Source: Williamsia sp. CHRR-6 (GTDB lineage: Bacteria; Actinomycetota; Actinomycetes; Mycobacteriales; Mycobacteriaceae). From it: a stretch of DNA of 64,000 nt. The notes under the pieces were generated by a model. That model saw only the letters and a list, made by a program, of their open reading frames with translations, was not told where the DNA came from and did not search any database. The stretch covers positions 1,054,001 through 1,118,000 of the forward strand of contig NZ_JAHCSG010000001.1 in assembly GCF_018474015.1 (NCBI RefSeq). Reading direction: 5' to 3'. Positions 1-64,000 of the stretch are shown in pieces. Made by a program: the position numbers and the translations under genes. The stretch's first letter is position 1, and each line of letters begins with the position of its first letter.

Positions 1-1
1 C

Positions 2-601
2 CTAGGATTCGCGGGCTACCGCACCGCCTCCGCAGAATCCCTCGGCCAGGCGAGGGCGGTGATGGATCCGTTCCATGTCGTACACCTCGCGGCCGAGAAA
101 CTCACCGCCTGTCGCCAACGCATCCACCAGGACACCTGTTGGCACCAGGGCCGGGCCGGTAACCCGCTGTACCGAAGCCCGCGGACCCTGCTGACCAGGA
201 CAGGCCTGCCCATCGAGATACAGGCCGCACGGCTGCGTGCGGGACTCGACGCCCACGACGAGCACCTCGCCGTCGAAGTCACCCACGCGGTCTACCAGCA
301 GCTGATCGCCGCCTACGACCACCCGAACAAACGACACGGCGAAATCGCAATGTACAAGGCACTCAAACGAATACACACCGGACTACCCGAACTAGCCCAA
401 CTGGGCCGATCCCTGTGGGACCGCCGCGCGCAGATCCTGGCCTACTTCGACACCGCCGCCTCCAACGGGCCCGTAGAAGCCATCAACGGGCGTCTGGAAC
501 ACCTCCGCAGCATCGCCCTCGGATTCCGCAATCTCAACCACTACATCTTGCGGTCACTCATCCACTCCGGCCAACTCGCCACACACCTCCACGCACTCTG
601 A
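2..601 (+). CDS. ISL3-family transposase, C-terminal part (cut by window edge)
   Basis: The frame is open from base 2, so the start lies outside the window. The product is the C-terminal part of an ISL3-type DDE transposase: it has the 'VMDPFHVV' stretch near the start and the 'GPVEAINGR' and 'LGFRNLNHYILR' segments typical of the end of these enzymes. Only about 200 residues are visible; full-length family members have 400 or more. The stop is followed at once by a probable element end (602-614), which is repeated in inverted orientation at 1862-1874. A second, damaged copy of the same transposase lies on the minus strand at 1875-2360. Whether this copy is complete cannot be seen here. Confidence 0.8.
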   Translation, partial: LGFAGYRTASAESLGQARAVMDPFHVVHLAAEKLTACRQRIHQDTCWHQGRAGNPLYRSPRTLLTRTGLPIEIQAARLRAGLDAHDEHLAVEVTHAVYQQLIAAYDHPNKRHGEIAMYKALKRIHTGLPELAQLGRSLWDRRAQILAYFDTAASNGPVEAINGRLEHLRSIALGFRNLNHYILRSLIHSGQLATHLHAL

Positions 602-614
602 ATCAGCAAGAGCC
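602..614 (+). repeat. Probable right end of ISL3-type element, copy 1
   Basis: The 13 bases after the transposase stop (ATCAGCAAGAGCC) match 12 of 13 bases of the reverse complement of 1862-1874. ISL3-type elements commonly end in a GGCTCTT-like terminal repeat, which fits. The two ends face each other and enclose the gene at 651-1832. No 8-bp target duplication was verified. Confidence 0.5.
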
Positions 615-650
615 GTCAAACTTGTCAGTATCGCGCGAGACAATGAGTGC

Positions 651-1832
651 ATGAGCAGCGGGACCAGCAGACGTGGCAAGGGTCGGTCGGGCAACCAGAA
701 GAAGCAGGGTTCACCACCTTTGCCGCTGGCGAGGGAACTGTTCCCCGAGCTGAACGCCACCTTCTACACGGCTGACCCAGCCGCGTTCCTTCACCTCAGA
801 ATCGAGATGCTGTCGTTGATGGCGCTGAGCATGGCTGACCTAGCACCCGTGTTAGCTAAGCATCGCCGCATTGGCGCAGTTGAGTTCAACCCGACTGGTC
901 CACCGGACGACGATCAACGACAGCGCTATCTTGTCGCGGAAGCGCAGATCGTCTTTCACCATGCGGCTGAGATGATCCTGCGCATGTTCTTTGCCCACGT
1001 CGAAGCGCCCGACTGTCCGTGGCTCGGCATGGCATCGTCGACGAGCTTCGTGGAGTTCAAGCATAAGGTGGAGGCCACGCTCAAGGCCGGCTTCGATGAG
1101 GCCGACATCGCCAATGTGTTTCTTGGTGGCAGTGACCCGATTGACGCTGCGATACGTGTTACCGACGGAGAATTCGCCGATTCAGTGAAGGCTGTGCGGC
1201 TGCTGCTCGGCTTCTGTGCTGACCGACTGCTAACCGAATCGTTCCTGTACAACGCGGCGAAGCACGGACTGACTACCGTTCAGCTCGATGAGAGTACGAA
1301 ATTGAGCTGGGGGGCCAAAGATAAGGACCGTATCACGATCCACACGGGCCCTATGCTTGCCTACCTGCACAAACCGGCTGCTCCCAACGCACCCAAGGAA
1401 GGACCGAAGTGGCACATCTCCACGACGGGTCCATTGCCAGACCAAGACCTCGCCGTCTCTACACTCGTGTATCGCGCACTTCGTAGTCTATGGTCCGTAG
1501 CCAAGCGGAGGTACACTGCTGAAAGTGGAGAACTCATTCTGTTCACACATCAGGACGTTGAGACTTGTATCTACGGCCCGATCGCGAGCTCAATGAATGT
1601 CGTTCGGACGGCAGTGATGGAGCTTCAGAAGAAGAAGCCAGACGGGTCGCTGACTAGCATCGGAATCGAATTTAGGGGTCCGCAGATTCCAGAATCATGG
1701 TCGACTCGAGATGTCAGCAACTCACCAGCAAAGACGGTGAATCTTCCAGTCAGACAGCGCGACAGGCGCTTTTCATACGACAGCAGCCGCGCTCTCCTCC
1801 CATTCTCGCCCAAGGGGTCATCTCGCGTCTGA
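651..1832 (+). CDS. Hypothetical protein between two ISL3 remnants
   Basis: A 393-residue protein of no family I recognise. It starts with a basic, Lys/Arg/Gly-rich stretch of about 20 residues, followed by a mixed alpha/beta-looking body without clear membrane segments or a signal peptide. No catalytic motif stands out. The start ATG has no obvious ribosome binding site; another ATG lies just upstream in a different frame. The gene fills the space between two inverted ISL3 transposase ends, and its stop lies 29 bases from the second end, so it may have been brought in or trapped by the element. Its codon use is less GC-extreme than the backbone genes, which suggests transfer. The function is unknown. 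Confidence 0.55.
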   Translation: MSSGTSRRGKGRSGNQKKQGSPPLPLARELFPELNATFYTADPAAFLHLRIEMLSLMALSMADLAPVLAKHRRIGAVEFNPTGPPDDDQRQRYLVAEAQIVFHHAAEMILRMFFAHVEAPDCPWLGMASSTSFVEFKHKVEATLKAGFDEADIANVFLGGSDPIDAAIRVTDGEFADSVKAVRLLLGFCADRLLTESFLYNAAKHGLTTVQLDESTKLSWGAKDKDRITIHTGPMLAYLHKPAAPNAPKEGPKWHISTTGPLPDQDLAVSTLVYRALRSLWSVAKRRYTAESGELILFTHQDVETCIYGPIASSMNVVRTAVMELQKKKPDGSLTSIGIEFRGPQIPESWSTRDVSNSPAKTVNLPVRQRDRRFSYDSSRALLPFSPKGSSRV

Positions 1833-1861
1833 CGGTTGGCGGTGCGCTCGCGCCGTTTAAG

Positions 1862-1874
1862 GGCTCTTCCTGAT
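1862..1874 (-). repeat. Probable right end of ISL3-type element, copy 2
   Basis: Reverse complement of the copy at 602-614 with one mismatch, placed directly after the stop of the minus-strand transposase remnant. Confidence 0.5.
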
Positions 1875-2360
1875 TCAGAGTGCGTGGAGGTGTGTGGCGA
1901 GTTGGCCGGAGTGGATGAGTGACCGCAAGATGTAGTGGTTGAGATTGCGGAATCCGAGGGCGATGCTGCGGAGATATTCCAGACGCCCGTTGATCGCTTC
2001 GACGGGCCCGTTGGAGGCGGCGGTGTCGAAGTAGGCCAGGATCTGCGCGCGGCGGTCCCACAGGGATCGGCCCAGTTGGGCTAGTTCGGGTAGTCCGGCG
2101 GGTAGTCCGGTGTGTATTCGTTTGAGTGCCTTGTACATTGCGATTTCGCCGCGTCGTTTGTTCGGGTGGTCGTAGGCGGCGATCAGCTGCTGGTAGACCG
2201 CGTGGGTGACTTCGACGGCGAGGTGCTCGTCGTGGGCGTCGAGTCCCGCACGCAGCCGTGCGGCCTGTTTCTCGGTGAGCGTCCGGTGCGGGTGAGCAGG
2301 GTGCGGCGGATCCGATACAACGGATCACCGGCCCGACCACGGTGCCCACACGTGTCCTGT
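1875..2360 (-). pseudogene. ISL3-family transposase remnant, second copy
   Basis: This minus-strand block is closely similar to the transposase end at about 120-601 but in the opposite direction. The last 87 codons read through (1875-2138) and contain 'GPVEAINGR' and 'LGFRNLNHYILR'. They carry a 4-residue duplication (GLPAGLPELAQ) not found in copy 1. Further upstream the match continues ('GRAGDPLYR', 'RTLLTRTG') but in another frame, so at least one frameshift separates the parts. Similarity is lost near 2360. The copy is therefore 5'-truncated and frameshifted, and is not expected to be active. Confidence 0.75.
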
Positions 2361-2676
2361 GGTGTGAGGATGAAAGTTCCTACACCAGCACCGATCACCT
2401 CCCCGGTCGAGGCGCTGACTCGATGGACCTGCCGGTTGAGCTCGCCCACGTCCCCACGTTACCTCCGCTCGCGGCGCTCCTCGACGTTACGTGGCGTGCA
2501 CGATGCGAGCAGTTCTCCGCAGTCGAAAGCGCGTCTGTTCCGAATGATCACGTGCGCAATACCGACCCCCTCACCGACACGACGCCCAAATCGCGAACTT
2601 CACAGGTTCAGCGAGGCGTATGTCCGTGCGCTCGGATAGATTGCGCTTGCACCTCGTTCACGCGCACAGGAGACCG
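2361..2676. other. Gap between transposase remnant and next gene
   Basis: I see no convincing gene here. Short open frames exist on both strands but have no recognisable product. The end of the gap carries an AGGAGA ribosome binding site for the gene that starts at 2677. Confidence 0.4.
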
Positions 2677-3936
2677 ATGACAGACCATGGAATCAAAGCC
2701 ATACCCATGTGGACCCTCGCGACCGAGAAGGCCGACCTCCCGGCAGTGATCGGCGAAAAAGGCCTGTTGCCTGCCCGGCTCAACGATCTCCGCGACGCAC
2801 TCGCTGTTCTCAGCGACACGCCCATCGCCACACTCGAAGCCCACTCCGTTCCATCCTCGGTCGACCGCAGCCGGGCGGTGAACTTGGCTAGCGCGAGCCC
2901 CCTTGCCCAGCACCTGACCCAGCTCGTCAAACAGACGCCGAAGGTTGCCACCGACGGCGGAGAGACCCTCTATCGCATGGTCGTTCCAGCCAAATTCGCA
3001 GCGCAGATGGGAAGCGGCATCGTCGCCCCGATGAAGTCCAGTGCAGTCTCCGGCGGGCTGCATTCGGCCCTCATGAGCGGCAACAAGATCGTCGGGCAGA
3101 CAACGATGGTTCCCGTGTCAGCGGGGGCGGCCGGTGGTGCGGCTGTGGCCGGCGCAGGGGCACTGACAGTTGCGGCGCCGCTCATTTTGATGGCCGTCGC
3201 TGTCGGCCTGACCGCCCATGCCGACCAGCAACGGCAGAAGGCGATCGAACGGATCACCGAGCTGCTCGAAAAGCTGCATGCCGACAAGCTCGCCGACGAG
3301 CAACACACCTTGAACGGCTGCAGGAGCTCCATCACGAAGGCCGCGGCCATCCTCCTCGACAAAGGTCAACTCGGTGCGTCGCTGGGCCTGGATTCAGCGG
3401 TTCACAGCATCGACACTGCGTTGGAGCGCGCACGGTCTCGCATCGCGAAGTGGGAGAAGGCCCTCGACGGACTCGGCGAAGGGCGTGTGGAGCTGCAAAA
3501 ATTGACCGCCGCGATCCCGACCGTCGATCAGGAGGACGGCGAGTTCAGCGTGCATCGTGAGCTCGCCACCGCCGCGCTGGCTATGAAGCGACGGGTACTC
3601 GTCCTCCAGGCCGTCGATCACGCGCAGAGGGATGGCGAGAATCACTTCGAGAGATTCGTCGAGACGCTTCGCTCGGAGCAGCACGACCTCGACGAACTGC
3701 AGCAGGGTCTCGACCGCGTGCTGAACCGACTGTCCACGCTGCAACTCGACCGCAGCCACGGGGTTCGAGACTTCATGTTCACGTCGGGTGACGTGGACAA
3801 GCTATTGCGGGCGTCGGAGCGGATGCGTCAGCTGGGTACCTCCAGCCAAACGTCGCTGAGCAAGGCTGATGTGGTGATCGACATGATTCAGAATCAGGAC
3901 GGCTCCGTCACAGTGCTCCCCGCCGTCGCCGCTTGA
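2677..3936 (+). CDS. Hypothetical coiled-coil membrane-associated protein
   Basis: A 419-residue protein of unknown function. I chose the ATG at 2677 because AGGAGA precedes it at a suitable distance; an in-frame ATG at 2620 would add 19 Arg/His-rich residues that look non-coding. After an alpha-helical N-terminal region of about 130 residues comes a Gly/Ala-rich hydrophobic segment (about residues 145-185, 'GGAAVAGAGALTVAAPLILM') that could form one or two membrane helices. A long charged helical or coiled-coil part follows, rich in Glu, Lys, Gln and Leu heptads. Such a layout is seen in effector or membrane-acting proteins of defence islands, but no family is recognised. It precedes the phospholipase-D-like gene by about 240 bases on the same strand. 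Confidence 0.6.
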   Translation: MTDHGIKAIPMWTLATEKADLPAVIGEKGLLPARLNDLRDALAVLSDTPIATLEAHSVPSSVDRSRAVNLASASPLAQHLTQLVKQTPKVATDGGETLYRMVVPAKFAAQMGSGIVAPMKSSAVSGGLHSALMSGNKIVGQTTMVPVSAGAAGGAAVAGAGALTVAAPLILMAVAVGLTAHADQQRQKAIERITELLEKLHADKLADEQHTLNGCRSSITKAAAILLDKGQLGASLGLDSAVHSIDTALERARSRIAKWEKALDGLGEGRVELQKLTAAIPTVDQEDGEFSVHRELATAALAMKRRVLVLQAVDHAQRDGENHFERFVETLRSEQHDLDELQQGLDRVLNRLSTLQLDRSHGVRDFMFTSGDVDKLLRASERMRQLGTSSQTSLSKADVVIDMIQNQDGSVTVLPAVAA

Positions 3937-4173
3937 AGTTCGCGGGCCGCCACTCGGTGCCGATGCGTCGGAGGAGCTCCCGCACGGCCACCTCGGTACT
4001 GAACCGTCGATCGCTATCAGACGGTGAGATGCTCGCGCACCGGGAAACCCGACTTTCGGCCACTTTCTCGGGCGGTCGCGGGCAACTGTTCGGTTCGAGC
4101 GGCGTGGTCGACAATGTTGCGCTCGGGGCACTCCAACTCGAGCACGTCAATCACTCCTACGAAGGGATCTCCC

Positions 4174-5289
4174 ATGAAAAAGGAGGAGAGGGCCGGTCTG
4201 GGGCTAGAGAGCCGCTCTTCCCGGCTGATCTTTGGATCCGGATGGAAAGAAGTCACTCCACTGCTTCATCCGTATTCAAAAACCATCTCTGCCGCGATTG
4301 CTTACGTGGGAAAGGACGCCGAGAGATACCTACCACTCGAGCAAGGTTCATCGATTATTGTTGACGCCAGCGAAATCGCGGTGCGCCGAGGGCTAACCGA
4401 CCCGAACGCGCTGTACTCCTGGCACAAGATCGGCGTCATGGTCTACTCACTTCCAAATCTACACGCCAAACTCATCCTGGCGGAGTCGCCGAACGCAATC
4501 AATCCAGCATTTCTAGCAATCGGATCGGCGAATGTTTCACGATCGTCGTCCAGCAAATTGAAGGAGGCCATCCTTCTGACGGACCCGGAAGAAACACTTC
4601 AAGACGCGCGCCAAGCGTTAGTCTCGTGGAAGGCGCAATCGGGGCAGCCGCTCAGCGCTACCAAAATAGCGTACTTGCAGAGCATCTTCAGAGCGGATGC
4701 CGACGATCCGCCCAGCGGGGACGGGACCGGACCGGATAGCGGCGGCGCCGACGGCGACGAGGACGACGAAGAAGCTGCCACCAAAGACGTGGACGAAGAG
4801 TCGTGGCCGCGTCCGACACGGATCTATGTTGTTCCAGTCAGTCCAACTGACGATGCGTCCGAGGAGGCACTTTACATCGCAGACGACCTAGCGGAACAGC
4901 ACGGGGTCGAGGACGGCGAAGATGCGCAAGCAGGCGAGCTAGCACTAACAATGTTTTGGGTCGACGATTTCGAGGACAACGAAAACTGGACTTACCCAGA
5001 AAATGCTCACGTAATTGCCATCAGAACCACTAAATCGATGAGGATCATCAGAACACTAGAGCTCGATGAACCGGGTAGAATAATCCACAGATACACGGAC
5101 AAGTTTTCTTCTCCGTCGCGGAATTACTACTATCTTCTCACCAAAATTTCTAATGAGCGACGGACCGTTGCGGATCTTCACGAAGCAATGAACAATGTTG
5201 GCGAGAAGATTAATTTTGAGACTGGCTACATGAGATCAAAAGTCGTAGACGCACTCGTGGGTATCTGGACGGACATCCAGTACAACTAG
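4174..5289 (+). CDS. Phospholipase-D-like protein with acidic linker
   Basis: A 371-residue protein. The ATG at 4174 is chosen because of an upstream AAGGGA and because the preceding in-frame extension looks non-coding. Residues about 100-135 carry a PLD-type motif: 'HAK' followed about 18 residues later by 'IGSANVS', close to the HxK...GSxN signature of phosphodiesterases. The Asp usually found four residues after the Lys is not evident, so activity is uncertain. A strongly acidic linker (about residues 175-205) leads to a C-terminal domain of unknown type. PLD-like proteins occur in DISARM (DrmC), BREX neighbourhoods and restriction systems, but this gene lies 6 kb from the DISARM-like operon, so a link is only inferred. 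Its AT-richer codons near the end suggest transfer. Confidence 0.65.
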   Translation: MKKEERAGLGLESRSSRLIFGSGWKEVTPLLHPYSKTISAAIAYVGKDAERYLPLEQGSSIIVDASEIAVRRGLTDPNALYSWHKIGVMVYSLPNLHAKLILAESPNAINPAFLAIGSANVSRSSSSKLKEAILLTDPEETLQDARQALVSWKAQSGQPLSATKIAYLQSIFRADADDPPSGDGTGPDSGGADGDEDDEEAATKDVDEESWPRPTRIYVVPVSPTDDASEEALYIADDLAEQHGVEDGEDAQAGELALTMFWVDDFEDNENWTYPENAHVIAIRTTKSMRIIRTLELDEPGRIIHRYTDKFSSPSRNYYYLLTKISNERRTVADLHEAMNNVGEKINFETGYMRSKVVDALVGIWTDIQYN

Positions 5290-5331
5290 AGTGTTCGCGC
5301 ACCCGCCCTACTTGCAGTTCCGAACTCTTGG

Positions 5332-8300
5332 TCACAAGATCGCACGGGCAATGACGTATGCGGAAAATGATCGACAGAAGATCGACTCCACCCGCGACAC
5401 CCGCTCCCCCGTCGCCTTCGAGAGCAACGAGGCGTAGATCCCCAGCTGGGTGAAGTAGGCATCAACGGTTGCCGCGGTGACACCGAGGTCGGTCTTGTAG
5501 TCGGCGATGACGAGGTCGTCGCCGTCACGGTAGACGAGATCGGCGATGCCCTCGATGGCGGTCTCACCGTCGGGCGCCATCCCGTACAGCGGCATCTCAG
5601 TCCAGTGCTCAGTGGCCGCCGCTCGACGCACGACCTCGCACGCCAGCGTCGATCGCACCATCGCTGTAAACGACTCAATGTCGGTGACGCCCGCTCTTCG
5701 GCCGATGGCCTCGGCGAACTCCGCCACCGACGGATCATCTGGCTCCACCAGCCCGATCGTGTCGAGGACAGCGTGCAGAGCGGTCCCGACCTCCTCGCCG
5801 TGGTCGACAGCCGCCGTAGCCGAAGGCAACACCTCGTCGCCCGGACGGGCCGGCACCGCGTAACCACCTTTCACCGCAGTGTGCGCCGCCGCGGCCCCGT
5901 GCACGATCGATGGCACCGACATCAGCGATACCTTCGACGAGTTCTCCTCCACCAGAGCGGTTTTCGCGAGCCACTCGTCCCACGTCTCGCCCACCGTCGA
6001 CCGCTCGACGACAGGCTCCTCCAGCCGCACAACGTCACCGAGCTCCGGCGTCACCGGATCGACGACCGCGTCGAGCCCCGGCTGCAGCACCGCGCCCCAC
6101 GAATCCCGAGTGGCGCCATACCCGGACACGGCGAGCTGCGATTCGGCTCGCGTGCAGGCGACGTACAGCAGCCTGATCCGCACGGCCGTCGCATGCTGCT
6201 TCTGCCACGCGCTTGCGGTCTCGTAGTCGACGCTCTTCGCGCCCTTCGATTTATGGGAATGCACGACGCCGTCGTCGTCGACGATCAGCGCCTCGGCCGC
6301 GCGCCGCACGCCCCCACTCATCCCGGCCAGCACCACCATCGGGAACTGCAGGCCCTTCGCGGCGTGAATCGTCATGATGCGAACCGCATTAACGCCGATC
6401 TCCGGCAACACCGCCTCGGCGACGCGCGCAGTCTCCTCCTGCCGCGCCGCCGCCCAGTCGAGGTACTCGCGCAACGATCCGCGGTCCTCCTCGTACCAGG
6501 CGTGCGCCTGGTCGACGACAAACCGCAACCGCCGCCACACGTCGCGGTGTCGCGGCGAATCCATCGACACCTCGAACACCCGCCGGTCGACGGCGAGCCT
6601 GCTCAGCAACCGACCCGGCGTCAGTTGCCCCAGCTTGGACCACACCTCACGCAGGTAGAACAGCCCGGCGGCTACAGGCGAGTCCTCCTGTCCAGCGGGC
6701 GGATCGCCATACCAGTGCCACCGCCCACCGGCGGCCTTCCAGCGCAACAGGTCGTCGTCACCGCATCCGAACAACGGCGTCCGCAATGCTCCGACGAGGG
6801 CCGCTTCGTCGGCCGTGTTCGCCAGCGCCCGCGCGGTCAGCAACAGGTCGTGGGCCTCCTGCGTCGAGTACACGAGAGACGATGCTTCGCAGCGGAACTC
6901 AATACCTGCGTCGGCGAGCGACCGTTCGAGGTAGGGCAGCACCGTGCGCGACGGGATGAGGATGCAGATGTCCCGCAGCGCGATGGGGTCGTGGGCGTAC
7001 CCGTCGTCGGCACGCACCTCCTTGCGCCACCCGCGATTCACTGCGGTGTAGATGATCTGCGCTACGTCGCGGGCCTCCCGCGTCCTCGCGAGCTCGCTGC
7101 TGCTGAGGTTGGCCTCGTCCTCGGTGACGGCGGCCGTGTCCACGAAGACGAACGCTCCTGGGCCGTCGGCGGGATCCCAGTGCGGACGCCCCGGCGCAGC
7201 ATCGAAGGGCTGGTACTCCGGTTGGATCCGCGGCTCGTCGGCGATCAGCGCACCGAACACCTGGTTCACCCAGGAGATGACGGGCACCGTCGACCGGACG
7301 TTCGTCGTGAGGCTGACGATGTCGGTGGGCGGTGTCGTCTCCCGCGCAGTCACGTAGTCGGCTCGGCGGAAGCGATAGATGGACTGTTCGAGGTCGCCAG
7401 GAAGCGGATCGATCTGCGGATCGGCGTCGGGGTCGTCGAGGACGCTGCGCATGGCCATGCCCACGGTGATCACCGGGTCATCGAGGACGCCACGGCGCTC
7501 GCGAGCCGGCACTACAGCAAGGGCGCGTTGTCGCCATTCGGTGGCCGACGCGGCACCAGCCCCAGGCCACGGATCAACGAGTTGAACTGGTGCGTAGAAG
7601 GATTCGACCCCGATGATGGAATCGGCACCGCGGGTGTCCTCGCCCCAGCTGACGATGCCGACCGGGCTACCGGCGAGGTGTTCCAGCGTACGAAGCAGCC
7701 AGCGTGACGGGACTCTCTCCGCTCCGCCCCCGAGGCTGTCGCGGGGGAACGTGATGACGCGATGGTGAGCGCCCGCGGCGAGAGTGCGCTCGAAAACCAT
7801 TCGCTGGTAGGCGATGTCGTCGGCGGGCGTGATGCCGGTGACCTCGGGCGGGAGCAGCGGGTTCGGGGCGCGGCGTGCCGGCATGATCCCCTCGGCGGCG
7901 CCGACGATGATGCTGACGTCGAGGTCGCGCCCGACGCCGTCGCTGAGCGGTCCGATGCTGACGCCGACGCCCCTTGTGCCGACGCGTCCGACGTGCGACC
8001 GAATCCGGCGGTTCACCGCGTCCGCGATGCGGTCCGCGGTCGGGGCCGGCGCGATGCCCTCGATCTGCGTGAGGTCGGCGATGACGGAGCGGATGGCCTC
8101 GAGGTCTCTCGCTGCGAGCTCGTCTGCGGGTGGTCGGAACATCGCGTCGATCAGCCCGGCCAGCGCGTTCGACACCTCGGTCCAGTTCGCGGCCTCGTGA
8201 ATGTCTCGAAGGTGACGTCGAAGTTTGGTGACCCATGCGTGGAGGGCCTCAGCTGCGGTTGCGTGGCTGCCCTCCACCCGTCCGGGCGCGAGGCGTTCCC

Positions 8301-9276
8301 AATCGTCACCGCGGACAATCGGAACCCTGTTGCGAGTGAGCCTTTCGATAAGCGGCTGACCCATCACGCCGTCGGCCAGCGGCGGCGAGGTCAGCGCGCG
8401 TTCTGACATCACGTCGAGCAGTTCGCGTCGCGGGATGTCGTCGGGATCGAAGCTCAGCAACGTCCGGAGGGCGCGCGCGACGGGGCGGTCTGCCAGGCCT
8501 TCCGCAGCCGGCCCGTTGACCACAACGCCAGCAGCCGCGAGATGCTCGTGCAACAGACGTAGATACGGCTCACGGGATCCGTAGTGGAGTCCGATGCGAT
8601 GGGCCGGAGTCCCGTCAGTGAGATGCCCCCGCACCAGTCGCGCCACCGCTCGCACCTCGTCGTCGGCGTCCGACGCGTGGATGACCTGCGTCCCGAACTC
8701 CGGCTTCGGCGCTTCGATCACCGTCCCACGGGCTGCGAGCGCGCCAACCAGTTCCTTGTCCTGCCGGGTCCGCGGCGTCGGGCAACAGACGATCACATCG
8801 CCGAGCGCGTCGAGATTGTCCATCGCGGCGCTATGCGCTTCGAACGGCAGGTAGTAGGTGTTGCCGAGAGACGCAATTGCTGCGTCATGGATTCGGAGGA
8901 GCTCAGCGAACAGTGACGTCGACGCCGACACTGTGGATCGCTCTAGATGCGCAATCTCCCACGACGCCGCAGCCAGAGCATCTGCGGTGATCGGCTCCTC
9001 GGCAGTCTCATTCAATCGGAACGGCGACGTCGCCAGAACTGCATCGATGGCTGCCGCATGGATCTGCGCCGTCAACTCCAACCTAGGCGCCAGCCGTCTG
9101 CCCCCAGCGCGCCGACGCAATGCCGACGGTCCGGCAACCGCCACGTTGGCTGTACCCACCGCGGCGAGCGCACGGACAGCGTCACTCCGGCTCGCCGTAT
9201 TCGGAACAAGGACGGTGCGTCCACCAAGATCGAGCACGTCGCAGAGCACTGCGGCAAGAGATGGCGACGTCTGCAT
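5332..9276 (-). CDS. AddB-like / AddA(RecB)-like chimeric helicase-nuclease
   Basis: A 1314-residue protein on the minus strand. The first 620 or so residues resemble AddB-type inactivated helicases ('SIIVGAAEGIMPARRAPN'). From about residue 630 ('EQSIYRFRRADY', 7355-7390) the sequence becomes the back half of a UvrD/AddA/RecB helicase, entering in motif III. It then shows 'RIMTIHAAKGLQFPMVVL' (motif V) and 'RLLYVACTRAE' (motif VI), and ends in a RecB-type nuclease ('GIADLVYRDGDDLVIADYKT'). No Walker A or B motif of an active helicase front is present, so the two halves look like neighbouring addB-like and addA-like genes joined in frame by a deletion. The C-terminal nuclease residues are intact. 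It is divergent from the DUF6308 gene. Confidence 0.75.
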   Translation of the reverse strand: MQTSPSLAAVLCDVLDLGGRTVLVPNTASRSDAVRALAAVGTANVAVAGPSALRRRAGGRRLAPRLELTAQIHAAAIDAVLATSPFRLNETAEEPITADALAAASWEIAHLERSTVSASTSLFAELLRIHDAAIASLGNTYYLPFEAHSAAMDNLDALGDVIVCCPTPRTRQDKELVGALAARGTVIEAPKPEFGTQVIHASDADDEVRAVARLVRGHLTDGTPAHRIGLHYGSREPYLRLLHEHLAAAGVVVNGPAAEGLADRPVARALRTLLSFDPDDIPRRELLDVMSERALTSPPLADGVMGQPLIERLTRNRVPIVRGDDWERLAPGRVEGSHATAAEALHAWVTKLRRHLRDIHEAANWTEVSNALAGLIDAMFRPPADELAARDLEAIRSVIADLTQIEGIAPAPTADRIADAVNRRIRSHVGRVGTRGVGVSIGPLSDGVGRDLDVSIIVGAAEGIMPARRAPNPLLPPEVTGITPADDIAYQRMVFERTLAAGAHHRVITFPRDSLGGGAERVPSRWLLRTLEHLAGSPVGIVSWGEDTRGADSIIGVESFYAPVQLVDPWPGAGAASATEWRQRALAVVPARERRGVLDDPVITVGMAMRSVLDDPDADPQIDPLPGDLEQSIYRFRRADYVTARETTPPTDIVSLTTNVRSTVPVISWVNQVFGALIADEPRIQPEYQPFDAAPGRPHWDPADGPGAFVFVDTAAVTEDEANLSSSELARTREARDVAQIIYTAVNRGWRKEVRADDGYAHDPIALRDICILIPSRTVLPYLERSLADAGIEFRCEASSLVYSTQEAHDLLLTARALANTADEAALVGALRTPLFGCGDDDLLRWKAAGGRWHWYGDPPAGQEDSPVAAGLFYLREVWSKLGQLTPGRLLSRLAVDRRVFEVSMDSPRHRDVWRRLRFVVDQAHAWYEEDRGSLREYLDWAAARQEETARVAEAVLPEIGVNAVRIMTIHAAKGLQFPMVVLAGMSGGVRRAAEALIVDDDGVVHSHKSKGAKSVDYETASAWQKQHATAVRIRLLYVACTRAESQLAVSGYGATRDSWGAVLQPGLDAVVDPVTPELGDVVRLEEPVVERSTVGETWDEWLAKTALVEENSSKVSLMSVPSIVHGAAAAHTAVKGGYAVPARPGDEVLPSATAAVDHGEEVGTALHAVLDTIGLVEPDDPSVAEFAEAIGRRAGVTDIESFTAMVRSTLACEVVRRAAATEHWTEMPLYGMAPDGETAIEGIADLVYRDGDDLVIADYKTDLGVTAATVDAYFTQLGIYASLLSKATGERVSRVESIFCRSFSAYVIARAIL

Positions 9277-9370
9277 CGCTCATTGGTATCGGAGGACACC
9301 GACAGAATCTAAGCTGCCAGCAGAACCTTTGAACGGGGCCGGCCTCGTAAGCAGCACGGAAGGACTACGG

Positions 9371-10030
9371 ATGAATCAACCTTGGGTGCTGCCGACCATC
9401 CTGTCGCAGCCGCGAGAAGCCGAGGCCGCGCAGTTGCTTCGTCAGTACTTCGCCGCACCCGCGGGACAACCAGCCTTCTCGGGCTCACGGTTCGAGCGAT
9501 TCGCTGGTGGAGGCGACCGCGAGCAGGTGGCGAATGTCGTCACTGCCGACGACGTCATCGCCGTATCGATGTTGAGTGTTCACGTTCCGGGCGGTTCTGC
9601 TCTTCGATTGCTCGGAGACGTCGAAAAGGCAGTATCGGAGGACATTTCGCGGCTGCTTGCTCTGTTGCCCACTGATCTCGAGCTCGCCGACGCATCCGAC
9701 GACCAGCTGGCTCCAGCCGACGAACTGTGGACCGTTCTCCGGCGACAGGGAAAATTGGGACCCACAACCACCAGCAAGCTACTCGCGCGTAAGCGTCCGC
9801 AACTTCTACCAGTCATGGACAGTGTCGTGCTCAACGCCGTGGGACATCGACGGAGCACGAAGACCAACTTCTACCGCAGCCTCCGTGACAGCCTGAAAGC
9901 CGACGATTCTGTACTGCTGAAACGCCTACATAGGTTGCGGACCGAATCAGGTGTCGGCCCCGACATCAGTGACATCAGGATCTTCGACGTGGTCGTCTGG
10001 ATGGACGGGACACGGCACCGCCGCGAATGA
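9371..10030 (+). CDS. DUF6308 family protein
   Basis: A 219-residue protein starting at ATG 9371, preceded by GGAAGGA. It matches the pattern I know for DUF6308: an early 'FSGSRFERFAGGGD', a 'ITADDVIAV-MLSV'-like segment, and a central 'TTTSKLLARKRPQLLPVMD' resembling a helix-hairpin-helix DNA-glycosylase-like stretch. The function of the family is not established. It lies divergently from the AddB/AddA-like chimera with a 94-base gap, which probably holds both promoters. A longer in-frame opening upstream (from 8858) overlaps the neighbouring gene antisense and is rejected as the start. Confidence 0.7.
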   Translation: MNQPWVLPTILSQPREAEAAQLLRQYFAAPAGQPAFSGSRFERFAGGGDREQVANVVTADDVIAVSMLSVHVPGGSALRLLGDVEKAVSEDISRLLALLPTDLELADASDDQLAPADELWTVLRRQGKLGPTTTSKLLARKRPQLLPVMDSVVLNAVGHRRSTKTNFYRSLRDSLKADDSVLLKRLHRLRTESGVGPDISDIRIFDVVVWMDGTRHRRE

Positions 10031-10175
10031 CGGATTGCGGGCTCCCCCAGGGAACTTGCTCTGTACTGCCACGGATGGCATGGAAAGTCGTGCCATGTCG
10101 TAGCCGCCGGGTAGCCTCCCACAATGCTAGCTCACTTCGCAAAAGTGATTCGCGGCAAGCTCAAAAGGAGCGCTC

Positions 10176-11104
10176 ATGACCGTCCTTTATCGCGCGGTAC
10201 GGTCGGATTCGGCAACTACAGATCCAGTGTCGACCGCTGTTCGGTTCGCGGGCCTCGCTGCATCATGGGTCCTTGAGTGGCCCGACTCACCACCGCTGGT
10301 CGACGGAGCTACAGAACTAGCGGTATCTCAGGGTAGGACGCGAACAATCCAGTCACGCCGCTTTGGTGACACTGGGTTCGAAGTTGTCGTTCAGGACCGG
10401 AAGTCAGGAGAAGCGACCGACTGGACGACGGTGATCACGGTCGTGACGAAGAACGATGCGATTCACTGCCTGATCGAGACGCGAATGGAATCCGCGGACC
10501 TCACGCAGCGCGTTTCGGTCGAGCGCCCAAGGATCGTCCACCAATGCTTAACGTGGCGGCGAAACCCTCTCTCGGAGCCAGCTTACTCTTGACTGAACCG
10601 CAACCGATACCCACCAGCGGCGTCGAGATCCTTACTTCCATTCTGGCTAACCCAAGCCGCACTGTCCCCGTTATTGCATGCTCGGAACCAGGAGGCGCAC
10701 ACGACAACAGCTGGCTAGCGTCGCAGATCGCCGCCCGTGTAGAGGGGATTGCGGTAGTTGTAACGCTCGATGAGGCCGCGGTAACTGCTTTCAAGGGAAC
10801 GCTCGGCGATCTTGCAATTTGGGGCGGAGGCATAAGAGTCTACGTACCCGTCCCGGTGTCAACGGGATCAGAGGGTTGGCGCCACAGGTACTACCTTCAA
10901 GACCGCATCCAGTCTGCGCGCTACGCCACTGTGGACCGGATCATAGATTCGGTCGCCCAACTCCCAGCACGCCGACGAGTGCCCAATGCCTTTGAGATGT
11001 TCAATGATCCGTCGGAGGCCGCTGCGGTGCTTGAACTTGTCAGGTGGATTGACCAGGAAGTGGAAGATTCCCTGAGCTCTATTCAGCTTGACCGATTCAT
11101 GTAG
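10176..11104 (+). pseudogene. Hypothetical gene split by a frameshift
   Basis: Two overlapping frames look like halves of one protein. The first (10176-10592) starts at an ATG with AAAGGAG and reads well to 'ERPRIVHQ'; it then loses sense. The second (open around 10535-11104) continues naturally with 'LNVAAKPSLGASLLLTEP', 'TVPVIACSEPGG' and 'WRHRYYLQDRIQSARYATVDR'. The joined product would have about 309 residues. The switch lies at roughly 10535-10560. The second frame has its own ATG at 10544, so two separate overlapping genes cannot be excluded. I do not recognise the family. It precedes the SNF2 gene on the same strand and may belong to the defence locus. Confidence 0.5.
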
Positions 11105-11267
11105 CTGAGACTCACTCTCGTATTTCGCCCCACCTACGGTTCACTACGCCTTAGATATCGAACGTTGATGCGAGAGGAACAACCTGCGGCGAACTTGGCC
11201 ATGCTTGCATGTGATCGGGATACAGTCTGGTTCAGCCCCGGCACCGACGCACACCAGAAAGTGGAAC

Positions 11268-14117
11268 GTGACTTCGATAGACGACTCAGCCCCCGCCTCA
11301 GGCTCAGTGTTGCTCATTCGCGATGAGGAATGGCTGGTCACCCGCGCCGAACGGGCGAGTGACGGCGAGTGGTTCGTCACCGCTCAGGGCGTGTCCGAAC
11401 TCGTCCGCGACACGTCCGCGACGTTCTCGACGGCGTTGGATGAGATTCAACTACTCGATCCCGCCGAGGCGCAGGTGGTGGGCGATGATTCGCCCGGGCA
11501 CCGGCGATCACGGCTCTGGCTCGAGGCGATGGCCCGCAAGACGGCGGTGCCCATCACGGATCCGACCCTGACCGTGGCCACCCGCGGTCTGGCGGACAGC
11601 CTGCCGTATCAGCTTGCCGCCGTGCGCAAGGCGCTGGCGCCCGACAACCTGCGCCCTCGCATCCTGCTCGCCGACGCCGTCGGGCTGGGCAAGACTCTCG
11701 AGATCGGGATGATCCTGGCCGAGTTGGTTCGTCGCGGCCGCGGCGAGCGCATTCTGATAGTCACCCCGCCTCACGTCCTCGAGCAGATGCAGTTCGAGAT
11801 GTGGACGCGGTTCGCGTTGCCCTTCGTCCGGCTCGACTCGCTGGGGATTCAGCGGATTCGCCAGAAGCTCCCTGGAAATCGAAACCCGTTCGCCCACTTC
11901 ACCCGCGTCATCATTTCGATCCACACGCTCAAGAACGACCGCTATGTCAGCCATCTGCGCAAACAGCACTGGGACGCCGTGGTCATCGACGAAAGCCACA
12001 ACGTCACGGGCGCCTCTCTGAACAATCGCCTCGCCCGCCTGTTGTCCACTCGCACCGACGCATTGATCCTGGCCTCGGCAACTCCGCACAACGGCCGCAA
12101 GGAGTCCTTCGCCGAGTTGATCCGCATGCTCGAGCCCAGCGCCGTCACGCCCAGCGGTGACCTGGTCGAGGAGGAGGTGCGGCGCCTGGTCATCCGCCGC
12201 CACCGGCACAGCCCGGAGGTGGCCGGCTACGTGGGAGGCGATTGGGCCGAGCGGCTCCCTCCGGACAACCAGGTGATCGCGGCATCTGCCATCGAGAACG
12301 AGATCGCCCGGGAACTCGACGAGGTGTGGCTGCACCCGTCCACCGGGAAAAGTCCCTATTCGGGCCCGAGTTCGTCGCTGTTCCCATGGACGCTCGTCAA
12401 GGCCTTCCTGTCCTCTCCCGCCGCGCTGGAGGCATCGGCGTCCGAGCGGCGTAAGCGCCTGGGGACCAATCTCACCGCCGCGCAGGAGCCTGAGAAGGCG
12501 GCGCTGGTTCGGCTGGAGGAGTTGGCTCGGCGAGGCCTGGTGGAGCCGAACGCGAAATACGACGCCCTGCGCGCACACCTCACCGATATCGGGGTCGGGA
12601 AGGGCTCACCGATGCGCGCTGTGGTGTTCGCCGAGCGTGTCCCCACACTCCACTTTCTGCGAGAGAAGTTGCGCAAGGACTTCCGGTTCGCCGCCAACGA
12701 GGTGGCGGTGCTGCATGGCGGGCTGACCGATACCGATCAGCAGGAGGTGGTGGAGTCCTTCAAGATGCAGTCCTCACCGATCCGGGTGCTCGTGACGGGC
12801 GATGTGGCCTCCGAGGGAGTCAACCTACATCTGCAGTGCCACAACCTGATTCACTACGACATACCCTGGTCCCTTATCAGGATTCAGCAGCGCAACGGCC
12901 GTGTGGATCGGTACGGGCAGAAGCACCCGCCGCGCATCACCACCCTGCTCCTCGACCCCGATGTGGAGAACTCGCTCGGTGATCTGAGAGTTCTGACGCG
13001 CTTGATGGAGCGCGAGCACGAGGCACACAAGGCCCTCGGTGATTCCGCGTCGTTGATGGGTAAGCACGACGTCAAGACCGAGGAGGACGAGATCCGCAAG
13101 GTCCTCGCCGGACAGCAGAGCTTTGACGAGACAGTCAAGGAGGTCCGTCAGGTAGGCGCGGGGGACAGCTTCGACGATCTGTTCGCGCGGTTGTTGGGTG
13201 GTGCGGACGAGGGCGCCCCCGGGGTGGTGAACGATGGCCCGTCCACGGTGTACGCGAGCGAGCTCGATTTTCTCGCCGACACCCTCAACGAGGTGTTGGA
13301 GACGCCCGGGCTTCCGTGGCCGGACGGTGTGTCGTGGAAGGACGAGCCCACGCACCAGATCGCCGATCTCACGCCATCACCGGATCTGCGCAAGCGCCTC
13401 GAGGTTCTCCCGCAGTCGTACATCAGCGACCGGGGCGTTACGGAGCGGCTGCGGCTCGCAACCACGCTGAGCCGGGGGCAGGCGTCACTCGATGCTGCAC
13501 GGGGCGCCGGGGAGCACACCCTGTGGCCGGAGGCCCACTACCTCTCACCCCTGCATCCGGTTGTCGAGTGGGCTGCGGACCGTGCCCTCGCGAAGCTTGG
13601 ACGCAATCAGGTGTTTGCGGTGCACGGTCCGGTCGACGAGGTGGCGGTGCTCCTGCACGGCACGCTGAGCAACCGACGCGGCCAGGTTGTGGCGTCCTCG
13701 TTTCTGCTGACGAGGTTCGTCGGGGGCGCGCCGGACCGGCTGGCGATCAGCGAGCCGCATCCGACTCTGCGCAGGGCGCTCGAGGCCCTCGGCATTGCGA
13801 GCAACCACGTCAATTCCGGTGCTCCCGCCGACCTCGAGGACCTGACGGCCTATGTCGGGCCAGCGGTTCGCGCGGCGCGCGAGACACTCACCGCGGTGGT
13901 CGATGCCGCAGAGAAGGACACCCGTGCCCGCGTGCAGGCGTGGGCGGATCGGGTGACGAGGTGGGACGACGAGGCCGATGCGCTGGTGCAGCGAACCGAG
14001 ATCCGGGAGCGACGCTCGCTGGTGGTCGGGGAGAAAGAGATCGCCGAGTCGCTGCTGCCTGATCAGCGACTGGTTCGCCCGCTTCTTGTAGTGGTTCCGA
14101 AGGGAGACGCTCAGTGA
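11268..14117 (+). CDS. drmD: SNF2-family helicase, DrmD-like
   Basis: A 949-residue superfamily 2 ATPase. Start GTG 11268 fits the first conserved residues ('TSIDDSAPASGSVLLIRDEEWLV'-type N-terminus); an in-frame ATG at 11205 is possible. From GTG, Walker A 'DAVGLGKT' is near residue 135 and the DEXH box 'IDESHN' near 240. The C-terminal helicase domain has 'AVVFAERVPTLHFLREKL', 'LVTGDVASEGVNLH' and the arginine finger 'QQRNGRVDRYGQ' near 540. A long C-terminal region follows. The arrangement with an overlapping adenine methyltransferase gene (ATGs and stops share bases 14114-14117) is that of class 1 DISARM, where DrmD is the SNF2 protein. It would act on invading DNA with the other DISARM components; the class assignment is by context and motifs. 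Confidence 0.85.
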   Translation: MTSIDDSAPASGSVLLIRDEEWLVTRAERASDGEWFVTAQGVSELVRDTSATFSTALDEIQLLDPAEAQVVGDDSPGHRRSRLWLEAMARKTAVPITDPTLTVATRGLADSLPYQLAAVRKALAPDNLRPRILLADAVGLGKTLEIGMILAELVRRGRGERILIVTPPHVLEQMQFEMWTRFALPFVRLDSLGIQRIRQKLPGNRNPFAHFTRVIISIHTLKNDRYVSHLRKQHWDAVVIDESHNVTGASLNNRLARLLSTRTDALILASATPHNGRKESFAELIRMLEPSAVTPSGDLVEEEVRRLVIRRHRHSPEVAGYVGGDWAERLPPDNQVIAASAIENEIARELDEVWLHPSTGKSPYSGPSSSLFPWTLVKAFLSSPAALEASASERRKRLGTNLTAAQEPEKAALVRLEELARRGLVEPNAKYDALRAHLTDIGVGKGSPMRAVVFAERVPTLHFLREKLRKDFRFAANEVAVLHGGLTDTDQQEVVESFKMQSSPIRVLVTGDVASEGVNLHLQCHNLIHYDIPWSLIRIQQRNGRVDRYGQKHPPRITTLLLDPDVENSLGDLRVLTRLMEREHEAHKALGDSASLMGKHDVKTEEDEIRKVLAGQQSFDETVKEVRQVGAGDSFDDLFARLLGGADEGAPGVVNDGPSTVYASELDFLADTLNEVLETPGLPWPDGVSWKDEPTHQIADLTPSPDLRKRLEVLPQSYISDRGVTERLRLATTLSRGQASLDAARGAGEHTLWPEAHYLSPLHPVVEWAADRALAKLGRNQVFAVHGPVDEVAVLLHGTLSNRRGQVVASSFLLTRFVGGAPDRLAISEPHPTLRRALEALGIASNHVNSGAPADLEDLTAYVGPAVRAARETLTAVVDAAEKDTRARVQAWADRVTRWDDEADALVQRTEIRERRSLVVGEKEIAESLLPDQRLVRPLLVVVPKGDAQ

Positions 14118-15793
14118 GCGCGAGCGATGCAATTCTGATCGGCGAGGGCTGGATCAGCGAGCACTACTTCACCACCGACGCCACCCGCCAGTCGTTCAAG
14201 GCCCGGGTGCTCGCGCGGCGCAAGATCTGGGAGGAACAGAAGGACACCGGATCGGTCCGCTCGCGCTTCACCGCTGTGCGCGGATCGCTACTGTCCCGGC
14301 TTGCGTCGCTGGACGACAACCCCGACCTCGCCACGGAGGTCCGCAAAGACCTGGTGGATGTTCTCGGCTACACCGCACTCGGTCTGAGCACCGTGGTCGC
14401 GGGGCCGGTGACCACCGTCCGGCAGGTGAGCCTCGCCGGCGGACCCGCCGTGGCGGTGGTCGCGGCGGTCCCGGTGGGGACGGCCGACGACCTATTGGAC
14501 AAGGATGTCGCCACCCTCGTCGAGCCTTACGACGTGGACGAGTCGACGCAGATCACGGCGGTCTCGCGGCTGCTCTCTGCCCTGTTCGTCACTGACGACG
14601 CACCGGACTTCGCGCTGGTGCTGGCGGGTCGGGTCGCGCTGGTTGCCGAGCGTGAACGCTGGCCCGAGGGCCGGTACCTGGCCATCGACCTCCAACTCGT
14701 CGGCGAACGCAACGACGACAAGAAGGGCGGCGAGATCGACACGGCCCTGGCATGTCTGTCGGCCGAGTCGCTTGCACCGGACGCCGAGGGCAACATCTGG
14801 TGGCACTCGGTGCTCGAGGAGTCCATCAACCACACCGTCGGTGTATCCCAGGACCTGCGCGAGGGTGTGCGCCTGTCCATCGAGATCATCGCCAACGATG
14901 TGGTGACCCGCCGAGCCGCCCGCGGTCTGGCCCCGCTGCCGAGTGAGCAGGCACAGCCACTGGCCATCCAGTCTCTGCGCTTTCTCTACCGAATCCTGTT
15001 CCTGCTCTACGCCGAGTCGTCGCCCGAGCTGGGCGTGCTGCCCACGGGCGCATCCGAGTACGAGCAGGGCTACAGCCTGGATCGGCTGCGCGACCTCATT
15101 CAGATCCCGCTCACCTCCCCGCAGGCAGAAACCGGCTCGCACCTATACGACTCCCTGGCCGTGCTGTTCAGGCTGGTCGACCGGGGATATGCGCCCACCG
15201 AGTCCGAAGAGGACGAGGGATTGCTCGAGGCGCTCACGTTCCGGCCGCTGCGGGCCGACCTGTTCCGCCCGGCCACCACAGCCCTCATCGACGAGGTCAA
15301 GCTGGGTAACGCTGAACTTCAGCGGGTGCTCCAGCACCTGCTGCTGAGCAAGGAGAAGCGGGGCAGCGATCGCGGGTTCATCTCGTACGCCGAGCTCGGA
15401 ATCAACCAGCTCGGCGCTGTCTACGAGGGGCTGATGTCCTACACAGGACGTTTCGCCGACACCGATCTCTACGAGGTGGCGAAAGGCGGTGACGGGTCGA
15501 AGGGCTCCTGGCTGGTCCCCATCGACCGTGCAGCCGGGATAGACGACAAGGACTTCGTCCGCCACGAGGACCCCATCACCAGCGAGCGCAAGCCGGTGTT
15601 GCATACGCGCGGCTCGTTCGTGTTCCGCTTGGCCGGGCGTGAGCGCCAACAGTCTGCGTCGTACTACACGCCGGAGGTGCTGACCAAGTTCACGGTGGGC
15701 CAGGCCCTCGAAGAGCTGTTGGACCAGGACGGCGCGATCACATCGGCCGGAGAAATCCTGAACATGACGGTTCGGGCGTTGAACCGGGGCTGA
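14114..15793 (+). CDS. drmMI: DrmMI-like DNA methyltransferase, N-terminal half (OFF orientation)
   Basis: A 559-residue product, starting with GTG 14114 that overlaps the end of the SNF2 gene. It is the long N-terminal region of a large class I adenine-N6 DNA methyltransferase: near the end come 'RERQQSASYYTPEVLTKFTV' and 'GEILNMTV', the lead-in to SAM-binding motif I. Motif I itself is missing. After NMTV the frame runs into 'RALNRG' and stops. The true continuation ('MTVCEPALGSGAFAIEAVR') begins at 19925 on the other strand. The break falls exactly on a 12-base repeat. As it stands the protein lacks the catalytic domain and cannot methylate. I read this as one state of an inversion switch, not as a random frameshift. 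Confidence 0.85.
   Translation: MSASDAILIGEGWISEHYFTTDATRQSFKARVLARRKIWEEQKDTGSVRSRFTAVRGSLLSRLASLDDNPDLATEVRKDLVDVLGYTALGLSTVVAGPVTTVRQVSLAGGPAVAVVAAVPVGTADDLLDKDVATLVEPYDVDESTQITAVSRLLSALFVTDDAPDFALVLAGRVALVAERERWPEGRYLAIDLQLVGERNDDKKGGEIDTALACLSAESLAPDAEGNIWWHSVLEESINHTVGVSQDLREGVRLSIEIIANDVVTRRAARGLAPLPSEQAQPLAIQSLRFLYRILFLLYAESSPELGVLPTGASEYEQGYSLDRLRDLIQIPLTSPQAETGSHLYDSLAVLFRLVDRGYAPTESEEDEGLLEALTFRPLRADLFRPATTALIDEVKLGNAELQRVLQHLLLSKEKRGSDRGFISYAELGINQLGAVYEGLMSYTGRFADTDLYEVAKGGDGSKGSWLVPIDRAAGIDDKDFVRHEDPITSERKPVLHTRGSFVFRLAGRERQQSASYYTPEVLTKFTVGQALEELLDQDGAITSAGEILNMTVRALNRG
15754..15779 (+). repeat. Inversion site A (within methyltransferase gene)
   Basis: GAACATGACGGT at 15760-15771. 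The right side continues TCGGGCGTTGAACC, identical to site B; the left side is methyltransferase coding sequence (GEIL). The spacer ATGACG (15764-15769) is flanked on the right by GTTCG and on the left by TGAAC, an imperfect inverted pair as expected for a tyrosine recombinase core site. Sites B and C on the other strand share the 12 bases. Confidence 0.75.
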
Positions 15794-17007
15794 AGGACGA
15801 CGCCGGGAAGTGGGACCTGCGGCCCCACGCCAGCCGAATCCAGGTCATCGACCAATCCGCCCTCAGTATCTGGCACGCGATCCTCGAATCCGACGCAGTA
15901 CCCGTCGGGCAGTCCCGCATGGTCTACACGGTCAACCGCTCCACCGCCGCAGTGCTCGACAAACTTGCTGCAGCGCCTCGGATCGGCGATCTGGGGTTGT
16001 TCTTCTCACCCGGCTGGCACGAGAAGAATGACCGGACTGAGGGCTACTTCGATGCAGAATGGGGTGTTCCTGAATCGTGGGATTCGGCTATAATTCAGGG
16101 GCCACATTTACACGTCGCGAATCCGCTCTACAAGCAGCCGAACCCGACGATGCTGAACAACAAGGATTGGACGAGCATCGACCTGGAGGCACTCGCCATC
16201 GATGCGATACCTGCCACTCAGTACAGACCGACGGGCAACAGTTCCGACTACGATGAGGCCTATACACGATGGTCCGTGACTGAGGGTTCGGTACCTGCGC
16301 GCCACTACTTTCGGATCGCGTGGCGGGCTATGGCGGCCAACACCGGCGAACGCACTTTGATCCCCGCGATCATTCCGCCGGGTACGGCGCACCCTCATAC
16401 AGTATCTGCCGTTGGCGGGCCGAATATTCCCCTCAAGCGCATCGTCGAGGCAGCGGGATTCATGACATCGATCATTGCCGATTTCGTGATCCGGGCGGTG
16501 CCAAAGTCGGGCATCCTCATGTCCTCAATAGACAAACTACCGATGGTGCCTGATGGGCCGTATTCTGAAGCAATCGTCGAACGTGTCCTCCGGCTCACCT
16601 GTTTGACCGCTGCATGGGCCCCCATGTGGGAGACAGTGACAAAGACTGAATGGCAGCCTACTGTCGCATGGCGCATCGCCCGTGACCGCCGCCTCGGCTT
16701 GGTGGAAATCGACGCCCTTGTTGCACGCGCACTACGCATCGGAATTGACGACCTTATCGGCATTTATCGATCACAATTCCCGGTTCTGAGAGGCTACGAT
16801 TTCGACGAGTACCTATTCGACGCGAACGGCCGACTTGTCCCACTCTCTATTCGACAATCGTGGAAACGAGATCCCTCAGCGGTGTCAACTCCTGCCGGTC
16901 GAACGTTCAAGCATCCCGGCTCCGGTCGCACGTACACCTACGAAACTCCCTTCGTCCATCTGGACAGGGAGGCTGACATGCGGAAGGCTTACAACGATTT
17001 TGGATAG
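15772..17007 (+). CDS. Silent target-recognition cassette 1 of the methyltransferase
   Basis: An open frame continuous from site A (from about 15763) to 17007; its first ATG is at 15919 (362 codons). The product 'MVYTVNRSTAAVLDKLAAAP' and onward is the C-terminal target-recognition part of the methyltransferase, homologous along its length to the end of the minus-strand gene: shared 'FDAEWGVPESWDS', 'KQPNPTM-NNKDWT', 'ANTGERTLIPA-IPPGTAH' and 'FPVLRGYD-DEYL'. Between these blocks the sequences differ strongly, as expected for domains reading different DNA sites. It has no start or catalytic domain of its own and is out of frame with the upstream half, so it is a silent cassette. It converges with the minus-strand copy, overlapping by 19 bases. 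Confidence 0.75.
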   Translation, partial: SGVEPGLKDDAGKWDLRPHASRIQVIDQSALSIWHAILESDAVPVGQSRMVYTVNRSTAAVLDKLAAAPRIGDLGLFFSPGWHEKNDRTEGYFDAEWGVPESWDSAIIQGPHLHVANPLYKQPNPTMLNNKDWTSIDLEALAIDAIPATQYRPTGNSSDYDEAYTRWSVTEGSVPARHYFRIAWRAMAANTGERTLIPAIIPPGTAHPHTVSAVGGPNIPLKRIVEAAGFMTSIIADFVIRAVPKSGILMSSIDKLPMVPDGPYSEAIVERVLRLTCLTAAWAPMWETVTKTEWQPTVAWRIARDRRLGLVEIDALVARALRIGIDDLIGIYRSQFPVLRGYDFDEYLFDANGRLVPLSIRQSWKRDPSAVSTPAGRTFKHPGSGRTYTYETPFVHLDREADMRKAYNDFG

Positions 17008-19925
17008 TTGCTGGCGGTAGCCTCGTATGCAATTCGCAGCTCCTCCTCGCGGTCGCAGTTGACGAACGGCAAGTCGTAAGTGTAGGCCGTCCCCGAGGTG
17101 GGATGCATCGAGGTTCGGGCGTCCACAGGGAATTCTTTCTCCGATGTCGGTTTGCCCGATTTCGTCCAATTCTGCCTGATTTCCACAGGCACTGGGCGAC
17201 CTCTTGAGTCATACAGATACTCGTCGCCGTCATAACCGCGCAACACGGGGAACTGGGTACGATAGATCGTCAGCAGGTCCTCCAAGGGAACGCCAAGTGC
17301 ATAGGCGACAAGTGCGTCGATTTCATTCTGAGCCACCCGTCGCTGGTGTGCTAGAAAATAGGGGACACCCATATCCCAGCTATTTCCGGACACATCCTCC
17401 CAGAACTCGGAATAAGCCTTGGTTAAGCAGTTCAGCCGTGCCACCTGCTCGGCAATTCGATCGCTCACGGGCCCCGAGGTCGCGACCATCGGTAACCGCT
17501 CTACGGTGCTCATCAAGATATCGGACTTCGGCACTGCTCGAACCAGGAAGTCCGACACCAACGAGGACAGGACACCGAGCACAACTGCCAGAATTCGCGA
17601 GTTCACCTCGGGGCCGCCGATCGAGGAGACGCGGTGAACATGAGCTGTCCCCGGAGGAATCAGCGCAGGGATCAGGGTGCGCTCGCCAGTGTTGGCCGCC
17701 CTGGTTCGCCATGCGATTCGGTAGGCGCTCCGGGGCGAAACGGTCCCGCCGTTGTTAGTCCACCTGCCATATGCACTGCCGTACATGGTGGCATCGCCGC
17801 ATGGCCGGTACTGCGTCACGGGGATCGCATCGACGGCAAGCGCCTCTAGATCGACCGGCGTCCAATCCTTGTTGTTCCGCATTGTTGGGTTCGGCTGCTT
17901 GTAGAAGGGCGTTGACACGTATAGGTGCGGCCCTTGGAGAATCACCGAATCCCACGATTCAGGGACTCCCCACTCAGCGTCGAACCGCCCTTTGCTTCGA
18001 TCGATTGTCTCATTCCACCCGATCGAAAGCTGGAGCCCGATCGCTCCGATCCTCGGCGCCTCTGCCACCCTTGACAAGACAGCGGCCGTCGCCCTATTGA
18101 CCGTATACACCATGCGGGACTGCCCGACGGGTACTGCGTCGGATTCGAGGATCGCGTGCCAGATACTGAGGGCGGATTGGTCGATGACCTGGATTCGGCT
18201 GGCGTGGGGCCGCAGGTCCCACTTCCCGGCGTCGTCCTTCAGCCCCGGTTCAACGCCCGAACCGTCATGTTCGAGTGAGCGTTCTACCGTGTCCGGGTGG
18301 TAGAGGGAGGTGGCCTGCAGGAATGAAACCACCTCGCGCGCAAAACCATAGACGTGCACCCCGTAACTCACGAGGTTATGGACTTCGAAGAGCGAGAGTT
18401 CATTGATGAACTGCCAATGTCTGCGCAGACGGCGGTAGGTGGCCGAGCGCAGCGGGCCTGCCTTCTCGTCGGTGAAGTGGGTTTCGGGGTGGATGAGACC
18501 GACCGAACCTGTTGATTTGGCATGGTCCCATGTTTGAGACATGAAGCTGCGGTATAAGTCGGGCGCCAACCCAGCCGTTGCTGGATACACGACTTCGCTG
18601 CCAAGGAACGCGGCGGTCGCTGCTACTTCACCATTGGCCTCACGTACCAGGGTTGCGACGCCAGGAGCGTCGAGGGCGAGCCTGCGGTGTGCGGCGTCCT
18701 CCCTTGCGGTCGACTTGGACTTCAGCTGCCACCAGGGATCACCCTCCGCAAGCAGGGCCTCGACGTCAGATCGCGGCCGCACCCACGGGGGATTTCCGAC
18801 CTGCAGGTCGAAGCCACCTCGGGAGAATACGGGGGCGAAGTCCAGCTCCCAGTGGAAGAAGCCCTGCTGCGCAGCCACGCGCTCCGCCGCCGCGAGCCAC
18901 GGATGCTCGTCCAACACCTTGGCTACATCACTCACCATGGCGAAACCAAGGTCGCTCTCCTCGGCGATGCCGAGGTCCTTCCAGTTCGCGGCGGAAGCGA
19001 GTGAGAGTTGCCCCAGCGGTTGCTTCCTCACGTTGCCGACGCGACCGAGGAGCTGCTGGAGGGTCTCGATCCACTCATCGAAGGATGGCGGCGCTGTCTC
19101 CTCGGTGAGCGGCCAGAACCACAGGGCGCACCAGGCGTCCATCACCCGACGGAGACGGCGATACGCACCGTTCGGGTCGGCGAGGCTCTGCTCGATCTGC
19201 TCGCGGGTCACCGCACCGCCCACGGGCAGATCGTCCGCCCCCCAGACCGCGATGGATCGTCGGATCTCACTCTCCGCGATCGACAGCCGGCGCCAGACGA
19301 GTTGCCAGAGCACCTCTACACGCCGACCGAGCCCCACCAGGGTGTCCACCTGCGCCTTGGTTGGCTGTACCAGCACCTGCTTGCGCCACTGTTTCAGCTT
19401 CTGCAGCTCCTCGGGCGCAAGTTCCTTGGCCTCCTTGGCGTTGATCGCCGAGCCCCACCCCTCTGCTGGAAGCAGGAAGTGATGGATGCCGCCACTGGCC
19501 GCGCCGTCCCTCCCTTCACTCACATCACCGGGAATGTCGCTGAGCGACAGGTCGTTCGGGACGGCCTTGAGCCAACCCCTTTTCTTCTCCACCACGAAGC
19601 GGGGGTAGATGGCGTGCCGTGCACCGATGAGCGAGTTGCCCCGGCGCAGATGCAGGCCGAACCAGGGTGCCTGCAGCCCTTCCATCATCGTGTCGAGCCA
19701 CAGCGAGATCTCGGCCAATTCGACTGCCGTGGAATTGAGGTCGACTCCGTAGACGTTGTGGAGGGCGAGGTACGCCTTCACCTTCTGCAGTTCCTTGGGG
19801 TACTCCTCAGGGTCGATGCGCTCACCCACCTCGTCCTGGCGCCGGGTGAGATACTCGGCCGCCAGTTGCCGCACCGCCTCGATGGCGAATGCGCCCGATC
19901 CCAGTGCGGGCTCACACACCGTCAT
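16989..19925 (-). CDS. DrmMI-like methyltransferase core and recognition domain (inverted)
   Basis: A 978-residue minus-strand frame that begins abruptly at SAM motif I ('MTVCEPALGSGAF'), with no N-terminal region. It has 'VYGVDLNSTAVELAEISLWL' and the catalytic motif IV 'VGNPPWVRP' (about 18780-18803), giving an adenine-N6 methyltransferase core. From about residue 470 it becomes the recognition domain, crossing site B at residue 552. The first codons NMTV are shared with the end of the plus-strand half at 15761-15772, so reversing the segment would give one protein of about 1528 residues with an intact motif I. There is no ribosome binding site or likely promoter at 19925, so it is probably not translated in this orientation. 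It is not decayed: no stop or frameshift over 2.9 kb. Confidence 0.85.
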   Translation of the reverse strand: MTVCEPALGSGAFAIEAVRQLAAEYLTRRQDEVGERIDPEEYPKELQKVKAYLALHNVYGVDLNSTAVELAEISLWLDTMMEGLQAPWFGLHLRRGNSLIGARHAIYPRFVVEKKRGWLKAVPNDLSLSDIPGDVSEGRDGAASGGIHHFLLPAEGWGSAINAKEAKELAPEELQKLKQWRKQVLVQPTKAQVDTLVGLGRRVEVLWQLVWRRLSIAESEIRRSIAVWGADDLPVGGAVTREQIEQSLADPNGAYRRLRRVMDAWCALWFWPLTEETAPPSFDEWIETLQQLLGRVGNVRKQPLGQLSLASAANWKDLGIAEESDLGFAMVSDVAKVLDEHPWLAAAERVAAQQGFFHWELDFAPVFSRGGFDLQVGNPPWVRPRSDVEALLAEGDPWWQLKSKSTAREDAAHRRLALDAPGVATLVREANGEVAATAAFLGSEVVYPATAGLAPDLYRSFMSQTWDHAKSTGSVGLIHPETHFTDEKAGPLRSATYRRLRRHWQFINELSLFEVHNLVSYGVHVYGFAREVVSFLQATSLYHPDTVERSLEHDGSGVEPGLKDDAGKWDLRPHASRIQVIDQSALSIWHAILESDAVPVGQSRMVYTVNRATAAVLSRVAEAPRIGAIGLQLSIGWNETIDRSKGRFDAEWGVPESWDSVILQGPHLYVSTPFYKQPNPTMRNNKDWTPVDLEALAVDAIPVTQYRPCGDATMYGSAYGRWTNNGGTVSPRSAYRIAWRTRAANTGERTLIPALIPPGTAHVHRVSSIGGPEVNSRILAVVLGVLSSLVSDFLVRAVPKSDILMSTVERLPMVATSGPVSDRIAEQVARLNCLTKAYSEFWEDVSGNSWDMGVPYFLAHQRRVAQNEIDALVAYALGVPLEDLLTIYRTQFPVLRGYDGDEYLYDSRGRPVPVEIRQNWTKSGKPTSEKEFPVDARTSMHPTSGTAYTYDLPFVNCDREEELRIAYEATASNYPKSL
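18253..18278 (-). repeat. Inversion site B (within recognition region)
   Basis: Minus-strand copy of the core; spacer ATGACG at 18263-18268. Here both arms pair: CGAAC-ATGACG-GTTCG. It is read in frame as LEHDGSG within the methyltransferase recognition region. Its downstream side matches site A and its upstream side matches site C. Confidence 0.75.
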
Positions 19926-19935
19926 GTTCGAGTGA
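19910..19935 (-). repeat. Inversion site C
   Basis: Minus-strand copy of the core; spacer ATGACG at 19920-19925. The upstream side is identical to that of site B (cassette fragment ending LEHDG); the downstream side is methyltransferase motif I coding sequence. The join of unrelated partners exactly at the core marks it as a product of recombination with site A. Confidence 0.75.
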
Positions 19936-20178
19936 GCGTTCTACCGTGTCCGGGTGGTAGAGGGATGTCGCCTGTAGGAAGGAAACTCGCCCTCGGTCGT
20001 CCGAGTAGACATGAATTCCGTAGGTAACGTGGTTGTCGATCTCGAAAAGCTTGAGTTCGTTGATGAACTGCCAGTGCCTGCGTAGCCGCCGGTAGGTGGC
20101 CGAGCGCAGCGGACCGGCCTTCTCGTCGGTGAAGTGGGTTTCGGGGTGGATGAGTCCGACCGAACCTGTTGGACGGCG
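19926..20178 (-). pseudogene. Silent recognition-cassette fragment
   Basis: About 246 bases (19928-20172) repeat the stretch 18271-18516 of the minus-strand methyltransferase. Conserved: 'TGSVGLIHPETHFTDEKAG', 'RHWQFINEL', 'SLYHPDTVERSLEHDG'. Diverged: 'LKLFEIDNHVTYGIHVY' against 'LSLFEVHNLVSYGVHVY' and the next dozen residues. At site C the frame ends LEHDGV then stop. Joined to the sequence right of site A, it would read on in frame as LEHDGSGVEPGLK into cassette 1. It is thus the front end belonging to cassette 1, parted from it by the inversion. Confidence 0.75.
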
Positions 20179-20206
20179 TAGGCGGCCTTGGCAGAAGCTG
20201 GGTTCC

Positions 20207-21046
20207 ATGAACAACACCGACATCGGCCCAGCGTGGGCGAAAGAGATCGAGTCCTGGCGTGTCGCGATGAACGCTATGCGTCTGTCCCCGCAGACAATTG
20301 AGCTCCGCACCTACCACCTGCGCAGACTTGCGGGAGCAAATCTGGCGGCCACTCCATGGCGGGTTACTCGAAGCGAACTGCTGGAATGGACAGGGCAGCA
20401 CGATTGGCGGCGTGAGACGGCGCGGGCGGTCCGGTCGTCCTTCCGTCGATTCTGGGCATGGGGTGTCAGTACCGGGCGCACCACCGACAACGTGGCGGAG
20501 GTGCTGCCGATGGTCCGGCCCGAGCAACCGCTGCCACGCCCGGCCGCACCGTCGACGGTCGTCAAGGCCATGAGGGCCGTGGATTCCCGCGTGGGCTTGA
20601 TGGTGCGACTGGCCAACGAACTGGGGATGCGCCGCGGGGAGGTTGCGCAGGTGCATCCGGAGAACGACATGGTGCAGGAGTCCGGGGGGTGGGCGCTGGT
20701 GGTGCACGGGAAGGGCTCTCGCACGCGCATCCTGCCGCTCCCGGACGACATCGCGGCGCTGCTCCGGACAGCGCCGGCAGGCTACCTCTTCCCGAGCCCG
20801 ATCGGCGGGCACCTGTCGCCCCACTGGGTCGGCACCCTCGTTTCCCGGGCGCTCTCCGACGGCACCACGATGCACCAGCTCCGTCATCTGTGCGCCACCG
20901 AGGTGCACCAGCAGACCCACGATCTACGGCTCGTGCAGACCCTTCTGGGCCACGCGTCGCTGGCGACCACCCAGCGGTACGTCGCGGTGGACGACGACAA
21001 GATGCGCGAGGCGTTGGCAGCTCGTTCCCGGCGGTGGCACATGTGA
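20207..21046 (+). CDS. Tyrosine recombinase (phage-integrase family), probable inversion enzyme
   Basis: A 279-residue tyrosine recombinase of XerC/D size. Start ATG 20207 (MNNTDIG). An N-terminal SAM-like core-binding domain (about residues 10-95) is followed by the catalytic domain with all expected residues: Arg in 'LGMRRGEVA', Lys in 'VHGKGSRTR', 'HQLRH' (HxxR), 'LGHASL' (His) and the nucleophile Tyr in 'TTQRYVAVD'. It sits directly beside the outermost inversion site C and cassette fragment, and upstream of the helicase gene (58 bases between). Recombinases of this type drive inversion of hsdS cassettes in type I restriction systems and pglX in some BREX loci. Here the position strongly suggests it flips the methyltransferase segments. 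Confidence 0.85.
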   Translation: MNNTDIGPAWAKEIESWRVAMNAMRLSPQTIELRTYHLRRLAGANLAATPWRVTRSELLEWTGQHDWRRETARAVRSSFRRFWAWGVSTGRTTDNVAEVLPMVRPEQPLPRPAAPSTVVKAMRAVDSRVGLMVRLANELGMRRGEVAQVHPENDMVQESGGWALVVHGKGSRTRILPLPDDIAALLRTAPAGYLFPSPIGGHLSPHWVGTLVSRALSDGTTMHQLRHLCATEVHQQTHDLRLVQTLLGHASLATTQRYVAVDDDKMREALAARSRRWHM

Positions 21047-21104
21047 ACACACCGGTCGGGCTTTTCTCCAGCGTCTGTCGGTGGCGGCCAATAGAGTTTG
21101 GCGG

Positions 21105-24100
21105 GTGAGCGAGCTACTCCCCGGCGTACAGGCGCCAGTAGTCCAGGACGGAATCCTGGATTACCTGTCCACCACGTTCGCTCTCGCCGACGAAGAGGCG
21201 CGCCTCTCGCTCGCGGAGTTTCTGGCCGACCGCGCCAATGGCATCTTCAAGGGCCCCTACCTTCGTCTGCGGCTGCCGTTCAAGGCGGCCGCAGACGGTT
21301 GGCGTGACAGCCTGGAGTGGTATTCGGGCTTCCCGCCGTACGGGCATCAGGCCAGGGCTTTCGCCCGGCTGAGCAGCCTCGATGTCGGCGAGGCGAAGCC
21401 TCGACCGCTGCCCACGCTCGTCACCACCGGGACCGGCTCGGGCAAGACCGAGGCATTTTTGTACCCGATCATCGATCACGTGCTGCGCGCGAAAGAGCGA
21501 GGCGTGACGGGCATCAAGGCGCTCATTCTCTACCCCATGAACGCGCTCGCCAACGACCAGGCGCAGCGCCTTGCCTCGATTCTGACGTCAGATGACTTAC
21601 TTGCCGGTGTGACGGCCGCGATCTACACCGGAGAGCAAGGATCACAACGGTCCAAGGTGTCCAGTGATGGGCTGATCACCCGCCGCGACGTGATTCGCAG
21701 CGATCCGCCGGACATCCTGCTCACCAACTACAAGATGCTCGACCAGTTGCTGCTGCGCGACTCCGACGCCGAGATCTGGGCCAAGAGCGCCACGAGTCTG
21801 CAGTACCTGGTGCTCGATGAGTTCCATACATACGACGGTGCGCAGGGCACCGATGTATCGATGTTGCTGCGGCGCTTGGGAATCGCACTCAAATCGTATT
21901 GGCCGACCGAGTTGTTCACGGAGGCGGATCGGGTGCGGCCGCTCGGTGTCATCACCCCTGTCGCAACATCGGCCACCCTCGGTGACAAGGGTGACCCGTC
22001 CGCGATGCTCGAGTTCGCCGGCACGGTGTTCGGCGAAGAATTCGATGAGTCTGCCGTCGTCACGGAATCCCGACTGACCGTGGACGAGTGGGCCAAGGAC
22101 ATCTCGACGCTCGACGCGCGCACCGACCGAGAAGCGATCGAGACCACGGTGGAGCGCGCGTCGCTGCTCACCGATGGTCGACAGATCGCCGAAGCGGTAT
22201 TTAGCAGCCTGTTCGTCACCGCCGACGGTGGAACTCCCGCCCTGAACCAGGCGTCTGCGGACGAATTGCTTTCTCTGGCCAAAGCTCACCCGTTCACACG
22301 CACGCTGGCCACTGCCGCGGAGCAGGCGCAGCCACTGGGTGTGCTCATCGATGCCATCCTGCCCGCGTTCGCCGTCGATGAGCGCAGCCGCGCTGTGGCC
22401 GAGCAGTTCGTGCTGCTGTTCGCCTCGGCGCTGAGCCATGTCCGCAAGGTCGTCGGGCGCGACGCGCTCTCGGTGGATCTGCACCTGTGGGTGCGTGAGC
22501 TGAGCCGGATCGACCGCGTCGCGCTCGGCACACCGCAGTACCTCTGGTCCGACGACACCCACCTCGGTGACATCGGCGCCGACGGCAGCGGCATGGGCGC
22601 TCTGGCGTTCCCCGCGATCTTCTGCCGACACTGCGGCCGATCGGGTTGGGCCGTGATGCGCGCACCGGTGGGCGGATTCGACCTCAGTGCCGCCAATTCG
22701 AGCGACATCCGACGCGGCCGCCTCGCAGGCAACCACGAGTTTCGCGCTCTCATCCACGCACCGAGCGAGGCCGAGCAGGAGGCGCTGCTCGATGTTCCCG
22801 TGGCGCGGGATCGTGACGAGCCGAAGCTGATGTGGTTCCACACCGCCGAGCGTCGCGTGGTCGCCGAACGCCCGGAAGACGACGCCGAGTCGGCCGCGAG
22901 CCGAGTGCTTCCCGTGCTTGTGCACAACGGACCGTCGGCGGCAGAGTTCTCCACCAACGACACCTGCCCATCGTGCATGCAGAAGAACGGGATTCGCTTT
23001 CTCGGCTCGGCCATCGCCACCTTGCTGTCGGTCGGCCTGTCGACGATCTTCGGCAGTGACGAGCTGGACAAGGTGGAGAAGAAGGCCCTCGTCTTCACCG
23101 ACAGCGTGCAGGACGCCGCGCACCGCGCCGGGTTCGTCCAGAGTCGCTCGCACAGCCTCACCCTGCGAGCGGTGTTGCGCGGCGCGGTGGGAGACGATCT
23201 GGTGAGCCTCGATCTCCTCGTCGACCGAGCCATGCAGCAGGCCGGCGACGATCCGCACCTGCGCTATCGCCTCATCCCACCGGATTTCGCCGATCGCGCG
23301 GAGTTCGACGACTTCTGGCGACGCGCGAAGCAGAGCCAAGTGCCCGCGAAGGTGCGCACCCGCGTCAAGCGGCGCCTACTCCTCGACACCGTTCTCGAGT
23401 TCGGGCTCCAAGCTCGGCTCGGTCGCACCCTCGAACTCACCGGAAGCCTCGCCGTCGAGGTCGACATCTCGCGGGAGGTGATGCTCAAGGCCGCGCGGGA
23501 GGTCCACCGCGTGGTCGGGCCTGAGGCGTTCGAGGGCCTCGGTGCCACCGACGCCCAGCTCGTCGGTTGGGTGCGCGGCGTCCTTGAACGGATGCGCACC
23601 GACGGTGCGATCGAGCACGAATGGTTCCGCACCTATCAGCGCGAGGACGGCCGCCGCTATTCGATCTGGGGTGGTCGCCCACGCTCGGACGGCATGCCCG
23701 CCTTCCCGCGAGGCCGGGGCGCTCCGGCGTACCCCCGAGTGGGTGGTGGCGGTGGTGCCCGGGACAGCGATCTGATCTCGGTGGGATCGTCGAAGAGCTG
23801 GTACGGCGTCTGGACTTCGCGCATCCTGCACTGCACCGCGGGCGAAGGTGCGTCGCTGGCCGTGACACTTCTGGACCAACTGGCCTCGCTCGACATCATC
23901 AATGTGGTCAACACGAATTCGGGCGGGAAGGTCTACGAGATCCCCCAACAGAGCATCCTCGTGGGACCGGTCGGCGACGACGGCTACAGCCGCGGCGACC
24001 ACCTCCTCGAATGCGAGGTGTGCCGCTCCGCAGTGCCGGGCACCCGGCGTGTCGTCGACGAACTCGTCGGCGGCCCCTGCTTCGTGCTGCGGTGCACCGG

Positions 24101-27100
24101 CGCGCTCGCTCGGACCGGCGGCCGCCCCGACAACTTCTATCGGCGGCTGTACCGAGCCTCCGAGATCACTCGCGTCGTGGCCCGCGAACACACCAGCCTG
24201 CTCGACGATGCGATCAGGCTCGATTACGAGAACCAGTTCAAGTCCAGTTCCGAGAACCCCGAAGCGCCCAACGTTCTCGTTGCTACCCCCACCCTCGAGA
24301 TGGGTATCGACATCGGGGATCTGTCCACCGTCATGCTCGCCTCCCTTCCGAAGAGCGTCGCGTCCTACCTGCAGCGAGTGGGCCGCGCCGGACGGCTGAC
24401 CGGAAGTGCGCTCAACCTCGCCTTCGTCTCCGGTCGCGGCGAGCAACTCCCACGACTGGGCGACCCGCTCTCGGTGATCAACGGGCAGGTGCGACCCCCG
24501 GCCACCTATCTCGACGCCGAGGAGATTCTCCGGCGGCAGTACATCGCCGCGGTCGCCGACCAGCTTGCCCGCCGAGTCGACGCGCCGCACCCCGCGTCCG
24601 CCCGGCAGGCCATCGGTGTGATCGAACCGGGCAGTTACCTGCACACGATCATCGAGTCGGCCGAGAGCAGCGCGAGCCTGGAGCCGTTCCTCGCCTCGTT
24701 CGACTCGTTGACCGAGCAGGCGCAGGTGCGGCTCAAGCAGTGGGTCACACCGGCCGCCGGTCCGCTGTCGAGCGAGTTGTCGGTATACCTCCACGAACGC
24801 CGTCACCTGTGGGCGAGCCAGGTGGAGTCCCTCGAGCACCGGGTACACGAGATACAGGCGAGTTTGCCCGAGTTGCAGGTGCGGGCCGATCTGCCAGCCG
24901 CAACCGATGACGACAAGGTGGCCCTGCGGACCGCGAAGGCTGCCCTCGCGCTGGCGAGGAGGCAGCTGGCCGACCTTCAGGGGGAGTACTGGATCGGCGT
25001 GCTCGAGCAGCACGGAATCCTGCCCAACTACACGTTGCTCGACGATTCGGTGACCCTGGACGTGACCCTGAGTTGGATCGACCCGGACACCCAGGAATAC
25101 AGGTCCGAGCCCGCCACATTCGACAGGGGCGCCTCCTCCGCGCTGCGCGAATTCGCCCCCGGCGCCACGTTCTACGCTCGCGGCTTCAAGATCCAGATCG
25201 ACGCGGTCGACCTCGGTTCCGACGGAGATTCGATCGAGCGTTGGGCCTTCTGCCCGTCGTGCGGGTACGGCAAGCACCTCGAGCAGGGAGACCCGCCCTC
25301 GTCATGCCCGCGCTGTGGCGCCGTGGGGATCTCGGATGTGCGGCAGATCCTCGACGTGGTCGAGCTGGAACGTGTCTCATCAGCCATGCGGCGCGAGGAG
25401 GCTGCCATCGACGACGGCCGCGACGAACGCGATCGCGTCAACTTCCAGATCGTCACCGCCGCCGATGTGGACACCCCGCGTCACCAATGGTTCGTCGAGA
25501 ACTATCCGTTCGGGCTCAAGCACCTCTCCAACATGACGATTCGATGGCTCAACATCGGCAAGATGTCCGAATCGGGGTCGGGTCACCGACTGCTCTCCGG
25601 CGAGGAGTACAACGCGGCACTGTTCCGTGTGTGCACCGGCTGCGGCAAGCTCGACGGCCGCACCGGACAGAACCTGCCCTCCGAGCACCGGCCCTGGTGC
25701 AAGCACCGCAACGCCGTCGAGGAAAACGTGCGACAGGTGGCGCTGTCGCGAACACTGCGCACCGAGGCCGTGGTGATCCAGCTGCCCGCTGTCATCTCCA
25801 TCGGAGATAGGTTCGCCGTACCCAGCCTGCTCGCCGCTCTCCAGCTGGGTTTGCGTGAGCACCTGGGCGGAGCGCCCGACCACCTCGCGTTCGAGCGGAT
25901 CATCGAGCCTCACCTCAGCGACGGCACAGAGAACCGCGAAGCGCTGCTGATCCACGACACCGTGCCCGGTGGCACCGGCTACCTCGCCGAACTGGCCGAC
26001 CCGATCAAGTTCTACGCCCTGCTCCACCGCGCGTGGCTGCTCGTTCGGGACTGCCCGTGCAAGGACGAGGGCCGCGCATCGTGCCACCGGTGCCTGTCGC
26101 CCTACATCAACAGCTACACCCAGAAGTGGGTCTCGCGGGCGTCCGCAGAGCGGCACCTGAGGACGATCCTGCTCTCCGGCGCGGCGGAAGGAGAACCGAG
26201 CGAAGGATTCGGATGGACGGTAACCGAAACGGCGACCGTCCCCGCGGATCAGGAGACGCACATCGAGCAGAAGTTCCGCACCGTCCTCCACACCCGGCTG
26301 ACCAGGGGTCTCGGCGCGAGTGTGCACGAGCAACCCGGTCCCAACGGCAACCGCTGGACAATCAACCCCGGCGGTGGCCGCACCTGGGTTCTCGAGCCTC
26401 AGCTCGGCCTCGGCCCGGTCAAACCCGATTTCGTGCTCTACAGCAACGACCAGAGCATTCCCCGTGTCGCCATCTTCTGCGATGGCTGGCAGTTCCACGC
26501 GAGTCCGGTGATCAACCGCATCGCCGATGACGCCACCAAGCGCGCCGCTTTGCGCGACCGAGACTACGTCGTGATCGGTCTGACGTGGCAGGACCTCGTC
26601 GACGCAGAATCGGACGCAGCCCCGCCGCCACTCTGGTTCTCCGAGCAGCGCTGGACACGCACCATGGCCGAGACCGCCGGAACGCTCAATCCGGGTCACG
26701 TCGAGCTGGTCAAAGGTGGTCCTGTCGACTACCTCGTGCGGTGGATCAGCAACCCCGATCCGAAGGGAATCGCGGCACTCGCCGAGGCCCTTCCACTCCT
26801 GCTGGTCGGTGCCGGACCGTACGGCAAGGCCGAAGCTGCCCGACGGTTGCTGGATCTAACCACGGCGATACACGACGGCGGAACCCTGCCGACCGACGGC
26901 GACCGCCATGTGTGGGGTTGGCAGCACGACACACTCACGGTGCTCGCACGCACTGTCGCCGCGATAGGGCGCGACACCGAGGTGGCCGTCCTCCTCGACG
27001 ACCGTGACAGCCGTCTGGGCCAGAACCACAAGAGCGCGTGGCGTGAATGGATTCGGCTCGCCAACCTGCTCAACTGCCGCCAACAAATCGCGCACATCAC

Positions 27101-27434
27101 GACGCGAAGTCTTGCCGAGTCGATTCCGGCGCAGGCGGCCCCCGGCGGTGTCGAGTTGGCCGAACCGTGGGCGACGCTCTATCGGTCGGCCCTGACCGAC
27201 GCGGAGAAGTCGTTGATCGCACTCCTCGCGAGCACGGGAGCACCCGCCCCATCGGTGGGATTCGAGACCCCGAGCGGCTTGCCTCTCGACATCTCTTGGC
27301 CGGAACACCGCATTGCCGTCGACATCGACCTGGCGGATGACGACCGTAGTGAGTTGAGTGCCGATGGTTGGACGATCATTGACGCCGACCTGACGACAAT
27401 CCTGTCCACACTGTCTGCAGCGGGAGCCGACTGA
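21105..27434 (+). CDS. Giant DEAD-like helicase with DUF1998 and Vsr-like nuclease domain (DrmA/DrmB-like)
   Basis: A 2109-residue protein; GTG 21105 is preferred since the in-frame opening from 20643 only overlaps the recombinase. Helicase motifs: Walker A 'TGTGSGKTEAF' (about residue 107), 'LDEFHTYDGAQGTD' (about 237), 'VATSATLG' (about 286), then after a long insert 'ATPTLEMGIDIGDLSTVM' and 'QRVGRAGRLTG' (about 1065-1100). Zinc-type Cys pairs occur at 'FCRHCGRSG', 'CPSCMQ', 'FCPSCGYG...CPRCG' and 'VCTGCG'. Residues 1510-1670 are a DUF1998 (MZB) module ending 'GGTGYLAEL' and 'CPC-------CHRCLSPY'. Residues 1715-1835 resemble a Vsr-like endonuclease ('KPDFVLY', 'VAIFCDGWQFH'). DISARM has separate DrmA helicase and DrmB DUF1998 proteins; here they may be fused. 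It overlaps the next gene by one base. Confidence 0.8.
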   Translation: MSELLPGVQAPVVQDGILDYLSTTFALADEEARLSLAEFLADRANGIFKGPYLRLRLPFKAAADGWRDSLEWYSGFPPYGHQARAFARLSSLDVGEAKPRPLPTLVTTGTGSGKTEAFLYPIIDHVLRAKERGVTGIKALILYPMNALANDQAQRLASILTSDDLLAGVTAAIYTGEQGSQRSKVSSDGLITRRDVIRSDPPDILLTNYKMLDQLLLRDSDAEIWAKSATSLQYLVLDEFHTYDGAQGTDVSMLLRRLGIALKSYWPTELFTEADRVRPLGVITPVATSATLGDKGDPSAMLEFAGTVFGEEFDESAVVTESRLTVDEWAKDISTLDARTDREAIETTVERASLLTDGRQIAEAVFSSLFVTADGGTPALNQASADELLSLAKAHPFTRTLATAAEQAQPLGVLIDAILPAFAVDERSRAVAEQFVLLFASALSHVRKVVGRDALSVDLHLWVRELSRIDRVALGTPQYLWSDDTHLGDIGADGSGMGALAFPAIFCRHCGRSGWAVMRAPVGGFDLSAANSSDIRRGRLAGNHEFRALIHAPSEAEQEALLDVPVARDRDEPKLMWFHTAERRVVAERPEDDAESAASRVLPVLVHNGPSAAEFSTNDTCPSCMQKNGIRFLGSAIATLLSVGLSTIFGSDELDKVEKKALVFTDSVQDAAHRAGFVQSRSHSLTLRAVLRGAVGDDLVSLDLLVDRAMQQAGDDPHLRYRLIPPDFADRAEFDDFWRRAKQSQVPAKVRTRVKRRLLLDTVLEFGLQARLGRTLELTGSLAVEVDISREVMLKAAREVHRVVGPEAFEGLGATDAQLVGWVRGVLERMRTDGAIEHEWFRTYQREDGRRYSIWGGRPRSDGMPAFPRGRGAPAYPRVGGGGGARDSDLISVGSSKSWYGVWTSRILHCTAGEGASLAVTLLDQLASLDIINVVNTNSGGKVYEIPQQSILVGPVGDDGYSRGDHLLECEVCRSAVPGTRRVVDELVGGPCFVLRCTGALARTGGRPDNFYRRLYRASEITRVVAREHTSLLDDAIRLDYENQFKSSSENPEAPNVLVATPTLEMGIDIGDLSTVMLASLPKSVASYLQRVGRAGRLTGSALNLAFVSGRGEQLPRLGDPLSVINGQVRPPATYLDAEEILRRQYIAAVADQLARRVDAPHPASARQAIGVIEPGSYLHTIIESAESSASLEPFLASFDSLTEQAQVRLKQWVTPAAGPLSSELSVYLHERRHLWASQVESLEHRVHEIQASLPELQVRADLPAATDDDKVALRTAKAALALARRQLADLQGEYWIGVLEQHGILPNYTLLDDSVTLDVTLSWIDPDTQEYRSEPATFDRGASSALREFAPGATFYARGFKIQIDAVDLGSDGDSIERWAFCPSCGYGKHLEQGDPPSSCPRCGAVGISDVRQILDVVELERVSSAMRREEAAIDDGRDERDRVNFQIVTAADVDTPRHQWFVENYPFGLKHLSNMTIRWLNIGKMSESGSGHRLLSGEEYNAALFRVCTGCGKLDGRTGQNLPSEHRPWCKHRNAVEENVRQVALSRTLRTEAVVIQLPAVISIGDRFAVPSLLAALQLGLREHLGGAPDHLAFERIIEPHLSDGTENREALLIHDTVPGGTGYLAELADPIKFYALLHRAWLLVRDCPCKDEGRASCHRCLSPYINSYTQKWVSRASAERHLRTILLSGAAEGEPSEGFGWTVTETATVPADQETHIEQKFRTVLHTRLTRGLGASVHEQPGPNGNRWTINPGGGRTWVLEPQLGLGPVKPDFVLYSNDQSIPRVAIFCDGWQFHASPVINRIADDATKRAALRDRDYVVIGLTWQDLVDAESDAAPPPLWFSEQRWTRTMAETAGTLNPGHVELVKGGPVDYLVRWISNPDPKGIAALAEALPLLLVGAGPYGKAEAARRLLDLTTAIHDGGTLPTDGDRHVWGWQHDTLTVLARTVAAIGRDTEVAVLLDDRDSRLGQNHKSAWREWIRLANLLNCRQQIAHITTRSLAESIPAQAAPGGVELAEPWATLYRSALTDAEKSLIALLASTGAPAPSVGFETPSGLPLDISWPEHRIAVDIDLADDDRSELSADGWTIIDADLTTILSTLSAAGAD

Positions 27435-29659
27435 TGTCCCAGATCATCCTTGGTCCCCAGCAACACGCTCCGCAGATCGACGGTTCCGTCAAGAGCAAGG
27501 CCTACAAGTTCCTCGAGAAGCTGGCCGAGAACGACACGCTGCCCGGCCTCCACATCGAGCCGATCAACAACTCCATCGACCCTCGGGTGCGCACAGGGCG
27601 GGTGGACGACTTCTGGCGCGCCGTCGTGTTCAAAGTGCAGGGCCGGGAGCAGGACGCGATCTACGTCTACCTCGGCGTATGGCCACACGACGCCGCCATC
27701 GAGTTCGCGCGGAAGGCTCGACTCGAGGTCAACCCTGTCAACGGCATCGCCGAACTGCTGCTCTCCGACACCCCTGTCGTCGCGGCGCCCCCGTCTTTCG
27801 TGGCGGCTTCCGAGCCGGCTTCACCCGCCGAACCGCTCTTTGCCCGTCTCGGTCTGGGCGTCGATGCGCTCGTCGGCGAGTTGGGACTCGATGCCGAGGT
27901 CGCTGAACTCGCCGTGGAGTGCACCGCAGCCGAGGACGTCGTGGAACTCGCGTCACTGGTGACCGGCTGGCAGGGCGTCGCGCTGATCGACCTCAGCGCC
28001 GGGCGTTCTGTCACGGCTGTGAAGGAATCCCTTGCCATCTGCGACGAGGTCCCGCCGCCTCCTGCTCAGGACCCGGACACCGCGCTGGCAACCGCCCTGC
28101 GCCACCCGGCTGCGCGCCTGCAGTTCGCGTTCATCGAGGACGACGACGAACTCCGCCGCGCCATCGAGGACGCCGACTTCGCAGCATGGCGAGTGTTTCT
28201 CCACCCTGAGCAGCGCACGTACGCGGAGTCGTCGTGGAAGGGCTCGTTCCGTCTCTCGGGTGGAGCGGGCACCGGCAAGACCGTCGTGCTTCTCCATCGG
28301 GCCCGGCACCTTGCACGGAAGAATCCCGATGCGCGCATCGTGTTGACGACCTACAACAAGACCCTCGCCGACGCGCTGCTCCGCGATCTCAAGATCCTCG
28401 ACCCTACGATCACCATCGCGGACAAGCTCGGTGACCCCGGCATAGTGGTGCGGGGGGTCGACTCCGCTGTTCGAGGGGTGCTGCACTCAGGGTCGTCGTA
28501 CGTCGAACGTGCAGTCGAGCGGGTGCTCGGCTCCCGAACCAGCCAGGTGGGCACGATGACCGACCGCTACGCATGGCGCGACGCCATCACCGCTGGTGGC
28601 TCGGAGCTGGGCCCGAATCTCAAGAGCCCCGCCTTCTTCAAATCCGAGTACGAACTCGTCGTGCTGGCCAACCGTGTGCGGACTTTCGGGGAGTACGCGA
28701 AGGTCCGGCGCGCCGGCCGCGGCGTGCCACTCGATCGCCGAGCACGGTCGGCAGTGTGGGAGGTCATCAATGCCTACCGGCTCAACGCTGCAATCCACGG
28801 CTCGGTCGACTTCGCCGAATCCGCGGCTATCGCTGCCGAGGTTCTCGATCTATCCGGCGAGCGCCCGGCCGATCATGTCCTCGTCGACGAGGGCCAAGAC
28901 CTCGGCCCGACGCACTGGCAGTTCCTCCGGGCGCTCGTACCCGTGAGCCGCGACGACCTCTTCATCGCCGAGGACTCGCATCAACGCATCTATGGCAACA
29001 GGTTGATCCTCAAGAATGTCGGAATCGAGATCGTCGGCCGATCCCGGCGTCTTCGGCTGAACTACCGCACCACGGCTCAGAACCTGCGCTACGCGGTGAG
29101 TGTGCTCACCGGGACAGAGTTCGTCGACCTCGAAGAGGCCGCGGAGGATACGAGCGACTACCGGTCGGCACGCACCGGTCCGGTGCCGCGGCTGATCGCG
29201 GCCGCCAGCGTGGCCGAGGAGCTGGACCAGGCAGCAACCGTTGTGAGGACCTGGCTCGAGGAACTCGCGGATGGCGTGGGCCAGGAGACAATTGGCATCT
29301 TGGTCCGCACCGAGCGGGCGGGTGAGCAGTTGGTACGCGCATTGGACGAGCGCCACGTGCCCTCCCGTTTCGTCTCGGACAAGACAGTGCCGTCCGGCAA
29401 GCCCGTGGTGATGACGATGCACCGGGCCAAGGGAATGGAGTTCGCCCGAGTCCTGATCTTCGGTGTCGATTCATCCGCTCTGCCCGCGCAGTTCGCGCTG
29501 AAGAACGTCGCTGAGGCAGAGAGGGCGGATATTCTGCAGCGTGAGAAGTCCCTGCTCTACGTCGCTGCCACCAGGGCGCGCGACGAGTTGGTCATCATCT
29601 GGGCGGGGGAGCCGAGCGAGCTGTTACCGGAGGACGAAGCGACAGCCACCCCCACGTAA
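27434..29659 (+). CDS. UvrD-like helicase with N-terminal RelE/ParE-like domain
   Basis: A 741-residue superfamily 1 helicase; its ATG shares a base with the stop of the giant helicase, so the two are translationally coupled. Residues about 1-105 ('SIDPRVRTGRVDDFWRAVVF', 'IYVYLGVWPHDAAIEFA') look like a RelE/ParE-type fold that often sits in front of such helicases. The motor follows: Walker A 'GGAGTGKT' (about 276), 'LVDEGQDLG' (about 483), 'LRLNYRTTAQNLRYA' (motif IV), 'VMTMHRAKGMEFARVL' (motif V) and 'SLLYVAATRARDELVI' (motif VI). All motor motifs are intact. Together with the upstream gene it probably unwinds and destroys unmodified DNA. UvrD is not a standard DISARM member, so the locus is a variant. 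Confidence 0.8.
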   Translation: MSQIILGPQQHAPQIDGSVKSKAYKFLEKLAENDTLPGLHIEPINNSIDPRVRTGRVDDFWRAVVFKVQGREQDAIYVYLGVWPHDAAIEFARKARLEVNPVNGIAELLLSDTPVVAAPPSFVAASEPASPAEPLFARLGLGVDALVGELGLDAEVAELAVECTAAEDVVELASLVTGWQGVALIDLSAGRSVTAVKESLAICDEVPPPPAQDPDTALATALRHPAARLQFAFIEDDDELRRAIEDADFAAWRVFLHPEQRTYAESSWKGSFRLSGGAGTGKTVVLLHRARHLARKNPDARIVLTTYNKTLADALLRDLKILDPTITIADKLGDPGIVVRGVDSAVRGVLHSGSSYVERAVERVLGSRTSQVGTMTDRYAWRDAITAGGSELGPNLKSPAFFKSEYELVVLANRVRTFGEYAKVRRAGRGVPLDRRARSAVWEVINAYRLNAAIHGSVDFAESAAIAAEVLDLSGERPADHVLVDEGQDLGPTHWQFLRALVPVSRDDLFIAEDSHQRIYGNRLILKNVGIEIVGRSRRLRLNYRTTAQNLRYAVSVLTGTEFVDLEEAAEDTSDYRSARTGPVPRLIAAASVAEELDQAATVVRTWLEELADGVGQETIGILVRTERAGEQLVRALDERHVPSRFVSDKTVPSGKPVVMTMHRAKGMEFARVLIFGVDSSALPAQFALKNVAEAERADILQREKSLLYVAATRARDELVIIWAGEPSELLPEDEATATPT

Positions 29660-29731
29660 CATAGAGCGCGGACCGTAAACTAAGCGAACCCAAATCCCAG
29701 ATCCCCCGCGTGCGGGGCCGCCGACTCCGGA

Positions 29732-31495
29732 TCATCCCAAAGGCTCGAGCGAAGTTCCCAGGGTAGCCAGTAGTCGGGATCGAATTCGTTGCTTTCGCTC
29801 CTCGAAAAATACAGCAAAGTCGTCGAGACCGAGGGGCAGTGCGTCGAGATCGTTATCAGCGAGATAGGTCGCTCGCTTGCCCTCGTCTGGAAAGGCTTCG
29901 GGGATCCAATCTGCAGGGAGGCTATCCTGCTTCTCGATGTTAGCGGTGCCCGGGAGCAGCTGAAGGTTCGGCAGTAGGTTCACGGCGGCTAGGTAGTCGT
30001 CGACCTGGGCGGCCGGGATCCCAGCATCGAGAAGCTTCCTCCTTGTGAACCTAGACCTGGGAAAAATATGGTCCTCGTGGAATTTTTTACTCAGATCAAG
30101 TCCCGGATACAGAACCGACAGAACCGAGAAGGTCCGCTGGCCCGCGTATTTCAGATTTAGCAATTCATCAACTTCAGCGTGGTCGAAAGTGAGGCTCTTT
30201 CCAACCGCCGCCATGGCGTCCTCAACCGCGGCTACCGGAAACCCGGTGCCCGCATTGATTAGGAGCACCTCTCGAATACGGGTGAGAAGCGTATCCAGGC
30301 CGGATCCCCAGATGCCCCGTTTCACCAGAGAGCGAGTCACCCAACGCTGCAGGGCGAGCCTGTCAGTAGAATCTGCGGTGGAGTCGAGATAGGAGTCGGT
30401 CGCGCCTCGTAAATGTAAGTAGTGCGCTACCGGGATGATTACGCTATTAGCGGTGAGGTTCCGTTCGTTGTAACCAAACTGCTGAAGCAGTGTTGCAGCT
30501 CGAAGCAACGCGCCCTTGATCTGGGGCCACGCCGCCTCGACCTTCGCCATGTTGTCCTGCGTGAAATTGGTGACCTTGAACCTCACATCGAGATCGGCGA
30601 TCGTTAGCGCAGTCTTGAGCACGACATCTTTAGAGAAGGAGAATCGTCGCCCAGCAGTAGTGTTTATCTCTGAAACCAACGACCGCACCTCCTCTCGAGC
30701 GTCGAGTTCCTGCCACTGGTTCGTAGCCATCGACAGTAGCAAGTCCGAATACGAGAGAGTCGTTCCGCCACTGTTCACGCGAACAAAAATCTCGAGCACT
30801 TTGTCTGGGTCCTGATCATTCACCAGGAAGTAATTCATCGGCTTCAGGACGCGTACAGCCTCGTACAGGTCGTAGAGTCGCTGAAACGCGTCCGCCGAAC
30901 CGGCAATTCCACGCCCGTGCAGTTCCTTCATGATCGCCGGCCCTGCATTTCCGAGGTCAAGTACTGCACCCACTCGGAACCATCGGCTTATATGACCATC
31001 GGCTGGCTCAGCCTCCAATTTCGTCAGAAACCTCAGATCATACTTAGCTCCGAGCTCTTCATCATCAGGCTCGTCGACAAGATTGAGATAGAGTCGCTTC
31101 ACAGGGAACGCATCTGCGCTATTCCACCATGCATACTTTTTCTTTTCGGCGAAGCTTCCATACAACGCTATGTTGAGTGCGGTAAGCCGCTGCTGGCCAT
31201 CGAGGACTGCCGTTGTACCGTTTTTCGCCGGAACGGTCGCCTTCTCCGCGTATGGGTTGTCACGCTCGTGGTAGTTGGTCAAGAATTCGTAAAAGGTGTA
31301 CCCCTGCGCTGTTTCCGGCTTGACGTCCCAGAGCAGGAAAGACCCAACTGGGTATCCACGCATCAGACTGTCGACCAGTTTTATAATCTGATCGGCACCC
31401 CAAACGAATTCACGCTGGATAGCCGGCATCAGGTATTCGTGCCGATGGATCGCAGTTAGCATTTCCTCTATGCTTCGAGGAGTCTGAAAGGACAT
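29732..31495 (-). CDS. DUF262/DUF1524 nuclease (GmrSD-like)
   Basis: A 587-residue protein; ATG 31495 is preferred (a GAAAG lies upstream), a TTG at 31513 would add six residues. The N-terminal DUF262 domain has 'MPAIQREFVWG', 'LVDSLMRGYPVGSFLLW' and the nucleotide-binding-type motif 'VLDGQQRLTALN'. The C-terminal DUF1524 (HNH-type) domain has 'HIFPRSRF' and 'NLLPNLQLLPGTANIEKQ', including the His and Asn residues of the nuclease. This is the layout of fused GmrSD type IV restriction enzymes, which cut modified phage DNA. Its AT-rich codons contrast with the neighbours and suggest separate acquisition. It is convergent with the UvrD-like gene, 72 bases apart. Confidence 0.8.
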   Translation of the reverse strand: MSFQTPRSIEEMLTAIHRHEYLMPAIQREFVWGADQIIKLVDSLMRGYPVGSFLLWDVKPETAQGYTFYEFLTNYHERDNPYAEKATVPAKNGTTAVLDGQQRLTALNIALYGSFAEKKKYAWWNSADAFPVKRLYLNLVDEPDDEELGAKYDLRFLTKLEAEPADGHISRWFRVGAVLDLGNAGPAIMKELHGRGIAGSADAFQRLYDLYEAVRVLKPMNYFLVNDQDPDKVLEIFVRVNSGGTTLSYSDLLLSMATNQWQELDAREEVRSLVSEINTTAGRRFSFSKDVVLKTALTIADLDVRFKVTNFTQDNMAKVEAAWPQIKGALLRAATLLQQFGYNERNLTANSVIIPVAHYLHLRGATDSYLDSTADSTDRLALQRWVTRSLVKRGIWGSGLDTLLTRIREVLLINAGTGFPVAAVEDAMAAVGKSLTFDHAEVDELLNLKYAGQRTFSVLSVLYPGLDLSKKFHEDHIFPRSRFTRRKLLDAGIPAAQVDDYLAAVNLLPNLQLLPGTANIEKQDSLPADWIPEAFPDEGKRATYLADNDLDALPLGLDDFAVFFEERKQRIRSRLLATLGTSLEPLG

Positions 31496-31608
31496 ATCCT
31501 TACTTTCGTTCAAGCTGACAGATGGTCAGGTTTTCACGCCGCCCGAGGACCATCAGGTAGTTGCGCCGTCTTTCGGGCTAGCGAACTGAGCGTTGCCGGT
31601 TGAATTCC

Positions 31609-32730
31609 TCAGCCCCGCAACCGCTTTCGTATCCCCGCAAGCACCTTCGGTAGTCGCGTCTGGGTGGTGTCGTCGTCTACGCGCTGAACCTTCAGCTCGT
31701 TCGCGCGGTTCAACACAGCCGCAGCCAGCTGCGGGCAGTGGGATTCTCGATAACGCCCGACGCGGCCGGTCCGCATCCGATCCAGCGCAAACCGGGCCGC
31801 TGCTCGGCGCAGTGCCGCAGACTCTTCGAGCGCGCGCCGAAAGTCTTCGACCGAGGCGAACTCGACGACCTCTTCGAACGGCCCGCCGGAGGGATGCACC
31901 TTGCCGCGTAGGCGCATCTTCAGCGACTTGACCACACCCTTGGCCGGCAGCGACCGATAGTCCACACCCACCTGCACCGACACCCGTCCGGTCTTGCGGT
32001 CCTGGGCAAACCACAGCACCTCCAAGAAGGAGATGCTGACTGTGCAGACACGCTCGAACGCGGCGTTCTTCCACCCAGGACAGGTAACCACCCACCACTC
32101 GTATTCGGTGGCCGCCGCCGACGGAACGCACAGCCGCGCATATAGGGCCACCGCATCGATGATCGACTCGGAATCATCGCGGCCATCGAACTTCACCCAT
32201 GCATTCTCAGCCGCTGCGCGCCGCTTCTCCGTGGCCCGCGATTGCGTGAACGGCGTCCATTCGGCCACCGGGTCGTCCAACCATGCCTGCTGCGTTTCCG
32301 GACGCACCTCGGCGTCGAAGACCGAATCACCGAACACCACAGCCGCGTGTTCACGATTCATCACCACGAACTGCGCATCGTCGTCCGCAGCGGAATGGAC
32401 CAGCTCCCGTTCGCGGGTCCGCAGCTCGGTGCTGGTCCCAGTGTCGGGCAGATACCGAAACGACTGGATGTTCGACACCGGGCGAAAGTTGCGGATGTGG
32501 GCGCGGATTCGCGTCGCCACATGCTTCTCGGAGATCCCGATGTAGATGCGATGGTTCTCGTCTTCCCACAGATACAGGCCAGGCGCTGCACCTGAATGGT
32601 CCCGCGAGAACTCGCGCAGCTCACGGTCACCCGCCGAGTACGGCTCGCTGAACTTGTGTTTGCGGGCCCACCTCGCCACATCAGGCGAGGATTGCCAACC
32701 AGGGACGAGGCTGTTCGGTAGCGAAGGCAT
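31609..32730 (-). CDS. GIY-YIG nuclease-domain protein
   Basis: A 373-residue protein. ATG 32730 is chosen; a longer frame from 33171 runs through an IS3 transposase remnant. The GIY-YIG core is near residues 45-90: 'PGLYLW', 'IYIGISEKHVATRIRAHI', with the second Tyr, Gly and Arg of the family. 'TRERELVHSA' that follows fits the rest of the domain; the rest of the protein has no family I recognise. GIY-YIG proteins with unknown tails are frequent in restriction or defence islands, so a nuclease role against foreign DNA is likely but not shown. It lies downstream (in its own direction) of the IS3 remnant. Confidence 0.65.
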   Translation of the reverse strand: MPSLPNSLVPGWQSSPDVARWARKHKFSEPYSAGDRELREFSRDHSGAAPGLYLWEDENHRIYIGISEKHVATRIRAHIRNFRPVSNIQSFRYLPDTGTSTELRTRERELVHSAADDDAQFVVMNREHAAVVFGDSVFDAEVRPETQQAWLDDPVAEWTPFTQSRATEKRRAAAENAWVKFDGRDDSESIIDAVALYARLCVPSAAATEYEWWVVTCPGWKNAAFERVCTVSISFLEVLWFAQDRKTGRVSVQVGVDYRSLPAKGVVKSLKMRLRGKVHPSGGPFEEVVEFASVEDFRRALEESAALRRAAARFALDRMRTGRVGRYRESHCPQLAAAVLNRANELKVQRVDDDTTQTRLPKVLAGIRKRLRG

Positions 32731-32850
32731 GGAACACACATTAGGACAGACAACTGACAAACCGGGCGGGAATGCCGACCCCAGCCACCACGGCCGAAGC
32801 CAACCGCAGGTTTCTGGGGTGCAAACGTTGTGGCTGGTATTGGCGGGCGG

Positions 32851-33065
32851 GAGTACCGCTTTCATGACCACGATACCAATCTCGGTATCGCAGAACCTTT
32901 GCGGCGCTTGCGATATGAACTTCGGGCAGTTGTCCAGGCGCAATACCCGGGGCGGACCACCCACAGGTCGAACCCTGTGTCGAGTTCGTCGATCAGTCGG
33001 GCGGCGGAGATGGACCGGTCCAGGATGTCCGGATTGACCACAATGTCTTCGAGGCATCGGCCTCA
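32851..33065 (-). pseudogene. IS3-type transposase (rve domain) remnant
   Basis: Minus-strand pieces of an IS3 OrfB integrase domain in two frames: 'DRSISAARLIDELD' (about 32985-33025) and 'PPRVLRLDNCPKFISQAPQR' (about 32895-32955; usual form LRMDNGPEF-SQAL). The frame change and altered catalytic region show decay. Confidence 0.6.
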
Positions 33066-33355
33066 ATGTGACGAGCCAAACCTCTGACCGACGAGTCAAC
33101 GGGGTTGCTGGGTCCGGACTTGGGGGCCATCCTCGACCCAGACACGAATGGATCTTCTTGTTGACCACCATCGCCCGCTATTAGCGCAGGTCGGCGTCAG
33201 GGTTGGCCGCGGTCTGCGCGATCGAAGTCCAGGCTTAGGCCGCGCCCGCAGACGGCGTCGGCGCGGGGTGCAGGGGTGTCCGCCTAAGCCATCCGGTCAA
33301 CGCGAATGAGCGCGCTAGGGCGAAGACCGCTACGCAACGTAGCCATTCATAGATC

Positions 33356-34933
33356 TCACACCGGGCAGCTCCTTATCGCGGCGCGCAGATCTTCGACGCT
33401 GAGACGGAGTGCGTCCGCTGAGTGCGCGCCACATCCGAGAGCTGCCGTCACTACTTCCCGTGCATCACTGACGCTCTTGGCCCACTCCTCGAGAGCGGTC
33501 GCTGTTGCGTCAGCCAGCAGGCTATCGGCAAACAGACGCGCCTCGTGCTGCGTCGCTGCGCGCTTCGATCGATAATCGTCCACCAGCCGAGCTATTCCTA
33601 TCATCATCTGAACGACGAGCTTCGTCGCCTTCGCCTTGTCGCTCACCGTCAACCCACCGGTATTGTTTTTGGATCCAGAACCTGGACCCGAGCGCTTGCG
33701 GTAGAGGCGCTCAATCTCCAGCAGCGTGCTGGCGATCTCTTGCCCGTGCTTCTCAAGGAAGGGAGCCAAGCGCCTTACTTCAGGCCCCTCGATCGCCCCG
33801 CTCTCGCTTCGCGCACTGGACACCAGCGCGTCGAGTTGCGCCCATGCCGGCTCTGAACGCGTCCGCTCTGCGGATTTCTCGACGTCCTGGAGAATGAGAT
33901 CTAAACGCCTGCCGAAATCGAGATACCACAGGTCGAGTGCCGACCGAATAACGGACACAATCTCGTCCTGACCACTGTCAGGGTTGACGAGCGCATGTCG
34001 GATCGATTCGGAAAGCGTCCCTTTCAGATTCGCTTGTGCAGCTTTGTCTAGCGTGCCCAGCTCGTCACTCCATTGCTGGCCGCGGACGCGTTGATTGGCG
34101 GCCTCAACCGATGCGGCTTCGAGCGCAGGGAGTGCGTCGCGCAGATCTGACGCGACGGACGCCGCCGCGCGCGACCAGAACCGCTCCTCAGTCGCGGTGC
34201 GCAACGCGCTGACGTCACTGTTACCCAGGTCCTCGATGGCCACGGCGAGGCTGTCCATCTCATCCCACGCTCGCGAGTCGTCCCAGATGTCTCTATCGAC
34301 ATCGCGGTCTGCGCCTGCGAGCTGAAAAGGATCTTGAGCAACCACGAAGACCGGAGTTGCATCGGACAGGCCGAAAGACTCGCGGAGTTCCACGATCTTG
34401 CGATTCGCGAGCTCACGATAGCCTCCGAGGTCGCTGTCGGGATCGCGGCCGGCTTCGTCGAAGCGGGAGATCGCAAACCATAGCGCGGCCGCAGGCCATC
34501 GCCCTCCGATTTGGTCGCGAACCACCTCGAACTCACCGGTGGCAAGCTGCGGCGTTACGGTGACAATCGCAACGTCTGTCAACTCGATTGCCGACTGCGC
34601 AGCCTGGCTGTTGGATTCCCCCCGGACGTCATCGGCGCCGACCGCCAATCCAGGCGTGTCCCGCAGAAGACAGCCTCCCAACTCGATCTCTCGCACCTCG
34701 AACGTTTCGTGGCGGGCGCTGATCGTCAACCACTCCGGCACCTGTACGCCGGAGTCGACGAGAAGTCGTCGAATGAGACTGCTCTTTCCCGTGTCATACG
34801 AACCGAACACCGTGATCACCGGCTTATGATTCTGATCAAACCTTCGCCACTGATCTTCGAATTTGTCGATCGCCGGGTCGCCGGGAACTGCCGCGATCCA
34901 CTCTTTGGCGGCCGCAACAATTTCGGTAGTCAT
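33356..34933 (-). CDS. Dynamin-like GTPase
   Basis: A 525-residue protein with a dynamin-type GTPase domain: P-loop 'FGSYDTGKSSLIRRLL' (about residues 42-57), G3 'RDTPGLAVG' (about 91-99) and a G4-like 'AISRFDEAG'. The rest is mainly alpha-helical, with a short basic 'KATKLVVQMMIGIARL' segment that might touch membranes. Its start overlaps the stop of the next-upstream gene by 4 bases (ATGA), so the two are co-translated. Pairs of bacterial dynamin-like proteins act in membrane remodelling, and one two-gene dynamin pair (Eleos, LeoA/LeoBC) is an anti-phage system. The setting among defence genes supports such a role. Confidence 0.7.
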   Translation of the reverse strand: MTTEIVAAAKEWIAAVPGDPAIDKFEDQWRRFDQNHKPVITVFGSYDTGKSSLIRRLLVDSGVQVPEWLTISARHETFEVREIELGGCLLRDTPGLAVGADDVRGESNSQAAQSAIELTDVAIVTVTPQLATGEFEVVRDQIGGRWPAAALWFAISRFDEAGRDPDSDLGGYRELANRKIVELRESFGLSDATPVFVVAQDPFQLAGADRDVDRDIWDDSRAWDEMDSLAVAIEDLGNSDVSALRTATEERFWSRAAASVASDLRDALPALEAASVEAANQRVRGQQWSDELGTLDKAAQANLKGTLSESIRHALVNPDSGQDEIVSVIRSALDLWYLDFGRRLDLILQDVEKSAERTRSEPAWAQLDALVSSARSESGAIEGPEVRRLAPFLEKHGQEIASTLLEIERLYRKRSGPGSGSKNNTGGLTVSDKAKATKLVVQMMIGIARLVDDYRSKRAATQHEARLFADSLLADATATALEEWAKSVSDAREVVTAALGCGAHSADALRLSVEDLRAAIRSCPV

Positions 34934-37900
34934 TCGCCACTCCTTCGTGAACTCAACAGCTCAGTCGCTCGATCGAGAAGGCTACTAATCACGTCGACCT
35001 CGGCCAACATCGAATCTGCGTCGTCTGCCAGCCGCTCACGGGTCGCCTCTAGAGCGGCCCGTTGCTCAGCAAGAACGACACGCCTGTCGCGAAGAGCCGG
35101 CACCGGGCCAGTGGAACCATCACCTTCGAGGAGTTCGAGCTGGATCTTTTCGAACGATTCTGCCAGGAATCCGATCGCATCCTCCCGTAATTTATCCCTA
35201 CCTTTTGCAGACTTCTGCGCGTTGTACATCGCGCGCGCGTCGGCCGCAGTACCGATCGCGGCAAGGATAGGCGCCGCCTTTGCCACGCGGCTACTAGCTT
35301 TCACTGCTCCCCATGGCTTGAACTTCACACCTAGATTCTTACCGATTGCGTATACGGTGTCTCTATTTCCGACCAATCTGGCCACTTTGGCGGCGCCATT
35401 TGCCGAACCGGCGACTATCTTCATCGAATCGACACCGCTTGCTCTTTTTGGCGCAGAGAATTTTTCATCCGCCAAGGCGGCGTTTCTCTCGGAATACAAT
35501 GAGCCGAGCTGTCGGCTGATGGTAGACGAGTGCTCGGCGTACCAATCGTCGATGTCTTGCCCTATCAGCGTGGTGAAGCGATCCAGTTCCAGAGTGAGCT
35601 GCGGATCATCCAGCCACGCCGTTGCGGACTCTGCGACTTTGTCCAGGTCCTCGCTGCCTGCAGAGCGAATCCGGCCGCGCGCCTTCTCCACGAACGGATC
35701 GACGATCTGCGTCAGCTTGTTTCGCATCGCGCTTTCGAGCAGCTCGGCCGCGCTCTCTCCGTTGGCGAAGGCCTGGACCGGGCGTGCGAGCACGGCCACC
35801 TCAGCCTCCAGCTCGGCCACGTTGGCGCGCAAATCTTCGCGTCGACTGAGTAGAGCGTTGATCGTTTCGTCAATAGCGGCACGTTCACGTCCGGCCAGCG
35901 ACAACTTTCGCGAGAACGAATCGAGTGTCCGAACAACGGGCTCGATACCATCCCACTCGCGGTTACCGTCATAGTCAGCCCGCGTGACGTCCAAGTTGTT
36001 GCCGACTTCACCAAACGGGTCGCCGGCGACGGTATGCACCTCGGACTCGTTGAGAGCGATACCTCGCGAGCCCAGCGCGGCGATCAGCTCTGTGGATTTG
36101 CGGCGCCGCAGCAGCAGGTATGCCTCCGGATCTGAGGTCGGATCGACACCTAGCTCATCGGATCTGTTGATGAGAAAAATGATGCGCCCTGCCTTCGGAA
36201 CCGTCCTGGCGGTTCCGTTCACTATTGCCTCCAGCAGGGTGACGTCACCGAGTAGCAGATTGACATGCACAACCACCACCACGAGGGCCGCGCCAGCAGC
36301 GGCAGCGAGCGCCTGCTCATCATGATTGGCTCGTCCGCTCTGAAATCCTGGGGTATCGATCAGCCGAATATGACCGAGTTCGTAGGTGCGAGCAGCGTTC
36401 GTGCTGACGCTCCCCCGGACGCCCAGGTCCGGGGGGGCGGACCCACTCATCTCTACCAACAGCCGCTTGACGAGACTCGACTTTCCGGCGCTGTAGTCGC
36501 CGAGGATTGCCACGGCAGGCTTGGAGCGCGTCCCATTTCGAGCACGGTTGACCTCATGAGAGAGTTCGTCATCGTTTGACATGGCCTCGCCGACTGCAGT
36601 GAACCACGCTCTGACTTCGTGGTCCGGCGGGATGGACCAGGCTGAGCTCAGCCACCTCCCTAGCTGTATGCGTTCTTGTTCCATCTGCGTTGCGAAAATC
36701 GCGCGGTGCGCCTCAACGATCTTCGGCGGTTGCGTCGACCCCCCATCTGTGGCCTCAAACCAGTTTTCGCCCAACCAGACTTCCGCCCCACCTCTGGACC
36801 TCGCACCCCGCGAATCCAGCACACGGGCGGCAGCGCTGTCCAGTAGTCCAGTGCTTGAAGGTGCCTCGGCGATGCCACGAGATTGGGCTTCGAGGATATC
36901 GATTAGCCGCGTGGCTTTCGCCCTTCCCCGACGGATCGCCAGGCTCTGTTGCAGCAACTCAATGAGAACTGGAGCTGCAACGCGCCACGTCTCAGCGCGA
37001 CTACGATTTCGGAGCTTCTCCTCGATCGCGTCGAATGTCTCGTGCACCGCCGCCCTCGCCTCATGTGCGGCTGTGGCTCGTCGGCTGGCTGTCTCGTCTT
37101 CTCCACTCTTCGCCAGCCGCGAGCCGGCGAATTTGCCGACCTGAGAACCGACACCTAGGCCGATGGCGACGGAGGTACCCACCCAGCCGACGGGGTTCCA
37201 GATTGAGGCCACAGAGGGGACCGCGATGGCGCCCGAGACAGCTCCGGCCGCCAGCCCGGCGGACTGTAGTGCCAGGCCTGCCTTAGCCTTGGCGCTGCTG
37301 ATCGCATCGAACGACATGCCCTTGATCATGTACTCGGAAAGCCCGGGATCGATCTCCGATACCGCCAGTTGGATCTCCCGTTGCAGGAACTCCTTCCTGG
37401 CCGACCAGATCTCGTCGGTTGCGGCTTGGAGTTCGGACGTCGAATACACCGCGCGCTGGAAGTCCGAGTCGGTGAGCGGGGAGTTTTTGGCAATTGTTTC
37501 GCTCACCAGCACATCAGCCCTGCGCAGCGCGCCTTCCCGTGCCTGTAGGAGGTGAGATTCAAGTAGTTGGTTAAAGTGCCTGTCGAACGTTCCGCCGCGG
37601 GAGGCAGTGAACGGCCGGCCCCGTTCGCTTTCCACTGCGGATATGAGGTCGGCACCGTCCTGAAGGAATACTTCCCTCTCCGCCTCTTCGAGATAGCCCA
37701 GTGTGTCGAAGAGCTGCTCGAGTCGGTTTTCGATGACTCGAATTTGCGGCTCGACCTCTTCTCTGCTTTTGGAAAGCTTCGACACATACGAAGCCACGAT
37801 GGCGCGGAGGCCCTCCCGCAAGGACGTCTGGCGAAGTTCCATCCCTCCTTCGGTGATCGATGCGGCGACGAGATCTTCAAGTGCGGAAAAATTCGACCAC

Positions 37901-38733
37901 TGAGCGAGATATTCGGTGCCGAACAATTCTCGATCAGAAGCGAGATCATTAGACGCGGGTCCACGAAACGGCGTTGCGGCTCGCGCGAACAACGCTCGGC
38001 GACTCTGGATCGCGACTACCGGAGTCCCGCCCAGCTCGATCTTTGCCAGCTCGGTTCGGATGTTGTTCGCGTGTTCGGCAACGGCTCGCGACAGAGACCT
38101 CCGGACAGACTGGCTCTGGACCTTCGCAGGGTGCCGCCATCGCAGATTGCGGACGTTGAGGACCGCGATCGTCGGCTTGCCGTATGCCTTTACCCACTCA
38201 GCGATCTTGCCGAACTCGGACGACTGCTGGCTCTGCGTGTCGAAGCACAGCAGTACAACGTCAGCGATTTCGACGGCGCGACGTGCAGTCTCCTCAAGTT
38301 CAGATCTCGCCCGCGTCCTCCCCCAGCCGTTGATTCCCGGCGTGTCCCACAGGGAGCATCGCTGCCATTCGATCGGCATGACTTCGGTCGTCCAGTCGCT
38401 ATCACCTGGCGACACAAGTAATCCATCGAGTTGCCCGAAGGCGGACAGAAGGGTGCTCTTGCCCGCACCGGTGCGACCAAAGAACACGATGTTGAAGGTC
38501 GACAGTATCTGACGCTGATCATCCAGATGTCGGCGGACCTTCTCGGCAAAGGCATCGGTGAACGCCGACAAGTCCGCGAGCAGTTGATCTCTCTCGCCGG
38601 AGTCCGACAACGCGACCTCGCGAAGCTGCTGCAGCGCTGCTTCGACCGAGAGCTCGAGCTGCTGGAGCTCTCGTTCCCCTGTCCTTACTGCCTCATTGAC
38701 AGCATCTGCCAGTCCGGCAACCTCACCCATCAC
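34930..38733 (-). CDS. Large protein with two dynamin-like GTPase domains
   Basis: A 1267-residue protein with two GTPase modules in tandem. Module 1: 'FFGRTGAGKSTLLSAF' (about residue 87) and 'LWDTPGINGWG'. Module 2: 'ILGDYSAGKSSLVKRLL' (about residue 745), 'LIDTPGFQSG' and 'FLINRSDELG'. A Gly/Ala-rich hydrophobic hairpin (about residues 480-530, 'GLAAGAVSGAIAVPSVASIW') could insert into membrane. Long helical stretches connect the modules. With the overlapping single-GTPase gene downstream, the locus carries three GTPase domains in two chains. This resembles LeoA/LeoBC-type (Eleos) phage defence. A house-keeping role like IniA/IniC is an alternative. Confidence 0.7.
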   Translation of the reverse strand: MMGEVAGLADAVNEAVRTGERELQQLELSVEAALQQLREVALSDSGERDQLLADLSAFTDAFAEKVRRHLDDQRQILSTFNIVFFGRTGAGKSTLLSAFGQLDGLLVSPGDSDWTTEVMPIEWQRCSLWDTPGINGWGRTRARSELEETARRAVEIADVVLLCFDTQSQQSSEFGKIAEWVKAYGKPTIAVLNVRNLRWRHPAKVQSQSVRRSLSRAVAEHANNIRTELAKIELGGTPVVAIQSRRALFARAATPFRGPASNDLASDRELFGTEYLAQWSNFSALEDLVAASITEGGMELRQTSLREGLRAIVASYVSKLSKSREEVEPQIRVIENRLEQLFDTLGYLEEAEREVFLQDGADLISAVESERGRPFTASRGGTFDRHFNQLLESHLLQAREGALRRADVLVSETIAKNSPLTDSDFQRAVYSTSELQAATDEIWSARKEFLQREIQLAVSEIDPGLSEYMIKGMSFDAISSAKAKAGLALQSAGLAAGAVSGAIAVPSVASIWNPVGWVGTSVAIGLGVGSQVGKFAGSRLAKSGEDETASRRATAAHEARAAVHETFDAIEEKLRNRSRAETWRVAAPVLIELLQQSLAIRRGRAKATRLIDILEAQSRGIAEAPSSTGLLDSAAARVLDSRGARSRGGAEVWLGENWFEATDGGSTQPPKIVEAHRAIFATQMEQERIQLGRWLSSAWSIPPDHEVRAWFTAVGEAMSNDDELSHEVNRARNGTRSKPAVAILGDYSAGKSSLVKRLLVEMSGSAPPDLGVRGSVSTNAARTYELGHIRLIDTPGFQSGRANHDEQALAAAAGAALVVVVVHVNLLLGDVTLLEAIVNGTARTVPKAGRIIFLINRSDELGVDPTSDPEAYLLLRRRKSTELIAALGSRGIALNESEVHTVAGDPFGEVGNNLDVTRADYDGNREWDGIEPVVRTLDSFSRKLSLAGRERAAIDETINALLSRREDLRANVAELEAEVAVLARPVQAFANGESAAELLESAMRNKLTQIVDPFVEKARGRIRSAGSEDLDKVAESATAWLDDPQLTLELDRFTTLIGQDIDDWYAEHSSTISRQLGSLYSERNAALADEKFSAPKRASGVDSMKIVAGSANGAAKVARLVGNRDTVYAIGKNLGVKFKPWGAVKASSRVAKAAPILAAIGTAADARAMYNAQKSAKGRDKLREDAIGFLAESFEKIQLELLEGDGSTGPVPALRDRRVVLAEQRAALEATRERLADDADSMLAEVDVISSLLDRATELLSSRRSGE

Positions 38734-38956
38734 GTGCCACCCCTCCTGACCACCGGATCTTTTTGATCTTTCACGTCACGTGAAGTGTAGGAGAGCCAAC
38801 TGACATCAGCGGCATTTCCCGCTACAGGCGGAGATCAGCCGCCTTATTTCGACGGACCCATCCCGGTCACAACGCAGAATTTGTCAACACCGAGGCCAGG
38901 CGTCTGACAATTCGGGCGGAAATGCCGGCACCAGCCACAGGCTGTGGGAGCCCAGT

Positions 38957-39255
38957 TCAATCGAGCGGAAGCAGCTCGTCCGGGAACTCGTAGTTGCATC
39001 CGAGCGCACTAGGGGTAGCGACGCACCCACTGCCCCGGAACCACGACACCACCTCGCCGTCCAGCCACTCCTCCAGCGGCAGACCATCGGCCGAATGATC
39101 CCCAATATTCGAGCGGTGCAACACCATTCGAATCCGGCACAGCGACGGAACATCATCCTGCAAAACTACGACCTGCGCACAGATCGCCCCACACCCCTGC
39201 TCTTCCTCGGCCCGGCTGTAGTCGCGCGGGCCGAGATCACACCGGTCAGACGACC
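38957..39255 (-). pseudogene. Remnant of the 41094-41534 gene (copy 1)
   Basis: The reading frame matches the protein at 41094-41534: 'EEQGCGAICAQVVVLQDDV', 'IGDHSADGLPLEEWLDGE', 'ALGCNYEFPDELLPLD'. About 20 residues between 'WLDGE' and 'VVSWF' are deleted and an in-frame stop cuts the front near 39255. No start codon with a binding site is left. Confidence 0.6.
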
Positions 39256-39342
39256 CCTACACGCCTACAACGCTGCTGTCATCCGCGCGTGTGCCACCGG
39301 TGCAATGATGGTCGACGAAGTTGGGCAGTTGAGGAGGACGTG

Positions 39343-39773
39343 ATGGCAGGACTGTGCGTAGCTGACATCGACCGGTGGGACGTCGGCGAGATCAACCGGG
39401 TCTTCGGCATCTGCACGAACGTCGCTGACCACTGCGATGCGACATCGACAACGCTGGCCAACCTCGATGCGTTCAAAAGCTGGGGTGGAGATGCTGCAGA
39501 AGCGGCGAAAGATTCGGTCCACAAGACCCGTCTCGATCTCGATCGACACGGCGACGCTGACAAGAAGGTCGCACGTGCAGCCAGGAAGCCATCACCAATG
39601 AGGGTGTCGGCCTCGTGGCAGGCATGGTCGCCGGCGGCGCGGCCGGTGCAGCGGTGGGTACCCTCGTTCCCGTGGCCGGCAACGCCGTCGGCGCTGTAGT
39701 GGGGGCAGGAGTCGGCGCGATCGTCGCCTTGGAGACGTCAAAAGGAATCGCTTGGCTGTGGAGCAACTCGTGA
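39343..39773 (+). pseudogene. WXG100-like/ESX effector N-terminal gene with frameshift
   Basis: ATG 39343 is preceded by GAGGAGG. The first 80 codons read as a WXG100-like helical-hairpin module: 'ANLDAFKSWGGDAAEAAKDSV' and 'TRLDLDRHGDADKKVARAAR'. Near 39585 the frame is lost and continues in another frame as 'EAITNEGVGLVAGMVAGGAAG' and a Gly/Ala-rich hydrophobic stretch, ending at TGA 39771-39773. The intact form would be a roughly 143-residue protein of the type found at the front of mycobacterial and rhodococcal polymorphic toxins secreted by ESX systems. The next gene starts on the GTG that overlaps this stop. Confidence 0.55.
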
Positions 39774-40537
39774 CTCAGCCGTCAGTGATCCAGCTCAACT
39801 GGACTCGTCGAGTTGCATACCGGGACAAACCTATTCGCGACATCCTTCCGTTTGCTATCGGCGGGATCATTCTGATGGCGGTGTCGTTGCTAGTCGGGCA
39901 GCCGCTGCTATCAATCGCATTCCTGGCGTTGGCTGGGATCGGGTTCCTCAACTATCTGCGACCGCGTATGCGTCTGCGTATCGATGCGGATTCGGTACTG
40001 CTCCTGCCGGAGACACCGCTGCGTAACGCGATGACTTTTCTGTCTGCGATCTTTTTTCTCATGGCCGCTGCCGCCGTCGCGCAGGTAGTTGTCGGCTCGC
40101 AGCCGGACCTGCGCTTGGCCCTGGTTGCCGCCGGCCTGTGTGGTGTTGCTGTGTTGCTGGGTGTGATGGCTGTTCTCACGTCGGGTCCCGTCCGCATCAG
40201 CGGCACAACCGTGACCCTGTTCGGGGATCGGAAGTTCAGCATCGCCGACGACTCTTTCGCCGTGGCAGCCATGCCACGGGGTCCGCCCGTGGTGAAGTTC
40301 TCGCACACGTCGCGCTCCGGGGCACGTCCTGTCAATCTGACCCGCGGTCAGTTCGGAATCGACGCCGAGACCGTGGCTGCGACCTTGGAGCATTTGCGGA
40401 TGTGGACGCGGCAGGGCCGCATCGGGACCGCCGCCGAGATCGCCGCCATGCTGTCAGTCGCACCCCCACAGGGCCTAGACGTGGGCCAGTCTGTTGTCAT
40501 CGAGGTCGCTGTGCCGAATGAAGCTGGAACCGAATGA
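39770..40537 (+). CDS. Hypothetical multi-pass membrane protein
   Basis: A 255-residue protein; GTG 39770 overlaps the preceding stop (GTGA), while TTG 39752 is a possible earlier start. Four hydrophobic segments are evident, two near residues 30-65 ('ILPFAIGGIILMAVSLLVGQ', 'LLSIAFLALAGIGFL') and two near 90-145. A soluble C-terminal part follows ('VKFSHTSRSGARPVNL'). The layout resembles small accessory membrane proteins found beside WXG100-type toxin genes, but the function is unknown. The ATGA overlap with the next gene shows a tight operon. Confidence 0.6.
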   Translation: MTQPSVIQLNWTRRVAYRDKPIRDILPFAIGGIILMAVSLLVGQPLLSIAFLALAGIGFLNYLRPRMRLRIDADSVLLLPETPLRNAMTFLSAIFFLMAAAAVAQVVVGSQPDLRLALVAAGLCGVAVLLGVMAVLTSGPVRISGTTVTLFGDRKFSIADDSFAVAAMPRGPPVVKFSHTSRSGARPVNLTRGQFGIDAETVAATLEHLRMWTRQGRIGTAAEIAAMLSVAPPQGLDVGQSVVIEVAVPNEAGTE

Positions 40538-41070
40538 ATTTGGCTGACATGCTCGCCGCTTCGCCAGACGCCGCATGCGACCCGATCACCAATCCAATGT
40601 CGCTGGGCTACGTCATCGTTGACCTTCCGCCGGAGTGGCGGAAGACTCGCGCCAATGCCATCGGCGATACACCTGCGGTCTCGTGGATAGACGGCTCCCA
40701 CGTGGCGCCGAATCCCGATGACGTGGGAGGCACCGGGCTCTTCGTATCGGTAGCAGTGCTGATCGGGTGGCGATTGCAGAATCTGAAGGCTTCTTTGAAC
40801 GAGACCGCCGAGTTGTTCGCCAGAATGACCCAAGACGTGCCCGGCTGGGCGCGCCGCACTAGACAAGACGAACTTGCCATGCCGCAGTCCGTATCCATTC
40901 GGCTGCTCGGAACACTCGAATCACCATACGGGCCACTGATCTCAAATTCTCACAGCATCGTAACCCGCAGCGGCTCAACGGAACTGACAGCGATCCAACT
41001 GTCGGTCACTGCAACTCGTCGCTGGGAAGCGGCCGCTGACCAGATCCGGTGCCACCCTGAGAGTGCGTAG
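40534..41070 (+). CDS. Hypothetical protein of toxin-associated operon
   Basis: A 178-residue protein whose ATG overlaps the stop of the membrane-protein gene (ATGA). No signal peptide or membrane segment. The segment 'YVIVDLPPEWRKTRAN' and the later 'LLGTLESPYGPLI' suggest an alpha/beta fold similar to small mycobacterial proteins coded after ESX-linked genes, but I cannot name a family. Its operon position suggests it works with the WXG100-like protein and the membrane protein. Confidence 0.55.
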   Translation: MNLADMLAASPDAACDPITNPMSLGYVIVDLPPEWRKTRANAIGDTPAVSWIDGSHVAPNPDDVGGTGLFVSVAVLIGWRLQNLKASLNETAELFARMTQDVPGWARRTRQDELAMPQSVSIRLLGTLESPYGPLISNSHSIVTRSGSTELTAIQLSVTATRRWEAAADQIRCHPESA

Positions 41071-41093
41071 GCCGACCGCAGCAGGAGCCCATC

Positions 41094-41534
41094 TCAGTCG
41101 AGCGGAAGCAGCTCGTCTGGGAACTCGTAGTTGCATCCGAGCGCATCGGGTGTGACCACGAGACATATGTCCCGGAACCACGAAACCACCGCATCAGCAA
41201 CCAGTTCGACATCCTGGGTGAACATGTACCCGTCGGTGCAGTCCTCGAAATGCTCGCCGTCCAGCCACTCATCCAGCGGCAGATCATCAGCCGAATGGTC
41301 GCCAAGGTTCAAGCGGTGCAACACTATTCGAGAACGGCGCAGCAACAGCACGTCATCTTGCAACACCACGACCTGCGCGCAGATCGCCTCACACCCCTGC
41401 TCTTCGTCGTCCGGGCCGTAGTCACGCGGGCCGAGGTCGAACACGAAGCCCACCGGCTTGTCCGAGACAGATTCGACCACCCACTCCGCCATGTCTGACC
41501 ATTCGCGTGTGCCCGCCGGCTCTGCGTCTCGCAT
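41094..41534 (-). CDS. Hypothetical small acidic protein (intact copy of a triplicated gene)
   Basis: A 146-residue acidic protein; GGAGGGACAGGGC precedes the ATG. Blocks: 'FVFDLGPRDYGPDDEEQGCE', 'RIVLHRLNLGDHSADDLPLD' and the C-terminal 'ALGCNYEFPDELLPLD'. No family is recognised. Its size, acidity and place beside toxin genes suggest an immunity protein. Two decayed relatives occur at 38957-39255 and 48118-48400. Convergent with the 40534-41070 gene. Confidence 0.6.
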   Translation of the reverse strand: MRDAEPAGTREWSDMAEWVVESVSDKPVGFVFDLGPRDYGPDDEEQGCEAICAQVVVLQDDVLLLRRSRIVLHRLNLGDHSADDLPLDEWLDGEHFEDCTDGYMFTQDVELVADAVVSWFRDICLVVTPDALGCNYEFPDELLPLD

Positions 41535-41647
41535 GCCCTGTCCCTCCTCGCCTCGACGCCCTCACGGTAACGCCGACCACTGACATTCCACCCGCGCTGA
41601 CAGCGGTCGCTCGTGCAAGGTGCGCTGGGCCGGGAACCTTTCCGTAA

Positions 41648-42232
41648 CTGACCGCATCTCACTTTCCGTACCGTCTGGCAGCCCGCCGGGCCCTGGAATG
41701 TGAAAGACAGGGCGGCATAACCGCCGACACAGCCAACAAACTGGCCAAAGCACACACCCAGGTCCGAGACCTCGGTGAGCAATTCGGTAAAACTGTAGCC
41801 CGCGACCGAATCCATCGGATGTACCCTGACAGCGAATACGCCGTCGAGGAACTGACCGATCCGACCACTCCCAGCGGGCCCGGCGAAGCCGACCAGGTCT
41901 ACCTGATCACCCCCAAAAACGGCGGCCCCGAGGAACCGATCCTCGTGGAAGCCAAAGGCGTCAACGCCGACCTCGGATCGAAACTGGTCCGCGATAAGCG
42001 AGTACAACAAGGAACACGTGAATACGTCGAGGATCTCGCCGAGAACGAACCGTCAGCAAAGGTGTCGGACGCGATCGACAAAGCTCTACGTGACGGCACC
42101 CTCAAGTACGTCGTCATCCGTCCCACCGTCGACAGTTCCGGCCGCTGGACAGGATCCGTGGTCCAGCAATTCAATATCGACAAATACGGAGGAACGAATG
42201 AATACAATCGAGCGGCACGAATTCGATCTTGA
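41648..42232 (+). CDS. Orphan C-terminal toxin domain (CdiA-CT/polymorphic toxin type)
   Basis: The frame is open from a stop at 41645-41647 to 42232 but has no good start before ATG 41819 (137 residues). It begins mid-domain ('YRLAARRALECERQGGITAD'), so it looks like a toxin tail cut from its secretion module. The centre 'DQVYLI--------PILVEAKGVNADLG' and 'QQGTREYVEDLAE' resembles PD-(D/E)xK-type nuclease toxins of polymorphic toxin systems (inference). It overlaps the Imm49-like gene start by 35 bases, the usual order of toxin then immunity. As an orphan tail it is a candidate donor for recombination with a full-length toxin elsewhere. Confidence 0.55.
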   Translation: MTASHFPYRLAARRALECERQGGITADTANKLAKAHTQVRDLGEQFGKTVARDRIHRMYPDSEYAVEELTDPTTPSGPGEADQVYLITPKNGGPEEPILVEAKGVNADLGSKLVRDKRVQQGTREYVEDLAENEPSAKVSDAIDKALRDGTLKYVVIRPTVDSSGRWTGSVVQQFNIDKYGGTNEYNRAARIRS

Positions 42233-43052
42233 CCGAGCTCGGGAAAATGTTGACGCTGCCAAAGGAATACTCGAGGAGCAGCTCCAAGAAGCCCCCACCG
42301 ATGTCGACAGCCCGATGTTTGACCCCTTGATGCCAGCATCGGCCGTCGGGTGGTTCAGCACGCGTGATCCCCACGCCCAGCAACCCGAAACCCGATGGGC
42401 CGCAACCATGGCGACCGACCTCTACGCCGGATTGTTCCTCGGCGCCGCAACACCACCCGACACCACCATCGACATCACCGTCGCAGGCAGGCCACACACA
42501 CCCAACGGCACCGGACCCACCCGCAAAGCCACCCTCGACGACTGGATCCAGTTGTTCTGGTTCTATGCCCTATCCCGATCACCACAATCCCAACGCGCCA
42601 TCCACGCCCTCCCCGAACACCACGTCATCCCCACCGGGAAATGGCCCGAGTACCGCATCCACCGCTACCGCGCCCTCACCGCCCTCGACAACAACGACCC
42701 CACCTGGACCACCCACCTCACCGCCGCCCAAGAAGCAATCACCACCCCCAGCTACGTCGAACCCGACGAAGCCACCCTCCTCGAAGCACCCATCCTCGCC
42801 ATCCTCACCACCATCGCCAACCACGACCAGACAGCATTCACCACCGCCGTCACCGATGCCCTCCACGCCCACCGCACCTACTACACCGCCCACGACCACC
42901 GATCACGCGACTGCGCCGGCTACACATCCATCCCCATAGCCGCCACCTGCGCCCTCGCCACCGACCACGGACTCACCCTCACCATCGAATCCGACTACCT
43001 CCCCACCGGACTCATCCACCCCGGCTGGTACCCCACCACCACACCCAACTGA
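42198..43052 (+). CDS. Imm49-family immunity protein
   Basis: A 284-residue protein; ATG 42198 is preceded by GGAGGAACGA. It is mostly alpha-helical and shows the pattern of Imm49 immunity proteins: 'DDWIQLFWFYALSRSPQSQR', 'NDPTWTTHLTAAQEAI', 'TTAVTDALHAHRTYY'. Such proteins bind and neutralise a cognate polymorphic toxin in the cytosol. It directly follows, with an overlap, the toxin tail at 41648-42232. Codon use in the second half is strongly C-rich at third positions, unlike the less biased neighbours. Confidence 0.7.
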   Translation: MNTIERHEFDLDRARENVDAAKGILEEQLQEAPTDVDSPMFDPLMPASAVGWFSTRDPHAQQPETRWAATMATDLYAGLFLGAATPPDTTIDITVAGRPHTPNGTGPTRKATLDDWIQLFWFYALSRSPQSQRAIHALPEHHVIPTGKWPEYRIHRYRALTALDNNDPTWTTHLTAAQEAITTPSYVEPDEATLLEAPILAILTTIANHDQTAFTTAVTDALHAHRTYYTAHDHRSRDCAGYTSIPIAATCALATDHGLTLTIESDYLPTGLIHPGWYPTTTPN

Positions 43053-43184
43053 CAAAAGGTCCTCGACAGCACCAACAGAGGGCGCTACACCCCCTACTCC
43101 GCGACCACTCACAATTCGAGGTGCGCAGGCCACCAATCAACGCATACGACAACGGGTGTCGCACGTACAGCTTATACTGCGCAT

Positions 43185-43676
43185 ATGAACGAGATGGTGG
43201 CCACCAAGAAAGTTCTCTACATCGACATGGACAACGTGCTAGTCGACTTCCCGTCGGGAATCAAACGGCTGAGCCCAGATGTGCAGCAACGCTACAAAGA
43301 CAATTTCGACGACGCACCGGGGATCTTTGCGCTGATGGATCCTGTGCCAGGGGCCATCGACGCCTACGTCACGCTGGCGCACGTGTACGACACCTACATC
43401 CTTTCGACTGCACCGTGGAAGAATCCGTCGGCCTGGTCCGACAAGGTGCGCTGGGTGCAGAAACACTTCGGCATCGAAGAGGGCACGCCCGCATGGAAGC
43501 GGCTGATCCTGTCGCATCACAAACACCTCAACAAGGGTGCCATCATCGTCGATGATCGGGTCCACAACGGTGTCGACAAGTTCGACGGCATCCACATTCG
43601 ATTCGCGAGTGAACGCTTCCCCGACTGGCCCGCCGTGACCAGCGAATTGTTGCGACTCCCCCAAAGTGGCGCCTGA
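43185..43676 (+). CDS. 5'(3')-deoxyribonucleotidase-like HAD phosphatase
   Basis: A 163-residue HAD-fold protein. Motif I 'YIDMDNVLVDF' holds the two catalytic Asp residues; 'ILSTAPWKNPSAW' is motif II and 'IIVDDRVHNG' the acidic motif. This matches 5'(3')-deoxyribonucleotidase (NT5C) relatives, which remove phosphate from deoxynucleotides. Length fits the family. ATG 43185 is followed by a second ATG (43194). A decayed relative lies at 48564-48735. Confidence 0.75.
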   Translation: MNEMVATKKVLYIDMDNVLVDFPSGIKRLSPDVQQRYKDNFDDAPGIFALMDPVPGAIDAYVTLAHVYDTYILSTAPWKNPSAWSDKVRWVQKHFGIEEGTPAWKRLILSHHKHLNKGAIIVDDRVHNGVDKFDGIHIRFASERFPDWPAVTSELLRLPQSGA

Positions 43677-44066
43677 CCACCCGGCTCTTACATAACTGAT
43701 CTTCGTGGGTCGCATCTGAATCCGTTGCGCAGCGGCAGGTCTCGGCGATATCGCTGAGCATGTGACTCAGCTCGCGACGCAGGCGTGTGCACGAAGCAGA
43801 CCTGATCCCATGTACACGTTCATATATGGCCTTCCTCGGCATAGACGATCACCGCACCGAGCGCGTCGTGGTTGTCCATCGCGACGGATCGAGCACCACC
43901 GATCTGACGACCAGACCCATCTCGTGCATACTGACCGCTCGTACCGGGGAGGTCATATCACCCAACACGCACCGGACGCGACCAACTCCTCCGTCCGGGG
44001 ACGTAGTGCAGAGGAACAACAGAGTGAGGGACAACAGAACGTGATCGTCGTCCGGCCGAAGCAGAC
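43677..44066. other. No supported gene
   Basis: About 390 bases with short frames only; none has recognisable product or a good ribosome binding site. Probably the residue of earlier insertions. Confidence 0.4.
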
Positions 44067-44461
44067 GTGGTGACTGGTCGCCGGCGGCGCATTTCTGCGT
44101 ACAGAGACAACCGGGCGCCCTTGCCGCTCGTTGCGATGCTATGGGTGCTTGCCATCGCACTGTTCTCGGCAGCCATCACGGCGTGGTTGATCCAGACCGC
44201 CCAATACAACGAATGTTTCGACCGCCTCAAAGAGTGTCCGAGCGATCGCTATGTCCCAAACTTCATCCGAGATTCCACCGTGCACACGTGGATTGCTGCG
44301 CCCATGGTTGTTCGCGCTGTCTCAGCCCGATCCTCAGCCCGCGCCATCCGCTCCGAGTGGCGCGAATCGCATTTGTAGTCGCGTGCCTGCTTCTACTGAT
44401 CGTGGCCGTCTACGTGTACGGAAGGCCCTCAGGATTGCCAACATATTGTTTTCCCGGCTGA
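44067..44461 (+). pseudogene. Small two-helix membrane protein with probable frameshift
   Basis: One frame codes a membrane helix ('LVAMLWVLAIALFSAAITAW', about residues 23-42) and a short loop with two Cys residues, then turns into non-coding-looking text and stops at 44378. Another frame then gives a second helix ('IAFVVACLLLLIVAVYVYG') ending at 44461. The two helices together would make a small two-pass protein. I infer one frameshift near 44310-44345; a real short gene remains possible. Confidence 0.35.
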
Positions 44462-44704
44462 ATTACCATTGTGGATGACGCCAAAGCCAACTCTCTCAAT
44501 CGGATCGTGGACGCACTCGATGGCGCGAGGTGACCGCGGTCGACGACAGCGCCTCCGTGCGCGCCACGTGACGTAATCCCGCGTACACGTGCGCGAAAAC
44601 GCTTCCCAAGTCGCGTCTGACGTGCTCGGTAAAAGCGAGTCAGGACAACAGCCGACGTCGGTGCTCAGCCGCGAACACCATCACGATTTGAACCGCGTTC
44701 CGCT

Positions 44705-44739
44705 GGCGGCGCCGCCGGGACTGACCCGACGGCGCCGCC
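44705..44739 (-). terminator. Hairpin after the P450 gene
   Basis: GGCGGCGCCG (44705-44714) pairs with CGGCGCCGCC (44730-44739), a 10-bp stem, starting 22 bases beyond the stop of the minus-strand P450 gene. There is no clear T-run, as often in actinobacteria. Confidence 0.5.
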
Positions 44740-44761
44740 GCAGAAACCTTCGCCCGACCGG

Positions 44762-47700
44762 TCAGGCCCAGACATCCTCGACGAAGACGCCCGCCGCGAT
44801 CTGCTCGCTCAGCCACGCACGGCCACCCTCGAGGTCGGTGCCGGCGCGGTCGGCGTAGATCTGGGCAAACGCCTCACGCACAGCCGGAGCCATGAACCGC
44901 CCGTCCCCGCACACGTACACCTTGCCGCCCTGGCTCAGCAGGCTCCACACCTCGTCGGCCTCCCGGGCGATGCGGTGCTGGACGAAGGTGACGTCACCGT
45001 CGGGGGCGTGCAGGAACGTCGGACGCATCGACACCGCACCCGCAGCCTCGGCGGCCTCCAGCTCGTCCCGGTGCAGGTAGTCCACATCGGGGTGATCGAA
45101 CCCGAAGTAGGCCAGCGCCGGACCGGTGAACCCGGCGTGCTGACGGTCGAGAATGCCACCACGGAAGGGAGCCACGCCGGTACCGGCGGCCACCATGATC
45201 ACGGGCACCGAATCGTCGGTGGGCAGCCGGAACGCCTCCGCGCACGCCAACACTCGCGCCTGCAACACATCACCCTCGCGCACGTTCTGCAGGTAGTTCG
45301 ACGCCACGCCGCGGTAGCTGCCCTCCCCCTTGCGGTGCGGAGCGTCCACAAGCGACACCATCAGATCTGCGGCCGTGGGCGAGGCCGCCGCCGACGACGA
45401 GATCGAGTACGACCGCGGCTTGATGGCCGGCACCAATTCCAGGAAGCGCACGAACGGGATCTCGATCGCCGGGTGCGGCTCCAGCAAATCGAAGACGCTC
45501 ACGTTCTTGGCGGTGACCTCGGCGGCGAACTCCTCGTCGGACAGACCCGAAAGCGCCTCCAGTCGCGCGCGATCAGGCGGGCATTGGGTGTGTTCGAGCA
45601 GTGCCGCCACCGCCTCTTTGGTGGCGGGCAGCTGAAGTTCAACCACCTCCGAGAGCAGCGTGCGCACCGACAGCGGTCGGTCGACCGGCAGCACATCGCT
45701 GCCGCGGCGCCGCGGGGTCAGCCGGATGACCGTTTCCGGATCGAGCGAGAAACGCGCGGCCACGCGGGTAACCAGATCGTCGCCGTTGACCGGCAGCACA
45801 GCCAGGTGGTCACCGGAGCGGTAGGTGACGCCGTCGGGGAGCTGCACCCGCACAAACCGCTTCGAGCGGCCCAGCTCGTGCTCCATATCGACCAGCTCAC
45901 GCGTCTCGATCACCGTCATCGGCGTCAGCGAATGGGTGCTCACCAACTTGCCTGTCACCGTGGGCGAGGCCTCCGTGATGGTGTAAAGCGGGGCATCGTC
46001 GGGCTCGGCGGCCACTGCCTCGGCCGTGGTTTCGGTGCCGTACTTCTCCAGCAACACCCCGATGGTCTCCGCCGTCCACCGGTTGACGTCGCCGACGAAA
46101 TCCCCGGCGACATCTGTTACACCGCGCGGTGTCAATGCGGTCGCACCAGCAGCGTCCAGCGCGGCCTCAAGCCGTTTCGGTACTGCGTGATAGGTGTTGG
46201 GCCAGTTACGGTCACCCACGCCGAGCAGCGAGTACGACACCCCATCCAGCGAGGCCGGCTGCAGGCCCTCGACCCAGGAGAGGAACTCGGCCGCATCACT
46301 GGTGGGTTCACCGTTGTAGGACGCAGCGACGATCAGCACCGGACCCTCGCTGTCGGAGAGCGTGTCCACAGCCGAGTTCAGCGGGGCCACGGTCGGCTCG
46401 AATCCGCCTTGCTCGGCATTCGCGGCCAGATCCTCTGCGATCCCCGAGCACGTTCCCAGGTTGGACCCGTGCAGCACCCGCAGTGCCGTGCCGGTGGCAC
46501 GGCGAGCAGTGCCGACGGAGGTGGTCTTCTCCTCGACCTGCGCCGGCGCGGCCCGACGCTCCTCGGAGGTCCGCCGCTCGAGCTTGAGCTTGAAGCCGGC
46601 GGGGTGCACCGTGATGGTCCCGGTGTGGCTGAGCTGGTAGTTCTCGACGTCGAACAGGTTGTAGCGGTGTACCACCTCGGTGAGGGTCATCATCGCCTCG
46701 TGGATGGCGAACTGGCGCCCGATGCAGGCACGCTTGCCGTTGCCGAACGGCTTGAACAGATGTGGTGACCGACCCGCCGACCGCTCGGGACTGAACCGGT
46801 CGGGATCGAACAGGTGGGCGTTCCCGCCCCATTCAGGCTGCCGGTGCAGCGCCGCGATGTGAACGATCACCGGCTGATCCTTGGGCACCAAGTATTTGCC
46901 CAGCAGCACAGCGTCCTCGTAGGGAGCGACCTGGTAGAGCGGCACCGAGGGGGTCAGGCGCAAGGTTTCGTCGATGACGCGGCGCATGTAGGTGAACTGG
47001 CCGATGTCGTTGTAGCTGACCTCCGGGTGGTCCTCGTCGCCGAGGATGGAGTCGACCTCGGCCTGCGCGCGCGCCAAGGAATCGGGGTGTTTGACCAGAT
47101 GCATCAACGCGTAGGCGATCAGACCGCTGGTGGTCTCGTGGCCGGCGAGCAGGAACGTGATCGTCTGGGCGCGAATGTTGGCGTCGTCGAGGTACTCCCC
47201 GGTGTTGGGGTTGGGCGTGGTGAGCATGCGACCAAGCACATCGTTCGTACTGGTGTCACCGGTGCGTCGGCGCTCGGCGATTACGTCGTCGACCGTCTTG
47301 TTCATCGTCGCGATGTCGGCCTCGAACTGCGCGAGACCTTTGCGCTGGAACAACTCCTCGCCGGGCAGACTCCGCGACCGCAGGTTGGCGAACGCCATCA
47401 CGCGCGTCATGGCCGCGACGAATGGGTGCAGTTCGTCCTTGTCGAAGGATTGGAAGTCGTACCCGAACCCCATCAGGCCGATCATGTCGAAGGTCAAGCG
47501 TGTGGTGTCGGCATTGACGTCGATGGTGGTGCCGTCGGCCGCGTACTGATCCCATTTGGCGATAAGCTTTCGCAACACTTTCGACATCGCGTCGTGATAA
47601 ATGCGCATCGCACCCTGAGAGAATGCGGGCAGCAGGATCTCGTGGGCCTTCTGCCAGTTGGGCTCCCACTCTCCAGCCGAGAGCAAGCCGTCTTGCAGCA

Positions 47701-47962
47701 GAGGCCGCAGTTCCGCGAAGTCGCCAGTGAGGAGCTTGTAGAACTTGGCGTCGTCAGTCACTTCCGAGACGACGTCGAGTCCGGTGAGAACGTTGACGGT
47801 GAGGTCGGCGACGCGCATGCGAAAGATAGGGCCGAGCTCGGTGGCGCGCTCACTGAGCCATTCGAAGCTGTTACCTGGGCCCTCCGGAACGGAGAAGGTG
47901 TGACCGACCAGGGGAAGGCCGGCAGGTTCTGGAATGGCTTCGTACTTCGAGGCTTTGGTCAT
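44762..47962 (-). CDS. Self-sufficient cytochrome P450/NADPH reductase (CYP102 type)
   Basis: A 1066-residue fusion of P450 and CPR-type reductase, the size of Bacillus P450 BM3. Heme domain: 'LAGHETTSG' (I-helix, about residue 275), 'ETLRLTPS' (ExxR), 'FKPFGNGKRACIG' with the heme-binding Cys (about 410). FMN domain from about 485 ('LHGSNLGTCSGIAEDLA'). FAD domain with 'RSYSISSS' and 'GVASNYLQNV'; NADPH part with 'MVAAGTGVAPFRG' and 'VYVCGDGRFMAP'. Such enzymes hydroxylate fatty acids or similar chains below the terminus in the cytosol. ATG 47962 has AGGGAG. No regulator gene stands beside it. It lies between duplicated decaying genes, so it may have arrived with an insertion. Confidence 0.92.
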   Translation of the reverse strand: MTKASKYEAIPEPAGLPLVGHTFSVPEGPGNSFEWLSERATELGPIFRMRVADLTVNVLTGLDVVSEVTDDAKFYKLLTGDFAELRPLLQDGLLSAGEWEPNWQKAHEILLPAFSQGAMRIYHDAMSKVLRKLIAKWDQYAADGTTIDVNADTTRLTFDMIGLMGFGYDFQSFDKDELHPFVAAMTRVMAFANLRSRSLPGEELFQRKGLAQFEADIATMNKTVDDVIAERRRTGDTSTNDVLGRMLTTPNPNTGEYLDDANIRAQTITFLLAGHETTSGLIAYALMHLVKHPDSLARAQAEVDSILGDEDHPEVSYNDIGQFTYMRRVIDETLRLTPSVPLYQVAPYEDAVLLGKYLVPKDQPVIVHIAALHRQPEWGGNAHLFDPDRFSPERSAGRSPHLFKPFGNGKRACIGRQFAIHEAMMTLTEVVHRYNLFDVENYQLSHTGTITVHPAGFKLKLERRTSEERRAAPAQVEEKTTSVGTARRATGTALRVLHGSNLGTCSGIAEDLAANAEQGGFEPTVAPLNSAVDTLSDSEGPVLIVAASYNGEPTSDAAEFLSWVEGLQPASLDGVSYSLLGVGDRNWPNTYHAVPKRLEAALDAAGATALTPRGVTDVAGDFVGDVNRWTAETIGVLLEKYGTETTAEAVAAEPDDAPLYTITEASPTVTGKLVSTHSLTPMTVIETRELVDMEHELGRSKRFVRVQLPDGVTYRSGDHLAVLPVNGDDLVTRVAARFSLDPETVIRLTPRRRGSDVLPVDRPLSVRTLLSEVVELQLPATKEAVAALLEHTQCPPDRARLEALSGLSDEEFAAEVTAKNVSVFDLLEPHPAIEIPFVRFLELVPAIKPRSYSISSSAAASPTAADLMVSLVDAPHRKGEGSYRGVASNYLQNVREGDVLQARVLACAEAFRLPTDDSVPVIMVAAGTGVAPFRGGILDRQHAGFTGPALAYFGFDHPDVDYLHRDELEAAEAAGAVSMRPTFLHAPDGDVTFVQHRIAREADEVWSLLSQGGKVYVCGDGRFMAPAVREAFAQIYADRAGTDLEGGRAWLSEQIAAGVFVEDVWA

Positions 47963-48117
47963 CGAATCTCCCTGTGCAAGCGCGTCAGCGCTGGTCGCCG
48001 AGTTTTCGCCTTCAAGATACCTGCCCCGTCGGGGACGACCCGGCGCTAACTATTACAAACGTACGACAAATCGGACAAAGATTCTCGACGCAGATTTCGG
48101 CACCGGCCGAGTAAAGG

Positions 48118-48400
48118 CGCGTGCAGACCAGCAGAAACAGCTGGTCTGGGAACTCGCCGCAGCATCCGAGCTCACCGGGAGGCGCAACGAGGCCACACGT
48201 TGCGGCACCACGCGGTCGCCGAATCTGCAACCAATTCGATATCTTGGGAAAGGATGTAACCGTCGGTGCAGTCCTCGAAGTGCTCACCGGCACACCACTT
48301 ATCCAGCGGCAGGTCAGCGGCCGATTGGTCGCCAAGGTTCAAGCGGTGCAACACCATTCGGGAGCCAGGCCGCAACAGCACACCATCTTGCACAACACGA
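48118..48400 (-). pseudogene. Remnant of the 41094-41534 gene (copy 3)
   Basis: Minus-strand blocks similar to the intact gene: 'MVLHRLNLGDQSAADLPLDK', 'EHFEDCTDGYILSQDIELVA' and, in another frame, a tail 'CGEFPDQLFLLV'. Frame changes and lost ends show decay. Confidence 0.6.
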
Positions 48401-48563
48401 CCTGAGCGCAGTCGGTGTCTCGTGACATCTGTTCCTGCTCGTCGCAAGGCCCTGACGATTGCGTCGCCCACTGCCGATCGCGGCGCTCAGAGCACAAGAA
48501 GGTGACACATCGATCCGTTGTGCGGCCGGTGTCGCATTCGCGCGTACTTGCCACCTGGACGAA

Positions 48564-48735
48564 ATGGTCAGAACCAAACAAGTTTTCAACATCGACATGG
48601 ACATCGACAACGTGTTGGTCGATGTCCCGTCGGGAATCATCTGGCTGAGCCCCGACGCGCTACAAGGGCAATTTCGACGACGCACCGGGGATCTTCGCGT
48701 TGATCGATGCCGTACCCGGGGCCGTCGACGGCTGA
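48564..48735 (+). pseudogene. Remnant of deoxyribonucleotidase-like gene
   Basis: Begins like the intact gene at 43185: 'VFNIDMDIDNVLVDVPSGI' and 'WLSPDAL'. A deletion then shifts the frame; the DNA that follows still matches the stretch coding NFDDAPGIFAL in the intact copy. No catalytic domain remains. Confidence 0.6.
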
Positions 48736-48883
48736 TCACTGCGGCTCGGCATCTGTTGGCCTTACAGGGTGAGGAGGGAAAGGAAAGCACACAACGAAAT
48801 ACCACGGAATTATCAGACCCGCGTTTTCCGCCCCGCCACGATCTAGGCGGATAATTCAGCGAATTCGTACCGAGCGCACAGAC

Positions 48884-49525
48884 TCACTCCGCAATCGGAA
48901 CAACCACCTCGTTGCGACGACGGAACGGCACCGTCCACGGCGGGTCATAAAACCAGCTGACCGGCTCTCCGGCGGTCTCGATCCCGTTCACGGCCAACGT
49001 ATTCAACAACTCTGCGGTCTTGGCGGCCACCGCATCGCTATCGCGCGACCCGGTGAACCGGATCGCCGCCACTGATTCCGCAGGCACCTCCACCAGCCGT
49101 ACCCGACTGTCGTTGGGCGTAGGCAACGTCTCCATCGTCCACTTGGCCGGCATGAAAAACCTGATGGTCCAACCACCGTCGTGCACCGCGGTGGCCACCG
49201 GAGCAGTCATCGCAATCTGCTGACCTTTCGCCGGTGCGACCGCGCCCTGGCTGACAGGTGCGGTCATCGCAACCTTCTCCCCAGCCCCGTTGCCGCCGAA
49301 GATGTAGCGCGCCAACACCCGGAACCCGTCCGATCGGGCCTGCTGCTCATCAGTCCCCTGCACCGTGGTCTCCGCAGCGACGCGCGGGCCGTACCTGCGG
49401 ATCTCCACACTGTCGGTCAGTCGGCGCTTGGTGTGTGCTGGCTCCTCGGTCAACGCCCGCACCCCCATTATCCCCAACACCGCATCGGCCACCTGCTCGA
49501 CAACGTTCACAACTTTCGACAGCAT
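48884..49525 (-). CDS. SOUL-family heme-binding protein
   Basis: A 213-residue protein; ATG 49525 is chosen because AGGAGAGGA precedes it (an upstream in-frame start at 49570 would add 15 residues). The SOUL/HBP signatures are clear: 'VEIRRYGPRVAAETTVQG', 'GFRVLARYIFGGN', 'KVAMTAPV', 'IAMTAPVATAV', 'IRFFMPAKWTMETLPTP'. Members bind heme or tetrapyrroles; the role in bacteria is unclear. The first 30 residues may contact the membrane ('VVEQVADAVLGIMGV'). Confidence 0.85.
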   Translation of the reverse strand: MLSKVVNVVEQVADAVLGIMGVRALTEEPAHTKRRLTDSVEIRRYGPRVAAETTVQGTDEQQARSDGFRVLARYIFGGNGAGEKVAMTAPVSQGAVAPAKGQQIAMTAPVATAVHDGGWTIRFFMPAKWTMETLPTPNDSRVRLVEVPAESVAAIRFTGSRDSDAVAAKTAELLNTLAVNGIETAGEPVSWFYDPPWTVPFRRRNEVVVPIAE

Positions 49526-49799
49526 GTCGCGTCCTCTCCTGGGTTGCTCCTGATGTCTTGGACCACTCATCGGATCAACAGCGGCGCCCGCTGTTTCGTT
49601 CCGTCGTGCATCGGTCCATCCCCAGGCAGGGCATCGCTCGCTCGCCTACGGTCGCCCCTGCAGAGCCCAGCCCACGGACACGCCGCATCGCTTTACGCAG
49701 CCACCGGCCGCACGAAAATCACGGTCGACGACAGAACCAGCGGACGAGTGTCAGTGGTCGGCGCTAGCTTCAGGCCAACACCGAAGGAGTTGAAATCAC

Positions 49800-50708
49800 A
49801 TGTCAGTTGCCACCGTCGCTGGAGGACTCGAGTTCACTTTCCCCCAGATAGCGCCCGACGCATCGATGCGGGTCATTTTTCACCGCACGCTACGTGTTCC
49901 CGACGACGAGTCCACCTACGGTCTCCCGCCGACACTGGGGCACTTCGACCTGTCGTCCACCGCCCGCGACGGGATCATCATGCCAATGTGGCAGTCCGAA
50001 GCATGCTGGCTCAGTTTCGATACCCGCAATCCCTTCCTGGTCATGGTGGGCGCCGGATCAGTGAACGCTGTCACCGGAGAAAAGTGGAACCCGCAACCCG
50101 ATTTCGCATCCGAGAACTACTTCGAGGTCCCCACCCAGCCGTGGCTCGACGGGTTCTGCACCGGGCGCGGCGTGGTCCGTCAGTTCGTCGCGATGCCGTT
50201 GGGCCAGGGTTACACCGCTGAAGAACAGCTTTCCGATGAGCCTGCGCGCGGTGGCATCTGGCTGTCGGTGTATCCGCTACGCACGTCGGTGTGGGCACAA
50301 CGCTCGCAGCTCCGTATGTGCGAGGTCGGCGTCGATTTCTGTGCGCCCCCGGGCGGAATGGGATTGGGCGCCGGCGGCTCGATCAAGCAGTCGATAGCAA
50401 CACCGATGGAGCCGTCGGACAACTGGGATCTGACGGCTGGGATCTCTGCGTTCGTCCGGACGGTCAACACCGAACAGTGGCGTTCGATCACCGGCGTCGC
50501 GCCACACCACCGGCCGGCCACCATCGAGGAGTACCAGAGGTACGGGTTGCCCTGGTTCGAGTGGTACGACGACTCCATCGCCCGACAGGGATCCGCGACG
50601 CTGGCCTCGGTGTCCACCGTCCGCGAGGTGGGCGAGAAGAAGGGCCATCAATCGCTTCCCGACAACGGCAGCTTCGACCCCCCGATTCCGATCGGCGTCG
50701 GACCGTGA
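49800..50708 (+). CDS. Hypothetical conserved protein
   Basis: A 302-residue protein I cannot place. It is soluble-looking, with no signal peptide: 'LEFTFPQIAPDASMRVIFHR', 'GIIMPMWQSEACWLSF', 'QPWLDGFCTGRGVVRQFVAM', 'GVDFCAPPGGMGLGAGGSIK'. The patterned, beta-rich sequence suggests a conserved gene with a possible membrane-remodelling or enzyme-like fold, but no catalytic motif is evident. It stands alone, 95 bases or more from its neighbours. Confidence 0.6.
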   Translation: MSVATVAGGLEFTFPQIAPDASMRVIFHRTLRVPDDESTYGLPPTLGHFDLSSTARDGIIMPMWQSEACWLSFDTRNPFLVMVGAGSVNAVTGEKWNPQPDFASENYFEVPTQPWLDGFCTGRGVVRQFVAMPLGQGYTAEEQLSDEPARGGIWLSVYPLRTSVWAQRSQLRMCEVGVDFCAPPGGMGLGAGGSIKQSIATPMEPSDNWDLTAGISAFVRTVNTEQWRSITGVAPHHRPATIEEYQRYGLPWFEWYDDSIARQGSATLASVSTVREVGEKKGHQSLPDNGSFDPPIPIGVGP

Positions 50709-50815
50709 CCCGTTGCCCACCCCGAGCCGGCGGCTACTGTCAGTCGTTGGCCCTACCTGGGCGTAATTGGTGACTGCGGCGGTCGGTCACACCGACCTCA
50801 CGCGCGCCCAGACCG

Positions 50816-51535
50816 CTATCGGCGGCCTTCCAGCCGACACGACAGAATCGCCTCGGCCAGCAGCACATCGCGGTCGCCCACCGAGAACCCGTCGGGGTCA
50901 CCATCAACGGTGATCACGGTGATCCCGTGCGCCAGGGCGACATCCACCTCGTCGGTGGTGCCCTCGCCGGCCGCCGCTTCGTCAACCACTGTGCGCAGCA
51001 ACGACATCGACATCCCACGCGGATACTGCACCATCCGTAGGTGGCTGCGGTCGATGGTGGAGAGCACGGATCCGTGCCCGTCCACCGACTTCACGCTGTC
51101 CACCATCAGCAACATCGGCACCACCAGCTCAGCTCCGGACCCCAACGCATCCAGAATCCGGTCGCGCACCTCGAACGACACCAGCGGCCGCGAAAGATCA
51201 TGCACCACAATCGATTCTGATCGGGTACCCAGGTGATCCACGGCCGCCCGGAGGCAGTCCACCCGCCGACCGGGATCGGGTGCGGTGATCAGTTCGACGT
51301 CGGGGTGCCCGTGGTTGGCCAACACGCTGCGCGCATCGCCGCGATGCAGCTCTGCTGCCACCACAAGCACCCGATCAAACCCCCGCCCCGGCGCGCGCAT
51401 CGCATCCAGGCAATGCGCCAACGGCGACGCGTCGGCGATATGGGCAAACCGCGGGAGATGCGCTGCGTGTGAACGGACCGGCACCGGGATGACCAGCGAC
51501 ACCCCGGCCGACCCGGCCAGCTGATCGGGGGGCAT
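50816..51535 (-). CDS. IspD-like cytidylyltransferase lacking key motifs
   Basis: A 239-residue protein with the overall plan of IspD (MEP cytidylyltransferase of isoprenoid synthesis): 'SIVVHDLSRPLV' for the usual VHDAARPL, 'LMVDSVKSVD' for VADTVK-VD, 'IDRSHLRMVQYPRGM' for the TPQ-F region, and a C-terminal 'FSVGDRDVLLAEAIL'. The N-terminal nucleotide loop (usual form PAAGSGxRxG...K) is replaced by 'IPVPVRSHAAHLPRFAHIAD', and the Lys near the end (FKITTP) is not kept. So catalysis is doubtful. In M. tuberculosis ispD lies between carD and ispF; here it is displaced and on its own. Confidence 0.65.
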   Translation of the reverse strand: MPPDQLAGSAGVSLVIPVPVRSHAAHLPRFAHIADASPLAHCLDAMRAPGRGFDRVLVVAAELHRGDARSVLANHGHPDVELITAPDPGRRVDCLRAAVDHLGTRSESIVVHDLSRPLVSFEVRDRILDALGSGAELVVPMLLMVDSVKSVDGHGSVLSTIDRSHLRMVQYPRGMSMSLLRTVVDEAAAGEGTTDEVDVALAHGITVITVDGDPDGFSVGDRDVLLAEAILSCRLEGRR

Positions 51536-51677
51536 GGGCTCTGATGCTAGCGATCACGGCCACCGATCAGCGAAACCATGTGACGCCGATCGCTGTTCGT
51601 GCCAGAATCGGCCTAACGCACGAAGGTGCACGGACTGTCACAAATGTGACAGTCAGGTGAGCTGGCGAGGTGAAGCG

Positions 51678-53063
51678 ATGACAGACGACTACGACGTGGT
51701 GGTGCTCGGCGGCGGCAGCGGCGGCTACTCGGCGGCCCTGCGCGCGGCCGAGCTGGGCAACACCGTGGGTCTCATCGAGGCCGACAAGGTGGGCGGCACC
51801 TGCCTGCACCGCGGCTGCATTCCCACCAAGGCGCTGCTGCACAGCGCGGAGGTGCTCGACACCGTGCGCGAGGCCGCCACCTACGGCGTGCGCGCCACCC
51901 TCGAGGGCATCGACCACTCCGCCGTCGCCGCCCATCGCAATCGCGTGGTCACCGCCATGTTTCGCGGGCTCACCGGGCTCATCGCCGGGCGCGGCATCAC
52001 CGTCATCGACGGGTTCGGCACGCTGAGCTCCCCCACCAGCATCGAGGTGTCCCGCCCCGACGGCTCGACACTGACCGTCACCGGCCGCCACCTGGTCATC
52101 GCCACCGGGTCGGCCCCGCGCGAGATCCCCGGCGTGACTGTCGATCACCACGCCATCATCACCAGCGACGATGCCCTCACCCGCGAACAACCCCCCGCCT
52201 CGGCGATCATCCTGGGTGCCGGCGCCATCGGCTGCGAGTTCGCCTCAGCCTGGCACTCGTTCGGCGCGCAGATCACCATCGTCGAGGCGTGCGATGAACT
52301 GCTGCCCGCCGAAGAGCCCACATCGGGCACCCAGCTGCGGACGGCGTTCACCCGCCGCGGCATCACCAGCATCACCGGCATGCGGGTCGCCGCGGCCACA
52401 GCCACCGCCGACGGCGCACAGGTCACCCTGGCCGACGGACGCAGTCTGACCGCAGAGGTGGTGTTGGTGGCCATCGGACGCGCTCCGGCCACCGCCGGGC
52501 TGGGCCTGGAAAAAGTGGGTGTAGAAATCGACCGCGGGTACATCGTCACCGACGCCAACGGTCAGACCAGCGTGCCTGGTGTTCACGCCGTCGGCGACGT
52601 CATCGCCACCCCGCAGCTGGCGCACGCGGGTTTCGCGGAGGGAATCCTGGTGGCCGAGGCCATCAATGGACGCAACCCCGCCCCCATCGACTACACCGGC
52701 GTCCCGCGGGTCACCTACTCGCATCCAGAGGTGGCCTCGGTGGGCCTCACCTCCACCCAGGCTCGCGAGCAGGGCCACGAGATCATCACCGCCACATATG
52801 ATCTCGCGGGCAACGCGCGCGCACGTATCCTGGGCGCCCACGGCTCGGTGACGGTGATCGCCGCCGCCGACGGGCCCGTCCTGGGTGTACACATGGTGGG
52901 TGAACGGGCCGGCGACCTGATCTCCGAGGCGCAATTGATAGTCAACTGGGAGGCTCGACCTGACGAGGTGGCGCCCCTGATCCACGCCCACCCGACCATG
53001 TCGGAGGCATTGGGTGAGGCGCATCTGGCGCTGGCGGGCAAGCCGCTGCACGCGCACAGCTAG
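51678..53063 (+). CDS. Dihydrolipoyl dehydrogenase-like flavoprotein
   Basis: A 461-residue pyridine nucleotide-disulphide oxidoreductase. ATG 51678 follows GGTGAAGCG. Start 'DYDVVVLGGGSGGYSAALRA' binds FAD; the redox pair is in 'GGTCLHRGCIPTK' (CxxxxC); 'ILGAGAIGCEFA' binds NAD; the C-terminal 'HAHPTMSEALGEA' carries the catalytic His-Glu pair. These features fit the E3 subunit of 2-oxoacid dehydrogenases, which reoxidises lipoyl groups with NAD+. No E1 or E2 gene lies nearby, so it may serve other lipoyl enzymes or be a paralogue. It sits between ispD-like and ispF, an unusual position. Confidence 0.85.
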   Translation: MTDDYDVVVLGGGSGGYSAALRAAELGNTVGLIEADKVGGTCLHRGCIPTKALLHSAEVLDTVREAATYGVRATLEGIDHSAVAAHRNRVVTAMFRGLTGLIAGRGITVIDGFGTLSSPTSIEVSRPDGSTLTVTGRHLVIATGSAPREIPGVTVDHHAIITSDDALTREQPPASAIILGAGAIGCEFASAWHSFGAQITIVEACDELLPAEEPTSGTQLRTAFTRRGITSITGMRVAAATATADGAQVTLADGRSLTAEVVLVAIGRAPATAGLGLEKVGVEIDRGYIVTDANGQTSVPGVHAVGDVIATPQLAHAGFAEGILVAEAINGRNPAPIDYTGVPRVTYSHPEVASVGLTSTQAREQGHEIITATYDLAGNARARILGAHGSVTVIAAADGPVLGVHMVGERAGDLISEAQLIVNWEARPDEVAPLIHAHPTMSEALGEAHLALAGKPLHAHS

Positions 53064-53082
53064 TGAGCGCCAGCGCGTTACG

Positions 53083-53562
53083 TCAGTCGGCAGAAACGGT
53101 GAAAATCAACGCTGTCGCGACAGCGGCTATCCCCTCACCGCGACCGGTCAGCCCCAGTCCATCGGTGGTGGTGGCCGACACCGAAACCGGCGCCCCCACC
53201 AGATCAGACAGCACCTGCTGTGCCTCGGCGCGTCGGGGCCCGATCTTGGGACGATTGCCGATCACCTGAACGGCCGCATTGCCGACACGAAAACCGTTGT
53301 CGGACAGTAACTCACGCACATGGGTGAGCATCCGAGCCCCGTCGACCCCAGCCCACTCGGGCCTGCCGGTACCGAACACTGAACCCAGGTCGCCCAGCCC
53401 GGCTGCAGACAGCAACGCGTCGCACAGTGCATGCACGCCCACGTCACCGTCGGAATGACCCTCGCACCCGTCGGCGTCGGTGAACAGCAATCCCACCATC
53501 CAGCACGGCTTGCCCGACTGGATGGGGTGGACGTCGGTGCCGACGCCTACCCGCATGTCCAT
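53083..53562 (-). CDS. ispF: 2-C-methyl-D-erythritol 2,4-cyclodiphosphate synthase
   Basis: A 159-residue IspF. The metal-binding motif 'GVGTDVHPI' is near residue 6, '[17 protein letters not shown]' near 35 and '[19 protein letters not shown]' near the end, all typical. It makes the cyclic diphosphate of the MEP pathway from the product of IspE. The ATG overlaps the stop of carD (TGATG), so it is translated with carD. In M. tuberculosis ispD stands between the two; here it does not. Confidence 0.93.
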
Positions 53563-54050
53563 CAGGACGCGGCGGCAAGAACCTCGTCGAGGATGACCGA
53601 CGCCTTCGCGTCGTCGGTGCCCTGCGCCAACGACAGCTCATCGACCAGCACGCGGCGGGCGCGGGTCAGCATGCGCTTCTCACCGGCCGACAGACCACGG
53701 TCCTGCTCACGACGCCACAGGTCACGAACAATCTCGGCCACCTTGATGATGTCGCCGGAGATCAGCTTCTCCTGGTTGGCCTTGAATCGACGGGCCCAGT
53801 TGGTGGGCTCCTCGGTGTGGGGGGCGCGCAGCACGTCGAAGACCTTGCCCAGGCCTTCTTCACCGACAACGTCGCGGACACCGACGTACTCGAGCTTCGT
53901 GGTGGGAATCTGCACGGTCATGTTGCCGTCCGCGATCTTCAAGACGAGACACTCAACCTGCTCGCCTTTGATGGTGCGGATGACGATGTCTTCGACCTTC
54001 GCGGCACCGTGATGGGGATAGACAACGGTGTCACCGACTTTGAAATTCAA
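53562..54050 (-). CDS. carD: RNA polymerase-binding transcription factor CarD
   Basis: A 162-residue protein, the same length as M. tuberculosis CarD. The TTG at 54050 is taken as the start because it gives the known N-terminus ([20 protein letters not shown]) and has AAAGGGG upstream. The N-terminal domain (to about residue 60) binds the RNA polymerase beta subunit; the helical C-terminal domain with '[11 protein letters not shown]' and '[20 protein letters not shown]' contacts promoter DNA. CarD stabilises open promoter complexes and is essential in mycobacteria. It is divergent from the lpqE-like gene; the 268-base gap holds both promoters. Confidence 0.95.
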
Positions 54051-54318
54051 TGTTCCAAGCCCCTTTCGATAGGGCCAGTCTAGCACGGGTCACGAACAGG
54101 CATCGGCCAACGGTGCAGGTCAGCGGCCTACCAGCGGCGATCGCTTCCGTGAGGTCTCGAAACGGCCTCACCGAGCACCGTGGTGACGCAGCTCATTCCA
54201 CGACCCGAGCGCGCTCTGCAGCATGGCGGCCACTACTCTGCGTAGAGCAGGCGGGGGTTGAGATCCGCGCCGTCGTAAAGTCCGGCCCGTCGCGGTCCCG
54301 AGCTGAAGAGGAATCCCG

Positions 54319-55014
54319 GTGTCAGAGCTCACCAACCTTCGCACCCTGGCCCGCGCCGTCGCCGTTGTCGCCACCGGGGCCGCGCTCACCTTCGGGATGA
54401 CCGCCTGCGGCGCCGGTCAGGTCTCGCAGTCGGCCGGTCAGCAGGCCGCGGTCAACGGCACCAGCGGCAACGCAGGCAAGATCGCCCTGCGCGACGTGCA
54501 CATCATCTTCCCCGAGGCCGACGCCACCAATGCCTTCGCCTCCGGCGGGCCGTTCGAGCTGGCGTTCCTGATCTCCAACAACAGCCCCGACGAAGACGAC
54601 GCGCTGGTCTCGATCACCCTGCCCGGCGGCGGCACCGCCACCATCACCGGCAGCAAGGAACTCAAGGCCACCCGCTCGCTGCGTGCGGGCAACCCCTCCC
54701 TGCTGCTGACCACCGCGCCGGAATCTTCGGCTGCCAGCAGCCCGCAGAGCTCCACCCCGGCCACCGCCGATTCCGCAGAGGCCCCCGGCGAAACGCGCAT
54801 CGACGTGACGATCTCAGGTGCGGGCAACCAGATTCGACCCGGGCTCACCGTCCCGATGGACTTCACCTTCGCCAAGAGCGGCAAGGTGACTGTGAACGTG
54901 CCCGTCGACGCCGGCGCGACGATGGAGCGCAACGGCGGCTCCACCCTCAACCCCGGGGTCGGCGAGGAGAAGAAGGAGTCCGCCGGCGAGGGCGGTATGG
55001 AGATGGGCGGCTGA
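54319..55014 (+). CDS. LpqE-like lipoprotein
   Basis: A 231-residue lipoprotein. A GTG start leads to a signal sequence with lipobox 'FGMTAC' (Cys about 30). The mature part has beta-rich text ('ALRDVHIIFPEADATNAFAS', 'FELAFLISNNSPDEDDALVS', 'TVPMDFTFAKSGKVTVNVPV') like the copper-chaperone-type fold of the DUF461/LpqE group. A low-complexity insert (about 130-155) and a tail rich in Gly, Glu and Lys are present. Its position between carD and radA equals lpqE in M. tuberculosis. It is anchored outside the cytoplasmic membrane. Confidence 0.8.
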   Translation: MSELTNLRTLARAVAVVATGAALTFGMTACGAGQVSQSAGQQAAVNGTSGNAGKIALRDVHIIFPEADATNAFASGGPFELAFLISNNSPDEDDALVSITLPGGGTATITGSKELKATRSLRAGNPSLLLTTAPESSAASSPQSSTPATADSAEAPGETRIDVTISGAGNQIRPGLTVPMDFTFAKSGKVTVNVPVDAGATMERNGGSTLNPGVGEEKKESAGEGGMEMGG

Positions 55015-55073
55015 TCCGAGTCCGGATCACCGCAGCTCACAGCACTGTCGCACCCCAACGCTAGGGTTTGCCC

Positions 55074-56450
55074 GTGGCCAAACCCCGCGCGTCCTTCCGT
55101 TGCTCGTCTTGCGGGCACCAGTCCGCCAAATGGGTGGGTCGTTGCGGCGATTGCGGTGAATGGGGTTCGGTCTCCGAAGTGGCGGTGGCCCAGATCGGAG
55201 CCACGGCCCGCGGCGCAACCGCGGTTGCACCCTCATCCCCGGCGCTACGCATCACCGAGATCGACCCGGCGGCAGCCGCCGCATTTCCCACCGGCATCGG
55301 TGAACTCGACCGCGTGCTAGGGGCAGGCGTGGTCCCCGGATCGGTGGTGCTGCTGGCCGGTGAGCCCGGGGTGGGCAAGTCCACGCTGCTGCTCGAGGCG
55401 GCCAAGCGTTGGGCCGAGCAGGGTCGCACCGCGCTGTACGTGACCGGCGAAGAATCCGCCGCCCAGGTTCGACTGCGGGCGCAACGCACCGGCGCCGTGC
55501 ACCCCGAGGTGTACCTGGCCGCCGAAACTGACCTGGACACCGTCCTCGGTCATGCCCAACAGGTGTCTCCCACCCTGATGATCGTCGACTCGGTGCAGAC
55601 CATGATCGCCGGCGGCGCCGACGGCGTGAACGGTGGTGTGACACAAGTACGTTCGGTGACCACAGCGCTGGTGTCACTGGCCAAGAACTCCGGCATCTCG
55701 GTGATCCTGGTCGGTCACGTCACCAAAGAGGGTGCGGTGGCCGGTCCGCGATCACTGGAACACCTTGTCGACGTGGTGCTCTCGTTCGACGGGGACAAAC
55801 ACTCCTCGCTGCGGATGGTGCGCGGCATCAAGAATCGATTTGGTGCCGCCGACGAGGTCGGCTGTTTCGAGCAGCGCGGCGACGGTATCCACGAGGTGCC
55901 CGATCCGTCTGGACTGTTTCTGCACCACAGGGATTCTGACGTGCCCGGCACCGCCATCACGGTGTCGATGGACGGCAAACGTCCGATGGTCGGTGAAGTG
56001 CAGGCGTTGGTCTCAGCCACCCAGAACGGATCGCCCCGACGCGCGGTCAGCGGGCTGGACTCAGCGCGGGTGGCGATGATCCTGGCCGTGTTGGAGGGTC
56101 GACTGAACGTGAAGGTGTCACACGTGGAGGTGTACGTGGCCACCGTGGGCGGCATGAAGATCACCGAACCCGCCGCCGACCTGGCCATCGCGTTGGCGAT
56201 CGGATCGATCGTGCGTGACCGTCCGCTGCCGAGGTCCACCGTCGCCATCGGCGAGGTGGGGTTGGCCGGCGAGGTGCGGCGGGTGGCTGCGGTGGGACGC
56301 CGGGTGGCCGAGGCCAAGCGACTGGGGTTTCGACACGCCATCGTGCCCACCGGCTCCACCGATCTGCCCACGGGCATCAAGGTGACTCAGGTTTCCGACC
56401 TGCACGAAGCGGTCCGGGCCGCGCTGACCGGACCCGCCGACGGCTTCTGA
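55074..56450 (+). CDS. radA: DNA repair protein RadA
   Basis: A 458-residue RadA (Sms). GTG 55074 gives the usual N-terminus ('AKPRASFRCSSCG'). The zinc finger is 'CSSCGHQSAKWVGRCGDCGE'; Walker A 'AGEPGVGKST'; the RadA-specific 'KNRFGAADEVG'; and the C-terminal Lon-protease-like domain ('VAIGEVGLAGEVRRVAAVG') lacks a catalytic role. RadA helps branch migration in homologous recombination. Next to disA, as in M. tuberculosis and many Gram-positives. Confidence 0.95.
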   Translation: MAKPRASFRCSSCGHQSAKWVGRCGDCGEWGSVSEVAVAQIGATARGATAVAPSSPALRITEIDPAAAAAFPTGIGELDRVLGAGVVPGSVVLLAGEPGVGKSTLLLEAAKRWAEQGRTALYVTGEESAAQVRLRAQRTGAVHPEVYLAAETDLDTVLGHAQQVSPTLMIVDSVQTMIAGGADGVNGGVTQVRSVTTALVSLAKNSGISVILVGHVTKEGAVAGPRSLEHLVDVVLSFDGDKHSSLRMVRGIKNRFGAADEVGCFEQRGDGIHEVPDPSGLFLHHRDSDVPGTAITVSMDGKRPMVGEVQALVSATQNGSPRRAVSGLDSARVAMILAVLEGRLNVKVSHVEVYVATVGGMKITEPAADLAIALAIGSIVRDRPLPRSTVAIGEVGLAGEVRRVAAVGRRVAEAKRLGFRHAIVPTGSTDLPTGIKVTQVSDLHEAVRAALTGPADGF

Positions 56451-56453
56451 TCT

Positions 56454-56538
56454 CGGCACGCTCGACGGGTCATTTCGGCACAGTCGACGGGTCATTTCGG
56501 CACGGTCGACGGGTCATTTCGGCACGCTCGACGGGTCA
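56454..56538 (-). repeat. 22-bp tandem repeat after the thioesterase stop codon
   Basis: Four units, 3.9 in total, of a 22-bp sequence (unit, minus strand: TGACCCGTCGAGCGTGCCGA plus AA). The first unit on the minus strand begins with the TGA stop of the thioesterase gene (56538-56536). The units differ at one or two positions. They fill the gap to the radA stop. Confidence 0.8.
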
Positions 56539-57063
56539 GGTGCGGTCCAACCGGAAATGCGAACGTGGATCGATCAACACGAACAACGCTCTCGCCGCCG
56601 AGACCTCAGCGCCCAGCGCACTTTCACTCGCCCCACCGTCGTCGACCACTCGCGCCACCCCGGCGGTGTACACCTTGCGACCTGCTCGACCCAGCACCGC
56701 CACGTCGAATCGCACCCGGGCACCCAGTGGCACCGGCCGACTGTAGTCCACCGACAGCGCCACGGTCACCCCGATGGCCCCCGCCGCCAGCGGCACCGCC
56801 AAACCCATCGACTCGTCGAACACGCTCGCCAGGATGCCGCCGTGGATCACCCCGGGTCCGCCGAGATGTGTTGTCGCAACGGTGATCTCGACGTGCGCAT
56901 CGGCTGCCGACCCGGCCAGCACATCCAGGTGCAACCCGTTCGGCGAGTCGGGGCCACAGCCATAACAGCCCCGATTGTGGAACAACCGGGTGCCTGCGGG
57001 CGGCGCGTCGGCCGCCCGCGTCACCGGTTCCAGATCGTCGGGGACGACGAACCCGCGACTCAC
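56536..57063 (-). CDS. Hotdog-fold thioesterase (PaaI type)
   Basis: A 175-residue hotdog-fold protein. 'CYGCGPDSPNGLHLDV' and 'GGPGVIHGGILASVFDESMG' are the typical substrate-site and catalytic segments (Gly-rich loop and Asp/Glu on the long helix). Such enzymes hydrolyse acyl-CoA thioesters. The GTG start overlaps the stop of the SPFH fragment. The stop codon is the first element of a tandem repeat. Confidence 0.85.
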   Translation of the reverse strand: MSRGFVVPDDLEPVTRAADAPPAGTRLFHNRGCYGCGPDSPNGLHLDVLAGSAADAHVEITVATTHLGGPGVIHGGILASVFDESMGLAVPLAAGAIGVTVALSVDYSRPVPLGARVRFDVAVLGRAGRKVYTAGVARVVDDGGASESALGAEVSAARALFVLIDPRSHFRLDRT

Positions 57064-57269
57064 TCGGCACCGTTGAGGACCGTCTGGTCGGCCTTGGCCA
57101 CGCCACCGGCCAACGCCTGTATCACCAACGGCATCTGCTCGATCAACTGCTGGTCCAACGTAATTCGGTTGTTCGCGGCCGCCGCCTCGGACTGGATGCG
57201 CAGCGCTTCGGCCGCGGCCTGCGCCGAGATCTTGGTGGCCTGCGCCGGTGTGACGATCTGGGAGATCAA
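57060..57269 (-). pseudogene. C-terminal fragment of an SPFH/flotillin-like protein
   Basis: A 69-codon tail: 'LISQIVTPAQATKISAQAAA', then 'ALRIQSEAAAANNRITLDQQ', 'LIEQMPLVIQALAGGVAKAD'. This is the C-terminal coiled-coil and end of a flotillin/SPFH-type membrane scaffold protein. The front (SPFH domain) is missing and upstream text in the same frame is unrelated. It ends 4 bases into the thioesterase start. Confidence 0.5.
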
Positions 57270-57626
57270 TTCCTTCTCCCGCGGTTGCGCAGTTCGCCCT
57301 CGCCCCCAGACTTCTGTTCCCAGATCAGCATCGCAAGGTCGGGATCGGGACGTGATGGCCGAGCATGTGAGGGTCCTCCTGGGACGGTTGTGTGGGCAGC
57401 GTGGGGAACACCGATGGCGGCGAGGCATCGCCTGCCACAACGAAGGTACGAGACCGACGTCGGTCGCGGGAAGGGCGGGCGGAATCGAGGTGCTGTTCAT
57501 CGAGGACCTATGTGATCGCCGGGTGCGGATCATCGCGTGGCCCACGCCAGAAACCGCAGGTCTTGTCACCGGTTAGGCTGTGGGCGCGCGCGTCCGAATG
57601 CCCGTCCCGTCAGAGAGGAACTCGCG
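57270..57626. other. Gap before disA
   Basis: About 355 bases without a supported gene. The end contains GAGAGGA, the ribosome binding site of disA. The rest is probably decayed remains of the SPFH gene and the disA promoter. Confidence 0.4.
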
Positions 57627-58709
57627 ATGGCCGAGCAGGCCCACAGCGAACTGTTGCGCGAGACCATCGTGCGAGTGGCCCCGGGAACCGGCCTGCGTGA
57701 CGGGCTCGAACGCATCTTGCGCGGGCGCACCGGTGCCCTGATCGTGCTCGGTCACGACGAAGCGGTGGAACGCATCTGCGACGGCGGCTTCCACCTCGAC
57801 GTCGAGTTCGCCCCCACCCGGCTACGTGAGTTGTCGAAAATGGATGGGGCCGTGGTGCTCTCGACCGACGGCACCCGCATCGTACGAGCCAACGTGCAAC
57901 TGGTCCCCGACCCCTCCATCCCCACCGAGGAATCCGGTACCCGGCACCGCGCCGCCGAACGCACCGCCGTGCAGACCGGACATCCGGTCATCTCGGTCAG
58001 CGCGTCGATGTCGATCGTCAGTGCCTACGTCGACGGCATCCGGCACGTGGTGGAAGGCTCCGATCCCATCCTCTCGCGCGCCAACCTCGCCGTAGCCACC
58101 CTGCAGCGCTACCGAACTCGACTCGACGAGGTGAGCACGGCACTGTCGCGGGCCGAGATCGAGGACTACGTGTCGCTGCGGGATGCGATGACCGCGGTAC
58201 AACGCATGGAGATGGTGCGCCGGGTGTCGGTGGAGATCGAACAGTACGTGTTGGAGTTGGGTACCAACGGGCGACAACTCAGCCTGCAACTCGAAGAACT
58301 GGTCGGCGACAACGATGCCATGCGCGAGTTGATGATTCGCGACTACTACCCCAGCCCCGAGCCCGCCACGGCCGAAGAGGTGGCCACCGCGCTGACCGCC
58401 GTCGAGGAACTCAACGACACCGACCTGTTGGATCCGACGCTGGTGGCCGGCGCGTTCGGCTACCCCACCACCCTCGACGCCCAAGACACCACCATGAATC
58501 CGCGCGGATACCGTCTGCTGGCCCGCATCTCGGGTCTGCAGTTCGCGCACCTCGACCGGCTGGTGCACAGCTACGGCACGTTGCAGGCGTTGCTGGCGAC
58601 CAGCTCAGCCGACCTGCAGGCCATCGACGGAATCGGCGAGATCTGGGCCCGTCACATCCGAGAAGGCTTGTCCCGCTTGGCCGAGACCACCATCGAACGC
58701 TTCGACTGA
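57627..58709 (+). CDS. disA: Diadenylate cyclase DisA (DNA integrity scanning protein)
   Basis: A 360-residue DisA. ATG 57627 follows GAGAGGA. The N-terminal cyclase domain has 'DGAVVLS' (DGA motif, about 73) and '[11 protein letters not shown]' (RHR motif, about 107), which bind ATP. A helical linker follows, then a helix-hairpin-helix DNA-binding domain ('[19 protein letters not shown]'). It makes c-di-AMP and reports DNA damage. Placed after radA, as in other Mycobacteriales. Confidence 0.95.
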
Positions 58710-59519
58710 CTACGGCCGCGCCGGAGCCGCGGGCGGTGGATCGGTGACGTTGAAGGTGATGGGTGCGCTGAGGCGCTCACCGATCTGGCCGATCGCCTGG
58801 TAGGCGCCCGGCGCGACCGGCTTGCGCGGCGTCTTGCAGCCCGGGGTGCTGGTGGTGCCCGACCACACCAGGGTGTCCTTGAACTGTTGAGCTGGCTTGA
58901 GCAGCAGGTTGTTCGGGGTGTTGATGGGCGCGCAGTCGGTGGCCGACCACTGGTACCGGGTGCCGTCGAGGCTGCGCACGGTGACGTTCTGCATGTCCTT
59001 GCCCACGTTGCGGGTGCATTCGGTCAACCCGGCGTTGGTGACGACGATGGTGAACGTCGGCTTCTCGCCCACCACGTAACTGGGCTTGTCGGTGTAGAGC
59101 ACCACCGAGATGTTCTGATCCGGGCACAGACCACTCGCGGGCACCGCACCCGGCGCGGGTTGCGCGTTGGGGGCACCCGGGGCTGCCGACGTGCTGGGCG
59201 CGGCTGATGAGCCCGACCCGCCGGTCCCCGAACCGGTTGCACCCGTTCCGCTTCCGTTCGACCCGGTGCCGCCGGAGGTGCCACCGGAGTTGGTGCCACC
59301 CGAACCGGGGGCGGCCGAGTCGGCGGTGATGGACGGGTCGGCCGGTGCCGACGGACCAGACGAGGAGTTGGCGGTGTTCCGCGGTTTGTCGTCCGAACCA
59401 CTCGACGCCCACACGATGATGCCGATGGTCACCACGATCACAGCCACCACGGCACCGATGGCGATCATGCGGCGGCGCCAGTACACCTCCGGCGGCAACG
59501 GTCCCTGTGGCTCCAACAC
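58710..59519 (-). CDS. Single-pass membrane protein with Ser/Gly/Thr linker (Rv3587c-like)
   Basis: A 269-residue protein with one membrane helix near the front ('MIAIGAVVAVIVVTIGIIVW', residues 17-37), then about 90 residues of Ser/Thr/Gly/Pro, and a globular extracytoplasmic domain ('CPDQNISVVLYTDKPSYVVG', 'FTIVVTNAGLTECTRNVGKD', 'QFKDTLVW'). Two Cys pairs could form disulphides. Position between disA and carbonic anhydrase matches Rv3587c in M. tuberculosis. Function unknown. Stop is one base from the disA stop (convergent). Confidence 0.8.
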   Translation of the reverse strand: MLEPQGPLPPEVYWRRRMIAIGAVVAVIVVTIGIIVWASSGSDDKPRNTANSSSGPSAPADPSITADSAAPGSGGTNSGGTSGGTGSNGSGTGATGSGTGGSGSSAAPSTSAAPGAPNAQPAPGAVPASGLCPDQNISVVLYTDKPSYVVGEKPTFTIVVTNAGLTECTRNVGKDMQNVTVRSLDGTRYQWSATDCAPINTPNNLLLKPAQQFKDTLVWSGTTSTPGCKTPRKPVAPGAYQAIGQIGERLSAPITFNVTDPPPAAPARP

Positions 59520-59541
59520 AGTTCCAACGCTAAGCGGCCAG

Positions 59542-59571
59542 ACGCCGCCCCGGTCCCAGCCGGGGCGGCGT
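59542..59571 (-). terminator. Strong hairpin between carbonic anhydrase and membrane-protein genes
   Basis: ACGCCGCCCCGG (59542-59553) pairs perfectly with CCGGGGCGGCGT (59560-59571) around a 6-base loop. It lies downstream of the carbonic anhydrase gene and its repeats and just before the next minus-strand gene, so it may end the former's transcript. Confidence 0.65.
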
Positions 59572-59590
59572 GTCGGTCACTTTGTGGCCC

Positions 59591-59694
59591 GCGTGTTGGT
59601 CACACGGGGCTCGTGAGCGTGTGAGTCACACGGGGCCCATCAGCGTGTGAGTCACACGGGGCCCATCAGCGTGTGGCTCACACGGTGGCCGGGG
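59591..59694 (-). repeat. 26-bp tandem repeat after the carbonic anhydrase stop codon
   Basis: Four 26-bp units (59591-59616, 59617-59642, 59643-59668, 59669-59694). The two central units are identical and contain the palindrome GTGTGAGTCACAC. On the minus strand the array starts at the TGA stop of the carbonic anhydrase (59680-59678); the outermost unit overlaps its last codons. Confidence 0.8.
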
Positions 59695-60310
59695 TGTCGT
59701 CCACGTCGCCGATCGCCTCACGCAGCAACACCTTGCCCTCGGCCAGGCTGTAGGTGAGTCCCACGATGCCCAACTTGCCCGCCTCCACCGCCTCAGCGAT
59801 GGTGCGGCTGCGCTCCAGCAGGCGGGCGGCCGTCTCCTTGACGTGGCGAGCCTCGAACTCCTCGGGGGTCGAAAGTCCTTCGCTGCGGCCGGCCAGGATG
59901 CTGGGCGCCACCCGCTCGACCACATCGGTGATGTAGCCGCCGGGCAACTCCAGCTTGTCCAGCGCCTTGATGGTGGCCGACACCGCACCACAGCTGTCAT
60001 GGCCCAGGATGGCGATCAACGGGACGTTGAGCACCGCCACCGCGAACTCGATGGATCCCAGCACCGCCGAGTCGATGGTCTGCCCCGCAGTGCGCACCAC
60101 GAAGAGGTCGCCGAGCCCCTGATCGAAGATGATCTCTGCCGCCACCCGAGAGTCCGAGCAGCCGAACAGGATTGCCTTGGGGTGCTGCCCGGCGGTCAGC
60201 CGATCACGGTCGCCGATACCCTGACTCGGATGAAGGGGATCACCGGTCACGAATCGATCGTTGCCTTCGCGCATCTCGCGCCATGCCTGGGCGGGGGTTT
60301 TGTCTGCCAT
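59678..60310 (-). CDS. Beta-class carbonic anhydrase
   Basis: A 210-residue beta-carbonic anhydrase. Zinc ligands: Cys in 'FGCSDSRVAAE' (with the catalytic Asp-Arg pair), His and Cys in 'ILGHDSCGAV'. It interconverts CO2 and bicarbonate in the cytosol. Start ATG 60310 gives the expected N-terminus (MADKTPAQAWREM) and shares the CATG palindrome with the divergent mutY start; an in-frame ATG at 60319 is an alternative. Corresponds in position to Rv3588c. Confidence 0.93.
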   Translation of the reverse strand: MADKTPAQAWREMREGNDRFVTGDPLHPSQGIGDRDRLTAGQHPKAILFGCSDSRVAAEIIFDQGLGDLFVVRTAGQTIDSAVLGSIEFAVAVLNVPLIAILGHDSCGAVSATIKALDKLELPGGYITDVVERVAPSILAGRSEGLSTPEEFEARHVKETAARLLERSRTIAEAVEAGKLGIVGLTYSLAEGKVLLREAIGDVDDTPATV

Positions 60311-61217
60311 GGCTGACATTGTGCCCAACGCATATCCCGCGCACGACCGCAGCGCTTACCAACGACAGCTGTTGGCGTGGTTCGACGTCCACGAACGCGA
60401 TCTGCCATGGCGAAAGCCCGAGGTCACCGCGTGGCAGATCCTCATCAGCGAGATCATGCTGCAGCAGACCCCCGTGGTGCGGGTGATCCCCAAGTGGACC
60501 GAATGGGTGGCGCGGTGGCCGGTGCCCTCGGCCATGGCCGAGACCGGTGTCGGCGAGGTGGTGCGAGCCTGGGGCAAGCTCGGATACCCGCGGCGAGCCA
60601 TGCGGCTGCGTGAATGCGCGGTGGTGCTGGCCGAGAGGTTCGACGACGTGGTGCCCGCCGACGTCGAGACGCTGCTGACCCTGCCCGGGATCGGTGACTA
60701 CACCGCGCGCGCGGTGGCCTGCTTCGCGTTCGGGCAGTCGGTGCCGGTGGTCGACATCAACGTGCGCCGGGTGATCGCCCGATCGATCCACGGCGTCGGC
60801 GACGCCGGTAACGCGGCGAAATCCGATCTGACCGACGCCGAGCGGTTGTTGCCCGCCGAACGGGCGCGGTCCACCCGGTTCTCCGCAGCCATCATGGAGC
60901 TTGGTGCGCTGGTGTGCACAGCCAAGAACCCCAGCTGCCATGCGTGCCCGCTGTCGCACTGCCGGTGGGTGGAACTCGGTCGGCCCGCCGTGACCACCCC
61001 GAAGAAGGTGCAGAAGTTCGCCGGCACCGACCGGCAGGTGCGGGGGCTGATCCTCGATCAGCTGCGAGGCAGTGCAGAACCGGTGTCACGCAGTCGAATC
61101 GACGCCGTCTGGACCACCGACGTGGGTCAACGCGAACGCGCCCTGGACTCGTTGTTGACCGACGGGCTGGTGGAGGCGTTACCCGACGGTCGGTTCGCGC
61201 TACCCGGCGAAGCCTGA
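60309..61217 (+). CDS. mutY: A/G-specific adenine glycosylase MutY
   Basis: A 302-residue MutY. 'PWRKPEVTAWQILISEIMLQ' is the N-terminal HhH-glycosylase segment with catalytic Glu; 'LPGIGDYTARAVACFAFG' is the helix-hairpin-helix, followed by the catalytic Asp in 'VPVVDINVRR'. An iron-sulphur ligand set lies at 'CTAKNPSCHACPLSHC'. It removes adenine opposite 8-oxoguanine. The ATG at 60309 overlaps the divergent carbonic anhydrase ATG; GTG 60321 is a possible later start. The gene's stop begins a tandem repeat. Confidence 0.93.
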   Translation: MADIVPNAYPAHDRSAYQRQLLAWFDVHERDLPWRKPEVTAWQILISEIMLQQTPVVRVIPKWTEWVARWPVPSAMAETGVGEVVRAWGKLGYPRRAMRLRECAVVLAERFDDVVPADVETLLTLPGIGDYTARAVACFAFGQSVPVVDINVRRVIARSIHGVGDAGNAAKSDLTDAERLLPAERARSTRFSAAIMELGALVCTAKNPSCHACPLSHCRWVELGRPAVTTPKKVQKFAGTDRQVRGLILDQLRGSAEPVSRSRIDAVWTTDVGQRERALDSLLTDGLVEALPDGRFALPGEA

Positions 61218-61394
61218 CCCGTCGAGTGGGCGGTAAACCCCGTCGAGTGGGCGGTAATCAGCGTCCACTGGGCGGAAGTCTCAGTTACCGCCCAACCGAC
61301 GAGGGTTTCCGCCCAACCAACGCGGATTACCGCCCAACCAACGCGGATTACCGCCCAACCGACGCGGATTTCCGCCCAACCGACGGGGGTGTCA
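61215..61394. repeat. 21-bp repeats in both directions between convergent mutY and hydrolase genes
   Basis: Plus strand from the mutY stop: two units like CGTCGAGTGGGCGGTAA plus a degenerate third, up to about 61283. Then about five units in the reverse direction (CGTCGGTTGGGCGG-type when read on the minus strand), ending at the stop of the hydrolase (61394-61392). Both genes thus end in the same repeat family, and the inverted array could fold into a long hairpin. Confidence 0.8.
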
Positions 61395-62231
61395 TCGGGC
61401 TGGGGCCGATGTCAGATCGGTGCGCGAGAGGAACGCCTCCACCGCACCCCGGTAGGTGTCGGGGGCATCGTCGTGGACGAGGTGTCCGGCGTCGGACACC
61501 CGCAGATACGCTGCGCGACTGTGCATCTGCGCCATCCGCTGCATCTGACCGGGTGGGGTGACGGTGTGCTGGGCCTCCAGCAGCAGGGTGGGTGTGCCGT
61601 CGCACGCCTGCCACTGGGCCCAGAAATCTCGCCCACCCCACTCCTCGGCGATGGCCGCCCAGATCGACAGGTCACCGTGCAGTCGGCCGTCGTCGAAGGC
61701 CTCGTAGAAGTAGCGTCCGGCTACCTCACCAAACATCGCGGCGGCCTGGGCCGGTGACTGGAAACGGTCGGGCCAGCTGGCAAACCACGGCGTCCAGTCC
61801 TGCGTGGTCTGTCCCCGAAAGTCCGGCGCCATGTCCTCGACGACAAGGGCGGCAACGAGTTCGGGGTACTGCGCGGCGGTACACCACGCATGCAACCCAC
61901 CCATCGAATGTCCGATCAGCACCGCCGGACCCCGGTCGATCCAGGTGAGACATTCGGCGACGTCGGCCACAAACCGTTCGGTGGCTATCTCGTCGGCGGC
62001 GATCTCGTCGATGTCCCACGGCGTGCCGTCGGGCGACAGGGCGCCGGTGTGGAACGCGGCGTCGAAGGTGAACACCCGCCCGTAGCGACGCAGCCACGGG
62101 ATCTGGCGTCCCCACGTGCGGCCGCGACCCATCAGTCCGTGCAGCAGAACGATGGCCGGGGCGTCATCACCGCGGCTGGTGCCGTGATCGCGCAGGCCCG
62201 TTTCGGTCACGATCGATAGGATAGGAGACAT
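61392..62231 (-). CDS. Alpha/beta hydrolase
   Basis: A 279-residue alpha/beta hydrolase. 'IVLLHGLMGRGRTWG' is the oxyanion-hole segment, 'LIGHSMGGLHAW' carries the nucleophile Ser, and 'VSDAGHLVHDDAP' the catalytic His; the acid is probably the Glu in 'LLLEAQHTVT'. ATG 62231 shares a CATG palindrome with the divergent mhuD start; a GTG six codons later is an alternative. The position matches Rv3591c. Substrate unknown. Its stop starts a repeat array shared with mutY. Confidence 0.85.
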   Translation of the reverse strand: MSPILSIVTETGLRDHGTSRGDDAPAIVLLHGLMGRGRTWGRQIPWLRRYGRVFTFDAAFHTGALSPDGTPWDIDEIAADEIATERFVADVAECLTWIDRGPAVLIGHSMGGLHAWCTAAQYPELVAALVVEDMAPDFRGQTTQDWTPWFASWPDRFQSPAQAAAMFGEVAGRYFYEAFDDGRLHGDLSIWAAIAEEWGGRDFWAQWQACDGTPTLLLEAQHTVTPPGQMQRMAQMHSRAAYLRVSDAGHLVHDDAPDTYRGAVEAFLSRTDLTSAPAR

Positions 62232-62538
62232 GGCCGTGGTGAAGATCAACGCAATCAGTGTTCCCGAAGGCGCAGGCCCCGAGCTGGAGAGGCGATTCTC
62301 CAATCGTGCCCACACCGTCGACGGCACCCCCGGGTTCCTCGGTTTCCAGCTCCTTCGTCCCACCGCAGGGGAGAGCCGCTACTTCGTGGTCACGCAGTGG
62401 GAGACCGAGGAAGCGTTCCAGACGTGGTCGGCGGGGCCGTCGCGCGAGGCCCACGCCGGCGAGCGCGCCAACCCGGTGTCCTCGGGCGCTGACCTGCTCG
62501 AGTTCGAAGTCGTCCTCGACGCACGACCCAGCAACTGA
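62230..62538 (+). CDS. mhuD: Heme-degrading monooxygenase MhuD
   Basis: A 102-residue MhuD, very close to M. tuberculosis Rv3592. The residues important for heme turnover are kept at the same numbers: Asn7 ('VVKINAI'), Trp66 ('FQTW') and His75 ('REAHAG'). A ferredoxin-like dimeric fold binds heme and opens it to mycobilins, releasing iron. The ATG follows TAGGAGA. Divergent from the hydrolase, with starts on the same four bases. Confidence 0.95.
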   Translation: MAVVKINAISVPEGAGPELERRFSNRAHTVDGTPGFLGFQLLRPTAGESRYFVVTQWETEEAFQTWSAGPSREAHAGERANPVSSGADLLEFEVVLDARPSN

Positions 62539-62656
62539 CCGCCGTCTCGGCGCCGAACCGACGCGCCGAAGGAAGCTGGCCGAGCCTTCCAACATCGAGG
62601 CTGGTGGACGGTACGCACCAGGGTTACCTTGGAAGAATGCGCAATGGTTCGTCTCG

Positions 62657-63322
62657 ATGAAGGATCCTTCCGAGGAGTCCAGGGCGGTTTCGCCGACACC
62701 ATCGTTCCCCATGTTCCCACTGGGGATGGCGCTTCTACCTGGGGAGATCCTCCCCCTGCAGATCTTCGAGCCGCGGTATCGAACCATGCTCGTCGACTGT
62801 CTGGCCCGGCCCGAACCCGCGTTCGGGGTGGTGCTCATCGAACGAGGCCATGAACTCGGCGGCGGCGACGAGCGCCACATGATCGCCACCGACGCCCACA
62901 TCGTCGAACACCGCGTACGCGACGACGGCCGCGCGGTGTTGCGCTGCGTGGGGGCCGAGCGCCTGCGGGTGGTGGAGTGGCTACCCGACGACCCATACCC
63001 GGTGGCGACGGTGCAGCCGTTCCCCGACGGTGCTGTGGCCACCGCCGACACCCCCGCCTTGGAGGCCCGCTACGCCGCAGTGGCCGAGGACATCCGCAAC
63101 CTGTTCGAGCTGGTCCGGTCGGCTGGGCAGGCGCAAGCCACGTTCGACGACACCGTCTACGGCGACATCGACCGCAGCTACGCCTGGGCCGGGCAACTCC
63201 CGTTGGGCCAGGCCGACCGGTATGCGCTGCTGGCGGCCGAGTCGCCGGTCGAGCGGATCGGGGTCCTGGCCGAGGCGGTCGAATCCGTCACCGCGGCCAT
63301 CCAGTTCCAGTTGATGGACTGA
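62657..63322 (+). CDS. LON N-terminal substrate-binding domain protein
   Basis: A 221-residue protein consisting of the N-terminal (PUA-like) domain of Lon protease only: 'FPMFPLGMALLPGEILPLQI', 'FEPRYRTMLVDCL', 'FGVVLIERGHELGGGD'. No ATPase or protease domain. Start ATG 62657 (MKDPSEES) is the nearest to the domain and in frame; no strong binding site. Such stand-alone proteins are widespread in actinobacteria; role unknown, perhaps substrate binding. Confidence 0.85.
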   Translation: MKDPSEESRAVSPTPSFPMFPLGMALLPGEILPLQIFEPRYRTMLVDCLARPEPAFGVVLIERGHELGGGDERHMIATDAHIVEHRVRDDGRAVLRCVGAERLRVVEWLPDDPYPVATVQPFPDGAVATADTPALEARYAAVAEDIRNLFELVRSAGQAQATFDDTVYGDIDRSYAWAGQLPLGQADRYALLAAESPVERIGVLAEAVESVTAAIQFQLMD

Positions 63323-63342
63323 CACCACATAGGGTCGTGGTC

Positions 63343-63945
63343 ATGCGACGCAGCCTGAAGATCTTCACCTCTGCCCTGGCCCTGACCACCACCGTCGGCC
63401 TCATCGCGGCCTGCGGATCGGACTCGAACGACTCGTCCTCTTCGTCGAGCACCGCGGCCGCCTCCACCGAGGCCGACACCACCGCCGCGCCTGCCCCCGA
63501 GCAGGCGCCGGCCCCCAAGGTGGGTACGCCCGGTTCGGCGGGGATCCCGGCCATCAAGGGCGGCGGCACCGACACCGAGACCGAGGCCACCATCGAGGCA
63601 GGTACCGGCACCCCGTCGGCGGACCTGTTGATCGCCGACATCAAGGTGGGCACCGGAGAGGTTGCGGCACTGAGCGATTCGGTCGACGTGCGCTACACCG
63701 GCGCGCTCTACACCGACGGCACCGTGTTCGACTCGTCGTGGAAGAACGGCAAAGACCCCGTCAACTTCCCGCTCAGCGGCGTGGTACCTGGTTTCGCCAA
63801 GGGCATCGAGGGCATGAAGGTGGGCGGCCGCCGCGAGATCGTGATCCCGCCGAACCTGGGCTACGGCGCCCAGGCCAACGGGCCCATCCCGGCCAGCTCG
63901 ACCCTCGTCTTCGTCGTCGACCTGGTGAAGCTGACCAAAGGCTGA
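63343..63945 (+). CDS. FKBP-type peptidyl-prolyl isomerase lipoprotein
   Basis: A 200-residue lipoprotein. Signal with lipobox 'LIAACG' (Cys about 24), then a Ser/Thr/Ala/Pro-rich linker to about 90, then a complete FKBP domain: 'VDVRYTGALYTDGTVFDSSW', 'GVVPGFAKGIEGMKVGGRRE', 'IPPNLGYGAQA', 'IPASSTLVFVVDLVKL'. It would help fold secreted proteins at the outer face of the membrane. It starts 20 bases after the LON-domain gene and may be co-transcribed. Confidence 0.92.
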   Translation: MRRSLKIFTSALALTTTVGLIAACGSDSNDSSSSSSTAAASTEADTTAAPAPEQAPAPKVGTPGSAGIPAIKGGGTDTETEATIEAGTGTPSADLLIADIKVGTGEVAALSDSVDVRYTGALYTDGTVFDSSWKNGKDPVNFPLSGVVPGFAKGIEGMKVGGRREIVIPPNLGYGAQANGPIPASSTLVFVVDLVKLTKG

Positions 63946-64000
63946 TCAGCGCCGGAGGTTGATCACCTCGTCTGCTGATCGACCTCCGGGTGGCTCACTC

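Follow-up and report, generated by a model that had tools for sequence, protein, structure and literature searches.

Does the locus analysed here, within a window of 64,000 nucleotides from Williamsia sp. CHRR-6, hold a defence methyltransferase gene that a DNA inversion has switched off, and what kind of device would lie behind such an inversion? A sequence-only reading had placed copies of a 12-bp core, GAACATGACGGT, at positions 15760-15771 (+) and, inverted, at 19918-19929 (-). Both are present, together with a third copy at 18261-18272 (-), within the minus-strand half and before a second C-terminal cassette, that this two-core layout had missed. Scripted in silico reversal of 15764-19925 restores, as anticipated, a single frame of 1528 residues starting at 14114, and the two halves of the interrupted gene (armB) align with positions 1-555 and 553-1523 of a single PADLOC model of 1532 residues, PDLC03611. 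One methyltransferase gene is thus split by inversion at a shared 12-bp core, as had been proposed. A second-order Markov estimate puts the probability of an exact core arising by chance anywhere in the 3.3 kb of N-terminal and catalytic sequence at about 4.5e-4. The expected unbroken homologues (about 1530 residues) also exist: in all 64 other sampled family genomes with armB, the open frame, as reported, extends far enough to accommodate the N-terminal half across the break point, indicating that the split is the derived state.

In the present arrangement, the N-terminal half of armB (14114..15771, +) encodes 559 residues, in a frame that ends with NMTVRALNRG and a stop at 15793. The catalytic part lies on the opposite strand (18261..19925, -) and contains the sequences CEPALGSG and NPPW, which we take to be motifs I and IV; the corresponding minus-strand ORF matches the Pfam family Eco57I (1.5e-14). 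It is fused in frame to C-terminal cassette 2 (16989..18260, -; 423 residues). Cassette 1 (15772..17007, +; 411 residues after EHDG) is silent at present, and its internal ORF of 362 aa matches residues 1166-1525 of PDLC03611 in PADLOC. The two cassettes share 61% identity, their initial 40 residues being identical. A silent second copy of the end of the catalytic region (about 19930..20171, -) is located upstream of the site called C below, forming the direct repeats D1/D2, and the repeats around the site total about 440 bp in this locus. All armB pieces are still open, without decay, so that the inversion looks recent.

The operon around armB fits best with ARMADA Type II, a four-gene defence system (armA-armB-armC-armD) named in a 2025 preprint (PMC12458937). 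As described there, this type combines a BrxHII-like helicase, a PglX-like methyltransferase, a YprA-like helicase and a GajB-like helicase, and the same genes are found here in the same order, except that a recombinase gene separates armB from armC. The armA gene (11205..14117, +; 970 aa) encodes a BrxHII/DrmD-like SNF2 helicase according to PADLOC and NCBIfam profiles, with PADLOC matches to DrmD (5.6e-83), to a model labelled DrmA (6e-57) and to BrxHI|BrxHII (3.3e-55). For the PglX-like methyltransferase ArmB, PADLOC gives a weak match to PglX (4.4e-05), a match to DrmMI (2.6e-24) and a full-length match to the IIG model PDLC03611. The armC gene (21105..27434, +; 2109 aa) encodes a YprA/DruE-like helicase (PADLOC DruE3, 2.3e-85; Pfam DEAD, Helicase_C and MZB) whose top seven PADLOC matches, among the best 25 families listed, are all DruE, in agreement with the YprA homologue of ARMADA Type II being closest to Druantia. 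Finally, armD (27434..29659, +; 741 aa) encodes a GajB-like UvrD helicase (PADLOC NERD+UvrD 9.9e-33 and GajB 2.8e-21; Pfam UvrD); a Pfam search with its N-terminal 149 residues, where ARMADA Type II would have a RelE-like domain, gave no match. The locus had been read as DISARM-like, an assignment that we reject, also for class 1 DISARM: ArmA scores 302 bits against NCBIfam DISARM_DrmD, the family cut-off being 610, and ArmC, with its best match in DruE, matches DrmA at 3.8e-19 at most in PADLOC and falls under the NCBIfam cut-offs. The PADLOC families listed for 19 proteins of the window include neither DrmB nor DrmC, the lists for ArmA, ArmC and ArmD comprising the best 25 of 37, 46 and 37 families, respectively.

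The 12-bp core belongs to a 20-bp site of recombinase type, composed of 7-bp imperfect inverted arms and a 6-bp spacer, ATGACG. Site B (18256..18275, -; CTCGAAC-ATGACG-GTTCGGG) marks the boundary between the catalytic part and cassette 2; its hairpin is weak (z -1.35). The two other sites are present in recombined form: A' (15757..15776, +; CCTGAAC-ATGACG-GTTCGGG), whose left half comes from site A, at SAM motif I, and whose right half comes from site C, and C' (19913..19932, -; CTCGAAC-ATGACG-GTGTGTG). The present gene order corresponds to that of relatives plus one A × C inversion. In the whole genome, only four places are within three mismatches of the 20-bp site, and three of them are in this locus.

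The adjoining gene (20207..21046, +) encodes a tyrosine recombinase of the phage-integrase type (279 aa; Pfam Phage_integrase, 4.2e-18). It looks intact, as previously suggested: R143, K169, H223, R226, H249 and Y258, which are presumably its catalytic residues, do not vary among four orthologues. Genes for orthologues (67-72% identity) lie upstream of armC at seven other actinobacterial loci, and the eight recombinases of ARMADA loci group together (support 89/86). CTCRAACAYGAYGGTTC is found at one codon position of armB in this genome and in 6/6 readable relative loci. The site occurs twice, each copy preceding a C-terminal cassette, in five of the seven other recombinase loci (Skermania, G269, Mycobacterium ST-F2, Galbitalea and a Propionibacteriaceae MAG, the two copies being on different contigs in the last two). 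In Skermania sp. ID1734 (L040), a single contig carries armB, the second cassette, the recombinase and armC. For Prescottella, the active site is the only one that was read, and the site is missing from the fragment of the second cassette; the contigs of G1035 stop short of the site position. A duplicate starting at residue 467-470 adjoins the recombinase in 6/7 of these loci. Within cassette pairs, the differences fall into two blocks, at about residues 60-100 and 200-260, located between near-identical stretches, most clearly in Skermania and Mycobacterium ST-F2.

Among pairs of sequences with the same residue, the same codon is used at the site in 86/116 cases (0.74) versus 157/322 (0.49) in the flanks for the recombinase set, and in 115/315 (0.37) versus 322/894 (0.36) for the recombinase-free set; codon conservation at the site is raised in loci with the recombinase and not in loci without it. 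The conserved recombinase, the presence of CTCRAACAYGAYGGTTC on cassettes and this raised codon conservation together suggest that the ancestral device was most likely a specificity switch, in which a B × C inversion would swap the C-terminal cassette. G255 has a nearly complete site (15/17), yet has neither such a recombinase nor a second cassette. G1074 (L048/L091) was rejected as a recombinase locus, its recombinase contig ending inside the gene among genes that, by eye, appear to be of phage origin. Among other kin of the recombinase, an armB match is absent from the genomes of L042 and L043 and from the stretches examined for L044, L046 and L047. IMG/VR yielded one distant recombinase and 21 stretches, each with one match to the site; an armB relative was not found there.

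Long repeats around the site (one arm reaching 970 nt in L031) could also support RecA-dependent recombination, in which case the recombinase would be a bystander, i.e., a leftover phage integrase, in the cassette exchange of relatives. The pneumococcal spnIII system is reported to recombine without a known site-specific recombinase (PMC6620402). We consider this route improbable: one recombinase group is linked to eight loci in several genera, and the codon conservation that is raised with it concerns the short site. Moreover, sites A and C share only 12 bp, and 12 bp is too short for RecA.

This common stretch of 12 bp at the two ends of the inversion could instead point to plain microhomology-mediated inversion, independent of the recombinase. 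Such an origin seems quite improbable, since the second break point lies precisely within the site that shows codon conservation in the recombinase set, and site A fits a recombinase site in its spacer and left arm. Even less credible is an assembly artefact joining two copies: the contigs of several relatives do end in these repeats, but with 12 bp in common at site A an assembler would presumably need real reads across the junction, and one inversion accounts for the two junctions together.

Our preferred reading, which we regard as likely, is therefore an ARMADA Type II operon with a recombinase-driven switch of armB cassettes, in which an A × C inversion has split armB in this genome, probably leaving the defence OFF. 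A domesticated phage-type tyrosine recombinase would act on the 20-bp site, present as site B inside armB, directly after the catalytic part, and as site C downstream, inverted, before a silent second C-terminal cassette. The B × C inversion would then exchange the C-terminal cassette of ArmB. By analogy with PglX, the exchanged C-terminal ends are probably target-recognition parts, and ArmB would alternate between two DNA specificities. The C-terminal position and two variable blocks of the cassettes would fit such a role, the recognition domain of PglX being C-terminal (PMC11341690); a profile of the C-terminal half of ArmB found no match to solved structures. In CHRR-6, the recombinase most likely also joined site C to the third site, A, parting the N-terminal half (+) from the catalytic part and cassette 2 (-), which have no start. 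This inversion, which we attribute to the recombinase, may be reversible. With the N-terminal half separated, no full ArmB could be made, so that the defence is probably off, by analogy with E. coli ARMADA II, which no longer protected when any one of its four genes was deleted (PMC12458937).

The locus had been interpreted as an ON/OFF inversion switch. The split at site A agrees with this interpretation in the present genome, but the sites of relatives (B and C) would serve to swap C-terminal cassettes, and the third core, together with the paired cassettes of relatives, leads us to reject a simple two-site ON/OFF switch. There remains the question of site A, which lies at codons for N-M-T-V, immediately ahead of SAM motif I, and is seen as an ON/OFF site in this genome only. 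It could be a genuine, selected ON/OFF site in a three-site circuit, with B × C for specificity and A × C for off/on. Its core matches 12/12, with the exact spacer and one perfect half-site (CCTGAAC, identical to an arm in several relatives), and the armB pieces show no decay. Both residues needed are unusual, N and M each being found in 1/35 homologues, in different genes (36 loci were tried, L012 giving no motif). In a sense-strand search with this core, none of the 27 distinct recombinase-free genes used as control (L012 left out) exceeded 10 of 12. In 400 trials with permuted cores, at most 1/7 genes reached 11 or better, the observed number being 2/7.

Several observations weigh against selection. 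The core is absent from the position of site A in 8/8 other genomes (the seven with a linked recombinase and G1074), the 35 homologues have 4-9 of 12 core matches at this position, and the right half-site, GTGTGTG, is poor. For another core variant, 2/27 recombinase-free genes reach 11 of 12, indicating that near-sites do arise from armB codons. A match of 11 of 12 to its own core elsewhere in the armB of Skermania, considered as a second OFF site, was discarded, being equalled by these two genes. Furthermore, judging from the orientation of the sites, a selected site A would expose armB to irreversible deletion (A × B when ON; B × C' when OFF). We thus regard a selected site A as unlikely and an accidental pseudo-site as the more likely origin. 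Slightly more doubtful still is the complete scheme in which one recombinase would use three sites, B × C picking the specificity, A × C at SAM motif I toggling the whole defence and A' × B exchanging cassettes while OFF.

We know of no earlier phase-variable ARMADA; the three-site circuit, if true, would be the first, and it would give a specificity switch an OFF position of its own. In a set of actinobacterial ARMADA operons, the linked recombinase together with the exchangeable C-terminal cassettes would make target specificity phase-variable, presenting a moving target for phages, and the OFF state in one genome suggests that such a machine can also silence defence in one step. Whether the self/non-self mark of ARMADA is read via the C-terminal part of ArmB becomes a testable question, the two natural cassettes providing ready-made test alleles. 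Phase variation of ARMADA or DISARM by inversion was not found among the literature matches listed, many subscription papers being outside the search, and the words 'inversion' and 'phase' do not occur in the main text of PMC12458937.

Two additions set the present operon apart from ARMADA Type II as described in that preprint (PMC12458937): the tyrosine recombinase that intervenes between armB and armC, and another C-terminal cassette in inverted orientation. With its linked recombinase and its short, recombinase-like site in inverted copies, the locus is organized like an inverton. As in phase-variable Type I restriction-modification hsdS loci (e.g., pneumococcal hsdS with PsrA; PMC4948785, PMC7096588), recombinase-driven inversion would exchange target-recognition parts; unlike in hsdS, a single polypeptide, belonging to a helicase-based defence, here carries both the catalytic and the putative recognition parts, and in the present state the gene is cut right at its catalytic motif. 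The phase variation of pglX in BREX/Pgl systems likewise concerns a defence methyltransferase of the PglX family, switched by mutation or rearrangement (PMC9122589). It differs in affecting another defence system, whereas here the site and the recombinase are common to several genera. Inversion of pglX occurs in Lactobacillus. Intragenic invertons and gene-altering programmed inversions were reportedly described by Chanin in 2024 (cited in PMC11868660) and Milman in 2023, respectively; as in these elements, an inversion inside the coding sequence of armB recodes or truncates the protein.

The methyltransferase gene armB is carried in the window by two frames on opposite strands, an N-terminal frame (14114-15793, plus strand; 559 aa) and a minus-strand frame (19925-16989; 978 aa), corresponding respectively to residues 1-555 and 553-1523 of a single PADLOC model, PDLC03611, which is 1532 residues long. 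Reversal of positions 15764-19925 in silico yields one armB frame of 1528 residues, in agreement with the sequence-only reading, which had predicted about 1528; the break thus falls within one gene, at SAM motif I. The core GAACATGACGGT that this reading had placed at both junctions is indeed found there, at 15760-15771 (plus strand) and 19918-19929 (minus strand), and a third copy that it had overlooked lies at 18261-18272 (minus strand).

The C-terminal half of armB was detected at E 1e-30 or better in 65 of the 401 genomes of the family, including that of the window. The unbroken methyltransferase proposed by the sequence-only reading was looked for in these homologous loci, and in 64/64 of the other genomes the length of the open frame, as reported by the search, leaves space for the N-terminal half across the break point (continuity being taken from these lengths). 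Among armB genes of the family, the break at site A, the putative recombination site at motif I, is present in the window alone. At least two of the 64 are interrupted elsewhere, in G307 at residue 229/234 and in G142 at 554/557, the latter position being the cassette junction. In G142, this is a frameshift (L033, around 9693-9702) adjoining a TTTTGGGG run, with no close recombinase, and it could reflect slippage, decay or a sequencing error. The recombinase profile finds matches at 1e-30 in seven of the 64 genomes, and only in three (G026, G130 and G269) is the recombinase a close one, matching at 1e-168 or better.

Using recombinase alignment and tblastn, we identified seven other loci in which armC is preceded by an orthologous recombinase (67-72% identical in the tblastn comparison); the distance is within 0.6 kb in six of them and 2.2 kb in Prescottella. 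These loci belong to Skermania sp. ID1734 (L031/L040), G269 (L032), Prescottella subtropica (L035/L045, with armB on the separate contig L036), Mycobacterium sp. ST-F2 (L039/L094, with armB and the second cassette on the separate contig L087), Propionibacteriaceae Gx481_bin159 (L038/L089, armB on L088), Galbitalea sp. SE-J8 (L041/L093, armB on L090) and G1035 (L082, armB on L092). In all seven, armB is intact across motif I, as it is in G1074, left out of this count for its unlinked recombinase. A second, inverted cassette, i.e., an exchangeable C-terminal part of armB, is present whole or in part in 6/7 loci; that of Gx481_bin159 comprises the first 32 residues only, beside the recombinase, and the Prescottella fragment is without the site. 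In G1035, the contigs run out and leave only the duplicate (a silent repeat of the end of the catalytic region) visible. This duplicate comprises ~87 codons and adjoins the recombinase; except in Prescottella, it begins at residue 467-470 in the recombinase loci (six of seven). Several of these genomes have contigs ending inside the repeat, as would be expected of short-read assemblies.

At the codons for L-E/K-H-D-G-S, the stretch CTCRAACAYGAYGGTTC is common to the window and to 6/6 readable recombinase loci, and its two copies are identical in all five loci in which both can be read. With a 6-bp spacer between imperfect 7-bp inverted arms, this site (site B at the junction of catalytic part and cassette, site C inverted downstream) has the shape of a tyrosine-recombinase site. 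Pairs sharing a residue also share the codon in 86/116 cases in the site versus 157/322 in the flank for the recombinase set (seven sequences), and in 115/315 versus 322/894 for the recombinase-free set (12 sequences found by one peptide pattern). A counter-example to the linkage of site and recombinase is G255 (L102), in which 15/17 site bases match and both such a recombinase and a second cassette are absent; it is perhaps a locked descendant. The ARMADA locus of L102 is unbroken and retains this near-perfect site. Near-matches to the site also occur inside armC of the window (25526, plus strand; 16/20) and in genome G000 (C8:41003-41022; 17/20), possibly by chance or as secondary sites.

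In the relatives, the N-terminal half, motif I, the catalytic part, site B and a cassette follow one another on the plus strand, then a cassette, site C and the duplicate on the minus strand, and the recombinase on the plus strand. A single inversion between site A and site C yields exactly the order of the window. Given the observed anatomy, its conservation among relatives and this geometry, the best-supported reading is a cassette (specificity) switch in ARMADA, common to several actinobacterial genera, with the window representing the state after a third-site inversion: one recombination of site A with site C would have split armB. Since the cassettes, the catalytic part, the N-terminal half and the recombinase all retain open frames, the event would be recent or reversible.

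Site A before the event, reconstructed from both present junctions, reads AATCCTGAAC-ATGACG-GTGTGTGAGC, the left half-site being good, the spacer exact and the right half-site poor. The core is expected 4.5e-4 times by chance within 3.3 kb. At this position, 35 homologues match 4-9 of the 12 core bases, N occurring in one and M in another, and the best sense-strand match to the window core in 27 recombinase-free genes is 10/12, one of three other core variants reaching 11/12 in 2/27. These scans indicate that site A is unusual, though armB codons do give rise to weaker near-sites. Strand exchange can replace spacer bases and could have supplied part of its identity. That site A is a programmed OFF switch appears rather unlikely. 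When seven recombinase-bearing genes were scanned with their own cores, the window reached 12/12, Skermania 11/12 and the others 8-10. The Skermania match (L031, armB offset 1898) lies in the catalytic part, includes its own spacer and is a possible second pseudo-site.

The window recombinase (279 aa) contains a Phage_integrase domain, and its nearest solved relative by profile is Gp33 (5vfz; 5.2e-19), the integrase of phage Brujita. The window recombinase has relatives in 159 phage records, none reaching 60% identity; 156 of these records are named after Mycobacterium or Gordonia phages. The eight ARMADA-linked recombinases cluster in an 18-row tree with a support of 89/86, under the starred threshold of that tree. 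The enzyme looks like a phage integrase turned switch enzyme. On L044 and L046, recombinase kin with 55-56% identity lie close to a packaging-type gene (phrog_2666), that of L044 being also near a minor-head-like gene (phrog_5863).

The swapped part corresponds to the final 360-460 residues of ArmB, and four cassette pairs exhibit 61-83% identity over the aligned length. The Skermania and Mycobacterium ST-F2 pairs present variable blocks around residues 60-100 and 200-260 with near-identical stretches between them; the G269 pair is alike in the first block, but its divergence continues past block two, and the two cassettes of the window differ more along their whole length. The sequence profile of the C-terminal half had no match among solved structures. 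Because the C-terminal domain recognises the target in PglX of BREX, according to PMC11341690, the cassette may be the target-recognition part of ArmB.

The defence island extends further, over 29732-38733 (minus strand), where a HEC-05/GmrSD_N gene lies at 29732-31513 and two genes for Leo-type dynamin-like GTPases at 33356-34933 and 34930-38733, the second an apparent LeoBC-LeoA fusion. Also on the minus strand are a 1314-aa UvrD-like helicase (5332-9276), which lies upstream of armA and carries a PD-(D/E)XK nuclease domain at its C-terminus, and a cytochrome P450-reductase fusion (44762-47962).

The operon consists of a DrmD/BrxHII-like SNF2 helicase gene (armA; 11205-14117) upstream of armB and, downstream, of a DruE-like helicase gene (armC; 21105-27434) and a GajB-like UvrD helicase gene (armD; 27434-29659). 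The DISARM-like label of the sequence-only reading was abandoned and DISARM rejected: its models were not reached (DrmD, 302 bits versus a cut-off of 610), and the PADLOC families listed for 19 proteins of the window include neither DrmB nor DrmC (for three of these proteins, the list covers the best 25 families). The gene order is the same as in ARMADA Type II, for which the preprint PMC12458937 describes a BrxHII-like helicase (ArmA), a PglX-like methyltransferase (ArmB), a YprA-like helicase nearest to Druantia (ArmC) and a GajB-like helicase with a RelE-like N-terminus (ArmD); Pfam confirmed no RelE-like N-terminal part in the window ArmD. By analogy with E. coli ARMADA II, in which deletion of any of the four genes abolished protection according to PMC12458937, the split of armB probably turns the defence off, and the present state is expected to be OFF.
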